A stretch of DNA of 61,565 nt from Chthoniobacterales bacterium (GTDB lineage Bacteria > Verrucomicrobiota > Verrucomicrobiia > Chthoniobacterales > UBA10450). The notes below the pieces were generated by a model. The model was not told where the DNA came from. It saw nothing but the letters and a program-made list of their open reading frames with translations, and made no database searches. Location of the stretch: the NCBI GenBank assembly GCA_013821455.1, contig JACDGS010000021.1, positions 1-61,565 on the forward strand, given 5' to 3'. A program made the position numbers and the translations under genes. Shown here in pieces: positions 1-61,565 of the stretch; the first letter of the stretch is position 1, and each line of letters begins with the position of its first letter.

Positions 1-59
1 TCATCCTGCGCGCACAGCACACTATACTTCTTGTGAATATCGATCCCAACATAGTTCAT
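1..59 (-). CDS. IS110-family transposase, N-terminal fragment (runs off the left edge)
   Basis: The first 19 codons on the minus strand, starting at the ATG at 59-57, read MNYVGIDIHKKYSVLCAQD. The G-I-D-x-H-K pattern holds the first acidic residue of the RuvC-like DEDD transposase domain of the IS110 family. An AAGGAA ribosome site lies about 10 bases upstream of the ATG. The rest of the gene lies outside the window, so whether the copy is intact cannot be judged. IS110 transposases act with an RNA made from the element's non-coding end; the flank to the right would be that end. Confidence 0.75.
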   Translation of the reverse strand, partial: MNYVGIDIHKKYSVLCAQD

Positions 60-61
60 AG

Positions 62-110
62 AAACAGTTCCTTTCTTTTTCCTCAGAGACTACGCTCTGT
101 GGAACTGTTT
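62..110 (-). promoter_or_regulatory. Stem-loop in the transposase leader
   Basis: A perfect 10-bp stem (62-71 with 101-110, AAACAGTTCC/GGAACTGTTT) encloses a second 5-bp stem (84-88 with 95-99, CAGAG/CTCTG). In the transcript of the transposase the outer stem covers the GGAA ribosome site, so it could dampen translation. It also lies where IS110 elements encode their guide (bridge) RNA and could be part of that fold. The sequence shows the stems; both functions are inference. Confidence 0.45.
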
Positions 111-162
111 TCATGTTACCTGACCCCACTCATTTTCCCCCAGTCCCACCTTATTGGTCAAC

Positions 163-2223
163 TTATGACGCAAGATTGCGCTGAAGCGAACTCTCGACAG
201 GTAAGTTATCTTCTTCGACTTCGGGGACGCCCAGCGATCTTAGATATTTGTAAGTCCAACTGTAGAAATCGGGATAACGCGTCGGGTCTCGCTGATCGCC
301 GGGAGGAATGAAGATCACCATGCCTTGACGGGCACGTGTGAGTAGGACCCGGTAAGCATTGCGCAGATACTCACGATTCGGCGCATTTTGAATATTGCAC
401 CAGCGATTACCGCGGAAATCGTGATAGTTCCATCCACTGCCGTCGAAGCGGAAATCAGCGCACCACGCAATACAGGCCCAGTCGAGTTCGAGCCCTTGCA
501 CTTGAAATTCTGTCGCGGCATCCTCCAGATAGTAACTCGAGCGAGTGTCGTCCTTACCGTTGAGAAAGTAGTGAATTGGATCGACCGAGACGCGGATGTC
601 GATTGCGTACGGTTTAAGTCGCATGGCTTTAGATGACGCCACCAAGCCGTAGCGCTCGCTACCTCGAGCATGCGATCGTAGCCAGCGTTTGGCAGCACTT
701 AAGTTCTGCGTGATAGCGATCGGATAACGATTCGTTAGGAGAGTGAAATGCTCGCGCGCTTGCTCGATTTCGCAGTCAAGCAATGCCTTAACGAAGGCGG
801 AAACATTCTCTGCGCGAAATGACCGCATCGAGACAGCTAGATGCAAGCAATCATCATAACGAGTGTTCGCGTTCTTGCTCGCCAACTGGAGGGCTTCGCC
901 AGCGGCATATTCAGTGTCAGTGAGTTTCGACGAAACAAATATTTCCCACTGTGGGAAGCGCTGCTCAACTGCTTCGATCCATGCGCCAATCCCGGCTTCA
1001 CCAATGTTTATCTCTTGGCCGCCGCCAACTAAACAAACAATCACTGCCCAGTCAGTGTGACGATCCATGAAGCTGATCAGGAAGGCCGGCTCCGACTCCT
1101 TGAAATCAGCCTGACCCTTCTTGCGTAACATAAAGTTCGCAGTCTGACGTTGGTTCCACGCGCGTTGCGCTTCATCGAAGATTACGACGTGTTCGATCGG
1201 CGGGCCTGACTCAATCAAAGCGTCATCGCGAAAGTGATGAACATTTTGGATAAAGGCCTTCACGCTTTCGCCAACTTTGCCTTTACGAACTTTTTCGCCT
1301 CGCGCCTTCCGACGAACGACTTCATCGCGAGTCAGCGCTTCGCGCAAAACCGCTACCAGCGGTCCATTTCCCGAAAGAAAAACGGCGTGAGTTGGCTGAT
1401 CGGCATCGCGGCGAGTAGCGAGGTTCAAACCGACGAGTGTCTTCCCCGCTCCCGGTACCCCGGTTACGAAACAGATCCTCTTTCTCCGCAGAGCTTGAGC
1501 CTCATCTACTAGCTCCTCAATGCGGTTTGAAGTTACGTTCAGATTCTGAGCGCCGGCATCAAAACTAGCGATAGCTTCGACCGAATGTTGCGCATAAAGA
1601 GTACGAGCCGCCTCAATTATTGTAGAAGTGGGATGATAGGGAGCCTTCGCCCACGTCTCGGGATTTATCGCGACTCCGCGGACTTCCCGCAATGCCTCCG
1701 CGAGAGCGGCGCGGAAATTTGATTCCCCCACAACGATTGGTCGGAGAAGACCATCCGCATCGCGAATGAATTCTGGAGGCCAATGTCCCGTTGCACCGGG
1801 AAGCAAAAGGAGGGGTAGTATTAAAGCGTTATGACTGGCCTCATGAAAATTCTTTAGGTCCAATCCGTAATCCCATACTTGATCAATCGCTGACCGTTCG
1901 ACGGACTTTTCCCCAATCTTAAACTCAATCGCGCAGATCAAGGGACCGAGAACGAGGACGGTATCGATCCGTCGGCCCATGCGCGGGATGTTAAATTCGA
2001 AGAAGATCGAACCGGTCTGTTCGTTGAGAGTCGCTTTTAGAAACCCGATTTGTGTGAGCCATGCATCCCGTTGCGTCGGGAGCAATACAAAATCGCAGTT
2101 GCGCGCGAGCTCCCCGAGAATCGCTTCGGAGCTTGTAGCGATAAACAGGGTAATTGAACTTCCATACCAGTAGCGAAGTGAATGGGACTTCCTCCGCGGC
2201 GATTCCAGTAGGTCGTCCATCAT
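163..2223 (-). CDS. DUF2075-type DNA/RNA helicase with N-terminal nuclease-like domain
   Basis: Protein of 686 aa. Residues about 70-130 look like a PD-(D/E)xK nuclease core: an R-x-I-D-x-V strand with Asp87, then I-E-F-K with Glu100 and Lys102. Residues 250-270 hold a Walker A loop (GVPGAGKT, 255-262) and 346-353 a Walker B/motif II (VIFDEAQR). The C-terminus has a superfamily 1-like motif VI (VLLTRAR). This order, nuclease then DUF2075 ATPase/helicase, is known from predicted phage-defence and DNA-repair proteins. Two ATG codons lie in tandem; AGGA sits 4 bases before the second (2220), which may be the true start. It stands alone beside an IS110 element and carries only one CCTAACGA motif copy. 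The helicase assignment is firm; the substrate and a defence role are inference. Confidence 0.75.
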   Translation of the reverse strand: MMDDLLESPRRKSHSLRYWYGSSITLFIATSSEAILGELARNCDFVLLPTQRDAWLTQIGFLKATLNEQTGSIFFEFNIPRMGRRIDTVLVLGPLICAIEFKIGEKSVERSAIDQVWDYGLDLKNFHEASHNALILPLLLLPGATGHWPPEFIRDADGLLRPIVVGESNFRAALAEALREVRGVAINPETWAKAPYHPTSTIIEAARTLYAQHSVEAIASFDAGAQNLNVTSNRIEELVDEAQALRRKRICFVTGVPGAGKTLVGLNLATRRDADQPTHAVFLSGNGPLVAVLREALTRDEVVRRKARGEKVRKGKVGESVKAFIQNVHHFRDDALIESGPPIEHVVIFDEAQRAWNQRQTANFMLRKKGQADFKESEPAFLISFMDRHTDWAVIVCLVGGGQEINIGEAGIGAWIEAVEQRFPQWEIFVSSKLTDTEYAAGEALQLASKNANTRYDDCLHLAVSMRSFRAENVSAFVKALLDCEIEQAREHFTLLTNRYPIAITQNLSAAKRWLRSHARGSERYGLVASSKAMRLKPYAIDIRVSVDPIHYFLNGKDDTRSSYYLEDAATEFQVQGLELDWACIAWCADFRFDGSGWNYHDFRGNRWCNIQNAPNREYLRNAYRVLLTRARQGMVIFIPPGDQRDPTRYPDFYSWTYKYLRSLGVPEVEEDNLPVESSLQRNLAS

Positions 2224-2304
2224 TCCTAATTAGAGCACAGTCGGCGATGAGACGATAAAAAGCTTGTCGTTAGGCAAGAACCCAGCCAGAAATTGGTGCC
2301 CAAT

Positions 2305-2547
2305 ATGGTCAAGCAATTTCACCTCCTTCTCGATGAATTGGATATAGGGCAGGCGCTCGATGGTTTGCGCGGCCGGCAGGAAGCATGGGCGAACACCGCC
2401 GTCTTCTTGCGAGATGGTTCTTTCCCGGGCGAGCCTTTTCTCTGCGAAGAATGCAGCAGCGAGGACGAAGCGCTGAAGATCGCCGGTCATTATCGCCGGA
2501 TCATCGATCAAATCGAAGGACAGCTCGCGGCCCAGGGCGGCTTGTAA
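2305..2547 (+). CDS. Small conserved-looking hypothetical protein
   Basis: The ATG at 2305 gives 80 aa, acidic in its second half (EECSSEDEALKIAGHYRRI). A helical pattern with Asp/Glu/Cys in the middle and an amphipathic C-terminal helix (IAGHYRRIIDQIEGQL) looks like real protein and unlike the arginine/serine-rich shadow frame opposite. A TTG at 2293 in the same frame is an alternative start, and the frame stays open back to 2251. I recognise no family with a known function. A motif copy (2267-2274) lies just upstream. Confidence 0.5.
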   Translation: MVKQFHLLLDELDIGQALDGLRGRQEAWANTAVFLRDGSFPGEPFLCEECSSEDEALKIAGHYRRIIDQIEGQLAAQGGL

Positions 2548-2668
2548 CCCAGGCTGAGATCGAGACGAAAAACTCGCCGCCCGCCATAGGGCGCTAGCTT
2601 CGCGAGATGGCAACAGTCCTTATATTTCCGGCCACTGCGGCGCCGTCAGTAACCGTCGGGCAGCAACG

Positions 2669-2701
2669 AAAAAGCGACCGGACGTTTGCACATCCGGTCG
2701 C
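2669..2701 (-). terminator. Rho-independent terminator for the minus strand
   Basis: A 9-bp stem (2674-2682 with 2693-2701, GCGACCGGA/TCCGGTCGC) with a 10-base loop is followed on the minus strand by a run of five T (complement of 2669-2673). It sits just past the stop at 2738 of the decayed gene and indicates that a minus-strand transcript once ended here. Confidence 0.75.
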
Positions 2702-2737
2702 TCCGATTCGTTAGGGCTCGTTAGGCGAGAGGCCGCT

Positions 2738-2884
2738 TTAGGTGACCCGGGTTTGGGCCGGGTCGCTCCAATCGCCTACTTCGCCGCCGATGCCGATTTT
2801 ACGGCAGCGGCCCCAGACGATCGTGCCGGGAGTGAAGCCGTTGAGCACGGCGCGGCCTCGTAAGATGGAGCCCGCTTCCTCCAA
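2738..2884 (-). pseudogene. 3' remnant of a fibronectin type III-like protein
   Basis: The last open stretch on the minus strand encodes LNGFTPGTIVWGRCRKIGIG followed by GGEVGDWSDPAQTRVT and a stop. The pattern LxGLxPGTxVWxRxRAxGxGGxGxWSDPA is the C-terminal half of a fibronectin type III-like module. An in-frame TGA at 2885-2887 cuts it off, and upstream sequence continues only in another frame, through the 21-bp tandem repeat. With its own terminator downstream, this looks like the surviving end of a broken gene. No start can be assigned. Confidence 0.45.
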
Positions 2885-2955
2885 TCAAGTGATGCTTGCG
2901 TGGGTGGCCAAGAATGCTCGGCGGAAGCTGCCGGCCTTACCGTATTAGAGTCGCG

Positions 2956-3144
2956 GTCGCGGCCGCCAGATTGCCGCTCTTGATCGCCTGAGCGGAACTC
3001 GTATCGGCTGTACCGGCTCTGGCATTGGCTAGAACGCCGCTCGTGATCGTTTGAACGAATCTCGTGATGGTAAGAACGCCGATCTTGGTAGCTAGAGCAC
3101 CGCTCCTCGTTTTCTGAATACATCCCTCGGTCGGCAGAACCCGG
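2956..3144. repeat. Degenerate 21-bp tandem repeat, about nine units
   Basis: Units begin near 2956, 2977, 2998, 3019, 3040, 3061, 3082, 3103 and 3124, each 21 bp with a core like CTCGTGATCGxxTGAACGCCG. The period is exactly 21, so any frame reads as a seven-residue repeat. On the minus strand one frame gives ERCSSYQ, DRRSYHH, EIRSNDH, ERRSSQC and so on, and another gives SGALATK, IGVLTIT and so on. Units differ at many places, so it is old or selected at protein level. It lies in the broken minus-strand gene region. Confidence 0.7.
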
Positions 3145-3319
3145 TCCACGCTGGGCGGAAGGTCGGTGGCGGGGCGCGGGGAGGAGGCTCTTATCTACTA
3201 AGAAGGTGCTGTTGATCGCTCGGATGACGCTCCTGACGCCCCAAAGAATCGTATTTCGGCCAAAAAACCGGCTGCGCGGCACGGCTTAGGCTCATTTTGT
3301 AACCAAGGAAAAAACCACT

Positions 3320-4045
3320 ATGAACCAAGTCCAAGACAACCAAACCACGATGTTCGAGACGACGCTGAATTATCTCGATGACTACACGCCTCTCTGGAAC
3401 GGCACGCCGGCTTTTGCCTCTGCGGTGACGGAGGCCAAAACTGCGGTGACCGCGATCCGCGCGACTTCCAATGTGCAGGAGACTCCGACCAAAGGAGTGA
3501 CGCAAGATAAGGGTAGCGCGCGCGATCAACTGGAGGAATCGACCCTCTACGTGGGCGATCAGGTTGCCGCCTGGGCCGCCACCTCTTCCGACCTGGTGAT
3601 GCTGGCCAAAGTGCAGTTGACCAAGTCGATGCTCGATACCGTCGAGGGAGCGAGTTTGATTCAGATCGCGCAGCGAGTTTACGACCTGGCCAACAACAAT
3701 GTCCTGGCGCTGGCGGGTTATGGCATCACCCCAACTGATGTGAGCGACTTGCAGGCGGCGCTGATAAGTTTTACCAACCGCAAGACTGCGCCGCGGACGA
3801 AGATTGCGGATCGGACGGGCAACACGACCACGCTGGCCGAGCAGATTCCCACCACCCGCGCGATCTTTCGCAATCGGCTGGACAAGATGATGACGAAGTT
3901 TCGCAAGACGCAGCCGGAGTTTTACGCCGGCTATTTCACCGCGCGGATAATTGTCGATCACGCGGCGACGCACAAAACCGTGGCGAAAAAGAATGTGACG
4001 CCAACGCCGCCTACGCCGAGCCCTTCGACGCCGGCGAGTCCGTAG
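3320..4045 (+). CDS. Hypothetical protein, lineage-type, Pro/Thr-rich tail
   Basis: Protein of 241 aa starting at an ATG with AAGGAA eleven bases upstream. There is no signal peptide and no membrane segment. The body is helical and Ala/Thr-rich: an N-terminal YLDDYTPLWNGTPAF region, a central VTQDKGSARDQLEESTLYVGDQVAA block, a TRAIFRNRLDKMMTKFRKTQPEFYAGYF block, then a disordered tail KKNVTPTPPTPSPSTP. Proteins of this shape (two or three helical bundles and a short Pro tail, near fibronectin-like genes) occur in Verrucomicrobiota and Bacteroidota as far as I recall, without assigned function. The decayed fibronectin-like gene lies 435 bp away on the other strand. Confidence 0.7.
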   Translation: MNQVQDNQTTMFETTLNYLDDYTPLWNGTPAFASAVTEAKTAVTAIRATSNVQETPTKGVTQDKGSARDQLEESTLYVGDQVAAWAATSSDLVMLAKVQLTKSMLDTVEGASLIQIAQRVYDLANNNVLALAGYGITPTDVSDLQAALISFTNRKTAPRTKIADRTGNTTTLAEQIPTTRAIFRNRLDKMMTKFRKTQPEFYAGYFTARIIVDHAATHKTVAKKNVTPTPPTPSPSTPASP

Positions 4046-4090
4046 GGAGGGTGCGCAGCAGCTGGTATCAGTCTTTTGTTCATCGGGCGG

Positions 4091-4121
4091 GCGGGACGAA
4101 AGTTCCGTCCGCTTTGTTTTT
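4091..4121 (+). terminator. Probable terminator after the 3320-4045 gene
   Basis: GCGG(G)ACG at 4091-4098 can pair with CGTCCGC at 4106-4112 with one bulged G. A T-rich run (TTTGTTTTT) follows directly. It lies 46 bp past the stop codon. Confidence 0.5.
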
Positions 4122-4268
4122 CTCCAGTGGTGACGATCTGCACGACGCTCTCGGGAGACCAATCGCGCCCCGACGAGGCATTCGGCATCGCAGATCTGCG
4201 GATTCGCGTGTGAGCTGGCGCGTCGAGCTCGCCCGCGATGCGAAAAAGGAATTAACCCGGCGCTCGCA

Positions 4269-4400
4269 GGGGAGCGCATGCGCCTCGCGTGCTGCATTCG
4301 GTGCCTCGCCGAATGCAGGAAGTTCGCGGAGGGCGGGTGTTGTCCAAACGGGTTTGCGGCGAGGCGCCGCAAACAGCACGCGAGGGCGCATGCGCTCCCC
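4269..4400. repeat. Palindromic repeat element, GGGGAGCGC...GCGCTCCCC family, copy 1
   Basis: A 132-bp element with near-perfect inverted ends: about 25 bp at each side, GGGGAGCGCATGCGCCTCGC at the left and its complement at the right. The interior holds two further hairpins: GCATTCGG/CCGAATGC, and GTTTGCGGCG with CGCCGCAAAC. A second member lies at 59410-59527. The shape suggests a non-autonomous mobile or REP-like element; no coding capacity is seen. The 223 bp between the gene end and this element hold only the probable terminator. Confidence 0.7.
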
Positions 4401-4448
4401 TTTTCGGTTATGTCGCCAGGGAAGGCGGTGTGCCGGGCGCCACCGTCC

Positions 4449-4526
4449 CTGTAGCGTGCGCTGTCCTCAGCGCATAGACGTGGCTGCGGGCAACGCGTTT
4501 TTCGCTGAGGACAGCGAACGCTACAG
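4449..4526. repeat. Second inverted-repeat element before sco
   Basis: 24-bp arms, CTGTAGCGTGCGCTGTCCTC at 4449 and the complementary CGCTGAGGACAGCG plus ACGCTACAG ending at 4526, flank about 30 bp. It lies 7 bp from the 3' end of the sco gene and could end that transcript, though there is no clear T-run. No second copy is visible in this window. Confidence 0.6.
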
Positions 4527-4532
4527 CGCGGG

Positions 4533-5180
4533 CTATTCGCGACGGAGATGCGTGATGTCGGCGAGGAGGCGGGTGATGGCGTCGGCTTCGGTGGCGTCGT
4601 AGTAGCCGCGGATTTCGCCGTGGCGATCGACGAGCACAATGCGGGTGCTGTGGACGGGCTGGCCGTCGTCGGCGTTGCCGGCGGCGAGCTTGAAGCCCGC
4701 GGTGGAGAGGCGGTAGATAACGCCTTTGTCGCCGGTGAGGAACTCCCAGCGGCCGGGCCGAGCGGTTAATTTAGCGGCGTAGTCGTGCAGGACCGCGGGC
4801 GTGTCGTGTGCGGGATCGACGGTGAAGGAGACCAGCTCGACGCCGGTGTCGCGGAGCGGCTTTTGGGTTTCGCTCATGCGGCTGCTGATGATCGGGCAGG
4901 GGCCGGGGCAGGTGGTGTAGATGAAATCGGCGATCCAGATTTTGCCCGCGAGCTGCGCCGAGCCGAAGGGCTGGCCGTTTTGATCGGTCAGTTGAAAGTC
5001 GGGGACGCGTCCGAGTTCGCCTAACGAATGCTGGCCGAGGCGCGCGACCTCGGCCAGGCGGAGGAAGAAGAGCCCGCCGGCGGTGAGGAGCGGGATGGCG
5101 ACGAGGGTGATTTTCCAGGCGAGCGCGCGCGAGGAGAGCGGTGCGCGGACTGGTGCGGCAACGGTGCTGGCAGTGTTCAT
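4533..5180 (-). CDS. SCO1/SenC copper chaperone for cytochrome oxidase
   Basis: Protein of 215 aa that helps load copper into the CuA centre of oxidase subunit II at the outer face of the membrane. It has an N-terminal membrane anchor (about residues 22-42), then a thioredoxin-like domain. The CxxxC copper motif TTCPGPCP and the distal His in the PVHSTRIVLVD segment are both present. The ATG at 5180-5178 overlaps the TGA of ctaB (ATGA), which fixes the start; a longer reading would run back through ctaB in the wrong frame. It is the last gene of the oxidase operon. Confidence 0.9.
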   Translation of the reverse strand: MNTASTVAAPVRAPLSSRALAWKITLVAIPLLTAGGLFFLRLAEVARLGQHSLGELGRVPDFQLTDQNGQPFGSAQLAGKIWIADFIYTTCPGPCPIISSRMSETQKPLRDTGVELVSFTVDPAHDTPAVLHDYAAKLTARPGRWEFLTGDKGVIYRLSTAGFKLAAGNADDGQPVHSTRIVLVDRHGEIRGYYDATEADAITRLLADITHLRRE

Positions 5181-6076
5181 CGTTTCGTCAGGCAAAGGGC
5201 GGCGAAGAGGAGCGGAAGATAGGTGATGGAGGTGAGGAAGAGGGCGCGGGCGCGCGGCGCGGTGCGCTCGTGGTGAAATCTCATCGCCATGGCGACGAAC
5301 CATCCGCTCAGGGTGAGCGCGAGCGGGAGGTAGAGGGCGGTCGTCAGGCCGATGTAACTCGGCACGCCCGCGATGATGAGGAGGAGGATGCAGAAGAGGA
5401 CGCTCTGGCTGGAGCTGCGCAGGCCGTCTGCGTCGCCCTGCGACATCATGCGAAAGCCGGCGCGCGCGTAATCTTCACGATACATCCAGGCGAGGGCGAA
5501 GAAGTGCGGCATTTGCCAGACGAACATGATGGCGAAAAGGCTCCACGCTTCGGTGTCGAGCACGCCGCGCGCGGCGACCCAGCCGATGAGCGGCGGGAGT
5601 GCGCCCGGGATCGCGCCGACGAGGGTGTTGGCGGTGCTGATTTTTTTCAGCGGCGTGTAGGCGAAGACGTAAAGGGCGACGGTGAGTGCGGCGAGAAAGG
5701 CGCTGAGGCCGTTGACCGCAAGCGCGAGGTAAACGACGCCGGCGAAGGCGAGCGCCGCGCCGATGATGGCGACGAAGCGCGGGGTCATGCGACCGGCGGG
5801 GATGGGACGGTCGCGGGTGCGGAGCATGGCGGCGTCGAGGCGGTGTTCCCACCATTGGTTGAGCGCGGCGGCGCCCGCGGCGGCGAGGGCAGTGCCGAAG
5901 ACGGCGTGAGCGAGCGCCAGGAAATTAATCGGCCGATCCGAGGCGATGTAGAAGCCGACCGCAGTGGTGATGAGGACGAGAAAGGTGAGGCGCGCCTTCA
6001 CCAGCTCGGCGAAATCGGCCATCGTTAGGCTGCGCGGCAGCGGAGCGACGGGCGGCTCGAGCGCGGCGGTCTTCAC
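5177..6076 (-). CDS. ctaB: Protoheme IX farnesyltransferase (heme O synthase)
   Basis: UbiA-family membrane enzyme, 299 aa, that adds a farnesyl group to heme b to make heme O for the oxidase. The first Asp-rich motif is seen as NQWWEHRLDAAMLRTRDRP, and the second conserved region as YTPLKK...NTLVGAIPGALPP. About eight to nine membrane segments follow. The start is the GTG at 6076-6074, which overlaps the TGA of ctaA (GTGA); the frame extends further upstream but only as shadow of ctaA. Confidence 0.92.
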   Translation of the reverse strand: MKTAALEPPVAPLPRSLTMADFAELVKARLTFLVLITTAVGFYIASDRPINFLALAHAVFGTALAAAGAAALNQWWEHRLDAAMLRTRDRPIPAGRMTPRFVAIIGAALAFAGVVYLALAVNGLSAFLAALTVALYVFAYTPLKKISTANTLVGAIPGALPPLIGWVAARGVLDTEAWSLFAIMFVWQMPHFFALAWMYREDYARAGFRMMSQGDADGLRSSSQSVLFCILLLIIAGVPSYIGLTTALYLPLALTLSGWFVAMAMRFHHERTAPRARALFLTSITYLPLLFAALCLTKR

Positions 6077-7107
6077 GCGACGCTCGCCTCCGCGAGCGGG
6101 GCGCGGGTTGGCGCCGAGGGAAGCGGGCGCGCGAGCCATTGCAAACGGAGCGCGATGGCGGAGATGGCGACGCCGGTGACGAAGGTGACCGCGCCGACGG
6201 CGACATGCGCGGTGGCGATGTCGGCGGCTTTGTTGCTCCAGATGGTCCAACCGCCGAGGGCGATTTGGACGACGATAAGGACGAGCCAGAATTTGGAGAG
6301 CGTGCCTAACGATGTCTGCGCGAGCCGGCGGCGCCTAACGAGAAGCCAAAAGCCGATAACCAGCGTCCCGATGAGGGCGGCCCCAAAGCGGTGCGCCATT
6401 TGCAGCCAGATCTGCGCGGGTGTGACCTCGGAAAGAGCGACGCGTTCGCGGGTTTCGTTGATGCGCGCGATCGCGGCGGCGTCCGTTTTGGGAACAACCT
6501 GGCCGTAGGCGAGCGGGAAATCGGTGATGGCGAGGTCGCGATGCTGATGGCGCATGGTCGCCCCGAGCGCGAGCTGGACGAAGGTGACGACTGAGATGAG
6601 GATCGCGGCGCGCGCGGGAATGCGCCCGGCCGCAGGCGCGAGCCTCCGCCAGACGGGGGAAAGCGCGAGCGCGATCAACACGAGCATGGCGAAGAAGGCC
6701 TGCGCGACACAGGCGTGGAAGATGCCGATCTGATCCTTCATCAGGGTAACGCGGAGGCCGCCGAGCACGCCCTGCAACACGACCATGCCTAACGACGCCC
6801 AGCCGAGTTTTTTGATCCAACGTTCCGCAGGCGAAAAGAAAGCGAGCCAGACGGCGAGGATGATAGTGAGAAAGCCGACGACCGAGGCAATGAGACGATG
6901 GGTGTGCTCAAAGAAAATCCCGCCGACCCATTTCGAGACGGGGAAGAAAAACATGTTGTACCCGAAGGTGGTAGGCCAATCCGGTACGGCGAGACCGACG
7001 CCTTTGCTCGTGACCATGCCGCCGCTGCAAATGAGGAGCAGCGTCGCGCCCGCGGTGAACCAGGCGAAGGCGCGCAGGAACGGATTCGTTAGGGGCGCAT
7101 GTTTCAT
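6073..7107 (-). CDS. ctaA: Heme A synthase (COX15/CtaA)
   Basis: Membrane protein of 344 aa that oxidises heme O to heme A. It has eight predicted membrane segments. Heme-ligand histidines are in FFEHTHRLIAS near residue 65, and further conserved His are in FHACVAQAFFA, MRHQHRDLAI and QMAHRFGAALIG. The glycine-rich SGGMVTSKGVGLAVPDWPTT segment is typical of the family. The ATG at 7107 was chosen because the extended frame upstream (28 residues) is translated palindromic repeat, not protein. The repeat element begins 3 bp upstream and its AGGATGAC end supplies the only ribosome-site-like AGGA. Confidence 0.9.
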   Translation of the reverse strand: MKHAPLTNPFLRAFAWFTAGATLLLICSGGMVTSKGVGLAVPDWPTTFGYNMFFFPVSKWVGGIFFEHTHRLIASVVGFLTIILAVWLAFFSPAERWIKKLGWASLGMVVLQGVLGGLRVTLMKDQIGIFHACVAQAFFAMLVLIALALSPVWRRLAPAAGRIPARAAILISVVTFVQLALGATMRHQHRDLAITDFPLAYGQVVPKTDAAAIARINETRERVALSEVTPAQIWLQMAHRFGAALIGTLVIGFWLLVRRRRLAQTSLGTLSKFWLVLIVVQIALGGWTIWSNKAADIATAHVAVGAVTFVTGVAISAIALRLQWLARPLPSAPTRAPLAEASVA

Positions 7108-7110
7108 TTT

Positions 7111-7293
7111 GTCATCCTGAGCGGAGCGCAGCGAAGTCGAAGGATCCCGTAGGGCGGTCGGGAAGCCTCGTCTGCTCTCGGCACACGCCACGGCTCACCG
7201 GCGTCGCTCGCTTTTTCTGCTGGCTGACTTCCAGGTTGCGCCACGGGATTCCTCGACTTCGTTCCGATGCGCTGCACTCCGCTCGGAATGACA
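7111..7293. repeat. GTCATCC...GGATGAC palindromic element, copy A (183 bp)
   Basis: The ends are inverted: GTCATCCTGAGCGGAGCGCA at the left and ...CTCCGCTCGGAATGAC at the right. Both inner flanks carry the related GAAGGATCCCG and CGGGATTCCTC blocks. This longest copy lies between coxB and ctaA inside the operon. The same family recurs at 15951, 18871, 22151, 38960, 52128 and, inside a gene, 55602. Confidence 0.8.
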
Positions 7294-7310
7294 GGCAGGG
7301 AAGCGCGTCG

Positions 7311-8180
7311 TTATCCTCCGGGCTTTCCTGTTTTCGGTGCGCCCGGAGGCGCGACGCTTCCCGGCGTGGGGCCTGGTGGCGGTTCGCCGGGAGGCCGAGC
7401 GAGCGCAGGGGGCGCGCTTTGGGTACCAGAAAGTTCCATCCGCTCTTTCAGCCACGCCTGATAGTCCTCTGGAGTGTCGACGACGAGCATGCCTTTCATC
7501 CCGTAATGTCCGAGTCCGCAAAGCTGACCGCAGACGACTTCGTATTGGCCGGTCTTGATCGGCTTGAACCACATCGGGATGATCTGGCCAGGGATGGCGT
7601 CCTGCGCGATGCGCATGCCGGGCAGGCAAAAATTGTGGATCACGTCCTTCGAGGAGACGTCGATGATGACGTTACGATCAATGGGCACGTGGAGTTCGCC
7701 TAACGCCGTTAGGTCGTCCTTGGACGCCGGATCGGAGGGGTCGAGGCCTAACGGGTTGGTATTCGTGACCAGATCGATGGCGCGTCGGCCGAAGACGCCG
7801 TCAGGTCCGGGGAGGTGGAAATTCCAGTTGAACTGCTGCCCCACGGCGTGGACGAGGATGGCGTCTTTCGCCGGCGGGAAATCGTTGACGCGTTTCGCCC
7901 AGAGCGGAACGGCAAACCCAATCAGAAGCACGGCCTCGATCAGGACGACGGCAAATTCCAAATGCGTCGAGATGCCGCTGGTCACGCCCTCGTGGCTCGC
8001 GACGGGGTTCCGGCCTTTGCGAAAACGGAGCAGGACGTAAACGAAAAAAGCCGACCACCCGAGGAAGAGCGCGCCCATGAACCAATGGCAAAACTCGATG
8101 ATGTGATCGATCTGGTAGCCGTGGGCCGAGGCGTTAGGGGGCTGCCCGATTAGCTCGTTAATCAGAGCGAGGCTAGTCAT
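7311..8180 (-). CDS. coxB: Cytochrome c oxidase subunit II
   Basis: Protein of 289 aa carrying the CuA centre that takes electrons from cytochrome c. Two N-terminal membrane segments (about residues 28-50 and 73-93) precede a cupredoxin domain. The CuA motif C-x3-C-x3-H-x2-M is intact in CGQLCGLGHYGM, with the upstream His in KDVIHNFCLPGMR. The aromatic QQFNWNF loop for electron entry is also present. The last 40 residues are Pro/Gly-rich and look disordered. A degenerate motif dyad (7699-7713) lies in the coding sequence. The gene overlaps the upstream small gene by 8 bp. Confidence 0.95.
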   Translation of the reverse strand: MTSLALINELIGQPPNASAHGYQIDHIIEFCHWFMGALFLGWSAFFVYVLLRFRKGRNPVASHEGVTSGISTHLEFAVVLIEAVLLIGFAVPLWAKRVNDFPPAKDAILVHAVGQQFNWNFHLPGPDGVFGRRAIDLVTNTNPLGLDPSDPASKDDLTALGELHVPIDRNVIIDVSSKDVIHNFCLPGMRIAQDAIPGQIIPMWFKPIKTGQYEVVCGQLCGLGHYGMKGMLVVDTPEDYQAWLKERMELSGTQSAPPALARPPGEPPPGPTPGSVAPPGAPKTGKPGG

Positions 8181-8433
8181 ATTTCTCCAGGTCCTCGTCG
8201 ATCAATTGCTCGTGCGGCTCCAGCGGAATACCGGCGTGCCGCCAAAGGTGGACGCCGAAAGCGCTGACGCCGCCGAGAACGGACATGACCGCGCCGATCA
8301 TGACCCAGATGGCGACGGCCATGTGCGCGGTGGTTTTGGAATCCTTCCCGGCCATGCAAGTGGCGCAGGCCAGGGCCTGACCGGTGGGCGAGGCGAGGAT
8401 GATTGCGAGAAGAACGAATAGTTTTGTTTTCAT
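8173..8433 (-). CDS. Small exported or membrane protein of the oxidase operon
   Basis: Protein of 86 aa. A signal-peptide-like N-terminus (MKTKLFVLLAIILAS...QALAC) is followed by a CATCMAG patch and one membrane segment (VAIWVMIGAVMSVLGGVSAFG), then an acidic tail. The Cys directly after the ALA stretch could be a lipobox or a thiol pair (CATC). Its ATG overlaps the stop of the next upstream gene (ATGA at 8433) and its end overlaps coxB. I do not recognise a named family; the position implies a role in oxidase assembly. Confidence 0.75.
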   Translation of the reverse strand: MKTKLFVLLAIILASPTGQALACATCMAGKDSKTTAHMAVAIWVMIGAVMSVLGGVSAFGVHLWRHAGIPLEPHEQLIDEDLEKYD

Positions 8434-8642
8434 CAAAGCAAACGGAGCCGCTTCATTTTCCGCCAGAACCAGCAGCCGTAAATAATCAGCGCCACCGCCG
8501 CGGCAAAAGAAATGCCCGCGCCGACGGTGTAAGAAGGAATGGAGGGGCCGAGGCTGTTGACCCAAAGGCACCAGATTCCGATCCCAAACGCGAGCAGAGT
8601 CGAGAAGGTAATGAAGACGATGTGAAAGCCTTTGAGTGACAT
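8433..8642 (-). CDS. Small two-helix membrane protein of the oxidase operon
   Basis: Protein of 69 aa with two hydrophobic helices (about 8-30 and 41-60) and a basic end (WRKMKRLRLL). It follows the subunit IV gene directly (TAG then ATG, no gap) and overlaps the next gene by ATGA. The size and place resemble the poorly conserved small subunits of bacterial aa3 oxidases. No family is recognised. Confidence 0.7.
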   Translation of the reverse strand: MSLKGFHIVFITFSTLLAFGIGIWCLWVNSLGPSIPSYTVGAGISFAAAVALIIYGCWFWRKMKRLRLL

Positions 8643-8984
8643 CTAGTGTGTGATCGGATCGTACCAAGCGAGATAGGTTAGCCAGAAGAGCGCGAAGACG
8701 AAAATGCCGGTGAAGACCAGGACGCGGTAAATGAGTTTCTTCTCGGCGGAGAGGTGCATGAAAATGTAAGCGACCAAGCCGGCCTTGAAAGTCGCCAGGA
8801 CCATAGCCACCGCGATGTTCGCCTTTTGCGAGCCGAAATTGACGTAGGAAAGAAAGACCGTCAGTCCAGTGCAAACGAGGAGCGTGGCACCGACGAGGAG
8901 ATAACCGCGCACATGGTTGCTGACGTCGTGCGCGTAATGCTCGGTCTCGTGATCGACCGGCTCGGTGGTGGGCGGGTTATTCAT
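8643..8984 (-). CDS. Cytochrome c oxidase subunit IV (prokaryotic type)
   Basis: Protein of 113 aa with three membrane segments. The middle one contains the family pattern NIAVAMVLATFKAGLVAYIFMHL, typical of the short subunit IV (CtaF/CoxD-like) of bacterial oxidases. A soluble His/Glu-rich N-terminus precedes it. It starts 3 bp after the coxC stop and sits in the normal operon position. Confidence 0.88.
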   Translation of the reverse strand: MNNPPTTEPVDHETEHYAHDVSNHVRGYLLVGATLLVCTGLTVFLSYVNFGSQKANIAVAMVLATFKAGLVAYIFMHLSAEKKLIYRVLVFTGIFVFALFWLTYLAWYDPITH

Positions 8985-8987
8985 GAG

Positions 8988-9860
8988 TTAGAGCAGGTAG
9001 AAGAGCGGGAAAACAAAAATCCAAACCAGATCTACAAAGTGCCAGAACAAGCCCGCGACCTCAACTCGATTCGCGAGATGCTCGGGATTTTGCCGATAAG
9101 TGATACCGCCGAAAAAGAAAAGGTAAGTGAACACGATGACGCCACCGAGAACGTGCAATCCGTGCAGTCCGGTAATCGTAAAATAGGTCGCGAAGTAGTT
9201 GTTGTGGGTCGGTAAGAACATTGTCGCGCGTTCGACGTCGGCTTTCTCTATCGTCGCGACATGCTCAGTCGGCGGAACGAAGAAGAAGTGCGGCCGGTCC
9301 ATCTTCGGATCGGTCGGATCGGTGTAAACCACATCGAGTCCGACTTCGTATTCCTTGATCTTGGGATCATCGAGCGCGGCTTCGTTATGCAGATGTCCCG
9401 TGATCTCGACGCGCGGCGGCAGCCCTTCCGCGAGAAGGTGTTTGTTGCCGAGATAGCGCTCGTATTTTTCCAGCGAGCTGGTTTTGAGGTAGGCGCCGAA
9501 GTGATCGTATTTCTGCGGCCATTCGTAGCCCAGTTTCACCACCAGGAAGATGACCCCACAAAGAATGGTGATCGCCATGTAAACCCTGTATCTAGAATAG
9601 CGTCGCATCTTCAGCGACGCCCAGGCGAGGACGACTGTAACGGAAGAGAAGATCAGGACCGCGGTGTTAAAGGTTCCAACTGGAACGTTAAGCAGACCGT
9701 GCGGCCAATAGCCAGGCTCGGCATCGAGCCGCAGGAAAATATAAGCGGAAAACAAACCGCCGAAGAGCATCACTTCCGACGCGAGAAAGAGCCAAATACC
9801 GACTTTGGCGTTCCAAAGTCCCGTATCGGGCCGCGCAGTAACTGTATAGGGAATTTCCAT
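8988..9860 (-). CDS. coxC: Cytochrome c oxidase subunit III with a soluble insert
   Basis: Protein of 290 aa. The N-terminus (KVGIWLFLASEVMLFGGLFSAY) and C-terminal block (NNYFATYFTITGLHGLHVLGG...LFWHFVDLVWIFVFPL) are classic subunit III. Between membrane segments 3 and 4 there is a charged soluble stretch of about 80 residues (around 110-205), where usual subunits have a short loop. A motif copy (9872-9879) lies in the leader. The insert makes this one of the less standard members of the operon. Confidence 0.93.
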   Translation of the reverse strand: MEIPYTVTARPDTGLWNAKVGIWLFLASEVMLFGGLFSAYIFLRLDAEPGYWPHGLLNVPVGTFNTAVLIFSSVTVVLAWASLKMRRYSRYRVYMAITILCGVIFLVVKLGYEWPQKYDHFGAYLKTSSLEKYERYLGNKHLLAEGLPPRVEITGHLHNEAALDDPKIKEYEVGLDVVYTDPTDPKMDRPHFFFVPPTEHVATIEKADVERATMFLPTHNNYFATYFTITGLHGLHVLGGVIVFTYLFFFGGITYRQNPEHLANRVEVAGLFWHFVDLVWIFVFPLFYLL

Positions 9861-9886
9861 TTATCTAAATCTCGTTAGGAAAGAAG

Positions 9887-9972
9887 GACAGGATTTACGG
9901 GATTAACAGGATGGGGGAAAGACTTAGGCGGCTCTTCTTTTTCTTCATCCAGTAAATCCTGTTAATCCTGTC
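9887..9972. repeat. AGGATTAACAGGAT-type inverted repeat, copy 1
   Basis: GACAGGATTTACGGGATTAA at the left and the near-complement ending GTTAATCCTGTC at the right, around a 30-bp centre. It lies between coxA and coxC. The same family is seen at 26243-26330 and as a half copy at 53696-53730. Confidence 0.75.
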
Positions 9973-9983
9973 TAAAAATCAAT

Positions 9984-11864
9984 TCAATGTCCCAGCGACA
10001 TAGTCGGCTCGTGCAGCACGCGCTCGCCTTCTTTAATCGGCTCCGTCTGCATCGTGTAATCCTTGTCCCGGCCGGGCAGGCTGTACTCATAAGGCCCGCG
10101 ATAAACGACCGGCGCTTCAAGGAAGTTGCCGTGCGGCGGTGGCGACGGCGCGGTCCATTCGAGCGTGGTCGCCTCCCAAGGATTGTCGTTCACCTTTTCG
10201 CCGCGCCAGATGCTCCAAAAGAAATTGATGATGAAAGGGATTTGCGCGACTCCCATGACCCACGCCGCGATCGAGATCGGCAGGTTCCAATGGAAACCGC
10301 TCACGCCCCAGACCTTCTCTGAAGCGAGCGTCCAACCTTGCCCGCCGTCGTACCAGCGGCGATGCATCCCGAGCATGCCCTGCAAAAACATCGGCAGGAA
10401 AATGCAGTTCATGCAAACTAGCGAAGGCCAGAAATGCACGTGCCCCCAGAAGTCGCTCATCTTTCTTCCGGTCGCTTTCGGGAACCAATAATAGACGCCC
10501 GCAAAGACCGCGAAGATCGTTCCCGGCGCGACGATGTAATGGAAGTGCGCGATGACATAGTAAGTGTCGTGCAGGTAGAGATCGGCCGAATTAAAGGCCA
10601 GCGGAATTCCCGTTAGGCCACCGATCCCAAACATCGGCAAAAAGGCCGTCGCGAAAAGCATCGGCACCGTAAACCGAATCGATCCGCCCCAGAGCGAGAT
10701 GAAAAACGCGCTTAGGATAATGACCGACGGAATGGAGATGATCATCGTCGTCGTTTGGAAAAACGCGCTTACCACTGTGCCCATGCCGGTGAGCCACATG
10801 TGATGTGCCCACACGATGAAAGACAAAAAGCCAAGAACGAGCGCGGCAAAAACTAACGACTTGTAGCCCCAGAGCGGCTTCCGCGTGTTATTCGCGAGAA
10901 TCTCCGCCACGATTCCCATGCCGGGCAGAATGAGCACATACACTTCCGGGTGCCCGAGGAACCAAAAGAGATGCTGCCAGAGCAACGGACTCCCACCGCC
11001 GCTGATCGAGACCGCCGCGCCATTCACGATGAGCCCGCTTGGCAAAAAGAAGCTCGTCCCCGCGACGCGATCCATCAGCTGCATGACGATCGCGGACTCC
11101 AGCGGAGGAAAAGCGAGCAGCAACAAAAACGCCGTGACAAACTGCGCCCAAACAAAGAACGGCAGCCGCATCCAGGTCATGCCTTTTGCGCGCAACTGGA
11201 TGATCGTCGCGATAAAATTCACCGCGCCTAACAATGACGAAGTGATGAGCATGATGAACGCAATCAACCAGAGCGTCTGGCCGTTGAAGATGACATGATA
11301 GGTTGGCCCTTTATCCGCGATATCGGAGAGCGGCGTATAGGAAGTCCAGCCGCCCTTAGCCGCGCCGCCTGGCACGAAGAAGCTCACCAGCATAACAATG
11401 CCACCGGCAAAAAACGCCTGATAACTCGCCATATTGATCTTCGGGAAAGTCATATCCGGCGCGCCGATTTGCAGCGGCACCACGAAATTCCCAAAGGCCG
11501 CAAACGCCACCGGCACGATGCCAAGGAAAATCATGATCGTGCCGTGCATCGCGCCTAACGAGTTGTAAAACTCCGGCGTCATCACGCCGTTGTTCATCGC
11601 GCCCTGGCCGAGGACGTTCTCAATCAGCGTCCCGATCACCGGCAAGCGTGTTCCCGGGAAAGCGAGCTGCCAGCGCATCAGCATCATCAGGAGAAATCCG
11701 AAGAAGAGAAAAATCAGCCCCGAAATCAGATACTGCAGGCCGATGACTTTATGGTCGGTCGAGAAAACGTATTTGCGCAAAAACGACAGCTCGTGGTGAT
11801 CGTGCTCGTCGTGCGGATGAGAGTCGTGGGCGGCGTGCGTGGAGACCGAAGAAGAAACGTCCAT
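9984..11864 (-). CDS. coxA: Cytochrome c oxidase subunit I (aa3 type)
   Basis: Protein of about 626 aa with twelve-plus membrane segments; it reduces oxygen at the heme a3-CuB site and pumps protons. The CuB and Tyr motif HPEVYVLILPG, the two CuB histidines in WAHHMW, and the heme ligands in HDTYYVIAHFHYI are all present, as is the K-channel region. The first 40 residues are rich in His and Asp (HAAHDSHPHDEHDHHE). The ATG at 11864 was chosen; a TTG seven codons upstream (11885) keeps the frame, and neither has a clear ribosome site. It is the first gene of the operon. Confidence 0.95.
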   Translation of the reverse strand: MDVSSSVSTHAAHDSHPHDEHDHHELSFLRKYVFSTDHKVIGLQYLISGLIFLFFGFLLMMLMRWQLAFPGTRLPVIGTLIENVLGQGAMNNGVMTPEFYNSLGAMHGTIMIFLGIVPVAFAAFGNFVVPLQIGAPDMTFPKINMASYQAFFAGGIVMLVSFFVPGGAAKGGWTSYTPLSDIADKGPTYHVIFNGQTLWLIAFIMLITSSLLGAVNFIATIIQLRAKGMTWMRLPFFVWAQFVTAFLLLLAFPPLESAIVMQLMDRVAGTSFFLPSGLIVNGAAVSISGGGSPLLWQHLFWFLGHPEVYVLILPGMGIVAEILANNTRKPLWGYKSLVFAALVLGFLSFIVWAHHMWLTGMGTVVSAFFQTTTMIISIPSVIILSAFFISLWGGSIRFTVPMLFATAFLPMFGIGGLTGIPLAFNSADLYLHDTYYVIAHFHYIVAPGTIFAVFAGVYYWFPKATGRKMSDFWGHVHFWPSLVCMNCIFLPMFLQGMLGMHRRWYDGGQGWTLASEKVWGVSGFHWNLPISIAAWVMGVAQIPFIINFFWSIWRGEKVNDNPWEATTLEWTAPSPPPHGNFLEAPVVYRGPYEYSLPGRDKDYTMQTEPIKEGERVLHEPTMSLGH

Positions 11865-11998
11865 GGTTTGCGTGGTGACACTCAATATGCGCTGGAAGTT
11901 TTCAAGAAGAAAGATGCGAATTGCAGCGAAACGATACGAAATTCCGGCAGCTCCACTCGCGCCGAGCCGCGGCCTGAGTCTTGCTTTTCTCTGGACGT

Positions 11999-12388
11999 AT
12001 GAAGGAAAGCTTAAAAATCCTCGCGGTCGAAGACGAGACGGCGGTCGCCCAACTCCTGGCTTTGGTGCTGTGCGGTCCGACCTGCCGGGTCACGACCGCG
12101 TGCAACGGCGCGCAGGCGTTGAAGAAAATCGCCGCGGCTAGCCAACCGTTCGACGTTGTCATCACCGATCACCAGATGCCGCAGGGCACCGGCCTGGAAT
12201 TGGTGCGCGAGCTGCGGGCGCATCATTTCGGCGGAAAGATCGCCGTTCTTTCGGCGCATTTAAACGATCAAAACATCCATGCCTACGAAGACCTCCATGT
12301 GGACCTGATGCTTTCCAAGCCCTTCGACGTCGACGAGCTCCGCCACGCCATCGACGTTCTCGTGGGCGAAGACTCGCTCGCCGCCTAG
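11999..12388 (+). CDS. Stand-alone CheY-like receiver domain protein
   Basis: Protein of 129 aa made only of a receiver domain. The acidic pair VEDE, the phospho-acceptor Asp in VVITDHQMP, the Ser in VLSAH and the Lys in LSKPF are all in place, so it should be phosphorylatable. There is no output domain and no kinase gene nearby. The ATG at 11999 was preferred over an in-frame TTG at 11981. It is divergent from the oxidase operon with about 130 bp between, which could hold promoters for both. Confidence 0.85.
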   Translation: MKESLKILAVEDETAVAQLLALVLCGPTCRVTTACNGAQALKKIAAASQPFDVVITDHQMPQGTGLELVRELRAHHFGGKIAVLSAHLNDQNIHAYEDLHVDLMLSKPFDVDELRHAIDVLVGEDSLAA

Positions 12389-12465
12389 CCCCCGCGTTCG
12401 GCCGTTGGCCTAACGAATAAAGGACTACGTCCTCGCGCAAACCGCCTAACGAGTATAGGTCTGCC

Positions 12466-13887
12466 CTACTTTATTTTTACCGGCGCGACCACGAGGTCGA
12501 ACGTCTTCAGCGTTCCATCCGGATTCGTCCCCGTCGCGTTCGAGTTATCCGCGGCCGAGAAATAAAACCGTCCGCCGTAGTAGGCAAACCCGCTGTAATC
12601 CCCGTAATCCACTCCGCTGCGGGCGTCGTTGTCGTTCGAGGCCGCGAGCGAGAGGCGGACGTTGTGCTCGAAAGTCACTCCGCCATCGCGGCTCACCGTC
12701 GCGTAGATCATGATGTCGTCGTTAGGCACGCCATTGGTGTCGCCCGGGCCGTGGTCGCCGAAATCGTTGCGCGCGTCGTACCACGCGAGCCCGATTTTTC
12801 CCGTCGTCGGATCGAGCGAGATCTTCGGGTTGAACTGACTGTTCGTCCCGGCATCGTCATTCACCCGCGTCGAAGTGCTCCAGGTCGTTCCATTGTCGTC
12901 GGAATAGCGCAGGTTGATATCCAGATCGTTACTTTCCTGCGGTTCCTCCGAGACGTAAATGAAATAGAGCCGGCCGTGATGCGGCCCGTTCGTCCGGTCC
13001 CATGCCAGCCCGGCCTCGGCGTCGACCGAGCGCCCCGATTGCGCCGGAATGTAATCGAAGCCACCGACATTGGTTGTCTGGAGCACTTGCGCCGGCCCGA
13101 ATCCCGCCGGCCCGAGGCCATCAGGATCGAGCGCTGCATAGATTGTGGCAGGACCTTCGCCGCCGGTAGGATTTTGAAAGACGACATAGACTTGGCCATC
13201 CGGCCCGACCGAAGTATCGCCATAATCACCGGCGCGGTTACTCCCCGGAATCCCTTGCGCGGCCGAGAAAGTTCCGACCTGCCCCAAACCCGTTACCGCC
13301 GCGCCGCTCGCCTGGATGGTTCCATCAAAACTCGTCCAGGAAATCCAAACGCTGCCGGAGCCAGTCGAGATGGAAGGTTGATCGCCACCGACTGCCTGCC
13401 CAGCCGCGGCCAGACTCTTATAAGGCATCACCGGCAACCCTCGAGGCAACGAAGTAAGAAAAGGCAACGGTTGAAAAGTCGCGCCCCCATCGGTCGAGAT
13501 CGCCGCTTTGATCGCGATGTCCGACGAGAGATAGGCGAGGAAGATATTTCCGAAATCATCCGAAGCGAGTTGCGCATCACAGCAGGCAAAGCCTAACGAG
13601 TCGCCATTCGCGATTATATTATGCTGCCAGGTCTTTCCACCATCCGTGCTCCAGCTATGGAAAAGCGCGTTCGCATCCAGGTTCGAGAGCGTGGTGATGA
13701 GTTTGGGATTGGTATGACTCACCGCTACACAAGTCTCGGATTCGTTCCCGCGACTGACACTCACATCCACTTCTTTCAATCCGCCGCTGGCGCCTTCGCG
13801 CTCCGGCGCGCGCAAAGGCACTTGCGCGAGCGCGGCAGTCAAACCCAGTTGCGTGCAGAAAAGCAGGACCGCGGAAAAGATTTTCAT
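12466..13887 (-). CDS. Secreted BNR/Asp-box repeat protein (sialidase-like beta-propeller)
   Basis: Protein of 473 aa with an N-terminal signal peptide (MKIFSAVLLFCTQLGLTAALA). Asp-box motifs S-x-D-x-G-x-T-W/F recur: STDGGKTW near 80, STDGGATF near 130, SDDNGTTW near 325, SRDGGVTF near 395. This fits a six-bladed exo-sialidase-type propeller. The arginine triad of true sialidases cannot be confirmed, so enzymatic function is open. The start at 13887 was chosen for its signal peptide; the frame opens 9 bases earlier. Confidence 0.8.
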   Translation of the reverse strand: MKIFSAVLLFCTQLGLTAALAQVPLRAPEREGASGGLKEVDVSVSRGNESETCVAVSHTNPKLITTLSNLDANALFHSWSTDGGKTWQHNIIANGDSLGFACCDAQLASDDFGNIFLAYLSSDIAIKAAISTDGGATFQPLPFLTSLPRGLPVMPYKSLAAAGQAVGGDQPSISTGSGSVWISWTSFDGTIQASGAAVTGLGQVGTFSAAQGIPGSNRAGDYGDTSVGPDGQVYVVFQNPTGGEGPATIYAALDPDGLGPAGFGPAQVLQTTNVGGFDYIPAQSGRSVDAEAGLAWDRTNGPHHGRLYFIYVSEEPQESNDLDINLRYSDDNGTTWSTSTRVNDDAGTNSQFNPKISLDPTTGKIGLAWYDARNDFGDHGPGDTNGVPNDDIMIYATVSRDGGVTFEHNVRLSLAASNDNDARSGVDYGDYSGFAYYGGRFYFSAADNSNATGTNPDGTLKTFDLVVAPVKIK

Positions 13888-14017
13888 GGTCAGCACGCTG
13901 AGAATTCGCCCAAAGGTCGCAACTGACTTTTAGGTAAGGAATCATCTTTTTCACGACCCCGGCCCGGGCGGAGAAGAGACGTGCCTTTCCCTATATCTGG
14001 CCGATAGTCCGCGGCTT

Positions 14018-15298
14018 ATGCCCTTCCGCTCTTTCGGTCTCGACGACCGTATTCATCAAGCCATCAAGGAAGCCGGTTACACTGAACCGACTCCTATCCA
14101 AACCGCAGCCATTCCCGAGATCCTCGCGGGTCGCGACGTGATCGGCATTGCGCAAACCGGCACCGGTAAGACGGCGGCCTTCGTCCTCCCCATTCTTACT
14201 CAACTCGTCAATCGTGCCCGGGGAAATCAACGTCCCGGCATGCGCGCCCTGATCGTCGCGCCGACGCGCGAGCTGGTCGTGCAGATCGAGGAAAACGTGC
14301 GCGCCTACGCGAAGCACCTGCCGCTGCGAATGGCGACCGTTTACGGCGGCGTGAGCGAGCGTCCGCAGATCGCGGCGCTGCGTGCCGGAGTAGAGTTAGT
14401 CGTCGCGACACCGGGCCGCTTGATCGACCTCATGGAGCAACGCCAGACTAACTTTTCCGGCGTCGAATTTCTGGTCCTCGATGAAGCCGACCGGATGCTC
14501 GACATGGGATTCCTCCCGCCCATTAGAACGATCGTTAGGGCGTTGCCCGCGAAACGGCAGACCTTACTTTTCTCGGCTTCCTTCTCACGAGAAATCGAAG
14601 CACTCACAAAAGAGTTTCAACATAGTCCGAAAGTCATAGAGATTGGCCGTCGCGCTAATCCCGCCGACACCGTGACGCAGTGGGTTTACGAGGTGCGCCC
14701 GCACCTTAAACCCGCTCTCCTGCAACATCTCCTGGCTAATCCTGACTACGATACCGTCCTTGTTTTTACCCGCACCAAACACGGCGCCGATCGCGTCGCG
14801 CGTCGTCTTGAGAGCAGCGGCATTAAAGTAGGAACGATCCATTCCAATCGTTCGCAAAATCAGCGACTGCGGGCGTTGAAGGATTTCAAATCCGGCGCGG
14901 TGCGCGTCCTCGTTGCGACCGATGTGGCCGCGCGCGGGATCGACGTCGATGGTATCTCGCATGTCGTTAACTACGATTTTCCCATGCACTCGGAGGACTA
15001 TGTGCACCGCATCGGCCGGACCGGTCGCGCGCACGCGGTCGGCGATGCCATTAGCTTCATCACACCCGAAGACCAGGGTCCGCTTCGCTCGCTCGAACGG
15101 TTCATCGGGCGCGGCATAGTCCGCAAGCGCGCGGACGGCTTTGACTACGAAGCCGCCGCGGCGCCACGCGAGGAAAACCGTCGTCCACCGCAAGGCAGCG
15201 GTGCGCCTAACGAGTATAACTCTAATCCGCGTCCACGTCCCAGCGGCTTCCGCCCGGCCGGACGGCGTGGTGGTGGTGGTCGTCGTCGTGCGCGATGA
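14018..15298 (+). CDS. DEAD-box RNA helicase (RhlE-like)
   Basis: Protein of 426 aa. The motifs occur in order: F-x-x-Q (PTPIQTAAIP), Walker A AQTGTGKT, PTRELV, TPGR, DEAD (VLDEADRMLDMGF), SAS (here SAS, not SAT), VATDVAARGID and HRIGRTGR. The C-terminal 50 residues are Arg/Gly/Pro-rich (RPAGRRGGGGRRRAR), usual for RNA-binding tails of RhlE/DeaD proteins. It is likely to act in RNA remodelling or ribosome assembly. Its TGA overlaps the ATG of the next gene. Confidence 0.92.
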   Translation: MPFRSFGLDDRIHQAIKEAGYTEPTPIQTAAIPEILAGRDVIGIAQTGTGKTAAFVLPILTQLVNRARGNQRPGMRALIVAPTRELVVQIEENVRAYAKHLPLRMATVYGGVSERPQIAALRAGVELVVATPGRLIDLMEQRQTNFSGVEFLVLDEADRMLDMGFLPPIRTIVRALPAKRQTLLFSASFSREIEALTKEFQHSPKVIEIGRRANPADTVTQWVYEVRPHLKPALLQHLLANPDYDTVLVFTRTKHGADRVARRLESSGIKVGTIHSNRSQNQRLRALKDFKSGAVRVLVATDVAARGIDVDGISHVVNYDFPMHSEDYVHRIGRTGRAHAVGDAISFITPEDQGPLRSLERFIGRGIVRKRADGFDYEAAAAPREENRRPPQGSGAPNEYNSNPRPRPSGFRPAGRRGGGGRRRAR

Positions 15299-15918
15299 AG
15301 CCAGCCGCGCTCGCCCCCGAGCAGGAGCTGGCGGCGCGCGATCCAAAACTTGGCGCTTTGATTGCGCGCGTCGGCCCATTCCCGATCAAGGCAGTTAGAC
15401 TCGTTAGGCCGCTCGACGCGCTCGCGCGGTCGATCACCTACCAGCAACTCAGCGGGAAAGCAGCCGCTACCATTTTGGGAAGAGTGCAGGCGCTCTATCC
15501 CGGCCGGAAATACTTTTCGCCGGAGTTGATCCTCGCGACGGCGGATGAGAACTTCCGCGCCGCTGGTCTTTCGCGCAACAAGACCGCCGCGCTGAAGGAC
15601 CTGGCGGCCAGGACGCTCGATGGCACTGTGCCCGGACACCGCGCGCTCGTGCGCATGGGCGACGAGGAGATCATCACTCGCCTAACGAGTGTAAGAGGTA
15701 TTGGCCGCTGGACGGTGGAAATGTTGTTGCTCTTTCACCTCGGCCGTCTCGACGTCTGGCCGGTGGATGATCTTGGTGTGCGGAAAGGTTACGCCAGGAC
15801 ATACCGGAAGAGAGTTGCGCCGACGCCGAAAGAGTTGGTCGTGATTGGCGAGCGATGGCGGCCTTATCGTTCTGTTGCTGCGTGGTACTTCTGGCGCGCG
15901 CTGGAATTTCCGGATTAA
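15295..15918 (+). CDS. DNA-3-methyladenine glycosylase II (AlkA-type HhH-GPD)
   Basis: Protein of 207 aa. The helix-hairpin-helix-Gly/Pro-Asp fold is seen as LTSVRGIGRWTVEMLLLFHLGRLDVWPVDDLG; the catalytic Asp is in PVDD. An N-terminal SITYQQLSGKAA helix is typical of the short AlkA class. It excises alkylated bases to begin base-excision repair. It is translationally coupled to the RNA helicase (ATGA), an unusual pairing. A motif copy (15681-15688) falls directly before the hairpin motif, coding Leu-Thr-Ser. Confidence 0.9.
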   Translation: MKPAALAPEQELAARDPKLGALIARVGPFPIKAVRLVRPLDALARSITYQQLSGKAAATILGRVQALYPGRKYFSPELILATADENFRAAGLSRNKTAALKDLAARTLDGTVPGHRALVRMGDEEIITRLTSVRGIGRWTVEMLLLFHLGRLDVWPVDDLGVRKGYARTYRKRVAPTPKELVVIGERWRPYRSVAAWYFWRALEFPD

Positions 15919-15950
15919 CATGCATCCCGCCAAAACGGATGACGCACATT

Positions 15951-16064
15951 GTCATCCCGAGCGGAATGGAGCGAAGCGGAATGGAGTCGAGGGACCCCGC
16001 AAGCGTTATTGTGCCTCGCCCGCCTGACATCGCTTGTGAGGTCCCTCGCTCCGCTCGGGATGAC
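15951..16064. repeat. GTCATCC...GGATGAC palindromic element, copy B
   Basis: 114 bp, beginning GTCATCCCGAGCGGAATGG and ending CCGCTCGGGATGAC, with internal GGGACCCCGCAAGCG and GAGGTCCCTCG blocks. It lies in the 303-bp gap between the glycosylase gene and the ferritin-like gene; the rest of that gap holds two operator-like palindromes and a leader. Confidence 0.8.
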
Positions 16065-16082
16065 ATCGCAATTGTAACCTAA

Positions 16083-16142
16083 GTAACAGTTCTGTTACTA
16101 AGCCAGTCACAAGCTTCCTAAGGCGAGTAACAGTCTTGTTAC
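16083..16142. promoter_or_regulatory. Pair of GTAACA-N4-TGTTAC palindromes (putative operators)
   Basis: Two perfect inverted repeats GTAACA-N4-TGTTAC, at 16083-16098 and 16127-16142, are spaced 44 bp start to start, about four helical turns. They lie 80-139 bp upstream of the ferritin-like gene. The first extends to AGTAACAG/CTGTTACT. The arrangement suits a dimeric repressor or activator bound twice on one face of the DNA. No regulator gene is adjacent. Confidence 0.6.
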
Positions 16143-16221
16143 GTTACATCGTTTGCCAGTAACCGCCGAACCTTAAAGACTGACTTCGTTTCAAACAACA
16201 ACATTCAACCTAGAAAGAGTT

Positions 16222-17343
16222 ATGATGAATAATCCATTAGCAAACGACCAGTCAGTTACAACTAAGTCCACCGAAGCGCAGAGCTTCGGCGGTCTTCTGC
16301 CAGCTCCTCATCCCATGGCGCGCCGATCATTTCTGCGCAGTCTCGGGTTAGGTGCGGCTCTCATGACACCTATCGCCGGCGCCCTCACCGGAGTAGCGCG
16401 CGGTGCTAACCTCGGCTCGGGCAACGCGCTCAGTAATAGCGATGCCGACATCCTTCGCTTCCTGGCGGCGGCGGAATTGATTGAGGCCGACCTTTGGCAG
16501 CAATACGCCGAGCTGGCGAACGGCAACGACGCTTACATGACTGCGGTCTCAGCCATCGATGGCGATTTCCCGCGATACATCGCCGATAACACCGACGATG
16601 AGCTAAGTCATGCCGCCTTCATTAATGCTTACCTGGCGGCCATGGGAGCGCAGCCGGTCAATCTCGACGCCTTTCGCACCCTGCCGAGTAGTCAGGCGAC
16701 GGGCGCGCAGCAGATAGGCCGTCTGACTAACTTAATGAATCTTACGGTGGATACGAGCTGGTGGATTCGTTATCGCAGTCCCAAGAACCCGGACTTCGGT
16801 GCGAAGTTCCCGCAACTGATCAAGATCGTGAATCGCCCAACCATTCCGAATCGGGACTATCCCGTTGGTTCGGATGCAATTCAGGCGATCGCTAACTCTG
16901 CGGCCTTCCATTTCGGCACGATCGAACAAGGTGGCTCGAGTCTTTATACCTCGATGGCAGAGTTAGCCTCAGATCTGACCGTCCTGCGGATCGTCACCAG
17001 TATTGCGGGCTCCGAAGTCTTTCATTTCGCCATCTGGGATGATACTGCCGGTAATGTCCCGGCCGTGCGCGTTCCGGGCCTCATCTTCCCGGACATCGCG
17101 ACGGTGTTTGAAGGTGATCCTCTGCGCCAGAAAGACCTAATCATGCCAGAGCCTTGTGCGTTCATCGACGCGAGTCTGCCGTTGTGCTCGGTCATTCGCC
17201 CCTCGTTGACTCAGAATGCCGGCGCGATGGCAGCGGCGAATGGCTTTGAGATCTCGGGTCTCTTCAAGGGCCAACCACCAGCCTTCTTCCAGACCTTGAA
17301 CAGCCTCGCCGCCGCGGCCGATGCCGCGACGCGGTCTTGCTAA
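16222..17343 (+). CDS. Tat-exported ferritin-like domain protein
   Basis: Protein of 373 aa. A twin-arginine signal (ARRSFLRSLGLGAALMTPIAG, around residues 33-53) precedes a ferritin-like four-helix domain: helix A with AAELIEADLWQQYAEL, helix B with DDELSHAAFINAYLAAMG, later helices with SEVFHFAIWDD. The Glu and His spacing resembles the Ferritin_2 family, which is common as exported proteins near stress genes. Metal binding and substrate are not proven. An AGAAAGAG ribosome site precedes two tandem ATGs (16222 and 16225). It stands alone under the operator-like pair. Confidence 0.8.
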   Translation: MMNNPLANDQSVTTKSTEAQSFGGLLPAPHPMARRSFLRSLGLGAALMTPIAGALTGVARGANLGSGNALSNSDADILRFLAAAELIEADLWQQYAELANGNDAYMTAVSAIDGDFPRYIADNTDDELSHAAFINAYLAAMGAQPVNLDAFRTLPSSQATGAQQIGRLTNLMNLTVDTSWWIRYRSPKNPDFGAKFPQLIKIVNRPTIPNRDYPVGSDAIQAIANSAAFHFGTIEQGGSSLYTSMAELASDLTVLRIVTSIAGSEVFHFAIWDDTAGNVPAVRVPGLIFPDIATVFEGDPLRQKDLIMPEPCAFIDASLPLCSVIRPSLTQNAGAMAAANGFEISGLFKGQPPAFFQTLNSLAAAADAATRSC

Positions 17344-17398
17344 GGACGTTGGGTTGATGCGCGAAGCTCATCACTTCGGGTGAGCTTCGCGCGGTCAG

Positions 17399-17417
17399 TC
17401 GTTAGGCAGCCTAACGA
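17399..17417. terminator. Perfect dyad of the CCTAACGA motif (possible terminator)
   Basis: TCGTTAGG (17399-17406), CAG, CCTAACGA (17410-17417): an 8-bp stem with a 3-base loop, 56 bp after the stop of the ferritin-like gene. No T-run follows. In Neisseria and Haemophilus, inverted pairs of uptake sequences often serve as terminators; a similar role here is inference. Confidence 0.5.
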
Positions 17418-17464
17418 GTGGGCGATCCCAGCCTGGAGCTGGCGGTCGCGGGGCTTTATGGGAT

Positions 17465-17493
17465 GGCGCTGGAAAGGTTGACTTTCCAGCGCC
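17465..17493 (+). promoter_or_regulatory. Strong hairpin upstream of the GYF/Yip1 gene
   Basis: A perfect 12-bp stem GGCGCTGGAAAG/CTTTCCAGCGCC with loop GTTGA ends 21 bp before the ATG at 17515, just ahead of the AGAAGG ribosome site. It has no following T-run, so a role in the leader (stability or translation) is as likely as termination of the upstream gene. Confidence 0.5.
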
Positions 17494-17514
17494 GCTTCTC
17501 TAGAAGGCTGCATT

Positions 17515-18393
17515 ATGGCCAATATTCACGTCAGCCGCGGCGGGCAAAGCCTGGGCGTTTTTCCGGAATCCGAAGTGCAGGAAGGATTGCGCAGCGGGCG
17601 CTTTCTCCCTAACGATCTGGGCTGGCGCGAGGGCATGACGACATGGCAGGCGCTGGCCACTTTTCCTGAGCTCGGCGCCGGCCCTACCGTGCCGCCACCT
17701 CCTGGCCTAACGAGTGGGATCCCGGCGGCCGCGGCCCTCGTTCCGGGAGTCACTGTCGTGGCGCGAAATGGATTGCCCTGGGATCGGAGGGCGGAGTTGG
17801 GAACCTTCAACGCCTTCCTCGAAACGCTGAAGTTAGTCCTATTCCAACCCAGTATAGCTTTCGCGACCATGAAGACGGAGGGCGGAATGAGTGAGCCGCT
17901 TATCTATGCCTTCATCGGAGGAGCGATCGGCTTCGCTGTCTATATCCTTTTCAACATCGTTATCCATCCCTTCGGATATATGGCCGGCCATCGTGATCCT
18001 TTGGCTGGCATGTTCGGCGCCGGCATGGGAGTTCTTTCCGCGATCGTCCTTGTTCCTATTATTCTTGTCCTGGGGATTTTTGTTGGCGCGGGTTTGTTGC
18101 ACTTATGTCTTATGCTCGTTGGGGGCGCGAAGAGATCGTTTGAAACAACACTAAGAGTTATCTGCTTTACCGTCGGCTCGACTTATCCGCTTCTTATCGT
18201 CCCCGTCTGCGGCGGATTGGTGTCCGGTATCTGGTCGATCGTCCTCGAATGCATCGGCATCGCACGCGCGCACGAGACCGAAACAGGTCGCGCCGTCCTG
18301 GCGGTATTCCTCCCTCTGGTCCTGTGCTGCGGAGGCGGTGTTTTGTTGAGTATCATGTTCGGCGCGATGGGCGCGATGCTAAGTCATCATTAA
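17515..18393 (+). CDS. GYF_2-Yip1-like membrane protein
   Basis: Protein of 292 aa. Residues 1-50 form a GYF_2 (DUF4339) module (NIHVSRGGQSLGVFPESEVQEGLRSG... and the WREGMTTWQAL hallmark). A Pro-rich linker follows, then four to five membrane segments with Yip1-like pattern (PSIAFATMKTEGGMSEPLIYAFIGG). The function of such bacterial fusions is unknown. Two motif copies are read in frame: 17608 gives Pro-Asn-Asp in the GYF module and 17706 gives Leu-Thr-Ser. Confidence 0.8.
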   Translation: MANIHVSRGGQSLGVFPESEVQEGLRSGRFLPNDLGWREGMTTWQALATFPELGAGPTVPPPPGLTSGIPAAAALVPGVTVVARNGLPWDRRAELGTFNAFLETLKLVLFQPSIAFATMKTEGGMSEPLIYAFIGGAIGFAVYILFNIVIHPFGYMAGHRDPLAGMFGAGMGVLSAIVLVPIILVLGIFVGAGLLHLCLMLVGGAKRSFETTLRVICFTVGSTYPLLIVPVCGGLVSGIWSIVLECIGIARAHETETGRAVLAVFLPLVLCCGGGVLLSIMFGAMGAMLSHH

Positions 18394-18398
18394 GTGCC

Positions 18399-18812
18399 AT
18401 GCGGGTGGTGTGGACCTCTGCGAGGGAGAACAGGATTGACCATGAGCTACTCTGGCTGGTCGTTTCTGTCGGTAGCGCGATCGGCGCGGGGATTTGGCTA
18501 AGGCTGGGATTACCCTGGCCGCATTGCACGTTTCTGGCACTCACTGGTCATCCCTGTGTGACCTGTGGCGCGACGCGCGCGGCGATCAAGTTTGCGCAAG
18601 GGCATTTTATCGCGGCGTGGCTTTTGAATCCCCTGGTCTCGCTGGCCTATTGTGCGATCGCGCTCTTCGATCTTTATGCGATTTTCGCCCTTGTTTTGGG
18701 CGCGCCACGTCTAAGGCTGCGCAGTCCTTCCCTGGCCGAGAAAAAAGTGCTTAGAGTTACTGTGTTAGTCCTGTTGGCCAGCAATTGGGCCTACCTGCTC
18801 TGGACTACCTAA
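18399..18812 (+). CDS. DUF2752 membrane protein
   Basis: Protein of 137 aa with three membrane segments. The DUF2752 signature is seen as HPCVTCGATRAAIKFAQGHFIAAWLLNPLV (Cys-x-x-Cys-Gly-x-Thr-Arg, then a Gly/Trp/Asn-Pro helix). Function is unknown; genes of this type often follow GYF/Yip1-like genes, as here 5 bp downstream. The stop codon TAA (18810-18812) is part of a CCTAACGA motif copy. Confidence 0.8.
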   Translation: MRVVWTSARENRIDHELLWLVVSVGSAIGAGIWLRLGLPWPHCTFLALTGHPCVTCGATRAAIKFAQGHFIAAWLLNPLVSLAYCAIALFDLYAIFALVLGAPRLRLRSPSLAEKKVLRVTVLVLLASNWAYLLWTT

Positions 18813-18870
18813 CGAGTAAAGCACTACAAAAAGGTCTCTGATCGCCCGAGGTGGCGCGAAGCGCGAGTCC

Positions 18871-18998
18871 GTCATCCCGAGCGAAGCCGAGGGATCCCGC
18901 AGGGTTTCCTGAAAGCTCTCGGGCAGTGAGGCAAGCAACGGAGCTTCAACGCCACTCCGCGGGATCCTTCGACTCCGCTGCGCTCCGCTCAGGATGAC
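18871..18998. repeat. GTCATCC...GGATGAC palindromic element, copy C
   Basis: 128 bp, from GTCATCCCGAGCGAAGCCGA to GCTCCGCTCAGGATGAC. It fills most of the 235-bp gap between two convergent genes (DUF2752 and the M23 peptidase). Confidence 0.8.
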
Positions 18999-19047
18999 AA
19001 ATCGGTGAGGAGTGTAGCTCGATACCGCCAGGACGATAGAATGTCGC

Positions 19048-19743
19048 CTAACGAGCAAAGGTCCGCCCGACATCGTCATCCGGCGCCCCGCGATGCGCGC
19101 GAATAAACTCACTCGGATTCAACCAGCCGCGGGTGTCTCTACGATAACCAGCACCGACGAACGGCGTGATGAACTCCCGCATTTCAAAATGAAGATGAGC
19201 CAGATATTTCCCGTTAGCCGTTCCTACGGTAGCAATCTCCTGCCCGCGCTGGACTTCGTCATCCTTCGCCACCAGGATCGAATCCAGGTGAGCATAGTAG
19301 GATTGGACATACTTCCTTTCGCCCTTCTCACGATAAGCGTGCAGGAGAATAACAATGTTGCCCCAGCCCGGGCCGCCTTCGCGCGCCAGAAGAACGCGCC
19401 CATCCGCGACGGCGTAAACCGAATCGCCCAGGTCGCTGTTTTCGCCGCCGATTCCGTTCAGGTCGTCGCCGAGGTGATTGTTTTGGGTGAAGGGCTGAGC
19501 GTCATACGCGAGCGCGCCATGCTCCGTGCCTAACGGAAAGTCGAAGCGCGTCACGCTGGGAAGTGAAGCTAAGTCAATCGGAGAGGGGAGATCGAGCGCG
19601 AGTTGATAATGGCGGCGTTCGGCGAACTCCGGCCAAAGCCGCCAGCCCAAATCCGCCGCCAGCGCGAGCAGGAAAAGCAGCAGCGCCAGAACCCACCAAC
19701 TCCAGTGCAGACGCCGCCGCTTGTCGTTAGGCAAACTTTCCAT
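19048..19743 (-). CDS. Membrane-anchored M23 (LytM-type) metallopeptidase
   Basis: Protein of 231 aa with one N-terminal membrane anchor (WSWWVLALLLFLLALAAD). The M23 zinc site is complete: H-x3-D in NNHLGDDLNG and H-x-H in YLAHLHFEMR, so it should cleave peptidoglycan cross-links or act as an activator. The ATG at 19743-19741 overlaps the TGA of the permease gene. The stop TAG is formed by a TCGTTAGG copy. It is the last gene of the export operon, and coupling to an FtsX-fold permease recalls the EnvC-FtsX pairing. Confidence 0.88.
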   Translation of the reverse strand: MESLPNDKRRRLHWSWWVLALLLFLLALAADLGWRLWPEFAERRHYQLALDLPSPIDLASLPSVTRFDFPLGTEHGALAYDAQPFTQNNHLGDDLNGIGGENSDLGDSVYAVADGRVLLAREGGPGWGNIVILLHAYREKGERKYVQSYYAHLDSILVAKDDEVQRGQEIATVGTANGKYLAHLHFEMREFITPFVGAGYRRDTRGWLNPSEFIRAHRGAPDDDVGRTFAR

Positions 19744-20966
19744 CAACCGCCGGTCCCGCGCAGAGTAGCGACCGGCGAAAGCAGGCCCGCCCGTCGCGCC
19801 GGCACATAGCTCGCGATCGCAACCGCAATCAGTGCGAGCAGCGTCGCCCAAAAATAATGCCGCCAATCCCACGTCACGAGGAAGTGGTTCGCATAGATCA
19901 AACCGCGAACGCGAATCGGAATGTATGAGACTGCCAGAGTGAGGAGCGCGCCGGCGACGCAACCGACGAGCGATCCCACGCCTGCGATCATCGCGCCTTG
20001 CCAGAGGAAGATCGATGAAATGTCGCCGCGCCGATAACCCATCGAGCGCAGTATCGCGATCTCTTTCACCTTTGAGAGCACGGTCATGGTGAGGACATTG
20101 AAGATGCCGAACCCGGCCAGAAGAATAATCAATGAGACCGTGATCGCGGCCGAGAGCCGGATGGTGAGAAACAATTGCAGGTTGCCTTCTTCGCGTTCCT
20201 GCCAGCTTTCCGTCTCGTGGCCGAAGAGCGTCTCGAAGCGCCCCGCGAGCGCGGGCGCGCGGTCCGGATCGCGCAGTTTGTAGATAATGAGCGAGGCCGA
20301 ATAAGGCTTGTGCAAAAGCGACTGTGCGACTTTGGCGTGACAATAAATACGCACCGAATCGACCACGCCGACGCCGCTGCGCGCGATCGCAGCGACGACG
20401 AACCGCCGATATTCGCCGTCCGGTGAGAGGAGCTGAACCGAATCTCCCGCCGTCACCAGCAGCAGCCCGGCGAGGCGCGATCCGAGCACGAGCGAGTTGG
20501 GATTATTACGAAAATCGTCCAGCGTTCCACTCTCGATCTGACTCGCTAGGTTGGTTGTCTGTAAATGAAGTGCGAGATCGATTCCGTAAAGATCGACCGT
20601 CGCGCTTTGGAACCCGGCGCGCGCTGTGAGCGTGCCGCGCAACACGGGTGAGCACGCGACGACATTCGAAAAACGCCGGCTCACGCGCATGATTTGCGAA
20701 GCGTCATCGATGCCTTGGAAGAGACGGCGATGCGCCGGATGCACCGGTAATTCGGTCGCTCCTTCCAGCGTTTGCACGCGCGCTTTCAAGGTGATGGCGC
20801 CGTTACTTCCGAGCGTGGAGTCGATGAAGGTTTTCGCGAAACCCTGCGTCTGCGCCTGCGTGCAGATAAAAATCGCCACGCCGAAAACCACGCCGCCGAG
20901 GCTGAGGAAAAAAGCGCGCTTCCGGTTCCCGAGAAAACGGAGCGCGATATAAATCGGCGGCGTCAC
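19743..20966 (-). CDS. ABC transporter permease (MacB/FtsX type)
   Basis: Protein of 407 aa. One N-terminal membrane segment, a periplasmic domain of about 220 residues (MacB_PCD-like), then three membrane segments ending in a basic loop (the FtsX-type topology). The cytoplasmic loop SKVKEIAILRSMGYRRGDISSIFLWQGAMIAG is the usual contact to the ATPase. The start is a GTG overlapping the TGA of the adaptor gene. No ATPase is in this operon; the nearest is the LolD-like gene at 26339, on the other strand. Confidence 0.88.
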   Translation of the reverse strand: MTPPIYIALRFLGNRKRAFFLSLGGVVFGVAIFICTQAQTQGFAKTFIDSTLGSNGAITLKARVQTLEGATELPVHPAHRRLFQGIDDASQIMRVSRRFSNVVACSPVLRGTLTARAGFQSATVDLYGIDLALHLQTTNLASQIESGTLDDFRNNPNSLVLGSRLAGLLLVTAGDSVQLLSPDGEYRRFVVAAIARSGVGVVDSVRIYCHAKVAQSLLHKPYSASLIIYKLRDPDRAPALAGRFETLFGHETESWQEREEGNLQLFLTIRLSAAITVSLIILLAGFGIFNVLTMTVLSKVKEIAILRSMGYRRGDISSIFLWQGAMIAGVGSLVGCVAGALLTLAVSYIPIRVRGLIYANHFLVTWDWRHYFWATLLALIAVAIASYVPARRAGLLSPVATLRGTGG

Positions 20967-22129
20967 CTGCGAGGGGCCGCCGGCGCGGAGTGGACGAGCC
21001 GTTGCCTAACGAATTGCCCCGGACGCAACTGATCCTGATCGGCCACGACGACGCGCGCGCCTTCCTTCACACCCGAAAGGGCTTCCGCAAATTCAAGCGT
21101 GCGATAACCGACCCGCACCGTGCGCGCTTCCACCATCGTGTGTGCGACAGCGAGCACCTGATCGACGAGCAGCGCGCGGGTCGGAATGAGCAGCGCATTT
21201 TCGTGGCGGCCGGTGATGATGTTCATTTCGCCGGTCATGCCGGCCATGAGATTTTCCGGCGGATTCTCCAACTCCAGCACGATCGTATAACGCTGCGTTT
21301 CCGGATCGGCCGCCGGTAAAATAGACGACACCGTGGCGTTAAACTGTCGCGTGCGATAAGCGTACATTTGCAGCTCGGCTTTCATTCCGGCTTTCACTTC
21401 ACCGACATCTTCTTCGTTCACTTCGCCGCGGACATAATTCTTCCGCGACGACACCGTAAGCAGCTCATTCCCGTCGGCGATCAACTCGCCATCGATCACG
21501 CGCAGGCCGGAAAGAATCCCATCCATCGGCGCGCGAATCTCCGTGTTCTTCATCTGCGCCTCGGCTTTTTGCGCAGCCGCGCGCAACGCTTCCAGATTAC
21601 GATCGCGCTCGATCCGCTCGTTCTTGAGCGCATCACGCAAACGGTTCGCCTCGCTTTTCGCCTTCTCGTATTCGACCGCCGGCACGTTGCTCAAACCCAC
21701 CAGTTTTTCGAGCCGCTGCACATTTCCCTCCGCGATTTTCAGCGGCTCCGAAGACGGCAATTCGAGCCGCGCACTTTCTGTCGCGGCCTGCAAATCGGCT
21801 TGCGCCTGTTTCAGCAAACGTGCTGTGCTTTCGTCGGTGATCGTCGCGAGCAATTCGCCTTTTCGCACTTGCTTCCCGATCGCACCGCGACCGGCGCTGA
21901 CCGGCTCGGCGAGCTGGATAAAGCCCGCGTTCTGCGCGCGCACATGATTCACAAACGACGGCTCGATCTGCACCGTGCCGTAAACCGCCGAGATGGCCGT
22001 GCCGCGCCTAACGACTTCAACTTCCGCCACCGGCCGCGACCAAAAGAAAAGCAGGACCAGGAACAGCGCAGCCAGCGCGAGGATGATCCAGACCGTTCGC
22101 TTCGAAATCCGTGGGCTCAAGGTTTGCAT
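20963..22129 (-). CDS. HlyD/AcrA-type periplasmic adaptor protein
   Basis: Protein of 388 aa. An N-terminal membrane anchor (VWIILALAALFLVLLFFW), a lipoyl half-motif, a long coiled-coil hairpin (about residues 110-200, rich in Glu/Arg/Ala) and the beta-barrel region (IRAPMDGILSGLRVIDGELI) are in the order of MacA-like adaptors. It would bridge the permease and an outer-membrane channel. The ATG at 22129 was chosen; the open frame further upstream is translated repeat DNA (copy D). Confidence 0.88.
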   Translation of the reverse strand: MQTLSPRISKRTVWIILALAALFLVLLFFWSRPVAEVEVVRRGTAISAVYGTVQIEPSFVNHVRAQNAGFIQLAEPVSAGRGAIGKQVRKGELLATITDESTARLLKQAQADLQAATESARLELPSSEPLKIAEGNVQRLEKLVGLSNVPAVEYEKAKSEANRLRDALKNERIERDRNLEALRAAAQKAEAQMKNTEIRAPMDGILSGLRVIDGELIADGNELLTVSSRKNYVRGEVNEEDVGEVKAGMKAELQMYAYRTRQFNATVSSILPAADPETQRYTIVLELENPPENLMAGMTGEMNIITGRHENALLIPTRALLVDQVLAVAHTMVEARTVRVGYRTLEFAEALSGVKEGARVVVADQDQLRPGQFVRQRLVHSAPAAPRR

Positions 22130-22150
22130 CTTACGGTGGGCGGCAAAACT

Positions 22151-22263
22151 GTCATCCCGGGCGGAGCGAGGGACCCCGCAAGCGTTCTTGGACGTTCCTT
22201 TTGCGAGCGACGCCGAATGACGCCTGCGGGCTCCCTCGTCGTGCTTCCCCGACTCGGGATGAC
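22151..22263. repeat. GTCATCC...GGATGAC palindromic element, copy D
   Basis: 113 bp, GTCATCCCGGGCGGAGCGAG to GACTCGGGATGAC, inside the export operon between the first TolC-like gene and the adaptor gene. Confidence 0.8.
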
Positions 22264-22289
22264 ACCCTTGTTGGTGACATTGCTGGTCA

Positions 22290-23618
22290 TCATTCCTTAG
22301 GGCGCCGTGAGCTGTCTTCGGTGAATTGAAAATAGCGGCCGGTCGCCCGATCCCATTCCGCGAGCGCGACGTTTTGCTGGTAGGCCGTGTCGAGGAGACC
22401 GCGGCGTGTCGCGAGCAGTTCCGTCTCGGCGGTGCGGAATTCCAATTGCGAAGCGAGTCCCTGCTGCCGGCTCTGTTCGACCGCGCCGACATTTTTTTCC
22501 GCGAGCGCGATGGATTTGCCTAACGAGTCGTGACGCGTGGCGATCGCCCGGAAATTATTTTGCAGGCCCGCCAGGGTCCGGCCGACACTGGCTTCCAGTT
22601 TTTGCAATTGCAGCTCATTGATTTCGCGCAGCGAGCGCTGGCGCAGCACCGCGCCGGCAACGCTGCCGTCGTCGATCACGCGCCAGGTGTAGCTCGCGCC
22701 GGGACTGATCTCGGAGGTCACGATGTCATTCGAGCGGTTCGCGGAACCGGAGCTGGCCTCGCGCAGATTCGTTAGGGGAATATAACGGCCGAAAACGGTG
22801 AGATCGATCCGCGGATAATAACCGGCCGCGGTGAGGCGCTGATCTTCGCGTGCCGCCCTCACGAGTAAGCGCGCGAGGCGAAGATCTGCGCGCCGGTCGA
22901 GCGCGCTGCCGGTTTCCTTTTCTAAAGCGAAATCGACCGCCGCAAAATGCAGCGTGCCTTCCGGCGAAGGCAACTTCGCGCCCGCGCCTAACGACTCGCC
23001 AAGCGCGGCCGCCAATTGCAAAATCGCCGCGCCGTAAGCGTGATGCGCCTCGTCGATTTGCGGATCGAGCTCGCGCGCCTGCAAGGTCGCGCTCGCGAGC
23101 GCGCCGCGATCCACCGTGCCGGCTTGATAGCGCGCTTCTTCGCCGCGTATGTTTTCGTCGAGTCGCTGACGTTGCGAGCGCCCCAGTTCTTCCAGCGCGC
23201 GATCGTAGAGCGCGGTATAAAAGGCGAGCCGCGCCGTGTGCAACTGCTCGACGAGCACGACGTTCAATTGCTGCGCCGCGATGAGCACTTCGAGATCGCC
23301 GCGCCGCAGGGAAGCCGGGATGCCCGCCTGGAAAAGCGGCTGCCGCAAATCGCCCTGCGCGAAAGCGAACGGCTGCACCGCCGGTTCGCCGGCGCGACTC
23401 CCGCCCTGCACTCCCACCGGGACGTCGAGAGCAAAATTCGGCAGCGCGAGCGAGCGGAAGACGAGGCGATGACCCGACGCCTGCTCAACCGCGACTCTGG
23501 CTTGCAGCACGTGTGGGTTGTTTTGGAGCGTGCGATTGAGCGCTTCAGCGATCGTTAGGCCAGGCGCGGCCAGCGGACTAACGATCGTGAAAAAAACGGC
23601 GCCCAAAAGGTGTTTCAC
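22290..23618 (-). CDS. TolC-like outer membrane efflux protein (1)
   Basis: Protein of 442 aa with a signal peptide (MKHLLGAVFFTIVSPLAAPG). Two OEP repeats follow, with long Ala/Gln/Glu-rich helices and the family opening LTIAEALNRTLQNNPHVLQAR. The GTG start overlaps the TGA of the second TolC-like gene, so the two are coupled. It would form the outer-membrane duct of the exporter. Confidence 0.85.
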   Translation of the reverse strand: MKHLLGAVFFTIVSPLAAPGLTIAEALNRTLQNNPHVLQARVAVEQASGHRLVFRSLALPNFALDVPVGVQGGSRAGEPAVQPFAFAQGDLRQPLFQAGIPASLRRGDLEVLIAAQQLNVVLVEQLHTARLAFYTALYDRALEELGRSQRQRLDENIRGEEARYQAGTVDRGALASATLQARELDPQIDEAHHAYGAAILQLAAALGESLGAGAKLPSPEGTLHFAAVDFALEKETGSALDRRADLRLARLLVRAAREDQRLTAAGYYPRIDLTVFGRYIPLTNLREASSGSANRSNDIVTSEISPGASYTWRVIDDGSVAGAVLRQRSLREINELQLQKLEASVGRTLAGLQNNFRAIATRHDSLGKSIALAEKNVGAVEQSRQQGLASQLEFRTAETELLATRRGLLDTAYQQNVALAEWDRATGRYFQFTEDSSRRPKE

Positions 23619-24991
23619 TTTTTTCCTCCAAGCGTCGCGGGCGGTCGCAGCGCCTGCCAGGCGCGGCCGGCGTCTTCCGACTTTTCGTTAGGCAGAAGCG
23701 CGGGCGCCGTTCCTCCTCCAACCGCGCGCTCGAGTCGCGCCAGCGCGGCGTTGTGCAAATAAATCGCGCTGAGGCGCGTCGTCCGCGTCCGCGTTACGTC
23801 ACCGGCGGCTTGTAAAACATCGAGCTGCGTCCCGAGTCCGGCGGAGAGATTGTTGTTGGCAAAGCCGAGTGCTTCGTCGGCGGTCCGCACATTTTTTGCC
23901 TGGGCCGCGAGCACGCTGTCGGCTTGTTGCAGATCGAGAAACGCACTCCGGACTTCGGATTCGATTCCCAGCTTTGTCGCTTTCAGAGAGAGGATCGCCG
24001 CGTCACGCCGCGCGCGTGTCGCGTCCATTCGCCCGCGCGTCGCGAAACCGTCGAAGAGATTCCAAGTCGTGTTCACGCCTGCGACGTAGCCGTGGTTAAA
24101 CTCCGGACCGACCAGCGGATCGCGCTCGCTGTAAGCCTCGTAGCCGGTGAAAAATTGCACATGCGGACGCGCCGCGCTGCGATCGACTTCGAGCTGTTTT
24201 TCCTCGATCACGATGTCCTTTTGCGCGGAGCGAATCTCCGGCCGATCGGTCGCTGCGCGCATGAGCGACGCGTTCAAATCGGGATGCCGCGGCTCGTACT
24301 GCAAAGTCCCGAACGCCTCAAAAGGCTTCGCGCCGGCCACGCGATTATCGATCCCGCAGAGGTCGCTCAGGTGGAGATAGGAATTTTGCAAATCGGTCTG
24401 CGCCTGGATCAGCTCCGGTTCTTCGTTTGCGAGTGCGACCTCGGCGCGGCTGGCATCGAGCGGACCAACGGTCCCAGCGCGCAAACGTTCGCGCGCGCTT
24501 TTTAGATCGCCGCGCAAAACCTCGGTCGATTGCTCGCGCAGATGGATTTTTTCGCGATTCAAAAGCAGCTCGTAGAAGGCAAGGCGGACGTCCATCGTGA
24601 CGCGATCGCTCACCACCTGCAGCTCGTCTTCCTGCTTCGCGAGCGTGAGCTGCGCGATCGCCGTTTCGTTGCTCGTCGCGCCGCCGGTGTAGAGATTTTG
24701 CACCACGCGGACCGAAGCGTTGTAGTCGTCCGGACGCAGCCGCGACGATTCCGCCCGCTCGCGCCGGCGGTAAAGTCCATTCGTCACCACCGAGGGCAAG
24801 TAACCGGCGCGCGCCTCCAATTCCCCACCGTGCGCGGCCGTGATTTTTTTGCGCGCGATCGCGATTTCCGGGTTCCGATTTTGCGCCAGCCTAACGACGT
24901 CGTCGATCGTGTAACGCGGCGCGGCCCGGGCGCTCGTGCACGACAAAACCGCGCCAAGCAAAAGAAAGCCGCTGCGGAAAATCGGTCGCAT
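23615..24991 (-). CDS. TolC-like outer membrane efflux protein (2)
   Basis: Protein of 458 aa with a signal peptide (MRPIFRSGFLLLGAVLSCTSARA). The OEP opening YTIDDVVRLAQNRNPEIAIARKKI and a late Gly-x-Gly-Thr-Gln-Leu-Asp turn are typical. It is the first gene of the export operon; GGAGA lies eight bases before the ATG at 24991. It is only distantly similar to the following paralogue, so this operon carries two different outer-membrane components for one permease. Confidence 0.85.
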   Translation of the reverse strand: MRPIFRSGFLLLGAVLSCTSARAAPRYTIDDVVRLAQNRNPEIAIARKKITAAHGGELEARAGYLPSVVTNGLYRRRERAESSRLRPDDYNASVRVVQNLYTGGATSNETAIAQLTLAKQEDELQVVSDRVTMDVRLAFYELLLNREKIHLREQSTEVLRGDLKSARERLRAGTVGPLDASRAEVALANEEPELIQAQTDLQNSYLHLSDLCGIDNRVAGAKPFEAFGTLQYEPRHPDLNASLMRAATDRPEIRSAQKDIVIEEKQLEVDRSAARPHVQFFTGYEAYSERDPLVGPEFNHGYVAGVNTTWNLFDGFATRGRMDATRARRDAAILSLKATKLGIESEVRSAFLDLQQADSVLAAQAKNVRTADEALGFANNNLSAGLGTQLDVLQAAGDVTRTRTTRLSAIYLHNAALARLERAVGGGTAPALLPNEKSEDAGRAWQALRPPATLGGKK

Positions 24992-25121
24992 GGGATTTTC
25001 TCTCCGTCGGTCCCCCATTGCGCAACAAAAATCCCGCGGGCGGTGGTCGTTTAATGATTTCATGCTTGGCTCTTTGCGGGCTTGCCGCCAGGCTTCGCCT
25101 GCGCCAAGGTTGGCGCTTCCG

Positions 25122-26225
25122 ATGAGCAAAATCCCGATCGCGATTGTAGGTGTTGGCAACTGTGCCAGCTCGCTCGTGCAGGGGATGAGTTTCTATGGTC
25201 ACGCCCCGGAAAATGGCGCCGCCGTGGGTCTGATGCATCAGAAAGTCGGGCCTTATTCGCCTAACGACATCACGGTCGTTGCTGCTTTCGATGTCGATCG
25301 GCGCAAGGTCGGGATCGACCTGAGCGAGGCGATTTTTGCGCTGCCAAATTGCACGAAAGTTTTCTGCAAGGACATCGCGAAAACGGGCACGATCGTGAAG
25401 ATGGGCTGTGTCCTCGACGGCGTTGCGGAACACATGGCCGCTTACGAACCGGCGCGCACTTTTCTGCCGCTCGCCAAGGAATCGACGCGCGAGCGCATCA
25501 TCGCCGAGCTGAAGGATTCAGGCGCGCAGATCATGGTGAATTATTTGCCCGTCGGCTCGGAAGAAGCGACGCGGTTCTATGTCGGCTGCGCGCTCGAGGC
25601 CGGACTCGGTTTAGTGAACAACATTCCGGTTTTCATCGCCAGCGATCCGGTTTGGGCGAAACGCTTCGAGGAAAAAAATCTGCCGATCGTGGGCGACGAC
25701 ATCAAAGCGCAGATGGGCGCGACCGTGCTCCATCGCACCCTCGTCGATCTCTTTCGCAAACGCGGCGTCAAAGTCGAGCGTACCTATCAACTCAACACCG
25801 GCGGCAATACCGATTTCCTAAACATGCTCAATCGCAGCCGACTGGCTTCGAAAAAAGAGTCGAAAACCGAAGCGGTGCAATCGGTTATCGGCAATCGTCT
25901 TTCTCCCGATAATATTCACATCGGTCCGAGCGATTACGTGCCGTGGCAGAACGACAACAAGGTTTGTTTTATTCGCGTGGAAGGCCGGCTCTTCGGCGAC
26001 GTGCCGATGGAGATCGACCTCAAACTTTCCGTCGAGGATTCACCGAATTCCGCGGGCGTGGCGATCGACGCCATTCGTTGCTGCAAGCTCGCGCTTGATC
26101 GCGGCAAGGGTGGCGTGCTTCATTCCGCGTCTGCCTATTTTTCCAAACATCCCGCGATCCAACTGACCGACGACGAGGCCTACCAGCGGGTCGAGGAATT
26201 CATTCGCGGCGAGCGCGATTCGTGA
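25122..26225 (+). CDS. Myo-inositol-1-phosphate synthase
   Basis: Protein of 367 aa. The N-terminal NAD loop is IAIVGVGNCASSLVQG. The family core LPVGSEEATRFYVGCALEAG and LNTGGNTDFLNML, and the Lys-rich active-site loop (SRLASKKESKTEAVQS), are all seen. It turns glucose-6-phosphate into inositol-1-phosphate. The short form matches the bacterial/archaeal type. The ATG at 25122 starts exactly at the NAD fold; the longer frame is shadow of the divergent gene's leader. It opens the lipid/glycan region that also holds a nucleotidyltransferase and two CDP-alcohol phosphotransferases. Confidence 0.92.
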   Translation: MSKIPIAIVGVGNCASSLVQGMSFYGHAPENGAAVGLMHQKVGPYSPNDITVVAAFDVDRRKVGIDLSEAIFALPNCTKVFCKDIAKTGTIVKMGCVLDGVAEHMAAYEPARTFLPLAKESTRERIIAELKDSGAQIMVNYLPVGSEEATRFYVGCALEAGLGLVNNIPVFIASDPVWAKRFEEKNLPIVGDDIKAQMGATVLHRTLVDLFRKRGVKVERTYQLNTGGNTDFLNMLNRSRLASKKESKTEAVQSVIGNRLSPDNIHIGPSDYVPWQNDNKVCFIRVEGRLFGDVPMEIDLKLSVEDSPNSAGVAIDAIRCCKLALDRGKGGVLHSASAYFSKHPAIQLTDDEAYQRVEEFIRGERDS

Positions 26226-26242
26226 GCCCGGTGGGGAATTAA

Positions 26243-26330
26243 GACAGGATTAACAGGATTTACTGGATTGGGGGAACCGGCTTCGCCGGTCGTGTCTTTC
26301 TTCAATCCTAAAAATCCTATAAATCCTGTC
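26243..26330. repeat. AGGATTAACAGGAT-type inverted repeat, copy 2
   Basis: GACAGGATTAACAGGATTTA at the left and ATCCTATAAATCCTGTC at the right, with a small CCGGCTTCGCCGG hairpin in the centre. It fills the gap between the inositol-phosphate synthase and the ABC ATPase gene, ending 8 bp before the latter's ATG. Confidence 0.75.
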
Positions 26331-26338
26331 TCTCTATT

Positions 26339-27043
26339 ATGAGCGATCAAATCTGGCTGAGCTGCCGCGATCTCGAGCGCTACCTCGGTGAAGAAGATTC
26401 GCGCGTGCACGCGTTGCGGGGCGTCTCGCTCGATCTTGAACCAGCCACAGTCCACGCCGTCGTCGGGCCATCCGGCTGCGGCAAGAGCACCTTGCTCTAC
26501 ATCCTCGGCCTCCTTGACCAACCCGACGGCGGCAGCCTAACGATCGATGGTCATGCCATCTCTGGCCTGCCGGATGACGAGCTCGCGCGCAAACGCAACG
26601 AGCTCCTCGGCTTCATCTTCCAATTTCATTTTCTGCTCGAGGATTTCACCGCGCAGGAGAACGTCATGATCCCGATGCGCCGCCTCGGTCGCCTAACGGA
26701 AAGCGAAATGCTGGCGCGCGCCGCGCAATTGTTAGGCGAAGTCGGGCTCGGAGCGAAATTGCGCCGGCCGAGCCGCCACCTTTCCGGCGGCGAACAGCAG
26801 CGGGTCGCGATCGCGCGCGCGCTCGCGAACAACCCGCGCGTCATCCTGGCCGACGAACCGACGGGCAATCTCGACGCCGCTAATTCCAATCGTGCTTTTC
26901 AGCTCCTCAAAAAAATCGTGCGCGAAGAACGCAAGGCCCTCCTCCTCGTTACCCATAATTCCGCGATCGCGGAAGCGTGCGACTGGATTCACGAGATGCA
27001 GGATGGCGTGATCGTCGGCAGCCATCCGCGCGAGCACGAGTAA
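26339..27043 (+). CDS. ABC transporter ATPase (LolD/MacB type)
   Basis: Protein of 234 aa. Walker [11 protein letters not shown]-loop [10 protein letters not shown], signature LSGGEQQR, Walker [13 protein letters not shown] and the switch His in LLVTHN are intact. This class serves FtsX-fold permeases. It has no permease next to it; the best local candidate is the permease at 19743-20966 in the divergent operon. Confidence 0.92.
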
Positions 27044-27076
27044 ATTGAGGACGACCCGAATGGCATCTTCCCGAAC

Positions 27077-28333
27077 GTGAGCCTACCTATCGGCCCCGGA
27101 ATTCGGAAGACGCGCGTGCCTCGACTGCAAGCAATGGCAGAGGCGGCCCGCGCGCGAAGGCCGCCGAAATGGTTCGTTAGGGAGGTTTTCCTCCCATTCG
27201 CCGTCACCCGGCTGCTGCTCATTCTCGTGGCCTGGGGTGGTTTTCATCTCGTAAAGAAACCCTTCAAAACCGGCAAATGGGAAGTCGGAAGCGATGGGAT
27301 GGTCAGCGCGATTCAGGCCCAGCTTTCTCCGGATGTTCACCCGGTGCTAAACATGTTTTCGCGTTGGGACGGCGAATGGTATCTCTCGATCGCGCAACAC
27401 GGCTACCGGTTTATTCCCGGCGAAGAATCCAACGTGGCGTTCTTCCCGCTCTACCCAAGTGCGGTCCGCATTCTCCATTTCGCCTTTCCCTTTCAGAGCG
27501 ATGCCGGTTGGCTTTTCCTTGGCATCCTGCTCTCGAATGGAGCGTGCCTCCTCGCGCTGACTTGGTTGTATCAATTGGTTCTTTTAGACTACGGCGACCG
27601 GGTGGCGGCGCGCACGGTTCTCTACCTGTGTGTTTTTCCGACCACTCTTTTCCTCTCTGCTTTTCACTCGGAGGGGCTTTTTCTCGCTTGCGTGCTCGGG
27701 TCTTTTTACTTCGCGCGGCAGGGAAGATGGTTCTGGGCCGGGCTCTTTGCTGGTCTTGCTGCGATCTGTCGGGCGCCGGGAGTGCTGGTGGTGATCGCCA
27801 TCGCCTTCGAATACCTGCAGCAAAAGAAATTCCGGTGGCGCGAGATCAAGGCGGATTGCCTTGGGCTGCTTCTAGCTCCGCTCGCCACCGTTGCTCACCT
27901 GGCCTACTTCAAATGGCGATTCGACGATTGGTTTGTCATCTTCAAAGTCGAAGGCGTTAAAAGCTGGTCGCGCAAGCTGACTCCACCCTGGGTCACATTT
28001 GCCACTTTTTTCCAGCGTCCTCATGCGGGCAAAGGCACGCACGATTCCTATCTCGACCTCCTGTTCACTCTGATACTGATCGCATTGACGGTCCTCGTTG
28101 CCTGTAAGTTGCGCTTGAGTTACGCGGTCTATGCCGTCACCACCGTCATCTTTATTACCTCGTGGGGTTATCTCACCTCGATTCCGCGATTCGGGGTGGT
28201 CATTTTTCCAGTGATGATCGCGCTCGCTTTTCTCGGCCGGAATGAAAAATTTCACCTAGCCTATCTGGCCATCTCCAGCGCGATTGCCGCTTACTGCATG
28301 TTTACCTTTTCGCATTGGGGCTGGTTGGGCTGA
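27077..28333 (+). CDS. PIG-V/Gpi18-like mannosyltransferase family membrane protein
   Basis: Protein of 418 aa (GTG start) or 399 aa from the in-frame ATG at 27134; neither has a clear ribosome site. About ten membrane segments. The first outer loop has the family hallmark RWDGEWYLSIAQHGY followed by VAFFPLYP, as in the PIG-V/Mannosyl_trans2 group of lipid-linked sugar transferases. The sugar and lipid acceptor are unknown. The gene end overlaps the convergent flippase gene by 43 bp. Confidence 0.8.
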   Translation: MSLPIGPGIRKTRVPRLQAMAEAARARRPPKWFVREVFLPFAVTRLLLILVAWGGFHLVKKPFKTGKWEVGSDGMVSAIQAQLSPDVHPVLNMFSRWDGEWYLSIAQHGYRFIPGEESNVAFFPLYPSAVRILHFAFPFQSDAGWLFLGILLSNGACLLALTWLYQLVLLDYGDRVAARTVLYLCVFPTTLFLSAFHSEGLFLACVLGSFYFARQGRWFWAGLFAGLAAICRAPGVLVVIAIAFEYLQQKKFRWREIKADCLGLLLAPLATVAHLAYFKWRFDDWFVIFKVEGVKSWSRKLTPPWVTFATFFQRPHAGKGTHDSYLDLLFTLILIALTVLVACKLRLSYAVYAVTTVIFITSWGYLTSIPRFGVVIFPVMIALAFLGRNEKFHLAYLAISSAIAAYCMFTFSHWGWLG

Positions 28334-29862
28334 GCGCGCTTGAAGAGGTGTTCGAGCACATCGCGGTCTCTTGGTTCCAATCCTAGAATCCGCCAAGCGA
28401 GCAGGTAGCCTGCGAGGTAAAGGCCGGCGACCGCGAATTCCCAGGCGATGCCATGAGTCAGAAGACGCGCGCCCAGGGCCACGGGCAATGGGAGCAAGGC
28501 CGCGAGCCAGGGCTTGAGCAGCGCGCGCCAGGGCCAGCGCCAGTTCAGCAGCCAGGAGATTTCCGCTCCCCGTAGAATACCCTGGAGCGAATAGGGGACG
28601 AGCATTCCGATGGCGGCGCCGAGCGGTCCGAGGGCGGGAATCAGGATCAGGTTCAACCCGATTGCGGCGAGAAAAGCGACGGTGGAGTTGATCAGATTCA
28701 ACCCCGGCCGTTCGATCATGAGAATCGTCTCGCCCAAGCCGACGAAAGCGTTGATCGCGCAGGCGGCGCCGATAATCGCGACCCAAACACCACCCCGATA
28801 AAAGGAGGAGCCGAAAATCGCCATGAGAGCGCCGCCGGAGAGCGCGAAGATGAGGAGCACCGGCAGGAGAATGGCCAGCATCCAACGCGCGAGGTATCCG
28901 TAGCTCTCTTCCGCGGCCCGCAACTCTCCCGAGGAAATCTGGCGCGCCACCACGGGAGTGAAAATGGGCACGAACACTCCTCCCACTTTGCGCAGACCAC
29001 CCGCGAGCTGCACCGCGGCCGCGTAGATCCCGAGGGTCTGCAGCGTGACCCCGGGCGCACGACCGACGAACCAGCCGAGCATGATCACGTCGATGTGCAT
29101 CACGCCCAGATTGAGCAGGTCGTAGAGTGCAATCGGTGCGGAGGCGCGGACGAGCCTTTGCGTGAGCGCAGCGTCCTCCTCCTGCCCATGCGCTGGCGGC
29201 CGACTCGTGTAGAGACGGTGGGCGAGAAAAAACGCCACCATCCCGGAAGCGAGCGTCCCCACAATCGCCGCGATCTCCGGCGCGAGCTCTCGTATCCCCA
29301 AGGCGAGCGCTCCGAGCAGTGCCGCGGCCGTTCCCAAGCTTTCCGTTAGGCCGCGCGAATAAATGTCGTGGTGCATCACCGCCATACCGCGCGAGAGAGC
29401 GTTGCTGACCCGGTAAAGCGCGAGCCCGGGAATTGCCAGCATCATGATCGAAGCGGCGCGTGCCAGCTCGGGGCGCAACCCGAAGCGCGGGCCGAACCAC
29501 CAGGTCAGAACCGAAGCGACGAAGGCGAGGCCGAGGCCGCTCCCGACGGCAATAAAGAGGGAGGCGCGGAAGATTCGTCGGCTCCCGGCGCGGTCGTCGG
29601 CCGCCTCGGCTTTGGCGACGAAAGCGATCGCGCTGTAGTCCAGCCCGAGGGTGGCGAATTTGCTCAGGAGATCCATCGACGCCCAGGCGAGCCCGAAAGT
29701 CCCGAGGACCGCGCTCCCGAGAAGTCGCGCGACCAGGAGCATGAAGATGGCCCGCAGATTCGAAGCGAGGAACGCGAGCGTGCTGAAGAACGCCCCCCGG
29801 GCCAGGACCGCGCCGTGCGCCGAGGCCTCGGGAGTCGCGGGTGCGCGAGACATATCCTTCAC
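28291..29862 (-). CDS. Polysaccharide/lipid flippase (MATE-like, Wzx type)
   Basis: Protein of 523 aa with about fourteen membrane segments, of the oligosaccharide flippase fold (SNLRAIFMLLVARLLGSAVLGTFGLAWASMDL... start). It would flip a lipid-linked saccharide. The GTG at 29862 overlaps the TGA of the glycosyltransferase gene (GTGA); an ATG three codons in is the alternative. The reading frame runs far upstream but only as shadow. The 3' end is antisense to the mannosyltransferase gene. Confidence 0.88.
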   Translation of the reverse strand: MKDMSRAPATPEASAHGAVLARGAFFSTLAFLASNLRAIFMLLVARLLGSAVLGTFGLAWASMDLLSKFATLGLDYSAIAFVAKAEAADDRAGSRRIFRASLFIAVGSGLGLAFVASVLTWWFGPRFGLRPELARAASIMMLAIPGLALYRVSNALSRGMAVMHHDIYSRGLTESLGTAAALLGALALGIRELAPEIAAIVGTLASGMVAFFLAHRLYTSRPPAHGQEEDAALTQRLVRASAPIALYDLLNLGVMHIDVIMLGWFVGRAPGVTLQTLGIYAAAVQLAGGLRKVGGVFVPIFTPVVARQISSGELRAAEESYGYLARWMLAILLPVLLIFALSGGALMAIFGSSFYRGGVWVAIIGAACAINAFVGLGETILMIERPGLNLINSTVAFLAAIGLNLILIPALGPLGAAIGMLVPYSLQGILRGAEISWLLNWRWPWRALLKPWLAALLPLPVALGARLLTHGIAWEFAVAGLYLAGYLLAWRILGLEPRDRDVLEHLFKRAQPNQPQCEKVNMQ

Positions 29863-31013
29863 GCCTGCGCCGCGGCCGCGTCGTGATAAACCTCCAGCGT
29901 CTCCCGCGCGCAACGATCCCACGAAAAATCCCGGGCCCTGCCTAACGAGTGCTGGCGAAGCGAATCCCGCAGCGCCGGCGAACGCACCAGCTCGCGCAGG
30001 GCGTCGCCGAATTTCGCCACATCCTCCGCCGGAAAAAGTAGCGCCGCGCCGCCCGTAACCTCGCGAAACGGCGGAATATCGCTCGCCACTACCGGGCAAC
30101 CGCAAGCCATCGCCTCGAGCATGGGAAGGCCGAAACCTTCGTAAATCGACGGCTGGAGCAAAGCTTCCGCCGCCTGGATCAACGCGACCACATCGGGCCG
30201 CGCCACCTCCGAGAGCCAGACCACCCGCTCGCGGATGTGGAGGCTTTCCGCCAGCCTAACGAGACCACCGCGCGCTTTCTGCCGCTGCAAAAGCACCAGG
30301 CGCCAGGGCGCCGGCACCGCCGCGGCAAAAGCGGCCAGCGCGAGGGCGTGGCGTTTGGTCGGCGCGTTCGCCCCCACGAGCAGGAGATAAGGCGAGTCGG
30401 TGCCGGTCAGTTGCGCGGCGCGCTTTCGAGCCACGTCGCGATTTTGCGGCGGGATGAAGCAGGCGTCGGGACCTTGCCGAATCACCGTGATGCGTTTCGC
30501 TGCCGCTGGTTCGAGCGCACAAATTCGATCCGCGGTCGCTTGCGATACCGTGATCAGGCGAGTCGCTTTGCGGAGGGATCGCCAGACGGCTTGTTGATAA
30601 TATTTGCTCTTCACCAGCCGTTCGAATCCCTGAAGATGCAACGCCGGGCGTTCGATCGACATCACATCGTGGATCGTAGCGACACTCGCGCAGGGGACGC
30701 CGCGCGGCATAATATTGGCCGGGCTATGAAAAACGTCGATGCCAGAAAAAGAAGCGTAGCGTTGCGGCCAGAACAGCACCAGGGGAGAAGCCGGTCCGGG
30801 ACGCACCGTCACCTCGGAGACGTTCGGCGCGGTCGAGAGTGGCCGCGGTGCGAGCCGATGCGCCCAGAATAAAAAGTGATCTTCTCGACTCAAACCCGGC
30901 AAGCGTTGGACGAGGGCCTCCAGGTAGGCGCCGATACCGCTCGGCTTCTCGCGCACGTAACGGGCGTCGAGCGCGATGCGGAGTGGCGCAGTGGAGTTCG
31001 TTCTTGCTCGCAT
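29859..31013 (-). CDS. GT4-type glycosyltransferase
   Basis: Protein of 384 aa with the GT-B fold. The N-terminal IALDARYVREKPSGIGAYLEAL and C-terminal E-x7-E motif (YEGFGLPMLEAMACGCPVV) mark family GT4, retaining. It is probably a mannosyl- or rhamnosyl-like transferase; the donor cannot be told. It is coupled to the flippase, so both likely build one surface glycan. Confidence 0.9.
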   Translation of the reverse strand: MRARTNSTAPLRIALDARYVREKPSGIGAYLEALVQRLPGLSREDHFLFWAHRLAPRPLSTAPNVSEVTVRPGPASPLVLFWPQRYASFSGIDVFHSPANIMPRGVPCASVATIHDVMSIERPALHLQGFERLVKSKYYQQAVWRSLRKATRLITVSQATADRICALEPAAAKRITVIRQGPDACFIPPQNRDVARKRAAQLTGTDSPYLLLVGANAPTKRHALALAAFAAAVPAPWRLVLLQRQKARGGLVRLAESLHIRERVVWLSEVARPDVVALIQAAEALLQPSIYEGFGLPMLEAMACGCPVVASDIPPFREVTGGAALLFPAEDVAKFGDALRELVRSPALRDSLRQHSLGRARDFSWDRCARETLEVYHDAAAAQA

Positions 31014-31084
31014 CGGAAGTCCAGATTGGAATCGATTTTACTCCTCTCCGCAATTTCCCAGCAGACCCTAAGTTTAGAGACCCG

Positions 31085-31879
31085 ATGAAGAAGCGAATAT
31101 TTATCACCGGCGCGAGCTCGGGCATCGGTCGTGCGACCGCGGAGCTTCTCGTTAGGCAAGGTCACGAAGTCTGGGGCACTTCGCGCGATCCGGCGCGCTT
31201 GCCGGTAGACGCTCGCTTCCATCCGATCGCGCTCGATTTGGCCGACTCAAAGAGTGCGCGCGAAAGTTTTCAGCGCGCGCTCGCCGAGGCCGGTCATTTC
31301 GACGTGGTGATCAACAACGCCGGGAGCGGCCACTTCGATCCGGGCTCCACCATCACTGAGGAAATCGTGCGCGAGCAATTCCAGGTTCTCGTCTTCGCGC
31401 AGATCGAAATCTTCCAGGCCGCACTCGCCGCTATGAGGGAGCGGGGCAGGGGACTGATCATCAACGTCACCTCCATGGCCGCGCGTTTACCCGTCCCCTA
31501 TATGAGCGCCTATAACGCGGCTAAAGCTGCCATGGCTTCGTTCACCATGACCGTCCAACTGGAGTTGCGTGCTTCTTCCATCCGCGTGGTCGATGTGCAA
31601 CCGGCCGACATTTGCACTTCGTTCAACGAAGCGGTCGTCCAGCCGGCGACAACCGATCGCGCGCTCGCGCAGGTCTGGAAACAAATCGACGCGAATCTGC
31701 AGGCCGCGCCGCCGCCGACTTTGGTCGCGCGGCGATTGAGCCTCCTGATCGCACAGAAAAATCCTCCCGCGCGGGTCACGGTGGGCGGGCTTTTTCAGGC
31801 CGGGGTCGCCCCTTTCATTTTCAGGCTGCTCCCGCAGGGCGTGCGGGTGTGGGGTCTGAAGAGGTATTATCGGTTGTGA
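31085..31879 (+). CDS. Short-chain dehydrogenase/reductase
   Basis: Protein of 264 aa. TGASSGIG cofactor loop, NNAGSG, catalytic Ser in NVTSMAA and Y-x3-K in YNAAKAAM are complete (classical SDR). The C-terminal part is slightly longer and hydrophobic, as in lipid-active SDRs. Because a serine palmitoyltransferase-like gene is close by, a 3-ketosphinganine-reductase-like role is possible but unproven. The GTGA overlap couples it to the nucleotidyltransferase. Confidence 0.88.
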   Translation: MKKRIFITGASSGIGRATAELLVRQGHEVWGTSRDPARLPVDARFHPIALDLADSKSARESFQRALAEAGHFDVVINNAGSGHFDPGSTITEEIVREQFQVLVFAQIEIFQAALAAMRERGRGLIINVTSMAARLPVPYMSAYNAAKAAMASFTMTVQLELRASSIRVVDVQPADICTSFNEAVVQPATTDRALAQVWKQIDANLQAAPPPTLVARRLSLLIAQKNPPARVTVGGLFQAGVAPFIFRLLPQGVRVWGLKRYYRL

Positions 31880-32628
31880 GCGAGGGGAACTTTTCCGAGG
31901 CGGTGGTGCTCATGGCCGGTTCCGGTTCGCGCCTGCGCGCGTCCGGCGCCGTCCTTCCGAAAGCGCTCATCCCCGTTCTCGGACGCCCTCTTTTCTCCTT
32001 TGCGCTCGACGCGCTCCGGACGGTGGGAATCACCACTCTGCACGTCGTCGTCGGCAACGAAAGTGCGACGCTGCTCGCGGGACTGGAGCCGCTCGTTCCC
32101 GCGGAGATGCGACTGCATGCCATTAATAATCCGGATTGGGAAAAACAGAACGGCGTCTCGCTCCTGTGCGCGGCGCCGCACCTGACCGCACCGTTTTTGC
32201 TTCTGATGGGCGATCACCTTTTCGAGCCGCAACTGCTCGAGGCGTTCGTTAGGCAGGCGGATCCGGCGGTGCTGAATCTCGCGGTCGATCGCAAAATCGA
32301 TTCCGTCTTCGATCTCGACGACGCGATGAAAGTCGAGACGCGCGAGGGCCAGATCGTGGCGATCGGGAAAACGCTGACGGATTACGACGCGATCGACACC
32401 GGCGTTTTCGTTTGTCCGCCAGAGATTTTTTCCTATCTCCGGCATGCCTGCCGGGGAGGCGACTGCAGCCTGGCCGACGGCGTGCGGTTGATGGCGACGG
32501 ACGGGAAAGCGCGCGTCATCGACATCGGCGCGGCCTGGTGGCAGGACGTGGATGACAGCGGGATGCTGGGCGAGGCGGAAAGCGCGGCGGCCGCTCGCCT
32601 AACGAGCGCGCTGCGCGCCAGCCATTGA
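31876..32628 (+). CDS. Sugar/inositol-phosphate nucleotidyltransferase
   Basis: Protein of 250 aa. The nucleotidyltransferase start A-x-V-L-M-A-G-S-G-S-R-L, the Lys in LPKALIPVLGRPL and the metal Asp in LLMGDHLFEP are present. The best fit in this context is an inositol-1-phosphate cytidylyltransferase: it is short, lacks the left-handed helix domain and stands between inositol-phosphate synthase and a DIPP-synthase-like phosphotransferase. Glucose-1-phosphate or alcohol-phosphate transferases remain possible. It is coupled by GTGA to the SDR. Its end overlaps the convergent phosphotransferase gene by 30 bp. Confidence 0.8.
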   Translation: MSEGNFSEAVVLMAGSGSRLRASGAVLPKALIPVLGRPLFSFALDALRTVGITTLHVVVGNESATLLAGLEPLVPAEMRLHAINNPDWEKQNGVSLLCAAPHLTAPFLLLMGDHLFEPQLLEAFVRQADPAVLNLAVDRKIDSVFDLDDAMKVETREGQIVAIGKTLTDYDAIDTGVFVCPPEIFSYLRHACRGGDCSLADGVRLMATDGKARVIDIGAAWWQDVDDSGMLGEAESAAAARLTSALRASH

Positions 32629-33657
32629 CTTGAGCGCGAGGAGCGAACTGACCGCTGCGACCGCGCCTAACGAGTGCAGAATCCAGGCGGGCAGGCCGGC
32701 GAGCGCGAGGAGAAGGAAGGCGACCAGGGCGACGTCGCGTTTGGTCAGTTGCAGCAGGATCGCGGTGAATCGTTCCCCGAAAAAAAGGAGGCCGCCGCCG
32801 TCGAGCAGGCGTCGTTGCCGAGGGTAAAGCGTCGCTGCTGTTGCGCCGGCGGGCGTCCCCCGCGCGGAACGGGCCGGGATGGCGAGGAGCAGCTCGTTCG
32901 TCGGGATGAGGAGCGCGACGGCGACGCCTTCGCCGAGTCGCCCGAGGCCGAAACCGAGGCTCAGGACCATGAGCAGATTCCCCACGGTGTCGCACCAGGT
33001 ATCGAGCTGCGCGCCGCGAGGGGAGGCGAGATGTTTGGCGCGGGCGATTTCGCCGTCGCAGCCGTCGAGGATGCTGTAAAGCTGGAAAAAAAGCAGACCG
33101 ATGACGATGTCGGAGTAACGGCCACGCGCCAAAAAAACCGAGCCGGCGAGGGGCAGAATAAAAATGAGCAAAGTCCACTGACTCGGCGTGATCGAAGTGT
33201 GCAGCAGCGTGCGGGTGAGAGCGCGCGAGACCGGACGATTAACGAACCGCGAAACGAGTCCGTCCTGAGGTTTGCCGGCTCCGCGGAGGAATCGTTTTTC
33301 GCAGGCTGGAATCTGGGCCGGGTTTTCCAGGATTTCCCAATCGTCGCCGACCTTAGGTGGCCCCGTGGCCGCGGCTTCGAGCGCGCGGTTGCGATGCAGG
33401 AAAATTCTCGTGCCGATTGAGAACTCGGCGATGTCGTTAGGCGGGGAGACGAAGTCGCCGGGCGACAGCCTTGGATGGCACGGAACGAAGCGAGCGGCGG
33501 GTGCGACGTCCGCGGACCAGTCGATGAAAATTTCCGCTCTCTCCGCGCGGTGCGCGGCCCATTCCTTTATCTCAAGGGCGAGGCGATCCAGCTGGCGCAG
33601 GCCGGCGACTCTCCAGTGCGCGGACTCGTCGGCGAGAATGACGACCCGGCGCACCAT
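32599..33657 (-). CDS. CDP-alcohol phosphotransferase (DIPP-synthase-like, with N-terminal extension)
   Basis: Protein of 352 aa. The CDP-alcohol motif D-G-x2-A-R-x8-G-x3-D-x3-D is complete (DGEIARAKHLASPRGAQLDTWCD). The block GKPQDGLVSRFVNRPVSRAL, then TPSQWTLL, closely resembles the junction of archaeal IPCT/DIPPS fusion enzymes. The first 130 residues look like a worn nucleotidyltransferase-type domain with no visible catalytic loop. About six membrane segments. The stop TAG comes from a TCGTTAGG copy (32598-32605) that on the other strand encodes Leu-Thr of the convergent gene. Confidence 0.8.
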   Translation of the reverse strand: MVRRVVILADESAHWRVAGLRQLDRLALEIKEWAAHRAERAEIFIDWSADVAPAARFVPCHPRLSPGDFVSPPNDIAEFSIGTRIFLHRNRALEAAATGPPKVGDDWEILENPAQIPACEKRFLRGAGKPQDGLVSRFVNRPVSRALTRTLLHTSITPSQWTLLIFILPLAGSVFLARGRYSDIVIGLLFFQLYSILDGCDGEIARAKHLASPRGAQLDTWCDTVGNLLMVLSLGFGLGRLGEGVAVALLIPTNELLLAIPARSARGTPAGATAATLYPRQRRLLDGGGLLFFGERFTAILLQLTKRDVALVAFLLLALAGLPAWILHSLGAVAAVSSLLALKSMAGAQRAR

Positions 33658-34794
33658 TTAGTGGGCGAGAGAGCGCTCGTAGATCCGATAGGTTTTGTAG
33701 CGGTGCGCGCCGATCGCGGAGAGGAAACGGTTGATAAGATGGTTGCTCTCCAGGGTGAGGCTCAGCTCGCCGACGTAGCCGCGTTTGATCATGGCGTCTT
33801 CGATGATGCGCAGGACGAGCATCTCGGCGATGCCGCTGCGGCGATGCTCCGGTTTCACCCCGAGGGCGACGAGCCGCGCGGTCCGAATGCGGCTCTTGTA
33901 GTAGAGGAGCTTGGCGAGCCCGATAGGCAAGCCGAAGGTCGTGAGGCGGCCGTTGATTTTCTTGAAGGCGACGTTGATGTCGGGCACGCAAAGGATGAAC
34001 CCGGCGGGCTCGTTCCCGATCTCCGCGATGAGGGTGAACTCCGGGACGGCGATCGGCTTGAGTTCTTTCACGAGGTGATCGAACTCCGCGCTGGTGAACG
34101 GAACGAAGCCCCAGTTTTTTTCCCACGCGGCATTGTAGATGTCGCGCAAACGGCGGCTCTCGCCGGCCACGTCGCGCAGATTGACCGACCGAATGTTCAC
34201 TCCCATCTGGTCGCCGAAACGCGCGGAAATACGGCGGAGGCGCTGCGCCGTTTTCTCCGGCTCGGAGAACCACCACGCATACCAGTCCATTACTTGGCGC
34301 AGGCCGCACGATTCGAGCAGCGGGGCGTAGTAGGGCGGGTTGTGTGGCGTGAGCAGCATGGGCGGATGTTCGAAACCGTCGATGAGCAGGGCGCAGACGT
34401 AGTTCGTGGAATAATCGATTGGGCCCATGATGTCGGTGCGCCCTTTCGCGCGCAGCCAGTCGCCCGCGGCTTCGATCAGGGCCAGCGCGACGGCGGGATC
34501 GTCCACACTCTCGAAGAGACCGAAGCAGCCCACGTTTGTGCCGTGGAGTGCGTTGTAGTTCGGGTCGTCGCTCGCCATGATGCGGCCGACGATTTTTCCC
34601 TCTCGGCGCGCGAGGAAGAGCGCGGCGTCGCCGTGCTCATAAAACGGATTTTTTTTGCGATCGAGAAATTCCTTCCGCTCAAGGATCAGCGGCGGGACCC
34701 AGACCGGATCGTCGCGGTAAATCTCCCAGGGAAACTTGATGAAAGCGTCGCGCTCCGCGGTGGAATGAACTTCGGTGACTTGAATCGTGTTCAT
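33658..34794 (-). CDS. GNAT-fold N-acetyltransferase-like protein
   Basis: Protein of 378 aa. The N-terminus (FIKFPWEIYRDDPVWVPPLILERKEFLDRKKNPFY) and the C-terminal acetyl-CoA loop (ALGVKPEHRRSGIAEMLVLRIIEDA) mark the YghO-like group of GNAT proteins. Members often sit with lipid or sphingolipid genes, but the substrate is not known. Its stop abuts the start of the following phosphotransferase (TAA-ATG) and its start overlaps the previous gene (ATGA). Confidence 0.82.
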   Translation of the reverse strand: MNTIQVTEVHSTAERDAFIKFPWEIYRDDPVWVPPLILERKEFLDRKKNPFYEHGDAALFLARREGKIVGRIMASDDPNYNALHGTNVGCFGLFESVDDPAVALALIEAAGDWLRAKGRTDIMGPIDYSTNYVCALLIDGFEHPPMLLTPHNPPYYAPLLESCGLRQVMDWYAWWFSEPEKTAQRLRRISARFGDQMGVNIRSVNLRDVAGESRRLRDIYNAAWEKNWGFVPFTSAEFDHLVKELKPIAVPEFTLIAEIGNEPAGFILCVPDINVAFKKINGRLTTFGLPIGLAKLLYYKSRIRTARLVALGVKPEHRRSGIAEMLVLRIIEDAMIKRGYVGELSLTLESNHLINRFLSAIGAHRYKTYRIYERSLAH

Positions 34795-35681
34795 AGCAGA
34801 CGGCGGCAGACGGCGTTCTCTCCGCGGAGAAGGGCGAAGAGGAGCAGATTAAATAGCGTGATCTCTGCGACGAAATACCAGACCGGCTGGCCGAGGCCGA
34901 GCAACGCGAAGAGCAGAATCATGCGGGGATTGGTCGCGAGCAGATTCAGCCAGGGAAGGAACGGCCGGCTCGCTTCCCGGTAGGCTTGGGCGATTCGCTC
35001 GTCGTTAGGCGGCACGGCCGCGCGGCGCAGTTCGTGGAGCCGAGGCGCGAGCCATTCCTGCTGCCGGGTGTAGTTAAGATAGAGACGAGAGAGGAATTTT
35101 TTCGCCGGTTGGTCTCGCCAGCGGAGACGCCCGTATTCCGCCTCTAATCTCGCCGAAGAATCCAGCTCCGCGCCTTTGCCTTCCGCGAAATGAAGCCAGG
35201 CGTTCCGAAAATAATCGGCCGCCGCGCTCTGTAGTGAATGGCTGGCCCCGGCGGCGAGCGCGAGCAGCCAGACGAGCTGCGAGCCGCCCCCCGCGGTGTA
35301 GCGCAGGCAGAGGTGGGCGTAGACGCTGGCGAAGACAAGGTTATCCACCAAGCCGTCGAGGGCGCGACCCGTGCGGCTTCCTTGATTCGTTAGGCGGGCG
35401 AGCTGGCCGTCGGCGTTGTCGAAAGCATTCGAGAGCACATGCAGGCCCATTCCGAGCAGATTCACGCGCAGATCGCGATAGTAGTAAAGATGACCGGCTA
35501 CAATTCCGAGCGCGCCGCCAGCGAGCGTGACCTGGGCCGGCGTCATCCTCAGCCGGGCGCATAGGAGCGCGAGCTGGAAGCCGACCTTGCGATAAAACCA
35601 GAGGTCGAGAAAACTTTCGACCGCGCGCGCCTTGCAAGTCGATTCGAGGGCCCGTGCCGGCGTTTCCGACGAGGCGGTCAT
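34791..35681 (-). CDS. CDP-alcohol phosphotransferase (2)
   Basis: Protein of 296 aa. The motif is seen as DNADGQLARLTNQGSRTGRALDGLVDN (both Asp pairs present), followed by five to six membrane segments and a long charged loop in the middle (about 165-225). It is unlike the first copy outside the motif, so it probably has another acceptor. It is translationally coupled to the GNAT gene. Confidence 0.85.
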   Translation of the reverse strand: MTASSETPARALESTCKARAVESFLDLWFYRKVGFQLALLCARLRMTPAQVTLAGGALGIVAGHLYYYRDLRVNLLGMGLHVLSNAFDNADGQLARLTNQGSRTGRALDGLVDNLVFASVYAHLCLRYTAGGGSQLVWLLALAAGASHSLQSAAADYFRNAWLHFAEGKGAELDSSARLEAEYGRLRWRDQPAKKFLSRLYLNYTRQQEWLAPRLHELRRAAVPPNDERIAQAYREASRPFLPWLNLLATNPRMILLFALLGLGQPVWYFVAEITLFNLLLFALLRGENAVCRRLL

Positions 35682-35688
35682 GGCCGCC

Positions 35689-36426
35689 TCAACGCCATAA
35701 CTCTTCCATCCGCTGCTCCCACGCTTCGTGGTTTTTCTTCGCGTCGGTGATGAGCGGCGAGGCCGCGATGGCTTTGATGACGGTGCGGTTGATCACCGAC
35801 ATGGGGAAGCTGAGGGGCCGGAGGACATCAAGGAAAAGAACCACGCGCACGCCTTCGGTGTCGTTCCAGACTTCGTGATTGTAGGTGTCGTCGGAAAACA
35901 TCGTCCGGCCCTCTTCCCAATGCGCGATCGTGTCGGCGACGCGGATGCGGCACTGCTCCTTTGGCTCGGGCACGATCAAGCCGAGATGACAGCGGACGAC
36001 CCCTTTGTAGGGACCGCAGTGCGCCGGGATGTGCATGCCGGGGGCGAGAATGGAGAAAAACGCGGTCTGCACGCCCGGGATTTTCTTCAACAAAGCGAGC
36101 GTGCGCGGGCAGCGGGCGGCGTTCGCGGGAGCCTCCAGTCCGTAGGCGAAGAAGAAGAACGTCTTCCACTGGTCGCCTTTCGAGAGGTGCTTCTGGTCCG
36201 GCGAGATGTCCTGGAAGTTCGGCAAATCGTCCCGGTGCTCCAGCACCTGATCGAGTTCTTCGCGGATGACGCGCCAGTTGTTTTCCAGCTCCTGCGCCCA
36301 GGGAAATTGCGCGGGCGAAAAGAAAGGGGCGTCGCCCACGAGCGAAGCCCGCCCGATGCCTTTATGCACCTGGTGCAATAGTTTGCGGCCATATTTCATG
36401 ACCGGCTTGCGCAGCTCAGCCTTCAT
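35689..36426 (-). CDS. Aspartyl/asparaginyl beta-hydroxylase-family dioxygenase
   Basis: Protein of 245 aa. The double-stranded beta-helix core carries the iron histidines (HIPAHCGPYKGVVRCHLGL and the DDTYNHEVWND block) and the 2-oxoglutarate Arg (GVRVVLFLDVLRP). The family includes LpxO, which hydroxylates lipid A acyl chains, and is often found with sphingolipid genes. Here it lies between a CDP-alcohol phosphotransferase and a serine palmitoyltransferase-like gene, so hydroxylation of a lipid chain is the likely job. The ATG at 36426 starts a well-formed N-terminus; the longer frame is not protein-like. Confidence 0.85.
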   Translation of the reverse strand: MKAELRKPVMKYGRKLLHQVHKGIGRASLVGDAPFFSPAQFPWAQELENNWRVIREELDQVLEHRDDLPNFQDISPDQKHLSKGDQWKTFFFFAYGLEAPANAARCPRTLALLKKIPGVQTAFFSILAPGMHIPAHCGPYKGVVRCHLGLIVPEPKEQCRIRVADTIAHWEEGRTMFSDDTYNHEVWNDTEGVRVVLFLDVLRPLSFPMSVINRTVIKAIAASPLITDAKKNHEAWEQRMEELWR

Positions 36427-36457
36427 GCGCGAGGGAGCGAAAAGGCCCGTCGACCGC

Positions 36458-37711
36458 TCACGCGTTCTGAGCGATGAGGTTGGGCACGAGCGTGTCCTCG
36501 AGGATGTTGAGCGCTTCGTCGAGATCGGCACGGGTGTGCAAGGCGGTCACGCAAGCGCGGAAGCAAATCCGATCGTTAGGCACGGCCGGATAATCGACCG
36601 GCGCGACCCAAAGCCCTCGTGCGCGCAGCTCGTGCCCGAGGCGATACATCCGTTCGCGATCACCAATGACCAGCGGCATTACATAAGTGGTGGAGTTGCC
36701 GGTATCGATGCCGAGACCGCGGAGTTGCCGATGGAAATAGTCGGCGTTTTCCCAGAGCTTCGTGCGCAACTCCGGCTGGCTCTGACCGATCTCGAGCGCT
36801 TGTAAAATCCCAGCCACGACAACCGGCGGAAGCGCACAGGAATAAACGTAGGGATGCGCATAGAACCGGAGGTAGCGCAGCGTCTCCTTCGAGCCGGCGA
36901 CGAATCCACCCAAAGCGCCAAAGGCTTTCGAGAAGGTACCGTAAGTAAGGCGGACGCGATCTTCCACGCCAAATTTTTCTGCGGCGCCGCGACCATGTTC
37001 ACCACAGGCCAGAGTGGAATGGGCCTCATCGATGAAAACACTCGCGCCATGTTCTTCGGCGACGGTGATGAGTTTCTCCAGATTCCCAAAATCGCCATCC
37101 ATCGAATAGATGCCTTCGATGACCACGAGCTGGCGCTTGCCCATATTTCTGCCTAACGAAACCGCAAGTGATGCCGGATCGTTATGCTCGAATTTTTCCG
37201 CGCGGCAACGTGAGAGTGTCGCTCCGTCACGCAGACTGAGATGTGAGCGATTATCGAGAACGGCGACATCGGATTTGCGCAGTAGCCCGGAGATGGTACC
37301 GAGCGCACCGCCAAAGCCGCTGTTGAAAAGCATCGCGTCCTCACGGCCGAGAAATTTCGCCATTTTGCGCTCGAGCTCGCGGTGCAAATCGGTCATGCCC
37401 GAAAGCATGGGAGAACCGCAGGCGCCCAGACCGTGAGTCGTTAGGGCGTCGTGCGCCGCGGCGATGACCTCTGGGTGATTGGCGAGACCGAGATAATTAT
37501 AGGAACAGAAATTAATGACAGACTGCGGCTTGCCGTCATAGGTGATCGTGGTGCGCGCGTCGGCCGTCGCGAGCATTTCAGGTTCGTAGAGCTCCACGGC
37601 CCATGCGCCTGCTTCCATCCATTTTGTGAACATCGCCGGGGCTTGGAGCGGGTCGAGACCTTCGCCGACGAGGAAATTTCCGAGGCTCAGTTTTGCCGGG
37701 TCAGGATTCAT
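36458..37711 (-). CDS. Serine palmitoyltransferase-like alpha-oxoamine synthase
   Basis: Protein of 417 aa, PLP-dependent. Conserved blocks: FCSYNYLGLANHP, GLGACGSPMLSGMTDLHRELE, FIDEAHSTLACGEHGRG and the Lys loop YGTFSKAFGALGGFVAG. The family joins an acyl thioester to an amino acid with loss of carbon dioxide. KBL and BioF are relatives, but no threonine or biotin genes are near, and the setting (hydroxylase, CDP-alcohol phosphotransferases, acyl carrier protein 11 kb away) favours the first step of sphingolipid synthesis. The start at 37711 was taken as the first Met of the family-like region. Confidence 0.82.
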   Translation of the reverse strand: MNPDPAKLSLGNFLVGEGLDPLQAPAMFTKWMEAGAWAVELYEPEMLATADARTTITYDGKPQSVINFCSYNYLGLANHPEVIAAAHDALTTHGLGACGSPMLSGMTDLHRELERKMAKFLGREDAMLFNSGFGGALGTISGLLRKSDVAVLDNRSHLSLRDGATLSRCRAEKFEHNDPASLAVSLGRNMGKRQLVVIEGIYSMDGDFGNLEKLITVAEEHGASVFIDEAHSTLACGEHGRGAAEKFGVEDRVRLTYGTFSKAFGALGGFVAGSKETLRYLRFYAHPYVYSCALPPVVVAGILQALEIGQSQPELRTKLWENADYFHRQLRGLGIDTGNSTTYVMPLVIGDRERMYRLGHELRARGLWVAPVDYPAVPNDRICFRACVTALHTRADLDEALNILEDTLVPNLIAQNA

Positions 37712-37985
37712 GACGCGAAAAACCGAGAAAAGCGTCGCGCACGAGAAACTGCGCAGAAGAAAGTGAACCGACCGTTCGGAGAGAGCGTGCTGAAATGGTC
37801 GGTGAAGTTTTGCATCCTTTGGGTTCCCGGCTGCGCTTGAGTTTCCAGATCGGACTGGCCTCAACGCGCGCGCCGCGAATTTTCCATTCGGGAGGACAAT
37901 TTTAGCGCGTCCCTCGCGCGCGACAAGAGATTAATTTATGGCCGCGAAGTCTTGCCCGTGCGGCGCAAATCTCTACGCTCGTACC

Positions 37986-38951
37986 ATGAGAGTTCTCGTC
38001 ACGGGTGGGGCCGGTTTCATCGGCTCACATCTCGTGGAGAAGCTGCTCGGGGAAGGGCACGAGGTCGCGATCCTCGATGACTTCAACGATTTTTACGATC
38101 CACAAATCAAGCGGCGAAATATCGCAGCCGTTGTGCAGAAAATTGCGGTGCACGAAGTGGACGTGCGCGACGCCGGCAAAGTTCTCGCCGTTTTCGAGAA
38201 GGGAAGATTCGATCTCGTCGTGCACTTGGCCGCGCGCGCCGGAGTGCGGCCTTCGATCGGGCAGCCACAACTTTATTACGACACCAACGTCAACGGCACT
38301 CTCCACCTCCTGGAAGCAGCCCGCGCGGTGGGATTACAGCGTTTCATCTTCGCCTCCAGCTCTTCGGTTTACGGTCTCGCGAAAGAGGTTCCGTTTTCAG
38401 AAGAGCTCCATCTTACACAAACGGTCAGCCCGTATGCCGCGACGAAAATCGCCGGCGAGTTTCTTTGCTCGACCTATTCGCATCTTTATCAAATGCGGAT
38501 CGTCGCGCTGCGATTCTTCACTGTTTACGGCCCCCGACAACGGCCCGATCTCGCCATTCATCAGTTCACGCGCCGCATCTGGAACGGGAAAGCGATTGAT
38601 CAATTCGGCGATGGCACGACGCGGCGCGATTACACTTACGTTGACGATATCGTGCAAGGCGTGATGGCGTCGTTAGGCTACGACGGTCCGCTCTTCGATA
38701 TTTTTAACCTCGGCGAAAATCAGACGATCGAGCTGAAAGATTTGATCGCGGCGATCGAGACGGCACTGCGACGGAAGGCGAAGATCAATGTCCTGCCGGA
38801 GCAGGCGGGTGATGTGCCGTTGACCTGCGCGGATATTTCCAAAGCGCAGCGCTTGCTCGGATACCGACCGACTACGCCACTGGCGGTAGGGTTGCCGAAG
38901 TTTATCGAGTGGTTTCACGCGAGCCTTAGCGACTGCGGCGGAATGCGGTAG
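37986..38951 (+). CDS. NAD-dependent epimerase, UDP-glucuronate 4-epimerase type
   Basis: Protein of 321 aa, extended SDR. Gly motif VTGGAGFIGSHLVE; the FNDFYDPQIKRRN loop is the hallmark of UDP-glucuronate 4-epimerases. Ser/Tyr-Lys in SSSSVYG and SPYAATK. It would supply galacturonate units for a surface glycan. The ATG at 37986 begins the Rossmann fold; an upstream in-frame Met adds 16 residues of no family likeness. Confidence 0.88.
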   Translation: MRVLVTGGAGFIGSHLVEKLLGEGHEVAILDDFNDFYDPQIKRRNIAAVVQKIAVHEVDVRDAGKVLAVFEKGRFDLVVHLAARAGVRPSIGQPQLYYDTNVNGTLHLLEAARAVGLQRFIFASSSSVYGLAKEVPFSEELHLTQTVSPYAATKIAGEFLCSTYSHLYQMRIVALRFFTVYGPRQRPDLAIHQFTRRIWNGKAIDQFGDGTTRRDYTYVDDIVQGVMASLGYDGPLFDIFNLGENQTIELKDLIAAIETALRRKAKINVLPEQAGDVPLTCADISKAQRLLGYRPTTPLAVGLPKFIEWFHASLSDCGGMR

Positions 38952-38959
38952 CGGCGATT

Positions 38960-39077
38960 GTCATCCCGATCCGGCAAAGCGCGGAGAGGGATCCCGCAAG
39001 TCAAAAAAAATCAGCTTTCCATTTGACGTCGAGAAACGCTCGCGGGGTCCTTCGCCGTCTCCACGGTTCAGGATGAC
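38960..39077. repeat. GTCATCC...GGATGAC palindromic element, copy E
   Basis: 118 bp, GTCATCCCGATCCGGCAAAG to CACGGTTCAGGATGAC, 9 bp past the epimerase gene. It occupies the first part of a 519-bp gap. Confidence 0.8.
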
Positions 39078-39470
39078 AATCGCTTTCGTCGATCGTGTGG
39101 TCTCTACATTCCCTCTGTTTCACGCCACCCGCTTCCGAGCTTGCATTACGCATCGCTCGGGAATAGTTATTCACATTGATGCCGGGAGACTGAGGTTTGT
39201 TCCTCCAACCCGCGATCATCCGGTTGTTTAGCAAAGAAATGAAGCAGGCAAACTCCTTTCACCAGACGAGTTTGCCCGCCCGGAGATCGCACGCGGACGG
39301 GCGCAGGCCCGAACGAGTTTCCCGGCCAAAAGAGGCGGAGTTCCCTCCGGCCGCGCAGACTGCTCTCGAGCTGCTTTGTTGGACCCGAACGGGTCCGCGC
39401 GCCAGGGACTGTGCATCACATTTTGATGCGCTCCGCCCACAACGTAATTGGGTAGAAACTAAAAACTATT
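39078..39470 (+). promoter_or_regulatory. Long structured leader before the RRM gene
   Basis: 393 bp without a gene-like frame. It holds two clear hairpins: GGCAAACTC/GAGTTTGCC (39247-39255 with 39268-39276) and GGACC-CGAACG-GGTCC (39381-39396). Long structured leaders are common for cold-shock and RNA-binding protein genes, which often regulate their own mRNA. No named riboswitch or ncRNA was recognised. An ATG-proximal A-rich stretch precedes the start. Confidence 0.4.
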
Positions 39471-40025
39471 ATGAACTCTCAATCCCCCGGGAGAAACTCG
39501 CGGCGCCCGCGCCGCAGTGGACCCCGACGGCGGTTCGATACGCGCGAAGATCGCGCCGAGTCGAAGGCTCCCGCAAAAACGAGCATCATGCAGAAGATCA
39601 AAGCCTTCTTTGGAGGCGGCGATACCACCCCCGCGAAACCCGTCCGCTCCAGCGCACCGCGTAACGGGACGAGACCCACAGGCAACGGCACGCCTCCACG
39701 CGCCCGAGAACGTGAGCACGAACGGGAGCGTCCCTCGCGCACACCAGAGTCGATCGAAGTATCCACGCCGCGCCTCTATGTCGGCAACCTCTCCTTCGAA
39801 GCGAGTGAGAGCGATCTGTTCGATCTCTTCAACGGGGTCGGCCAAGTGCAGAACGCGGAGGTCGTCACCTACAAACACAACCAGCGCTCGAAAGGTTTCG
39901 CCTTCGTCCAGATGCAATCGGTCGAGGAAGCGAAGCGCGCCGTTGCGGAATTGCACGACAAGGAATTCCTCGGCCGCAAGCTCGTCGTGAGCGGAGCAAA
40001 GTCCGAAACGCACTCGCGCGACTAG
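39471..40025 (+). CDS. RNA-binding protein with one C-terminal RRM
   Basis: Protein of 184 aa. Residues 1-98 are basic, Arg/Pro-rich and disordered (RRPRRSGPRRRF, RAREREHERERPSR). Residues about 101-176 are an RRM: RNP2 LYVGNL, RNP1 KGFAFVQM. Bacterial RRM proteins of this kind are often cold-induced; the long N-terminal arm is unusual compared with the usual 80-120 aa cyanobacterial-type proteins. A strong terminator follows 18 bp after the stop. Confidence 0.88.
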   Translation: MNSQSPGRNSRRPRRSGPRRRFDTREDRAESKAPAKTSIMQKIKAFFGGGDTTPAKPVRSSAPRNGTRPTGNGTPPRAREREHERERPSRTPESIEVSTPRLYVGNLSFEASESDLFDLFNGVGQVQNAEVVTYKHNQRSKGFAFVQMQSVEEAKRAVAELHDKEFLGRKLVVSGAKSETHSRD

Positions 40026-40043
40026 TTGACGGAACTTGTCTCT

Positions 40044-40092
40044 AACCGGGAGATCGAGCGGCGAAACGCGCCGCAGGTCTCCCGGTTTTTTG
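40044..40092 (+). terminator. Strong rho-independent terminator after the RRM gene
   Basis: A 10-bp stem AACCGGGAGA/TCTCCCGGTT (40044-40053 with 40078-40087) with a nested GCGGCG...CGCCGC stem inside, then a run of six T from 40086. It separates the RRM gene from the miaA group. Confidence 0.85.
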
Positions 40093-40135
40093 TTGAGTGC
40101 GGACCGAGGCGCGTCCTGCAAGGTCTGCATTCCAA

Positions 40136-41047
40136 GTGAACACGGCATTCTTTATCGTCGGCCCGACCGCGAGTGGAAAATCGCAAATTGCCGCGGACCT
40201 GGCGGAGCGATGCGGCGGTGAAGTCATCAGTGCGGATGCCCTTCAAATTTACCGCGGTCTGCCACTGCTCACGGCTCAGCCTAACGAGACACTTCTGAGC
40301 CAAGCGCCGCATCATTTGCTCGCCGCCTTTCCGCTCACCGAAGAGATGAGCGCGGCGAAATTCCGCGAACTGGCTTTGCACGCGCTCGCGGAAATTTACG
40401 CGCGCGGCAAGCGCGTATTCGTCGTCGGCGGGAGCGGACTTTACCTCAAGGCGCTCACTCACGGCTTGGCCCCGCTACCGCCTGTCGACCAGCTTTTGCG
40501 CGAGGAGTTGAACGGCCTGTCGCTCGACGAACTGCAGGAACAGCTCACCGCCTTGGATCCGTTGGGCGCGGCGACGATCGATCGACGGAACAAGCGGCGA
40601 ATCGTTAGGGCACTGGAGATTTGCGCGCAAACAAACGCGCCAGCCTCCGCGCAACGTAAGGAATGGAAGAGCGAGGCCACTTCTGCCCGTGGCGTCTTCG
40701 TCTTTCGCGACCGCGCAGAACTCAACACCCGCATCGATCGTCGCGTGGAAGAGATGTTCCGCGGCGGCGTCGTAGAAGAGGTCGCGGCGATCAAACAGTT
40801 AGGCGCGACCGCCGCGAAAACGCTCGGCCTCCGCGAAATTCAGCGGCTCCTCGCTGGCGAGATTTCCGAGGCCGAATGCATCTCCACGATTCAACAGGCC
40901 ACACGCCGCTACGCCAAAAGGCAGTTGACCTGGTTTCGGCGCCAAACTAATTTTGAGCCGCTGAATCTCTCTCTCTTAAAGGACCACGAAGCCGCCGTCG
41001 ATTGGATCCTGCAAAAAGCCGAGCGCTCTTTTGCCCCCGCTGAATGA
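40136..41047 (+). CDS. miaA: tRNA dimethylallyltransferase
   Basis: Protein of about 303 aa. P-loop GPTASGKS, the ISADALQIYRGL block, the VVGGSGLYLKAL motif and the C-terminal TRRYAKRQLTWFRRQ segment are conserved. It adds an isopentenyl group to A37 of tRNAs. The GTG at 40136 places the P-loop at the usual distance; another GTG at 40097 is only 5 bp past the terminator and less likely. Its TGA overlaps the ATG of hflX. Confidence 0.93.
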   Translation: MNTAFFIVGPTASGKSQIAADLAERCGGEVISADALQIYRGLPLLTAQPNETLLSQAPHHLLAAFPLTEEMSAAKFRELALHALAEIYARGKRVFVVGGSGLYLKALTHGLAPLPPVDQLLREELNGLSLDELQEQLTALDPLGAATIDRRNKRRIVRALEICAQTNAPASAQRKEWKSEATSARGVFVFRDRAELNTRIDRRVEEMFRGGVVEEVAAIKQLGATAAKTLGLREIQRLLAGEISEAECISTIQQATRRYAKRQLTWFRRQTNFEPLNLSLLKDHEAAVDWILQKAERSFAPAE

Positions 41048-42315
41048 TCGTCACTCAGCCGCAGCGAAAACAGGAGCGCGCGCTCCTCGTCGGTCTAGAA
41101 AAAGATGGCGTCTCGAAATGGGACCTGCGTGATTCACTCGCAGAATTGGCCGAGTTGGCTAACTCTGCCGGCGCGGAAGTTGTCGATACGGTCACGCAAA
41201 AACTGCAGAAGCCCACGGCGCCTTTCTACATCGGCAAAGGCAAAGCCGAGCTGATCAAAGAATCGTTTGAGGAGCAGGAGGTCACCTCTGTTATTTTCGA
41301 TAACGAACTCTCGCCCGCGCAGGGGAGAAACTTGGAAAATCTTTTCAATCGCAAAGTGCTCGATCGCACCCAGCTCATACTCGACATTTTCGCGCAACGG
41401 GCGCGCAGCCGCGAAGGCCGGCTTCAAATCGAGCTCGCGCAACTGCAATACCTGCTTCCGCGCCTAACGAGAATGTGGACGCACCTTTCCCGGCAAACCG
41501 GTGGCATCGGGACACGGGGACCGGGGGAAACGCAGCTCGAAGTCGATCGCCGCCGCGTCCAGGAACGGATCGCGCGGCTCGAGCGCGACCTCGAAGAAGT
41601 GCGTAAACATCGCAGCATCCAGCGGCAGGGACGTAAGCGTCATCAATGGCCGGTCGCCGCTGTCGTCGGCTACACCAACGCGGGCAAATCCACGTTGCTC
41701 AACCGCCTCACCGGCGCGGGAGTGCTCGCGGAAGACAAACTTTTTGCCACGCTTGATCCGACAACGCGCAGTTTCGTTTTGCCTAACAAACAGCGGCTCC
41801 TCCTGACCGATACCGTTGGTTTTCTGCGCAAGCTTCCGCACACTTTGATCGAGTCGTTCAAAGCCACGCTCGAAGAAGTGGTCGAAGCGGATTTGCTCAT
41901 TCACGTCGTCGATCTGAGTCATCCGCGCGTCGATGAGCAGATGGCAGCGGTCGATACCGTGATCAAAGAATTGGGTGCCTACGGCAAACAGACGTTGACG
42001 ATTTTCAACAAGATCGACCTGCTCGCGAACAAGGATTTGGTCGGCGTTTATCTGGAAAAGTTTCCCGGCAGTGTGGCCATCTCTGCCCGCACGGGCGCGG
42101 GCCTCGACGAGCTGGTGCCCGCGCTGCAAACCGCGCTCGCCTCCTGGCGCTTGCGCGGGCGTTACCTTGTGCCCGTGAGCGAAGCGGCATTGCTCGCAGA
42201 GGTGCATCGTGCAGGTCACGTTCTTGAGCTGCGTTACGACGGCGATTTCACTGAGCTGGTCGCGCATGTGCCGCCGCAGCTCGAACAAAAACTCGCGCCC
42301 TATCTTCATCCGTGA
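41044..42315 (+). CDS. hflX: GTPase HflX
   Basis: Protein of 423 aa. The N-terminal HflX domain (GKGKAELIKESFEEQ, DNELSPAQGRNLENLF), a linker with RLTRMWTHLSRQTGGIGTRGPGETQLEVDRR, then the GTPase: GYTNAGKST, LFATLDPTTR, DTVGFLRKLPH, NKID. It splits or rescues stalled ribosomes. The miaA-hflX order is widely conserved. It overlaps both neighbours (ATGA before, GTGA after). Confidence 0.95.
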   Translation: MIVTQPQRKQERALLVGLEKDGVSKWDLRDSLAELAELANSAGAEVVDTVTQKLQKPTAPFYIGKGKAELIKESFEEQEVTSVIFDNELSPAQGRNLENLFNRKVLDRTQLILDIFAQRARSREGRLQIELAQLQYLLPRLTRMWTHLSRQTGGIGTRGPGETQLEVDRRRVQERIARLERDLEEVRKHRSIQRQGRKRHQWPVAAVVGYTNAGKSTLLNRLTGAGVLAEDKLFATLDPTTRSFVLPNKQRLLLTDTVGFLRKLPHTLIESFKATLEEVVEADLLIHVVDLSHPRVDEQMAAVDTVIKELGAYGKQTLTIFNKIDLLANKDLVGVYLEKFPGSVAISARTGAGLDELVPALQTALASWRLRGRYLVPVSEAALLAEVHRAGHVLELRYDGDFTELVAHVPPQLEQKLAPYLHP

Positions 42316-42581
42316 AGGGGAATGCGGGCTGGCAAAAAACTCTCGGCCTAACGAATTGGCCGGTCTTGCGCAAAACGCTCGTCGCGCTCCTGGGTGGTTT
42401 GATTCTACTCGTCGGTTTGGTCCTGATCGTTCTTCCCGGGCCGGCGTTTCTTGTCCTCCCGCTCGGGCTCGCGATTCTCGCGAGCGAATTCGTCTGGGCA
42501 CGCGGCCTCGTTAGGCTTGGGAAAAAACTTTGGGCCAAAACGCGCGGCTGGCGTCGGAAGATCGGAGTCGTTAGGCAATGA
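42312..42581 (+). CDS. PGPGW-type small transmembrane protein
   Basis: Protein of 89 aa with two hydrophobic segments forming one hairpin (ALLGGLILLVGLVLIVLPGPAFLVLPLGLAILASEF); the LPGP turn is the family mark. Function is unknown. Three motif copies lie within 230 bp of this small gene (42347, 42508, 42568), coding Leu-Thr-Asn, Val-Arg and Val-Arg. Start and stop are both overlapped by neighbours (GTGA, ATGA). Confidence 0.82.
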   Translation: MKGNAGWQKTLGLTNWPVLRKTLVALLGGLILLVGLVLIVLPGPAFLVLPLGLAILASEFVWARGLVRLGKKLWAKTRGWRRKIGVVRQ

Positions 42582-43246
42582 CGCGTCCAGAACGTGCCCG
42601 AGAGTTAGTTGCGCTTTTGCCGCGCGTTTATCCCGATGCGCATTGCGAACTGGATTTCAAAACGCCCCTGCAACTGCTCGTCGCGACCATTCTCTCCGCG
42701 CAATGCACCGACAAGCGCGTCAACCTCGTCACGCCGGCGCTCTTCAAAAGTTATCGTAGCGCGGCCGATTTTGCCGCCGCTGATCCGGCGCAACTCGAGA
42801 AAGCCATTCAATCGACCGGCTTCTTCCGCAGCAAAGCCAAAAGCATTCGCGGAGCCGCCGCCACGATCGAGAAAGAACACGACGGCAAAGTCCCGCAGAC
42901 AATGGCCGAGCTGAATGCGCTGCCCGGCGTCGGCCGCAAGACGGCCAACGTGGTTCTCGGCAACGCCTTTCACAAAGATGAAGGCATTGTCGTTGATACA
43001 CACGTTGGGCGGCTCTCCGAGCGTCTTGGCCTAACGAAGCAAACCGACGCAGTCAAAATCGAAAACGATCTGATGAAGCTCATCCCGCGCGAGCATTGGA
43101 CGAACTGGAGTCACTGGCTCATCTGGCACGGCCGCCGGCGTTGTTATGCGCGCAAACCCGATTGTCACAACTGCGAGCTGCTGCGGCTCTGTCCTTCCGG
43201 TCCGCGTTTTATTCGGCAGGGGTTGGCGCGGTCTGTTCTCGAATAA
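42578..43246 (+). CDS. nth: Endonuclease III
   Basis: Protein of 222 aa. The HhH with catalytic Lys (LPGVGRKTANVVLG), catalytic Asp (VDTHVGRLSERLGL) and the four-Cys cluster C-x6-C-x2-C-x5-C (CYARKPDCHNCELLRLC) are all intact. It removes oxidised pyrimidines and nicks the strand. The start overlaps the PGPGW gene (ATGA). Confidence 0.95.
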   Translation: MTRPERARELVALLPRVYPDAHCELDFKTPLQLLVATILSAQCTDKRVNLVTPALFKSYRSAADFAAADPAQLEKAIQSTGFFRSKAKSIRGAAATIEKEHDGKVPQTMAELNALPGVGRKTANVVLGNAFHKDEGIVVDTHVGRLSERLGLTKQTDAVKIENDLMKLIPREHWTNWSHWLIWHGRRRCYARKPDCHNCELLRLCPSGPRFIRQGLARSVLE

Positions 43247-43260
43247 GTCCTATAGGACCT

Positions 43261-44103
43261 ATGAGACCTATTGGTCCCATCCATCTCGATCTCGACGGCG
43301 CGTGGCCGGCCGATCTCGGAATGCCGACGCGCGATCTGCGAGCATGGGGGCCGCGTCTCCGCTTCTCCGCGCCGGCGCGCGAGATCGCTGCGTTTGATCG
43401 CGAGCTGGGCCAGGCGTTGCCGCCGTTTTTGGTTTACGGCTCGGGGGATTTTCATCACCTCACTGCCTTGTGGATCCGCCGACAGAAACGCCTAACGACG
43501 GTCGTTTCGTTCGATAACCATCCCGATTGGGACCTCCGGCCGCCGCGCTGGTGTTGCGGTGGCTGGGTCAACCGTGCTCTCGAATGGCCGCAGGTGGAAA
43601 AGGTGAGCGTCTGGGGTTGCGGCAACTTCGAGTGCTGGTGGCCGGCGCGTATTTTCGGGAACAACCGCGCTGAGCTTGCTGGCCGGCTGGAAGTGCATCC
43701 GTGGGCGGACGATCGGAGCCGGAGAGACCGGAAACGCTGCGGCGCAATCCTGCGCGAGAACTGGCGGGAGAAATTTTCCGATTTCGTTAGGCAACTCGGC
43801 GCTACGCAAGTTTACGTGACAATCGATCTCGATTGCCTCCGCGTTGAAGAAGCAGCCACCAATTGGGAAAACGGCCGCTTTAGTTTGGAGGACGTGGCCT
43901 GGGCGCTCGGTGGGCTGGGTTCCTCGCGCATTGCCGCGGGCGACATTTGCGGCGCGTGGTCGCCGGCCACTTACGCGCGCCGCAAACAGCGTTTCGCTGC
44001 GCAAATGGATCACCCCAAACTCCCGCCACGCGATCCGGCGGAGATGCGGCGGACAAACGCAGCCGCCCTGCAGCGACTGCTTCCGCTCTTAATAGACGCC
44101 TAA
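43261..44103 (+). CDS. Arginase/agmatinase-superfamily protein, atypical
   Basis: Protein of 280 aa. Manganese-site motifs of ureohydrolases are recognisable but altered: GSGDFHHL for GGDHS, SFDNHPDWD for the D-A-H-x-D motif, and TIDLDCL for S-x-D-x-D-x-x-D. The usual D-P-x-x-A-P after the last motif is missing. The N-terminus (IHLDLDGAWPADLGMP) is short. It may act on an unusual guanidino compound or be a diverged member. It is 14 bp after nth. The TAA stop is the core of a CCTAACGA copy. Confidence 0.72.
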   Translation: MRPIGPIHLDLDGAWPADLGMPTRDLRAWGPRLRFSAPAREIAAFDRELGQALPPFLVYGSGDFHHLTALWIRRQKRLTTVVSFDNHPDWDLRPPRWCCGGWVNRALEWPQVEKVSVWGCGNFECWWPARIFGNNRAELAGRLEVHPWADDRSRRDRKRCGAILRENWREKFSDFVRQLGATQVYVTIDLDCLRVEEAATNWENGRFSLEDVAWALGGLGSSRIAAGDICGAWSPATYARRKQRFAAQMDHPKLPPRDPAEMRRTNAAALQRLLPLLIDA

Positions 44104-44135
44104 CGACCGAAATCCCAGTTTTGCAGGAGCGTTCC

Positions 44136-44480
44136 TTAGCTCACGGAAACGAGCGCAATGCCGACGCTAATGATGATCGAGCCGATCGTTAGGCGCAGCG
44201 TCAACCTCTCCTTCAGGAGATACGCGCCCACGATCGCGATCAGGATCACGCTCATCCCTTGGAAGGGAAAAAAGTAGCTGAGATCGAAGCGTTGCAGCAG
44301 CCCGATGTTGATGAAGAAATTCGCCGCGAAAACCGCGATGGCGCTGGCGAAAACAATCGTGGCGTGCAGGCGCGAATATCTTTCCCGCGCCATGATATCC
44401 ACGGCGTGCTTGAGCAAAATCTGGCCCGCGACGAAGCAGCTCACGGTGATGAAAATGAGAAAAGCGAAGAAGGGCGTCAC
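44136..44480 (-). CDS. EamA/SMR-type half-transporter (1)
   Basis: Protein of 114 aa with four membrane segments; EamA-like end pattern (FPFQGMSVILIAIVGAYLLKERLTLRLTIGSIIISVGIALV). Its GTG start overlaps the stop of the second half-transporter. Two coupled four-helix subunits match the ArnE/ArnF heterodimer design for flipping undecaprenyl-phosphate-linked sugars. This is the last gene of the minus-strand operon. Confidence 0.75.
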   Translation of the reverse strand: MTPFFAFLIFITVSCFVAGQILLKHAVDIMARERYSRLHATIVFASAIAVFAANFFINIGLLQRFDLSYFFPFQGMSVILIAIVGAYLLKERLTLRLTIGSIIISVGIALVSVS

Positions 44481-44884
44481 AGTTTCGCCTCCAGACTGGC
44501 CGCGGGTTTGGCCACGATCATGAGTCCGAGGAGCACGAGCGCGATGCCGCCCCAGCGCCGCGGCGTGATCGCTTCGTCGAGAAAAATCCAGCAGCTCAAC
44601 GGGACCAGAATATGAACGATATTCCCCACTGGAAAGGCGATCGTGAGGGGCAGTTTCCGCAGGGTCGCGAGCCAGTTAAAGAGACTAACGACCGAGGCGA
44701 GGATGCCCCACCATACCCAGATCGAGCGCAGTCCGGTTAGTCCGGTCCAGGACCAATTATTCTCAGGGTCGGCCGTCGCGGCTGCGCCGAGTTTCAGGAA
44801 AATTTCCGCGGCGGTTCCCAGGATTACACAAATCGAGAGCTGGACCCACGGATTCACAAACCAACGGCGCAGCAGACCAGTCAC
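44477..44884 (-). CDS. EamA/SMR-type half-transporter (2)
   Basis: Protein of 135 aa, four membrane segments. The pattern LRKLPLTIAFPVGNIVHILVPLSCWIFLDEAITPRRWGGIALVLLGLMIV is EamA/ArnE-like, with a longer first loop than its partner. GTG start overlaps the stop of the upstream acyltransferase gene (GTGA). Confidence 0.75.
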   Translation of the reverse strand: MTGLLRRWFVNPWVQLSICVILGTAAEIFLKLGAAATADPENNWSWTGLTGLRSIWVWWGILASVVSLFNWLATLRKLPLTIAFPVGNIVHILVPLSCWIFLDEAITPRRWGGIALVLLGLMIVAKPAASLEAKL

Positions 44885-46086
44885 GACAAAGAGGAAAAAT
44901 GGCGCCGCAGGACCGGATCTGATTTCGCCGGCGCGAAGCGCGGCGCCAAATGCCGCAGCAGAAAGTTCAAGAGGTGCGAGCGATGCCTAACGAACAAATC
45001 GACCGCTTCCAATTCGAGACGCAGATGCATTTTCGGATCGTAGTTGAAGGGCGAAGTTCGGTAGCGACGATAACCGTGTCGCAGCGCCCACCGCAAAATA
45101 TCGCGGAAGCTCAGGTAATAAAGATTCAGCTCATGCGCGACCGCGTAATCGAGCCCGAGATCGTGGTCGAAAATCGTGCCGTTCCAAACGGTGCAGTAAG
45201 AAAACGCGACCGCTTTGCCGGCCTGCCGCCAAATAAAAAAACGGCAGCGCTCGGGCATCGTTAGGCTGGCATCGAGGAAGTATTCACGCGTCAAGACTTC
45301 GAACTTGATTGTGCTCCGGCGCGCGACCTCGAGATAGAGCGGATAAATTTCATCGATCACGCTGCGGCAATTGTTGCGCACCTCGAGCGTGATGGGCGGT
45401 TCGGCATTCGCGGCCGCGCGGAATTTCCGACGCAAACTCTTACGGGTGATTTTGCTCAAACGCCCGCTCAGGTATTCTTCGAAGTTGGCGAAATCGAGAT
45501 CGAGTCGTAGTGGCGGAAAACCATCGAGTCGAGTGAAGCCAGCCTGGACTAGCGGCCGCATCTCCTCGCGTCTGCGCGCAGGAAAATCCTTCACGATGAG
45601 AAAGGGGATGTTCTCGCGCGCCGCGTAATACAGAAGCGCCTCAGCCAAAATCTCGAAGGCGCGCTCATCGGAAAAATCTTTGCTCACGCCGAAGTACCCG
45701 TTCCCGACCAGGCAGCCGGCAATCAGCATGCGACTGCACATAAGTCGTGGTAGAAATTTTCTCGCTTCGGCCAGCGCGCGCTTTGTCCTCTCGCCTAACG
45801 AGATCGCGAGATCCTGCTCGACGAGGATGAGCGGCTGGAGCGCGAACGGCTTGTCGTTAGGCGTGAAGAGCACGAGATAGCGATAGAGGAAACCGCGCGC
45901 CATCGTGCGCTCGAGCAATTCGTAGTAGCGAAGGTCCTTTTCCTGTTCTCCAAACGTTTCCGCCCAGAGCGCCGGTGAAACGTCCGCGGCACGCGCGTAA
46001 ATCGCCGCTGTCCCATTCGCTAACGCGAAAACGTGGATCGGCCCGCTGCGAGTTCGCGTCGCGAATTCGAGCGCGCACGCCTGCAT
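44881..46086 (-). CDS. FemAB/GNAT-type acyltransferase (1)
   Basis: Protein of 401 aa with two GNAT-like halves: LIVKDFPARRREEMRPLVQAGF in the first, the basic linker SKITRKSLRRKFRAA, and CRFFIWRQAGKAVAFSYCTVWNGTIFDHDLGLDY in the second. This is the Acetyltransf_6/FemAB pattern of enzymes that add amino-acyl or acyl groups to envelope molecules. It is a clear paralogue of the next upstream gene (TAG directly followed by ATG). Confidence 0.8.
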   Translation of the reverse strand: MQACALEFATRTRSGPIHVFALANGTAAIYARAADVSPALWAETFGEQEKDLRYYELLERTMARGFLYRYLVLFTPNDKPFALQPLILVEQDLAISLGERTKRALAEARKFLPRLMCSRMLIAGCLVGNGYFGVSKDFSDERAFEILAEALLYYAARENIPFLIVKDFPARRREEMRPLVQAGFTRLDGFPPLRLDLDFANFEEYLSGRLSKITRKSLRRKFRAAANAEPPITLEVRNNCRSVIDEIYPLYLEVARRSTIKFEVLTREYFLDASLTMPERCRFFIWRQAGKAVAFSYCTVWNGTIFDHDLGLDYAVAHELNLYYLSFRDILRWALRHGYRRYRTSPFNYDPKMHLRLELEAVDLFVRHRSHLLNFLLRHLAPRFAPAKSDPVLRRHFSSLS

Positions 46087-47187
46087 CTAGAGCTCGGCGG
46101 CGTTGGGGAAAAGCTTCAGCACCGGATCGTGCCTGGTCGGCTGGAGGAAGCGCAGGGCGCGGCGGAAAATTGGATTGAGGCCCGCGCTGGTGTGCATGAT
46201 GTAGAGATCCAGTGGCACCAGATCGCAGCCGAGATGCAGCTTGGGTTCGTAGTTCAGCGGGCTGCTGCAATATGAGTGCAGACCCTGCGCCAAGGCCCAA
46301 CTGATGATGTCGCGGATGGTGTAAAAATAGAGATTGAGATCGAAAGCGATGCTGTAATCGAGCCCGAGGTAGTCATCGTAAATGACGCCTTCGTGCACGA
46401 GGCAAAGACTGAAGGCGATCGCTTTGCCCTCCTGCCGCCAGATGAAGAAGCGCGCCCGGTCCGGCATTTCCTGGCCGAGCCCGCAAAAATAATCCGGGGT
46501 GAGCTTTTCGAAGTGCATTTTCGAACGCTCGTGCACCGCGAGGTAGAGCGGGTAAATCTCGCCGATCACGGACGTAACATCGTGCAGCACTTCAAGCGTG
46601 ATGGGCGCGTGCTGCGCGGTCGCGCGGAATTTGCGCCGCAGATTCTTGCGGGTTGCTTTGCCTAACGACGCCAGATATTCCTCGAAGTCGCGATGGTGTA
46701 ACGAGAGCCGCGTCATGGGCATGCTCGCGATGCGCGTGTAGCCGTTCAGAGAGAAACTGCGCATCGGTCCGCGATAACGAGCAGAAAAATCTTTCACAAC
46801 AATGAGCGAGGCCCCCGCCGCGCGGGCGAACGGTTTCAGGCAATGGTGGAGCGCTTCCGCGGTCCACTCCGCATCCTCCGGCCGACAGGCGCCGAGGTGC
46901 CCTTCGCCGGCAGAGCAGCCGACCATGAGCGTCTTCATGGTGAGGAAGCGCGGAAATTTCCGGCGGATGCGCTCGATCGCGTCGCGGACAAATCCGCGGA
47001 CGCCCTCAGTCAGATTTTGCCGGAGAAAAAAGAGGGGCTGAATCGCGCGCACCTGGTGGTCTTCAGCTTCCAGAACGATGAAGCGATAATCGAACTCCGG
47101 CATCAGCGTGGCGCTGATCAGTTCGTAGAAGCGATGATCCTTGCACTTGTCTTCGAAGGCCTCAGTCCAGGCTGGGTAATCCTGCAA
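46087..47187 (-). CDS. FemAB/GNAT-type acyltransferase (2)
   Basis: Protein of 366 aa from the TTG at 47187. LIVVKDFSARYRGPMRSFSLNGY, LGKATRKNLRRKFRA and RARFFIWRQEGKAIAFSLCLVHEGVIYDDYLGLDY match gene (1) block for block. The frame stays open upstream to about 47320 and reads like protein (ALRIPQGFATLVRLEDLQDYPAW), but has no ATG, GTG or TTG before 47187. Either the start is non-standard (ATT or ATA) or the N-terminus is mutated. It begins 153 bp after the MscS gene. Confidence 0.8.
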   Translation of the reverse strand: MQDYPAWTEAFEDKCKDHRFYELISATLMPEFDYRFIVLEAEDHQVRAIQPLFFLRQNLTEGVRGFVRDAIERIRRKFPRFLTMKTLMVGCSAGEGHLGACRPEDAEWTAEALHHCLKPFARAAGASLIVVKDFSARYRGPMRSFSLNGYTRIASMPMTRLSLHHRDFEEYLASLGKATRKNLRRKFRATAQHAPITLEVLHDVTSVIGEIYPLYLAVHERSKMHFEKLTPDYFCGLGQEMPDRARFFIWRQEGKAIAFSLCLVHEGVIYDDYLGLDYSIAFDLNLYFYTIRDIISWALAQGLHSYCSSPLNYEPKLHLGCDLVPLDLYIMHTSAGLNPIFRRALRFLQPTRHDPVLKLFPNAAEL

Positions 47188-47339
47188 GTCTTCCAGCCTA
47201 ACGAGCGTCGCAAAGCCCTGCGGTATGCGAAGGGCGTTAGCGGGCGGGCGTTGCGGGCGCGCGGGAGACCGAGAGAGGAGGCCGGTAGGAATGGTTATCC
47301 GGTAGCAAAAGTCGCCGCCTTTTCAAGCGACCGGCGCGT

Positions 47340-48470
47340 CTAGGTCTCGTTAGGCTGCGAGTCAGCCGGCGGCTTTTCCGCGTCGCGCGTGTCCACGCGC
47401 AGGACGCCGCTGCGAATGTTGAGGTCGCGTTGAGGGAAGGGAATCTCGATCTTGGCTGCGCGGAATTTTTTCTCGATCGCGAAATTCAGATCGCTCCGGA
47501 AACGCGCCGGGCGATGGCTCATCTCGGAGCTCCAGACGACCAGCTCGAAGTCGAGCGAACTGTCGCCGAAGGCTTTGAAGAAGACGCTCGGCGCCGGGTC
47601 GTTCAGGCATTTCGGATGTTCCTTCGCCGCTTCGATCAACGTTTGCCTAACGACTTCGACGTCGCTGCCGTAAGCCGCGCCGATGGGAATCCGAAAGCGC
47701 ACCCGCGGATCGCCCCAAGTCCAGTTCGTCACCGGCGAGTCGATAAATTTCTGGTTCGGAACGATGGTGGCGATGTTGTCGTTCGTTACCACGACCGTGC
47801 TGCGCGCGCGGATTTTTTGCACCTGCCCCGTGACGCCGGCGACCTCGACGCGATCGCCAATCGTGATCGGGCGCTCGGCCAGAATAACCAGGCCGCTGAT
47901 GAAATTGCTGGTGATGTTTTGCAAGCCAAAACCAACGCCAACGCCAACCGCGCCTGCGAAAACGGTCAGCGCTTCGAGGTGAATCCCGGTGTTTTGCAGA
48001 ACGACGAAAATGCCGACAACGAGGATGACGTTGGAAGCGATCTGCGAGATTGCATACTGCAGCGAGCGGTCGAGCCCGCTGTGGACGAGGAAGCGATCGA
48101 AGAGAAAACGCTTCGTCCGCGAGGAAATCCAGAAGACGAGAAAGAGCAGGCCGACGAGGAGGAAAATCTGTAGCAAGCTAATCGGCACGCCGGGGAGCGG
48201 TTCGCTCCAGGCCAGCGGAATCCCGAGACCGTTAACCGCGGCGACGGTGAAGAAAACGAGCGCGACAACGCTCAGAATCGTCGTGATGATCGCGACGAAA
48301 TTGGCGTCGAGTTTGAAACGGCTCAGGAAGCGCCTAACGAATGCGCTCTGGACGATCCGGGCGACAAAAAGCCCGAGGGCGAAAAGTCCGACAAACGCGG
48401 CGATACCGAGAATGGAAATATGGTGACTGCCGAGGTCGAAAATCGGATCGCCTAACCAAAGGAGATTCAC
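47340..48470 (-). CDS. MscS-family mechanosensitive channel
   Basis: Protein of 376 aa. Four to five membrane helices, then the pore helix AGAVGVGVGFGLQNITSNFISGLVILAERP and the beta domain with VEVAGVTGQVQKIRARSTVV and IVPNQKFIDSPVTNW. It releases solutes on osmotic downshock. The C-terminus ends with Pro-Asn-Glu-Thr, coded by a motif copy right before the TAG stop. Confidence 0.93.
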   Translation of the reverse strand: MNLLWLGDPIFDLGSHHISILGIAAFVGLFALGLFVARIVQSAFVRRFLSRFKLDANFVAIITTILSVVALVFFTVAAVNGLGIPLAWSEPLPGVPISLLQIFLLVGLLFLVFWISSRTKRFLFDRFLVHSGLDRSLQYAISQIASNVILVVGIFVVLQNTGIHLEALTVFAGAVGVGVGFGLQNITSNFISGLVILAERPITIGDRVEVAGVTGQVQKIRARSTVVVTNDNIATIVPNQKFIDSPVTNWTWGDPRVRFRIPIGAAYGSDVEVVRQTLIEAAKEHPKCLNDPAPSVFFKAFGDSSLDFELVVWSSEMSHRPARFRSDLNFAIEKKFRAAKIEIPFPQRDLNIRSGVLRVDTRDAEKPPADSQPNET

Positions 48471-48512
48471 GCGCTATTTTGGCGCGCGAGGAAGTGACTG
48501 CAACCCGCGAAA

Positions 48513-48536
48513 CAAAAAACACGGCCGCAGCCGTGT
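48513..48536 (-). terminator. Rho-independent terminator after acyl carrier protein
   Basis: On the minus strand ACACGGC-TGCG-GCCGTGT (48536-48519) is followed by six T and a further T-rich tail. It lies 43 bp past the acpP stop; a motif copy (48546-48553) is between. Confidence 0.8.
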
Positions 48537-48578
48537 CTTAAGTTGCCTAACGAACCGCCAACCTGCGCGGTTAAGCGG

Positions 48579-48830
48579 TTATTCTTTGTGGCCGGATTTC
48601 TCCTCGATGTATTTCACGACATCGCCCACGGTCTGCAGTTTTTCGGCGTCTTCATCGGGCACTTCGACGGAGAATTCTTCTTCAAAGGCCATGACCAGCT
48701 CGACGATGTCGAGCGAATCCGCACCCAAGTCTTCGATGAACGACGCATTCGGCGTGACCTGCTCCGGGTTCACTCCGAGTTGTTCGACGATGATCTCTTT
48801 AACTTTCTCTTCAATCGGTTTGTCCGACAT
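48579..48830 (-). CDS. acpP: Acyl carrier protein
   Basis: Protein of 83 aa, acidic. The phosphopantetheine Ser is in [20 protein letters not shown], as in type II fatty-acid ACPs. A perfect GGAG lies eight bases before the ATG. It is not next to fatty-acid genes here; it has its own terminator and probably its own promoter. A dedicated role with the serine palmitoyltransferase-like enzyme is conceivable but not shown. Confidence 0.95.
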
Positions 48831-49052
48831 AAAATTTCTCCTTGGTTCGGCTTCGGTTGGGTGTGGGTTGACGGCTTAAAGGCGACACGACCCGTTGGCA
48901 ACTAAATAATTTTGATTGGTGACCAATTTGCTCGCCGCCGTTCCGGTCACTCGGCGGAGGAGCGATTCAGGCGCGCTCACGGCGCGCATAAACTTTTTAG
49001 ACCCCGCCCGGTCGCAGATTTTACAACCGCGCTTCTGCGAGTAGAAACACAC

Positions 49053-50597
49053 ATGTCTGAGCAGGATTCCGCCGATCTCTTTGATCTGAAAATGCTTCCG
49101 GCTTGGGCGACGGAATCGCCTAACGAAAACCGCTACGCCGATTTTGCGGGTGAAGCAGAGTCTCGTCCCGGCTCGCGCGGGCGCCACGAGGGTGGCGGCG
49201 GAGGGGAACGGCGCGAGCGCGGGCCGCGCCCGCCACGGCGCGATGGACCGCGACGCGACGGGCCGCGACGCGAACAGGACCGCCGGCCTGCAACGCGGGA
49301 GCCGCAAGGGCAAGCGCCGCGTCGCGTCGAAGAAAATTTCCCGCCCGCGCCGGCTGTGATGGTGCGTTTTTCTCCCGACCCGCGGGCGCTCGAAAACGTC
49401 CTGGCGCAAATCAAAAGTGGTCATGTGGCCTATTCGGTCTTCTCGCTCGCGCGCATGTTTCTGGAAAAGCCGGAGCGTTATGATGTGCTCCTGCAAACCG
49501 AAGGCGCGCTGCTTTTTCAGATGGGGGAAAAAGGGGCGGTTGCGAGCGATCGCCGCATTCTGGAGAACGGGGCCTTCGCGCGGGAGATCGGAAATTTTTA
49601 TCGCACGGAAGTGACGCAATCGGAACCGATCAAAGGAAATTTCACCAGCGTCGCGCGGGATCGTTTGAGTGGGACGCTGCTCGGACCGACGAACCATCAC
49701 GCCTACCAGACGAAGCTGCGCAGTCTCTACGAGCAGCGCTTTAGCCGCCGCATGAGCTTCCCCGATTACCAGCGGCAAATCGAAATCATAAACGACCCGG
49801 AGACGGTTGAGCGCTGGAAGGAAGAAGCGCGCAGCGTCACCACCTACACGACCCTGAAGGAAGAGCCGGAACAAACCTTCGGCGGCATCGCGGAAACGGA
49901 ACGTCATTTCCGCCAGAATTATCTCCCCGGTTTGCTGCGCGAAGCGCCCGAGGTGACAATCGATGGCGTCGTCAGCCGGCAACTGCCGGATCGCGCGCTC
50001 GGCCATGTGATTGAGCAATCGTGGACCCAGGAATCGCGTTCGCCTTCGAAGATGATGCAGGAATTGATCGCGGGCTTTCCGAAAGCCGGCCTCCACATTT
50101 TCCGGCATCGCAAAGGGATGCTTTTTGTTTCGCCCATCCGGCCGCGGCCGTTCCCCCATGAGGGCATGGCCATCTCGTCATCGCTCGGCGTGCTTTTGCG
50201 CGTTCTCGCGGACGCGCCCGGGATCAAGCGCAATCAGTTGCTCGAGAAACTTCCCGGCGCGGTTGAGGGCGAGATTGCGCCTAACGATGGCGACCTTGAG
50301 AAGAAAAAGCTCACGCTCGCCTCCGATCTGCGCTGGTTGGTGAGCGAAGGCTACGTCATCGAATTTAACGATGGATCGCTCGATCTCACTCGCGGCAAGA
50401 CGCCGTCGCCCGGGCGCGGTCCAAAACCCGGGGCGGATTTGCCTAACGAATCCAAACCGGAAGATGCCGCCGTCGAGATCAGCTCCGAAACGCAGCCGCT
50501 GGCGCCGCCTAACGAGCCCCCCGAGGCAGACGCCGTGAGCGCGCCCGCCGAGAATATTCCCAGCGGGCCAGGCGAAGACAGTCCCGGCCCTGCCTAA
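49053..50597 (+). CDS. Conserved-looking protein of unknown function, disordered ends
   Basis: Protein of 514 aa. Residues 30-100 are Arg/Gly/Pro-rich and disordered (GGGGGERRERGPRPPRRDGP...). The ordered core (about 100-430) has no motif I recognise; it includes AYSVFSLARMFLEKPERYDVLL, HHAYQTKLRSLYEQRFSRRMSFPDYQ and HIFRHRKGMLFVSPIRPRPFPHEG. A winged-helix-like end (KKKLTLASDLRWLVSEGYVIEFNDGSLDL) precedes an acidic tail. Basic arm and winged helix suggest nucleic-acid binding. Five motif copies fall in it, mostly read as Pro-Asn-Glu/Asp; the TAA stop is in the last. Confidence 0.75.
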   Translation: MSEQDSADLFDLKMLPAWATESPNENRYADFAGEAESRPGSRGRHEGGGGGERRERGPRPPRRDGPRRDGPRREQDRRPATREPQGQAPRRVEENFPPAPAVMVRFSPDPRALENVLAQIKSGHVAYSVFSLARMFLEKPERYDVLLQTEGALLFQMGEKGAVASDRRILENGAFAREIGNFYRTEVTQSEPIKGNFTSVARDRLSGTLLGPTNHHAYQTKLRSLYEQRFSRRMSFPDYQRQIEIINDPETVERWKEEARSVTTYTTLKEEPEQTFGGIAETERHFRQNYLPGLLREAPEVTIDGVVSRQLPDRALGHVIEQSWTQESRSPSKMMQELIAGFPKAGLHIFRHRKGMLFVSPIRPRPFPHEGMAISSSLGVLLRVLADAPGIKRNQLLEKLPGAVEGEIAPNDGDLEKKKLTLASDLRWLVSEGYVIEFNDGSLDLTRGKTPSPGRGPKPGADLPNESKPEDAAVEISSETQPLAPPNEPPEADAVSAPAENIPSGPGEDSPGPA

Positions 50598-50605
50598 CGA
50601 AAGGA

Positions 50606-51646
50606 TTAGCGCGCGATCGTGGCCCAGGCGTTGTGCGCCTGCGAATCCGCGACTGCCTGCACCACCCGCATGTAGCGCACGCCGTCTTCGAAATCTGGGT
50701 GCGGATGAACGCGGCCGCGCGATTTCACCGCCGCGATGAAATCGTCTTCGACGTGCCATTTCGTTTCCTGATCTTCCGACGAGCCCGCGACATGCAGCGC
50801 GCGGTCGCCGATCTGGCCGGTGTGAACCACGTCAGAACCGAAATCGTAGGTAATGGTGCCGAGGTCGCCGTAAACCTCGAGGCGGTCCGCCGGCGCGAGC
50901 GCGTCGATGCCGCTGAATTCGAGCACGCCGTTCATGCCGTTGGCGAAGGTGCAGATCACGCTCAGCAAATCGGGGATGATGACATCATAATTTTGGCGCA
51001 GCGGTTGGACAATTTTTCCCCGCGCATAAACGCCGGTGATGTCGCCGAACCAATGTTGCAAAACCTCCGCGTAGATGCCGAGCGTCTGGACGTTGAGTCC
51101 GCTGATTTCGCTCCGTTGCCGCCAATGCGCAGGCGCGTCCGGGTCGAGAAAGGTGCTGCTCAAACTTTGCAGCCGGAGATGATGCGGTTGCCCGAGCACA
51201 CCATCGGCGAGGAGTCTTTGCATGAGAAGATCGCCCGCCATTCCGTGCGGCGGCGGGCAAAGCATCGTCACCAGCTCGGGAAAACGTCGCGAGGCCGCGA
51301 GCATTTCTTCCGCCTCCGCCAAATCCATCGCCATGCGCGCCTGACAGAAAACATGTTTGCCCGCCTCGAGCGCGGAAACCGTCACGGCGGAATGCATGTA
51401 GGGCGGCGTGCCGATCCAAATAATATCGAGATCGGCCATGCCTAACAATTCCGCCCAGTTTTGCATCGGCGTCGCGTGCGGCGCATTTTCGCGGCAAAAT
51501 TTCTCCGCGCTTTCGTAGGTGGAATTGCAGATCGCGACGACCTCGACCTCCGAATTGCGCAGCAGCGCGGGGAGATGGCGGCGCTTCACGATTTCTCCCG
51601 CGCCGACGATGCCGACGTGCAACTTCTGGTGATTCTTTTGGCTCAT
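50606..51646 (-). CDS. Gfo/Idh/MocA-family oxidoreductase
   Basis: Protein of 346 aa. Rossmann loop VGIVGAGEIVKRRHLPALL, the second-strand end ICNSTYESAEKF, and a C-terminal alpha/beta sheet domain. The usual E-K-P motif is replaced by CQARMAM (EAGKHVFCQARMAMDLAEAEEML), so the catalytic Lys is missing or displaced. It probably acts on a sugar or inositol, but could be non-catalytic. It converges with the unknown gene at 50597, only 8 bp apart. Confidence 0.82.
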   Translation of the reverse strand: MSQKNHQKLHVGIVGAGEIVKRRHLPALLRNSEVEVVAICNSTYESAEKFCRENAPHATPMQNWAELLGMADLDIIWIGTPPYMHSAVTVSALEAGKHVFCQARMAMDLAEAEEMLAASRRFPELVTMLCPPPHGMAGDLLMQRLLADGVLGQPHHLRLQSLSSTFLDPDAPAHWRQRSEISGLNVQTLGIYAEVLQHWFGDITGVYARGKIVQPLRQNYDVIIPDLLSVICTFANGMNGVLEFSGIDALAPADRLEVYGDLGTITYDFGSDVVHTGQIGDRALHVAGSSEDQETKWHVEDDFIAAVKSRGRVHPHPDFEDGVRYMRVVQAVADSQAHNAWATIAR

Positions 51647-51806
51647 AATGTGATCCGGCAAACGCGCGGGAGCTGATTTGACCACGGTTTCGTCGCGCTG
51701 TTCAACATCGAAAGATCGCGAGCGTCGCGCGCGAAAGGTGAGGCGAAGAATCCCTTGACCATTCCGTCGAGAGACGGCACTTTACGCGCCTTCTAAAACC
51801 GGGCTT

Positions 51807-52076
51807 ATGTCAAAAGTTTGCAGCATCACAGGATCGAAACCTTCACGCGGAAGCGTGATTCACCGTCGCGGCATGGCCAAGAAAAAAGGCGGCGTCGGCC
51901 GCCACGTGACTAAAAATGTGCCGCGGACTTTTGCGCCGAATCTGCGCGAACAGCGCATCTGGGTTTCGGAGCTGAATAAATTCGTGCGCGTGAAATTAAC
52001 CGCGCGCGGTTTGAAGACGATCAATAAAAACGGCGCCTTCGCGACTTTGAAAAAAGCCGGGCTGATCGCGGCGTAA
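51807..52076 (+). CDS. rpmB: 50S ribosomal protein L28
   Basis: Protein of 89 aa. MSKVCSITGSKPSRGSVIHR at the N-terminus and FVRVKLTARGLKTINKNG are characteristic L28 blocks. It lacks the zinc-binding Cys pairs of some L28 forms. It stands alone, not next to rpmG. The 160 bp upstream hold its promoter region; no clear operator is seen. Confidence 0.95.
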   Translation: MSKVCSITGSKPSRGSVIHRRGMAKKKGGVGRHVTKNVPRTFAPNLREQRIWVSELNKFVRVKLTARGLKTINKNGAFATLKKAGLIAA

Positions 52077-52127
52077 GTTCGTCCGCGCGGTTTTCGTCGG
52101 GCCTTCGGCCTCACGGACGCCTCAGTT

Positions 52128-52230
52128 GTCATCCCGAGCGGAGCGAGGCACCCCGCAAGCTACCCACGGTCTGGCAAGTCAAACTGAGCTTGCGGGGTCC
52201 TTCACTGCGCTGCGCTCCGTTCAGGATGAC
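52128..52230. repeat. GTCATCC...GGATGAC palindromic element, copy F
   Basis: 103 bp, from GTCATCCCGAGCGGAGCGAG to GCTCCGTTCAGGATGAC, between the convergent rpmB and mgtE genes, where it could act as a two-way terminator. Confidence 0.8.
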
Positions 52231-52302
52231 AGCGGGGCGCGCGTTGTGGTGGCCTAACGAGAAGTGGCCGGACGACGTTGGCTCTCGTTCGGCCGCCCGG
52301 CG

Positions 52303-53685
52303 TTACAACATCGTTCCTCGCAGAACGTAAAGCGCGACGTTGAAATAAATCAGCAACCCGGTCACATCGACCAGCGTCGCGACAAACGGCGCTGATGCCG
52401 TCGCCGGATCGAGCCCGCAACGCCGCAGCAGAAACGGCAGCATCGCGCCCGCGAGCGACCCCCAGAGCACCACGCCCACGAGCGCGATCGCGACGGTGCA
52501 TGCCACCAACCAATGGTAGGGCCCGTAGTTGAAAATGTGCAGCTCCTGCCAAAGAGCGATGCGCAGAAACCCGATCGCGCCGAGGATCAAGCCTAACGAA
52601 ATTCCGGATTGTAATTCTCGCCTAACGACACTGAGCCAATCCTGCAATTTCAATTCCCCCACCGCCATCGCGCGAATCACCAGCGTCGAAGCCTGCGACC
52701 CGGAATTTCCTCCGCTGGAAATAATCAGCGGCAAAAACATCGCGAGAATAGCGGCCTTCTCGATCTCGCCGTTGTAGCCCTGCATCGCCGTCGCGGTCAG
52801 CATTTCTCCGAGGAAAAGCACGATCAACCAGCTCGCGCGTTTCTTCACCATCCGCGGGAGCGAGATCGTCGTGTAGGGCTCGTCGAGCGCTTCCAAGCCG
52901 CCGAGCTTTTGAATGTCTTCGGTCGCTTCTTCTTCCGCGACGTCGAGCATGTCATCGACCGTCACGATGCCGACGAGCACATTCGCCGAATCCACCACCG
53001 GCAGTGCCGCGCGGTCGTATTTCCGAAAAATGGTGAGCGCGTCGCCCTGCTTTTCGTTCACCGTCAGATGAGCAAAACTCCGGTCCATAATGTCTCCAAC
53101 GAGTGTCGTTAGGGGACGCAGGAGAAATTCCCGCATGCGCAAGTCGTCAATCAGCTTTCCTTTGTCATCGACGACGTAAATGAAGTTGAGCGTCTCGCGG
53201 TCGCGGCCGTGTGTGCGCACGTAATCGAGGACTTGTTGCACCGTCCAATCCTCATGCACCGCGATAAAATCCGGCGTCATCAAACGCCCGACGCTTCCCT
53301 CCGGATAACCGAGGAGCGACTGCGCGATCTTGCGCTCCTCCGGCGTCAGGAGTTGGATGCACTGCCGCGCCGCCGCGCTCGGCAATTCCTCGAGCAACGC
53401 CGTGCGATCATCCGGCGACATTTCGTTCAGAATCGCGACGACTTGCTCGTGCGCCATCCCGCGGAGCAGTTGTTGTTGGGCCTCGACATCGAGGTATTCG
53501 AAAACATCCGCCGCGAGCGCATGCGGCAGGATGCGGAAGATAATCACCTGCTCGTCTTCCGGCAGATCGAGGATGATCTCGGCGACATCGACTGGAGGCA
53601 TCTCAGAGAACAACTCGCGCAGCGCGGTGAAATTCCGCGCGTCGATGAAGCTCTTGATCTCGGGTTGAAGAATCCTGCCGACCAT
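52303..53685 (-). CDS. mgtE: Magnesium transporter MgtE
   Basis: Protein of 460 aa. N-terminal helical domain (VDVAEIILDLPEDEQVIIFRILP), two CBS domains (about 140-260), connecting helix and five membrane segments with the pore region SGGNSGSQASTLVIRAMAVGEL. It takes up magnesium, gated by cytosolic magnesium at the CBS dimer. Two motif copies (52592, 52621) fall close together in the channel part. Confidence 0.94.
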   Translation of the reverse strand: MVGRILQPEIKSFIDARNFTALRELFSEMPPVDVAEIILDLPEDEQVIIFRILPHALAADVFEYLDVEAQQQLLRGMAHEQVVAILNEMSPDDRTALLEELPSAAARQCIQLLTPEERKIAQSLLGYPEGSVGRLMTPDFIAVHEDWTVQQVLDYVRTHGRDRETLNFIYVVDDKGKLIDDLRMREFLLRPLTTLVGDIMDRSFAHLTVNEKQGDALTIFRKYDRAALPVVDSANVLVGIVTVDDMLDVAEEEATEDIQKLGGLEALDEPYTTISLPRMVKKRASWLIVLFLGEMLTATAMQGYNGEIEKAAILAMFLPLIISSGGNSGSQASTLVIRAMAVGELKLQDWLSVVRRELQSGISLGLILGAIGFLRIALWQELHIFNYGPYHWLVACTVAIALVGVVLWGSLAGAMLPFLLRRCGLDPATASAPFVATLVDVTGLLIYFNVALYVLRGTML

Positions 53686-53695
53686 GGTTAGGGAG

Positions 53696-53730
53696 AGACA
53701 GGATTATCAGGATTAAGAGGATTCACAAGA
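53696..53730. repeat. AGGATTAACAGGAT-type repeat, half copy
   Basis: GACAGGATTATCAGGATTAAGAGGATTCAC without a matching right arm. It is the same family as the elements at 9887 and 26243. It lies in the divergent promoter region between mgtE and the FadJ-like gene. Confidence 0.55.
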
Positions 53731-53830
53731 TCGCCCTAACGGATCGGATGTGTGACTTTTGGCACAGGCGAATCGTTCCGCTTTGCCATCGCCGCTTGGA
53801 ATTCTCGGGAAACTGGCCAAACTGAACACG

Positions 53831-56008
53831 ATGACTTCTCCTTCTTCCGCGGCCTTCATTCGGCGCGAAGTGGACGACCTCGGGGTCTGTCTGCTCACTT
53901 TTGATCGGCCCGAATCGGGCGCGAATATTTTCGATACTGGCGCGCTCGCGGCGCTCAGCGCGCAGCTCGATTTCATCGAGAGTGAACGCGCTCTCACGGG
54001 AGTCATCGTCACCTCCGCGAAGAAATCGATCTTCATCGCGGGCGCCGATTTGCAGACCTTGCTCCGCCAGGCGCAGAGCGGCGAGCTGCGCGCGTTTATC
54101 GCGGAAGGCCAGCGTATTTTTAACCGGCTCGCCGGCCTAACGATTCCGACCGTTGCGGCCATACATGGGGCGTGCGCGGGCGGCGGCTACGAGATAGCGC
54201 TCGCCTGCGATTACCGCGTCGCCTCCGACGCACCCGCGACCCGCATTGGATTGCCCGAGACGACGCTCGGTCTCGTGCCCGCGTGGGGCGGCGCGACGCG
54301 TTTGCCGCGTCTGATCGGGCCCGAAGCGGCCGGTGAAGTCATCTTAAAAGGGAAGCTCTATCCTGCGCCTGAAGCGTTGCAGCTCGGGCTCGTCGATGAA
54401 GTGGTCGCACAGGATCAGCTCCTCGCAGCCGCGCGCGCCAAACTGAAAGTCGGAAAACGCCAGCCGAGCGCGAAGGTGGAGGGCGGAGCTTCTGCGACGG
54501 CGCTCACGGCCCCGTCCAACCAAAATCCTGCTCCCGCCCGCGCTGCCGAAATCATCAATCTCAGCCTAACGAGTTCTTTGGAAGAGTCGTTAGGCCGCGA
54601 ACTCGACGCCATCGTCGAGTTGGGCGAAACCGAGTCGACCCGCAACCTCATTCGGAACTTCTTCCTCGCCGATCGTTACCGGAAAGGCACGGGCAAATCG
54701 CCTAACGAGAAGGTAAGTCACGCCGCGGTCATCGGCGCGGGCGTGATGGGTTCCGGTATCGCGCAGTGGCTCAGCGCGCGTGGCGTTTCCGTCATTCTGC
54801 GCGACGTGAACAGCGACGTTCTAAGCAAAGGCCTGGCGAACATCGAGAAAGTTTACGGCGACGCGGTCAAGCGCGGTTTGCTGAGCGAGGAAAAAGCGAA
54901 AGAAGGCCGCGCGCGCATCGTCGCCTCCGCCAATCCCGGCCCGATGCGCGACGTCCAGATCGTGGTCGAAGCGGCCTCGGAAAAACTCGAGATCAAGAAA
55001 GAAATCTTCCGCGATCTCGACGCGAAAATTGACGACACCGACATCCTCGCGACTAACACCTCTGCGCTCTCGATCGACGAACTCGCGACCGAAACGAAAC
55101 ACCCGGCGCGCGTCATCGGCCTGCATTTTTTCAACCCGGTGAGTCGGATGAAATTGATCGAAGTCGTCATCGGCGAACAAACGTCTGACGAAACCCAAGA
55201 GCGCGCTCTCGCCTTTGCGCGCCAGATCGGAAAAATCCCGATCGTCGTTAGGGACAGTCCGGGATTTTTGGTCAACCGGGTTCTTTTTCCCTATCTGCTC
55301 GATGCCGCCGAGCTCTTCGAAAAAGGGGTCGATGCGAAGGCGATCGACGACGCGCTGGTCGAGTGGGGAATGCCGATGGGACCGTTGCGTTTGATTGATG
55401 AGGTCGGCATCGATATCACGAACGATATCGCGGCGACGCTGGAGAAGTCGTTAGGCGAGCGTGCGCGCACCCCGCAAATTTTGCACAAGATGCGCGCGGC
55501 AAAAATGCTTGGCCGCAAAACGGGGAGCGGCTTCTACAAATACGAAGGCAAACAGCAGTTGCCTAACGAAGACCTCGAATCATGGCGAACGACGGAAACC
55601 TGTCATCCTGAGCCGGCGCAGCGCGGCGAAGGACCCCGCAAGCCGGCTTCGACGTCAGTTGCCAACAGCGCATCGAGCGACGCTGGCGAGGTCCCTCGCT
55701 CCGCTCGGGATGACAACGCGCTCGCTCGCCGTCTTATCTTTCTCATGGTTAATGAAGCGGCGCGCTGTCTGGAAGAGAAGGTCGTCGCGGAGGCCGGGGA
55801 TGCCGATTACGGGATGATCCTCGGCACTGGCTTCGCGCCTTTGCGCGGTGGTCCGTTGCGATTTGCCGACCACTTCGGCCTAACGAAACTTGTGACAGAG
55901 TTGGATCAGCTCGCCGCGAAAGAGAAAAAATTTCAGCCCTGCAACCTCCTGCGCGAACACGCTGAGAAGGGAACCAAATTTTATGAAGACACCGCTCGAA
56001 GCGCCTGA
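53831..56008 (+). CDS. FadJ-like fused enoyl-CoA hydratase/3-hydroxyacyl-CoA dehydrogenase
   Basis: Protein of 725 aa, the two middle steps of beta-oxidation. Hydratase half: oxyanion loop IHGACAGGGYEIALACD and the Glu in GLPETTLGLVPAWGG. Dehydrogenase half: NAD loop IGAGVMGSGIA near residue 301, catalytic His in LHFFNPVSR, Ser and Asn partners in TNTSALS. Around residues 591-628 a palindromic repeat (copy F's family) is read in frame (CHPEPAQRGEGPRK...GEVPRSARDD) between the two C-terminal helical domains. Its 3' end overlaps the acyl-CoA dehydrogenase start by 26 bp. Confidence 0.92.
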   Translation: MTSPSSAAFIRREVDDLGVCLLTFDRPESGANIFDTGALAALSAQLDFIESERALTGVIVTSAKKSIFIAGADLQTLLRQAQSGELRAFIAEGQRIFNRLAGLTIPTVAAIHGACAGGGYEIALACDYRVASDAPATRIGLPETTLGLVPAWGGATRLPRLIGPEAAGEVILKGKLYPAPEALQLGLVDEVVAQDQLLAAARAKLKVGKRQPSAKVEGGASATALTAPSNQNPAPARAAEIINLSLTSSLEESLGRELDAIVELGETESTRNLIRNFFLADRYRKGTGKSPNEKVSHAAVIGAGVMGSGIAQWLSARGVSVILRDVNSDVLSKGLANIEKVYGDAVKRGLLSEEKAKEGRARIVASANPGPMRDVQIVVEAASEKLEIKKEIFRDLDAKIDDTDILATNTSALSIDELATETKHPARVIGLHFFNPVSRMKLIEVVIGEQTSDETQERALAFARQIGKIPIVVRDSPGFLVNRVLFPYLLDAAELFEKGVDAKAIDDALVEWGMPMGPLRLIDEVGIDITNDIAATLEKSLGERARTPQILHKMRAAKMLGRKTGSGFYKYEGKQQLPNEDLESWRTTETCHPEPAQRGEGPRKPASTSVANSASSDAGEVPRSARDDNALARRLIFLMVNEAARCLEEKVVAEAGDADYGMILGTGFAPLRGGPLRFADHFGLTKLVTELDQLAAKEKKFQPCNLLREHAEKGTKFYEDTARSA
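55602..55714. repeat. GTCATCC...GGATGAC palindromic element inside the FadJ-like gene, copy G
   Basis: 113 bp, from GTCATCCTGAGCCGGCGCAG to GCTCCGCTCGGGATGAC, same ends and internal GGACCCCGCAAGC and GAGGTCCCTCG blocks as the intergenic copies. It keeps the reading frame open and adds about 38 residues. It is rich in Ser, Arg, Pro and Glu when translated, so a flexible surface loop is likely. Confidence 0.85.
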
Positions 56009-57914
56009 CAAACAAATCGCCGAAGAGACCAGCGCCAAGCCCGAGCCGGCCGAAGCCCAGTCCGTCATCGACACCTCGAAGATGTCGGAGGGCAAGCGCG
56101 CCGCCCTCGAGCTCGCGGAAAGCTCCCGCGATCCGCTCGACGAACGCGGCAGTTTCGCGAGCAACCTCTTCATCGGCCGCTATGACTTCGACCGCATTTT
56201 TCCCTATCCAGCGCAGAGCGAAGAGGACCGCGCAAAGGGCGGTCCGTTTTTGAAAGAGCTGCGTGATTATCTCGAAGCAAACGTCGACGCCGATGAGGTC
56301 GATCGCACCGGGGAAATCCCGCGCAAGAACATCGAGGACCTTTTCGCGATGGGCGCGTTCGGCGTAAAAATCCCGACGCAGTATGGCGGCCTCGGATTGT
56401 CGCAGGTGAACTACGGGCGCGCCGCGATGTTGTTAGGCAGTTGGGATGCAAACCTCACCGCGCTCGTCTCCGCACACCAGTCGATCGGCGTGCCGCAGCC
56501 GCTGCTCATCTTCGGCACGGAAGAGCAAAAGGCGAAGTATCTCCCGCGCGTCGCCCGCCAGGAAATCTCTGCGTTTGCCCTCACGGAAGCGAACGCCGGC
56601 TCCGATCCGGCAAACATGAGCCTGCGCGCCGATCTCAGCGAGGACGGCTCAGCTTACATCCTGAACGGCGAAAAACTTTGGTGCACCAATTTGATCAAGG
56701 CGGGCCTGCTTGTCGTCATGGCAAAAACGGCGCCGAAAATCGTCAAAGGCAAAGAGCGCAAACAGATCAGTGCTTTCATCGTCGAGGTCGATTCGCCCGG
56801 GTTGGAAATCACTTATCGCTGCCATTTCATGGGGCTGCGTGCGCTCTACAACGGCATCGTCAAATTCACCGACGTCCGCGTCCCGCGCGAGAACCTGATC
56901 GCGAAAGAGGGACAAGGTCTGAAGGTTGCCCTAACGACTCTCAACACCGGCCGCCTAACGATTCCAGCGGCGTGTGTTGGTTTGTCGAAAAGGCTCCTCG
57001 AAATCTGCCGCAAATGGGCCGGCGAGCGCGTGCAATGGGGCGCACCGATCGGGCAGCACTCCGCCATCGCCGGCAAAATCGCGGAAATGGCCGGCAACGT
57101 TTTCGCGATGGAAGCGATCACATTTCTCACCAGCGCGCTGGTCGATCGCAAGGCCGGCGATCTGCGTATTGAAACCGCGATGTGCAAAATGTGGGCGACC
57201 GAAGCGACCTGGCGCATCGCCGATGAAGCGATGCAGGTCCGCGGCGGCCGCGGCTACGAAACGGTTGAATCGCTCGAAGGCCGCGGCGAACCGGGAATTC
57301 CGGTCGAGCGTTTCCTGCGCGATTGCCGCATCAATATGATCTTCGAAGGCTCGAGCGAAATCATGCGCCTCTTCATCGCGCGCGAGGCGCTCGATCCGCA
57401 TCTCAAAGTCGGCGGCGCGATTTTCAACACCACCCTTTCCACCGCCGACCGCGCCAAAGCCGCGATTCAGTCCGGAAAATTTTACGCGAGCTGGTATCCG
57501 AAACAGTGGACGCTCGGCACCGCCGGCAATCTGGAAAAACTGCACGTGAACCTGCGCTCGCACGTCCGCTACTGCGCGGGTGCGAGCAAAAAACTGGCGC
57601 GCGGTTTATTCCACGCCATGACGCGTTTCGGTCCGAAGCTCGATCGCGAACAGTTGTTGCTTTCGCGCTTCGTCGGCATCGCCACGGAGCTGTTCGCCAT
57701 GAGCGCCGCCTGCGCGTTCGCTCAGCACAAAATCGACAGCGGTGAGCCGGAGGACGAAGTCATTTCGGTCGCGAACTACTTCTGTCGCTCGGCGAGAATG
57801 CGCATCGACGCCTACTTCGCCGGCATCTCCGAAAACGCCGACCGCGCCGGCTACGATCTCACCCAGGAATTGCTCGCCGGAAAACACGCCCACCTGCGCG
57901 CGGGAATTGTTTAG
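55983..57914 (+). CDS. Acyl-CoA dehydrogenase (long, VLCAD-like)
   Basis: Protein of 643 aa, first step of beta-oxidation. FAD/substrate blocks FALTEANAGSDPANMS, LNGEKLWCTN and the catalytic Glu in MIFEGSSEIMRL are present. An extra C-terminal domain of about 150 residues beyond the usual 380-400 aa places it with the very-long-chain class. The start overlaps the FadJ-like gene. The TAG stop is followed at once by a motif dyad. Confidence 0.92.
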   Translation: MKTPLEAPDKQIAEETSAKPEPAEAQSVIDTSKMSEGKRAALELAESSRDPLDERGSFASNLFIGRYDFDRIFPYPAQSEEDRAKGGPFLKELRDYLEANVDADEVDRTGEIPRKNIEDLFAMGAFGVKIPTQYGGLGLSQVNYGRAAMLLGSWDANLTALVSAHQSIGVPQPLLIFGTEEQKAKYLPRVARQEISAFALTEANAGSDPANMSLRADLSEDGSAYILNGEKLWCTNLIKAGLLVVMAKTAPKIVKGKERKQISAFIVEVDSPGLEITYRCHFMGLRALYNGIVKFTDVRVPRENLIAKEGQGLKVALTTLNTGRLTIPAACVGLSKRLLEICRKWAGERVQWGAPIGQHSAIAGKIAEMAGNVFAMEAITFLTSALVDRKAGDLRIETAMCKMWATEATWRIADEAMQVRGGRGYETVESLEGRGEPGIPVERFLRDCRINMIFEGSSEIMRLFIAREALDPHLKVGGAIFNTTLSTADRAKAAIQSGKFYASWYPKQWTLGTAGNLEKLHVNLRSHVRYCAGASKKLARGLFHAMTRFGPKLDREQLLLSRFVGIATELFAMSAACAFAQHKIDSGEPEDEVISVANYFCRSARMRIDAYFAGISENADRAGYDLTQELLAGKHAHLRAGIV

Positions 57915-57935
57915 CCTAACGATCGAGTCGTTAGG
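57915..57935 (+). terminator. Dyad of the CCTAACGA motif directly after a stop codon
   Basis: CCTAACGA (57915-57922), TCGAG, TCGTTAGG (57928-57935): an 8-bp perfect stem with a 5-base loop that begins on the very base after the TAG stop of the acyl-CoA dehydrogenase. A near copy (TCGTTAGC) follows at 57943. No T-run. It is the placement expected of an uptake-sequence-type terminator. Confidence 0.55.
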
Positions 57936-57989
57936 CGATCATTCGTTAGCCGGATTGACCGGCTTCGGCCTCCCGGCTAGGCTCCGGGC

Positions 57990-59396
57990 ATGAGTTCGCC
58001 ATCCACACTTGCCGAGGCGGCTCCCCAGAGCAGACGTGTGCGGCCGCGCGTCCAAAGCAAACCCGGTGGGAAAAGCAAAGGCCCGCCGAAGTCTCCTGTT
58101 CTCGATAAAATCGCCGAGCACGTTTTGCTCGATGGCTTTCGCATCGTCATCGATCTCGAGCGCAGCAAAGGCTCTTATCTATACGACGCCGCCCACGACC
58201 AGCGGCTGATCGATCTCTACGGATTTTTCGGGTCCAACCCGGTCGGCTTTAACCATCCGCATTTCGAACGCGCGGAAGTTAAAGCCGATCTTCTTTCCGC
58301 GGCGAAAATCAAGATCGCGAACTCGGACGTTTACTCCGAAAACTACGCGCATTTTGTCGAGACCCTCTGGCGCGTCGTCGGCATGCCGCCGCTGGAGCGC
58401 ATGCTCTTCATCGAAGGTGGCGCGCTCGCGGTCGAGAACACCCTCAAGCCCGCGATGGATTGGAAGGTGCGCAAAAATCTCGCGGCCGGGCGCGGCGAAC
58501 GCGGCACGGAAATCTTGCATTTCCGCCATGCCTTCCATGGCCGCAGCGGCTACACCATGAGCCTTACGAACACCGATCCTATAAAGACGGATCTTTTCGC
58601 GAAGTTCGACTGGCCGCGCGTCTCCACCCCGAACATCGACTTCTCGTTAGGCGAAGCCGAGCGCGAAGCGGACGTGATCGCGCGGGAAAAGAAGTCCGAA
58701 GCGGAAATCATGGAGTTCGTTCGGCAGCGCGGCGTCGATCTCGCCGCGATCATCATCGAGCCGATCCAGGGCGAAGGCGGCGACAATCATTTCCGCGGTG
58801 AATGGCTGCAAACCCTGCGCCGCATCTGCGACGAAAACGAGATGCTCCTGATTTTCGACGAAGTGCAGACGGGCATGTGCGTTACCGGGAAAAATTGGTG
58901 CTGCCAGCATTTCGGCGTGATGCCGGACCTGATGGCGTTCGGCAAAAAAGCGCAGGTCTGCGGCGTCATGGCCGGGCCGCGGCTCGACGAAGTGAAGGAC
59001 AACTGCTTCCGCCTGCCGAGCCGGATCAACTCGACTTGGGGCGGCAACTTTACCGACATGGTGCGCTCGACGCACTTCCTCGAAATCATCGAGGAAGAAA
59101 ACCTGGTCGAGAACGCGCGTGTGGTGGGCGAACATTTTCTCATGCGCCTCGAGGAATTGCAGGCGGACGAACCGATGATTTCCGCCGTGCGCGGCCGTGG
59201 TTTGTTTCTGGCTTTCGATCTCCCCGACGCGGCGACGCGCGAGGAATTTTGGAAAGGCGCGTTCGAGCTTGGCGTCTTCACTATGCGGTCGGGCGAACGC
59301 GCGATTCGTTTCCGGCCCGCGCTCGACATCACGAAGGAAGTCGTGGACGAAGCGGTCGCGCTCCTGCGCCAGCAGTGCGAGCGCATGCGGAAATGA
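57990..59396 (+). CDS. lat: L-lysine 6-aminotransferase
   Basis: Protein of 468 aa, class III PLP aminotransferase. The family blocks YDAAHDQRLIDLYGFFGSNPVG, EGGALAVENTLKPAMDWK, IIEPIQGEGGDNHF, LIFDEVQTGM and the PLP Lys in AFGKKAQVCG (residues 319-320) fit the lysine-epsilon type, which gives 2-aminoadipate semialdehyde. A basic Pro-rich stretch of 30 residues leads. The next gene is the matching dehydrogenase, so the pair degrades lysine to 2-aminoadipate. Confidence 0.9.
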   Translation: MSSPSTLAEAAPQSRRVRPRVQSKPGGKSKGPPKSPVLDKIAEHVLLDGFRIVIDLERSKGSYLYDAAHDQRLIDLYGFFGSNPVGFNHPHFERAEVKADLLSAAKIKIANSDVYSENYAHFVETLWRVVGMPPLERMLFIEGGALAVENTLKPAMDWKVRKNLAAGRGERGTEILHFRHAFHGRSGYTMSLTNTDPIKTDLFAKFDWPRVSTPNIDFSLGEAEREADVIAREKKSEAEIMEFVRQRGVDLAAIIIEPIQGEGGDNHFRGEWLQTLRRICDENEMLLIFDEVQTGMCVTGKNWCCQHFGVMPDLMAFGKKAQVCGVMAGPRLDEVKDNCFRLPSRINSTWGGNFTDMVRSTHFLEIIEEENLVENARVVGEHFLMRLEELQADEPMISAVRGRGLFLAFDLPDAATREEFWKGAFELGVFTMRSGERAIRFRPALDITKEVVDEAVALLRQQCERMRK

Positions 59397-59409
59397 GGCG
59401 CGCGAATCT

Positions 59410-59527
59410 GGGGAGCGCACGCGCCTCGCGTGCTGGCGGATGCGTCTCGCATCCGCGGACTTTTCGCAGCGTCCCTTTGATTTCGGCGAGGGCGCAGAAA
59501 TCAGCACGCGAGGCGCGTGCGCTCCCC
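59410..59527. repeat. Palindromic repeat element, GGGGAGCGC...GCGCTCCCC family, copy 2
   Basis: 118 bp. Ends GGGGAGCGCACGCGCCTCGC and its complement are almost the same as in the element at 4269-4400; the centre differs (GCGGATGCGTCTCGCATCCGC hairpin). It fills the gap between lat and the aldehyde dehydrogenase gene, ending 8 bp before the latter's ATG. Confidence 0.8.
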
Positions 59528-59535
59528 AGAATCTA

Positions 59536-61080
59536 ATGCGCGCCCTTCTCGATAATCTTGGGCTGGCCGAGACTAACGACGGCGCCTTCGCCGGAGAGTG
59601 GAGTGGCGGCGGGGCGACTATCGACAAACTCTCCCCCATTGACGGGAAGTTGTTAGGCAAAGTCCGGACCGCTTCACCGGAAGATTACGAAAAGACGGTC
59701 GTTAGGGCGGAAGAAGCCTTTCGCAAATGGCGCACCGTGCCCGCGCCGGTACGCGGCGAAACCGTTAGGCAACTGGGCAATGCGTTGCGTGCGCAGAAGC
59801 ACGAGCTGGGCATGCTCGTCTCGCTCGAAGCCGGCAAAATCATCGCAGAGGGCGAGGGGGAAGTGCAGGAGATGATCGACATCTGCGACTTCGCTGTTGG
59901 CCAGTCGCGCATGCTCTATGGCCTGACGATTCAATCCGAGCGGCCGAACCACCGCCTCATGGAGCAATGGCATCCGCTGGGCTTGGTCGGCATTATTTCC
60001 GCCTTCAACTTTCCCGTCGCGGTCTGGGCTTGGAACGCGGCACTCGCCGCCGTTTGCGGCGACGCCACCATCTGGAAACCGTCGGAAAAAACTCCGCTGA
60101 CCGCGATCGCCGTGGCCAAAATCGCGGAGCGGGTTTGCCACGCAACCGGCGCTGATCCCGCAATTTTCTGCCTCCTCATCGGCGACGGCCCGTCGTTAGG
60201 CCAGCGCCTCGCCGCGGACGAGCGCGTCCCGCTTATCTCCGCCACCGGCTCGACCCGAATGGGTTTCGACGTGGCTAAAACCGTTCACGGACGCCTTGGC
60301 AAAACGATCATGGAACTCGGCGGGAACAACGCGTTGCTCGTCACCCCAACCGCCGACCTGAAGATGGCGACGAGCGCGATTTTCTTCGGCTCGGTCGGGA
60401 CCGCGGGCCAGCGCTGCACCTCGACCCGCCGGGTGATCATGCACGAGTCGGTCGCGCCCGAGATCGAGCAGGCGCTGCTGCGCGCCTACGAAGGTGTGAA
60501 GATCGGCAACCCGCTCGAGCGCGAGACTTTGATGGGTCCGCTGATCGATCCGGCCGCGGTCGAAAACGTCGAAAAGTCCATCGTTAGGCTAAAAGAAGAA
60601 GGCGGTGAAGTGCTTTACGGCGGCGAGAAACTCGACGGCGAAGAGTATGCCGGTGGCTGCTACATGACGCCCTGCCTCGCCCGCGCTCAGCGGGATTATA
60701 AGGTGGTGCAGCACGAAACTTTCGGCCCGCTGTTATACCTGCTGACCTATCGCGATTTCGACGAAGCCCTCGCCATCCACAATGAGGTCGCCCAGGGACT
60801 GAGCTCCTCCATCTTCACCAACGACATGCGGGAGGCGGAGAAATTCGTCAGCGCCGTCGGGAGCGATTGCGGGATCGCCAATATCAACGCCGGCACGAGC
60901 GGCGCGGAGATTGGCGGCGCCTTCGGCGGCGAGAAGCAGACCGGCGGGGGCCGCGAGAGCGGAAGCGATTCCTGGAAGAGCTACATGCGCCGGCAGACGA
61001 ACACGATCAACTTTTCCTCCGAGCTGCCGCTCGCCCAGGGCATTCAGTTCGGCTCCGACGAAGGCAGCGCCTTGGCCTAA
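59536..61080 (+). CDS. Aldehyde dehydrogenase, 2-aminoadipate-semialdehyde (ALDH7) type
   Basis: Protein of 514 aa. Substrate/cofactor blocks ISAFNFPVAVWAWNAALAAVCG, WKPSEKTPLT, the Glu in MELGGNNALL and the catalytic Cys in GTAGQRCTSTRR are intact. The late block NAGTSGAEIGGAFGGEKQTGGGRESGSDSWKSYMRR is the ALDH7/antiquitin signature. It oxidises the product of lysine 6-aminotransferase. The ATG at 59536 is used because the frame upstream is repeat DNA and lat shadow. The TAA stop is formed by a motif copy. Confidence 0.92.
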   Translation: MRALLDNLGLAETNDGAFAGEWSGGGATIDKLSPIDGKLLGKVRTASPEDYEKTVVRAEEAFRKWRTVPAPVRGETVRQLGNALRAQKHELGMLVSLEAGKIIAEGEGEVQEMIDICDFAVGQSRMLYGLTIQSERPNHRLMEQWHPLGLVGIISAFNFPVAVWAWNAALAAVCGDATIWKPSEKTPLTAIAVAKIAERVCHATGADPAIFCLLIGDGPSLGQRLAADERVPLISATGSTRMGFDVAKTVHGRLGKTIMELGGNNALLVTPTADLKMATSAIFFGSVGTAGQRCTSTRRVIMHESVAPEIEQALLRAYEGVKIGNPLERETLMGPLIDPAAVENVEKSIVRLKEEGGEVLYGGEKLDGEEYAGGCYMTPCLARAQRDYKVVQHETFGPLLYLLTYRDFDEALAIHNEVAQGLSSSIFTNDMREAEKFVSAVGSDCGIANINAGTSGAEIGGAFGGEKQTGGGRESGSDSWKSYMRRQTNTINFSSELPLAQGIQFGSDEGSALA

Positions 61081-61100
61081 CGAACTCGAGCCGGCGGCAG

Positions 61101-61565
61101 ATGAACTCCCTTGCGCAGAGTGCACGCGCCGTCCTCATGGTGCGGCCGCACGGCTTCCACCCGAATCCGGAGACGGCGGCCGATAACGCTTTCCAGCAGG
61201 AGATCGCCCCGACGGAGGCGCATTCCGTTGCCCGCGCGGCGGAGGATGAATTCGATCGCGCGGTCGAATTGCTGCGCGACGCGGACGTAACGGTGCACGT
61301 GCTCGATGACACACCGGCGCCGGCTAAGCCCGACGCGGTTTTCCCTAACAACTGGTTTTCGACCCATCACGATGGCCGCGTGGTTTTTTATCCGATGCAC
61401 TCGCCGGCACGACGGCACGAGCGGCGTCCGGAAGTGATTGAAGAGCTGCGGAAACATTATCGCGTGCGCGAAGTGGTCGACTACTCGTTAGGCGAAGAAA
61501 AGGGGCAGTTCCTCGAAGGCACCGGCAGCCTCGTGCTCGATTACGCCAACCAGCTCGCCTACGCC
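61101..61565 (+). CDS. CtlX-like amidinotransferase/arginine deiminase-superfamily hydrolase, N-terminal part
   Basis: The first 155 codons are visible; the gene runs off the right edge. DAVFPNNWFSTHHDGRVVFYPM and FLEGTGSLVLDY are the conserved Asn/Glu blocks of the pentein fold, as in citrulline hydrolase CtlX and related arginine/dimethylarginine hydrolases. The catalytic His and Cys lie beyond the edge. It follows the lysine-degradation pair by 20 bp, suggesting one amino-acid-catabolism operon. A motif copy (61485-61492) codes Ser-Leu-Gly. Confidence 0.8.
   Translation, partial: MNSLAQSARAVLMVRPHGFHPNPETAADNAFQQEIAPTEAHSVARAAEDEFDRAVELLRDADVTVHVLDDTPAPAKPDAVFPNNWFSTHHDGRVVFYPMHSPARRHERRPEVIEELRKHYRVREVVDYSLGEEKGQFLEGTGSLVLDYANQLAYA

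Follow-up and report, generated by a model that had tools for sequence, protein, structure and literature searches.

The gene cluster

The window, positions 1 to 61,565 of contig JACDGS010000021.1, comes from a soil Verrucomicrobia bacterium and carries one gene cluster in which predicted ceramide genes lie together with genes for a proposed CDP-inositol-type lipid route (Table 1). NTase and CAPT1 are convergent and overlap by 30 bp at their 3' ends. Overlaps of 4 nt join SDR to NTase and CAPT2 to the ceramide synthase gene, and MIPS lies 5.6 kb upstream of NTase. A preliminary description of this DNA had pointed to the convergent pair, to an inositol-phosphate synthase about 6 kb upstream, and to a further CDP-alcohol enzyme, an LpxO-like hydroxylase and an SPT-like enzyme; each of these was recovered at the locus. 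The acyltransferase, a key gene, and the KdsR-like SDR were absent from that description. For the locus genes, all NCBIfam scores fall under the equivalog cut-offs, which we count against the reading favored below.

Table 1. Genes of the cluster and its flanks, with positions in the window
Gene	Position	Strand	Evidence
MIPS, myo-inositol-1(3)-phosphate synthase	25119..26225	+	TIGR03450 431 bits, PF01658 128 bits
Polysacc_synt/MATE-like flippase, membership uncertain	28291..29814	-	PF01943 63 bits
GT4 glycosyltransferase, membership uncertain	29859..31013	-	TIGR04047 99 bits, MshA 86 bits
Classical SDR, 3-ketosphinganine (or 3-ketoceramide) reductase-like	31085..31879 (start ~31085)	+	NF049977 KdsR 154 bits
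NTase, proposed CTP:inositol-1-phosphate cytidylyltransferase	31876..32628	+	NF041135 N-half 114.7 bits
CAPT1, CDP-alcohol phosphotransferase, degenerate N-terminal nucleotidyltransferase-like domain	32599..33657	-	NF041135 C-half 66.9 bits
GNAT-fold acyltransferase, bacterial ceramide synthase family (aca / bCerS / YghO)	33658..34794	-	YghO homology
CAPT2, second CDP-alcohol phosphotransferase	34791..35681	-	PF01066 39 bits
OlsC/LpxO-type 2-oxoglutarate acyl hydroxylase	35689..36399 (end ~36399)	-	NF052565 265 bits, PF05118
SPT-like alpha-oxoamine synthase	36458..37711 (end ~37711)	-	PDB SPT 3a2b/8guh 261 bits

NTase resembles inositol-phosphate cytidylyltransferases

The top NCBIfam model for both NTase and CAPT1 was NF041135, which describes the IPCT/DIPPS fusion. 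NTase matched its N-half (positions 2-214; the runner-up model scored 72.5 bits) and CAPT1 its C-half (positions 199-326), in agreement with the earlier suggestion that CAPT1 resembles the second half of archaeal fusions of this kind. The equivalog cut-off of 580 bits applies to the whole fusion. Because both proteins score below it, they are by sequence relatives of the equivalog rather than members.

When NTase was compared with PDB sequences, the best three matches (4jd0, 2xme and 4mnd) were all IPCTs, as were the first 18 Foldseek matches of its predicted fold. Its catalytic residues R19, K29 and D113 are invariant in the family and are counterparts of R16, K26 and D112, given in PMC12275187 as the catalytic residues of Thermotoga IPCT. 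All three comparisons (profile, PDB sequence and predicted fold) thus place NTase nearest to CTP:inositol-1-phosphate cytidylyltransferases. A uridylyl- or thymidylyltransferase acting on glucose-1-phosphate or another sugar-1-phosphate is less likely, with profile and fold matches that rank under IPCT.

The substrate cannot be read from fold rank, because CpgD, an IPCT-like enzyme of Caulobacter sphingolipid synthesis, also has 4JD0 as its top fold match yet is described in PMC12275187 as yielding CDP-glycerate. NTase might similarly activate another phospho-alcohol, such as phosphoglycerate or glycerol phosphate, en route to a ceramide phosphoglycerate-type product, with MIPS present for some other purpose. 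CpgD lies in a sphingolipid gene region and has the same conserved R/K/D, and CPG2 synthesis in Caulobacter likewise employs a CDP-alcohol transferase (CC_1159/CpgA). We regard this alternative as quite unlikely, since the closest relatives of NTase outside the family include fusions that match both IPCT/DIPPS halves, one of them beside MIPS, and since the MIPS linkage is repeated in 7 genera. Moreover, no ceramide kinase-like gene was recognized in the examined ORFs that surround the core block.

Two CDP-alcohol phosphotransferases

CAPT1 scored 66.9 bits against the DIPPS half, versus 43.4 for AIPS and 23.4 for PIPS. Its PDB sequence matches were 4o6m and 4mnd, and its fold matches were AF2299 (4o6n, 4q7c), 4mnd and PIP synthases. 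The CDP-alcohol phosphotransferase (PF01066) motif, D-x2-D-G-x2-A-R...G-x3-D-x3-D, is intact in both enzymes; it takes the invariant form DGCDGEIAR...GxxxD...D in CAPT1 and reads DNADGQLAR...GRALDGLVD in CAPT2. CAPT2 is also kept in relatives. It is not DIPPS-best (DIPPS half 30.3 bits versus AIPS 36.6 and PIPS 36.3), and NF040950 and NF045883 each gave ∼36 bits. That the cluster has two CAPTs but a single NTase counts against our preferred reading. Besides CAPT1 and CAPT2, the genome has three CDP-OH transferases, PgsA, PgsA and PssA, all above cut-off, and therefore no separate PI synthase was found there.

In Myxococcota and Nitrospirota, relatives sharing 39-48% identity with NTase are NTase-CAPT fusions in a single ORF. 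Those scanned scored 233-261 bits to the IPCT/DIPPS model, also under 580. These fusions suggest that the NTase product feeds the CAPT family to which CAPT1 belongs. At one locus (L165), MIPS (424 bits) and an AIPS/PIPS-like CAPT (126 bits) form a row with the fusion.

Such fusions also bear on whether CAPT1 and CAPT2 are classical PI(P) synthases acting on CDP-DAG, with NTase in an unrelated sugar nucleotide pathway. For CAPT2, PIP synthase and archaetidylinositol phosphate synthase do give nearly the same score, and glycan-type genes flank the cluster (GT4, flippase and epimerase are nearby). But NTase and CAPT1 correspond to two halves of one model and occur as a fusion in other phyla, and the matches of NTase to glucose-1-phosphate enzymes are the weaker ones, making this explanation very improbable.

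Probable inositol supply

MIPS is single-copy in the source genome, and its TIGR03450 score lies below the cut-off of 638 bits. Among genomes with NTase, 28 of 32 have MIPS, versus 5 of 26 genomes without NTase. Over all relatives, family membership confounds this association (Fisher P = 0.18 when only the family is considered), so we set co-occurrence aside as sole proof and used the linkage pattern. Wherever both genes sit on one contig (13/13 genomes, 7 genera), MIPS is 6-24 kb from NTase, on the same side. For unlinked contigs of known length, 10 of 14 end within 7 kb on the MIPS side. Two observations count against our reading: no MIPS was detected in 4 of the 32 NTase genomes, among them one that is 96% complete (G001), and one long contig (G006) carries none in the 27 kb on the side of SDR. 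Inositol is thus supported in three ways: by MIPS linkage, by NTase-CAPT fusions, one beside MIPS, and by the identity of the other CDP-alcohol enzymes as PgsA, PgsA and PssA. Inositol phosphate would accordingly be the presumptive substrate of NTase, as judged from homology and gene context.

Predicted ceramide backbone and acyl-chain genes

The product of 33658-34794 aligns full-length with YghO of E. coli BL21 (38% identity over 380 aa, 253 bits) and is the sole significant match of YghO in the window. YghO is listed in PMC9386255 as a homologue of the Caulobacter ceramide synthase CC_1154. By sequence, then, the gene has full-length homology to bacterial ceramide synthase, through direct comparison with YghO and through the literature link to CC_1154. 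A FemAB/GNAT-like tandem at 44881-47187 was also considered as ceramide synthase and rejected; its member at 46087-47187 lacks similarity to YghO.

Against PDB sequences, the SPT-like gene matched Sphingobacterium SPT best (versus 243 bits for KBL). Among NCBIfam models, bioF (344 bits) outscored the SPT models (315 and 309), none above cut-off. Identity to E. coli BL21 Spt is 36%, and the ceramide gene context favors the SPT assignment. For SDR, KdsR was the second-best NCBIfam match, with a cut-off of 400 bits; the gene adjoins NTase in nearly all relatives. In Caulobacter and E. coli BL21, the ceramide pathway has a CerR-type extended SDR, and a dedicated ACP and acyl-ACP synthetase beside SPT, whereas the window instead has this KdsR-like classical SDR. 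Searches of the window for orthologues of CerR, ACP and acyl-ACP synthetase (AasR) gave none that was convincing; CerR matched only an epimerase-like ORF, at 25% identity.

The OlsC/LpxO-type hydroxylase probably 2-hydroxylates the ceramide acyl chain, as its family and position suggest. In some relatives, an unrelated FA_hydroxylase (PF04116) adjoins SPT in its place, and the two types were never seen together. Relatives also carry a PF08557 Lipid_DES-type sphingolipid desaturase beside SPT; it had no match among PDB sequences, and no delta-4 desaturase was found elsewhere in the source genome.

Conservation of the block

The preliminary description had called for a look at neighborhood conservation. 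The block SPT–CAPT2–ceramide synthase–CAPT1, opposite NTase–ketoreductase, recurs through a family of Chthoniobacterales. Because it is kept in dozens of MAGs, the arrangement is more than chance. Of 41 complete clusters, 40 have CAPT1 or a CAPT1-like replacement whose NTase domain is degenerate.

A further point against our reading is that the NTase-CAPT fusion of other phyla does not adjoin ceramide genes, and it is therefore only linkage that argues for ceramide as the acceptor. CDP-inositol could instead be made for diacylglycerol, with CAPT1 (or CAPT2) producing PI as in Rhodothermus, where a CDP-inositol route exists, followed by later exchange or with no ceramide link. Exchange is the B. 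vulgatus model, in which DAG comes first and a HAD protein then converts the product to PI-dihydroceramide. With two CAPTs, one could serve DAG, and in several relatives a HAD phosphatase adjoins a diverged CAPT2. However, CAPT1 abuts the ceramide synthase gene and remains within the ceramide block in relatives. A relative's HAD used as query had no match in the window, and no AUR1-like or HAD exchange enzyme was recognized in the window's cluster. We hold this alternative to be unlikely.

Proposed route and comparison with known systems

The family-level gene identities, intact catalytic motifs, conserved clustering, fusion elsewhere and MIPS linkage computed here make it likely, in our estimation, that the locus encodes a Kennedy-type route to an inositol-phosphate sphingolipid (inositol-phosphoceramide) that activates the head group instead of the lipid. 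MIPS would supply inositol-1(3)-phosphate, which NTase would convert with CTP to CDP-inositol. (Dihydro)ceramide would be made by SPT, for the first backbone step, together with the YghO/bCerS-type acyltransferase and the KdsR-like SDR, and may be 2-hydroxylated by the LpxO/OlsC-like enzyme. CAPT1, whose own nucleotidyltransferase-like domain has degenerated, would receive CDP-inositol from the separate cytidylyltransferase and pass phosphoinositol on to ceramide, or to a close precursor of it, with release of CMP. CAPT2 would catalyze a second CDP-alcohol transfer, perhaps one that adds or relocates another phospho-alcohol or one that uses a glycerolipid. We infer the CAPT1 acceptor, the order of steps and the CAPT2 role from gene content and linkage. 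More specifically, we see even chances that CAPT1 is a one-step CDP-inositol:ceramide phosphoinositol transferase and that soil Verrucomicrobia of this family make hydroxylated and, in many of the species, delta-4-desaturated inositol-phosphoceramides like those of plants and fungi. The earlier proposal of CDP-activated inositol with a ceramide acceptor thus finds good support in homology, fusion, MIPS linkage and conserved ceramide genes; its weaker part is substrate identity, given the CDP-glycerate made by CpgD.

That description had also held that known lipid routes activate the lipid as CDP-diacylglycerol, which needs correction. CDP-inositol lipid synthesis is itself not new: PMC9246714 (Heaver 2022) cites CDP-inositol as a head-group donor in Rhodothermus (Jorge, Borges, Santos 2015) and predicts a CDP-inositol route where inositol-dihydroceramide makers have the B. 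vulgatus-type cluster. The Rhodothermus pathway, as reported there, shares the donor for a membrane lipid, with a glycerol-ether lipid as acceptor rather than the ceramide proposed here. By its description in PMC9246714, the B. vulgatus-type cluster comprises MIPS, NTP transferase, CDP-alcohol transferase and HAD. The first three are also present here; the window differs in having no recognized HAD, two CAPTs, ceramide backbone genes in the same block, and a host from another phylum.

Archaeal and Thermotoga IPCT-DIPPS (4mnd, 2xme, 4jd0; NF041135) share the cytidylyltransferase and CDP-alcohol transferase halves, the R/K/D residues and the DGCDGEIAR motif. Here, by contrast, two split genes converge, CAPT1 retains a degenerate NTase-like domain, scores are well under cut-off, and the context is sphingolipid rather than the compatible solute di-inositol phosphate. 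The Caulobacter ceramide phosphoglycerate pathway (CpgA-D), as set out in passages of PMC12275187 and PMC11324152, likewise combines ceramide, an IPCT-like cytidylyltransferase and a CDP-alcohol transferase in one region. It differs in its phosphoglycerate head group and in beginning with ceramide kinase, and those passages describe no MIPS link. The same proposed end-product class, inositol-phosphoceramide, is assigned to B. thetaiotaomicron BT_1522-1526, whose route, as given in PMC9246714 and PMC8791184, uses CDP-DAG, a PIP phosphatase and an AUR1-like synthase, without CDP-inositol. One-step synthesis by CAPT1, as proposed, would differ from the route of eukaryotes and B. thetaiotaomicron, an AUR1-type exchange from PI.

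Part of the Bacteroidetes has been proposed to make sphingolipids through CDP-inositol, and we found no test of that route in the literature. Because its conserved block unites the cytidylyltransferase and the transferase with ceramide genes, the locus offers a compact set for the question of one-step inositol-phosphoceramide synthesis. The block's hosts belong to Chthoniobacterales ('Spartobacteria', Udaeobacter), which are common in soil. The under-recognized dominance of Verrucomicrobia in soil is mentioned in a reference that PMC9969633 cites. A literature search for titles on Udaeobacter and sphingolipid returned none that was relevant. If the proposed route holds, hydroxylated or desaturated inositol-phosphoceramides in soil lipidomes would not necessarily be of fungal or plant origin. 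The Lipid_DES-type desaturase beside a bacterial SPT is, in addition, relevant to the history of sphingolipid desaturation.

Roles for the flanking GT, flippase and exporter genes are putative, as judged from family and position. GT4, which lies close to the cluster in some relatives, could possibly add further head-group decoration. The Polysacc_synt/MATE-like protein, which recurs near SDR in many relatives, is possibly a lipid flippase.

Gene content of the cluster

Every gene named in the preliminary description, which had tentatively linked a nucleotidyltransferase (NTase) and two CDP-alcohol phosphotransferases (CAPT1 and CAPT2) to inositol lipid synthesis, was located where that description had placed it (Table). 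For MIPS (inositol-phosphate synthase), the ketoreductase (SDR), the hydroxylase and the serine palmitoyltransferase (SPT), starts were picked within longer ORFs on the basis of family matches and comparison with relatives. Overlaps of 4 nt join SDR to NTase and CAPT2 to the acyltransferase, and the convergent NTase and CAPT1 genes share 30 bp at their ends; the cluster thus looks like two facing operons.

Features of the window and of related loci (L-numbers, loci in relatives' contigs)
Feature	Location	Strand	Remarks
MacB-like permease, HlyD, two TolC-type outer-membrane proteins, ABC ATPase	19743-25159; 26339-27043	-; +	around MIPS
MIPS	25119-26225	+	
PIG-V-like mannosyltransferase	27077-28333	+	between MIPS and cluster; PF04188, 41 bits
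SDR	~31085-31879	+	
NTase	31876-32628	+	
CAPT1	32599-33657	-	
Acyltransferase	33658-34794	-	
CAPT2	34791-35681	-	
OlsC/LpxO-like hydroxylase	35689-~36399	-	
SPT-like enzyme	36458-~37711	-	
CAPT with degenerate NTP_transf_3 domain, replacing CAPT1	L126:8681-9985	+	similar in relatives
PF08557 desaturase + PF04116 hydroxylase beside bacterial SPT	L133:17376-18401; L161:15513-16124	-; -	similar in ~20-26 relatives
MIPS, AIPS/PIPS-like CAPT, IPCT-CAPT fusion, large MMPL-like membrane protein, in a row	L165:7993-13862		Nitrospirota MAG

The key gene absent from the preliminary description is the acyltransferase. Its alignment with E. coli BL21 YghO spans the full length (38% identity, 253 bits); YghO is given as a homologue of Caulobacter CC_1154, an acyl transferase required for dihydroceramide (PMC9386255). 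The SPT-like enzyme is BioF-like by NCBIfam taken alone, and Sphingobacterium SPT tops its PDB search with KBL close behind; gene context favours SPT. KdsR is the second-best NCBIfam model for the SDR. A FemAB-like/Acetyltransf_6 tandem elsewhere in the window (44881-47187, minus strand) was considered as the ceramide synthase and rejected: its 46087-47187 member does not resemble YghO, whose one significant match in the window is the acyltransferase at 33658-34794.

Identity of the NTase and CAPT1

The top NCBIfam model for the NTase is the N-terminal half of the Thermococcales fusion of inositol-1-phosphate cytidylyltransferase (IPCT) and DIPP-synthase (DIPPS), at 114.7 bits against 72.5 for the runner-up. 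The best three PDB sequence matches (4jd0, 2xme, 4mnd) are all IPCTs. With the AlphaFold2 model (pLDDT 92.5), Foldseek places IPCT structures at ranks 1-18, and RmlA, GalU and MurU lower. Yet such likeness is not proof of substrate, because Caulobacter CpgD, as described in PMC12275187, also has 4JD0 as its top fold match and makes CDP-glycerate. The NTase is a putative IPCT, nearest to known IPCTs by profile, PDB sequence and predicted fold.

CAPT1 scores best against the C-terminal half of that fusion model (66.9 bits), ahead of the models for archaetidylinositol-phosphate synthase (43.4 bits) and phosphatidylinositol-phosphate synthase (23.4 bits). Its PDB sequence matches are AF2299 and IPCT-DIPPS, joined by PIP synthases among fold matches (model pLDDT 89.6). 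The residues of its catalytic motif are all preserved and do not vary among relatives. Residues 1 to ~110, which the CAPT1 of several relatives lacks, are in our reading a degenerate nucleotidyltransferase-like domain. The genome's remaining three CDP-alcohol transferases exceed cut-offs for PgsA (two) and PssA, so CAPT1 and CAPT2 are the superfamily's sole candidates for an inositol lipid.

Proposed pathway

MIPS would convert glucose-6-phosphate to inositol phosphate, from which the NTase, with CTP, would make CDP-inositol. SPT would condense serine and an acyl donor to ketosphinganine; N-acylation by the YghO-like enzyme and reduction by the SDR could follow in either order, accompanied by hydroxylation through the LpxO/OlsC-like enzyme. 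Last, CAPT1 would transfer phosphoinositol from CDP-inositol onto ceramide. We infer this transfer, and the role of CAPT2, from gene position.

A CDP-inositol lipid route is reported for Rhodothermus (Jorge 2015, as cited in PMC9246714). For B. vulgatus-type Bacteroidetes one is predicted, proceeding to DAG first and then to ceramide via a HAD protein (PMC9246714), and B. thetaiotaomicron makes inositol-phosphoceramide with CDP-DAG and an AUR1-like enzyme (PMC9246714, PMC8791184). Cer-PI does occur in B. vulgatus lipid extracts. Ceramide phosphoinositols reportedly occur in Myxococcus xanthus as well. Verrucomicrobiota were noted earlier for sphingolipid potential, from Spt-like genes. Since such routes are already reported or predicted, the cluster is new as a variant, not as a route: predicted CDP-inositol head-group chemistry and ceramide synthesis are joined in one conserved block.

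Conservation and linkage to MIPS

NTase orthologues (>200 bits) occur in 32 of 37 genomes from the family, window genome included, and in 0 of 21 from other families in the order; strong CAPT1 matches are likewise limited to the family. The facing block is present in most of 30 neighbourhoods from a whole-genome search, and in named Chthoniobacterales/Spartobacteria/Udaeobacter contigs from GTDB genomes, a partly overlapping set. One contig labelled Acidobacteria (QIAB01000086.1) carries a typical Chthoniobacterales-like cluster (NTase identity 56%) and is perhaps mis-binned or transferred.

MIPS is found in 28 of 32 genomes with the NTase versus 5 of 26 without, an association not significant inside the family alone (P = 0.18). 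Its position is stronger support for inositol: MIPS lies 6-24 kb from the NTase, on the SDR side, in 13/13 genomes with both on one contig (seven genera), although common ancestry within one family lowers the independence of these cases. Unlinked cases are mostly contigs ending too soon; genome G006 is a clear exception, with no MIPS in 27 kb of sequence on the SDR side. Outside the family, NTases at 39-48% identity (Myxococcota, one Nitrospirota MAG, others) are fused in a single ORF to a CDP-alcohol transferase; three of these fusions were scanned, and each matches both halves of the IPCT/DIPPS model (233-261 bits). Ceramide genes were not found near the Nitrospirota row (L165).

Variation among relatives

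A second group of clusters lacks CAPT1 and holds a different CAPT, likewise with a degenerate NTP_transf_3 domain. CAPT1 or this replacement is present in 40 of the 41 clusters having NTase, SPT and acyltransferase, apparently both in six. In a relative of the same genus (L148:3994-6215, minus strand) CAPT1 is tandemly duplicated, and CAPT2 was not detected at that locus. At L127:13086-14813 and similar loci of one genus (g7), an inverted, strongly diverged CAPT2 adjoins a gene for a HAD hydrolase; the alternative cluster of B. vulgatus likewise includes a HAD protein. About 10 of the clusters examined include a radical SAM protein (e.g. L131:10836-11819).

Among 24 relatives with >2 kb upstream of SPT, 18 have a fatty-acid hydroxylase of the PF04116 type together with a desaturase; the sampled desaturase carries PF08557 (sphingolipid delta-4 desaturase; Lipid_DES, eukaryote-type). 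A search of the window genome with one relative's protein found no such desaturase, and an LpxO/OlsC-type enzyme stands in place of the PF04116-type hydroxylase. The two hydroxylase types were never seen together among the clusters compared, which fits a common task, acyl hydroxylation.

Flanking genes

A GT4, the PIG-V-like protein, a flippase and a MacB/HlyD/TolC-type exporter nearby are weakly linked to the cluster and could serve lipid decoration or movement. Relatives also have the ABC ATPase and one TolC-type gene close to the cluster, which makes a lipid exporter possible. By analogy with yeast, where inositol-phosphoceramide is glycosylated, the PIG-V-like mannosyltransferase could glycosylate the inositol lipid.
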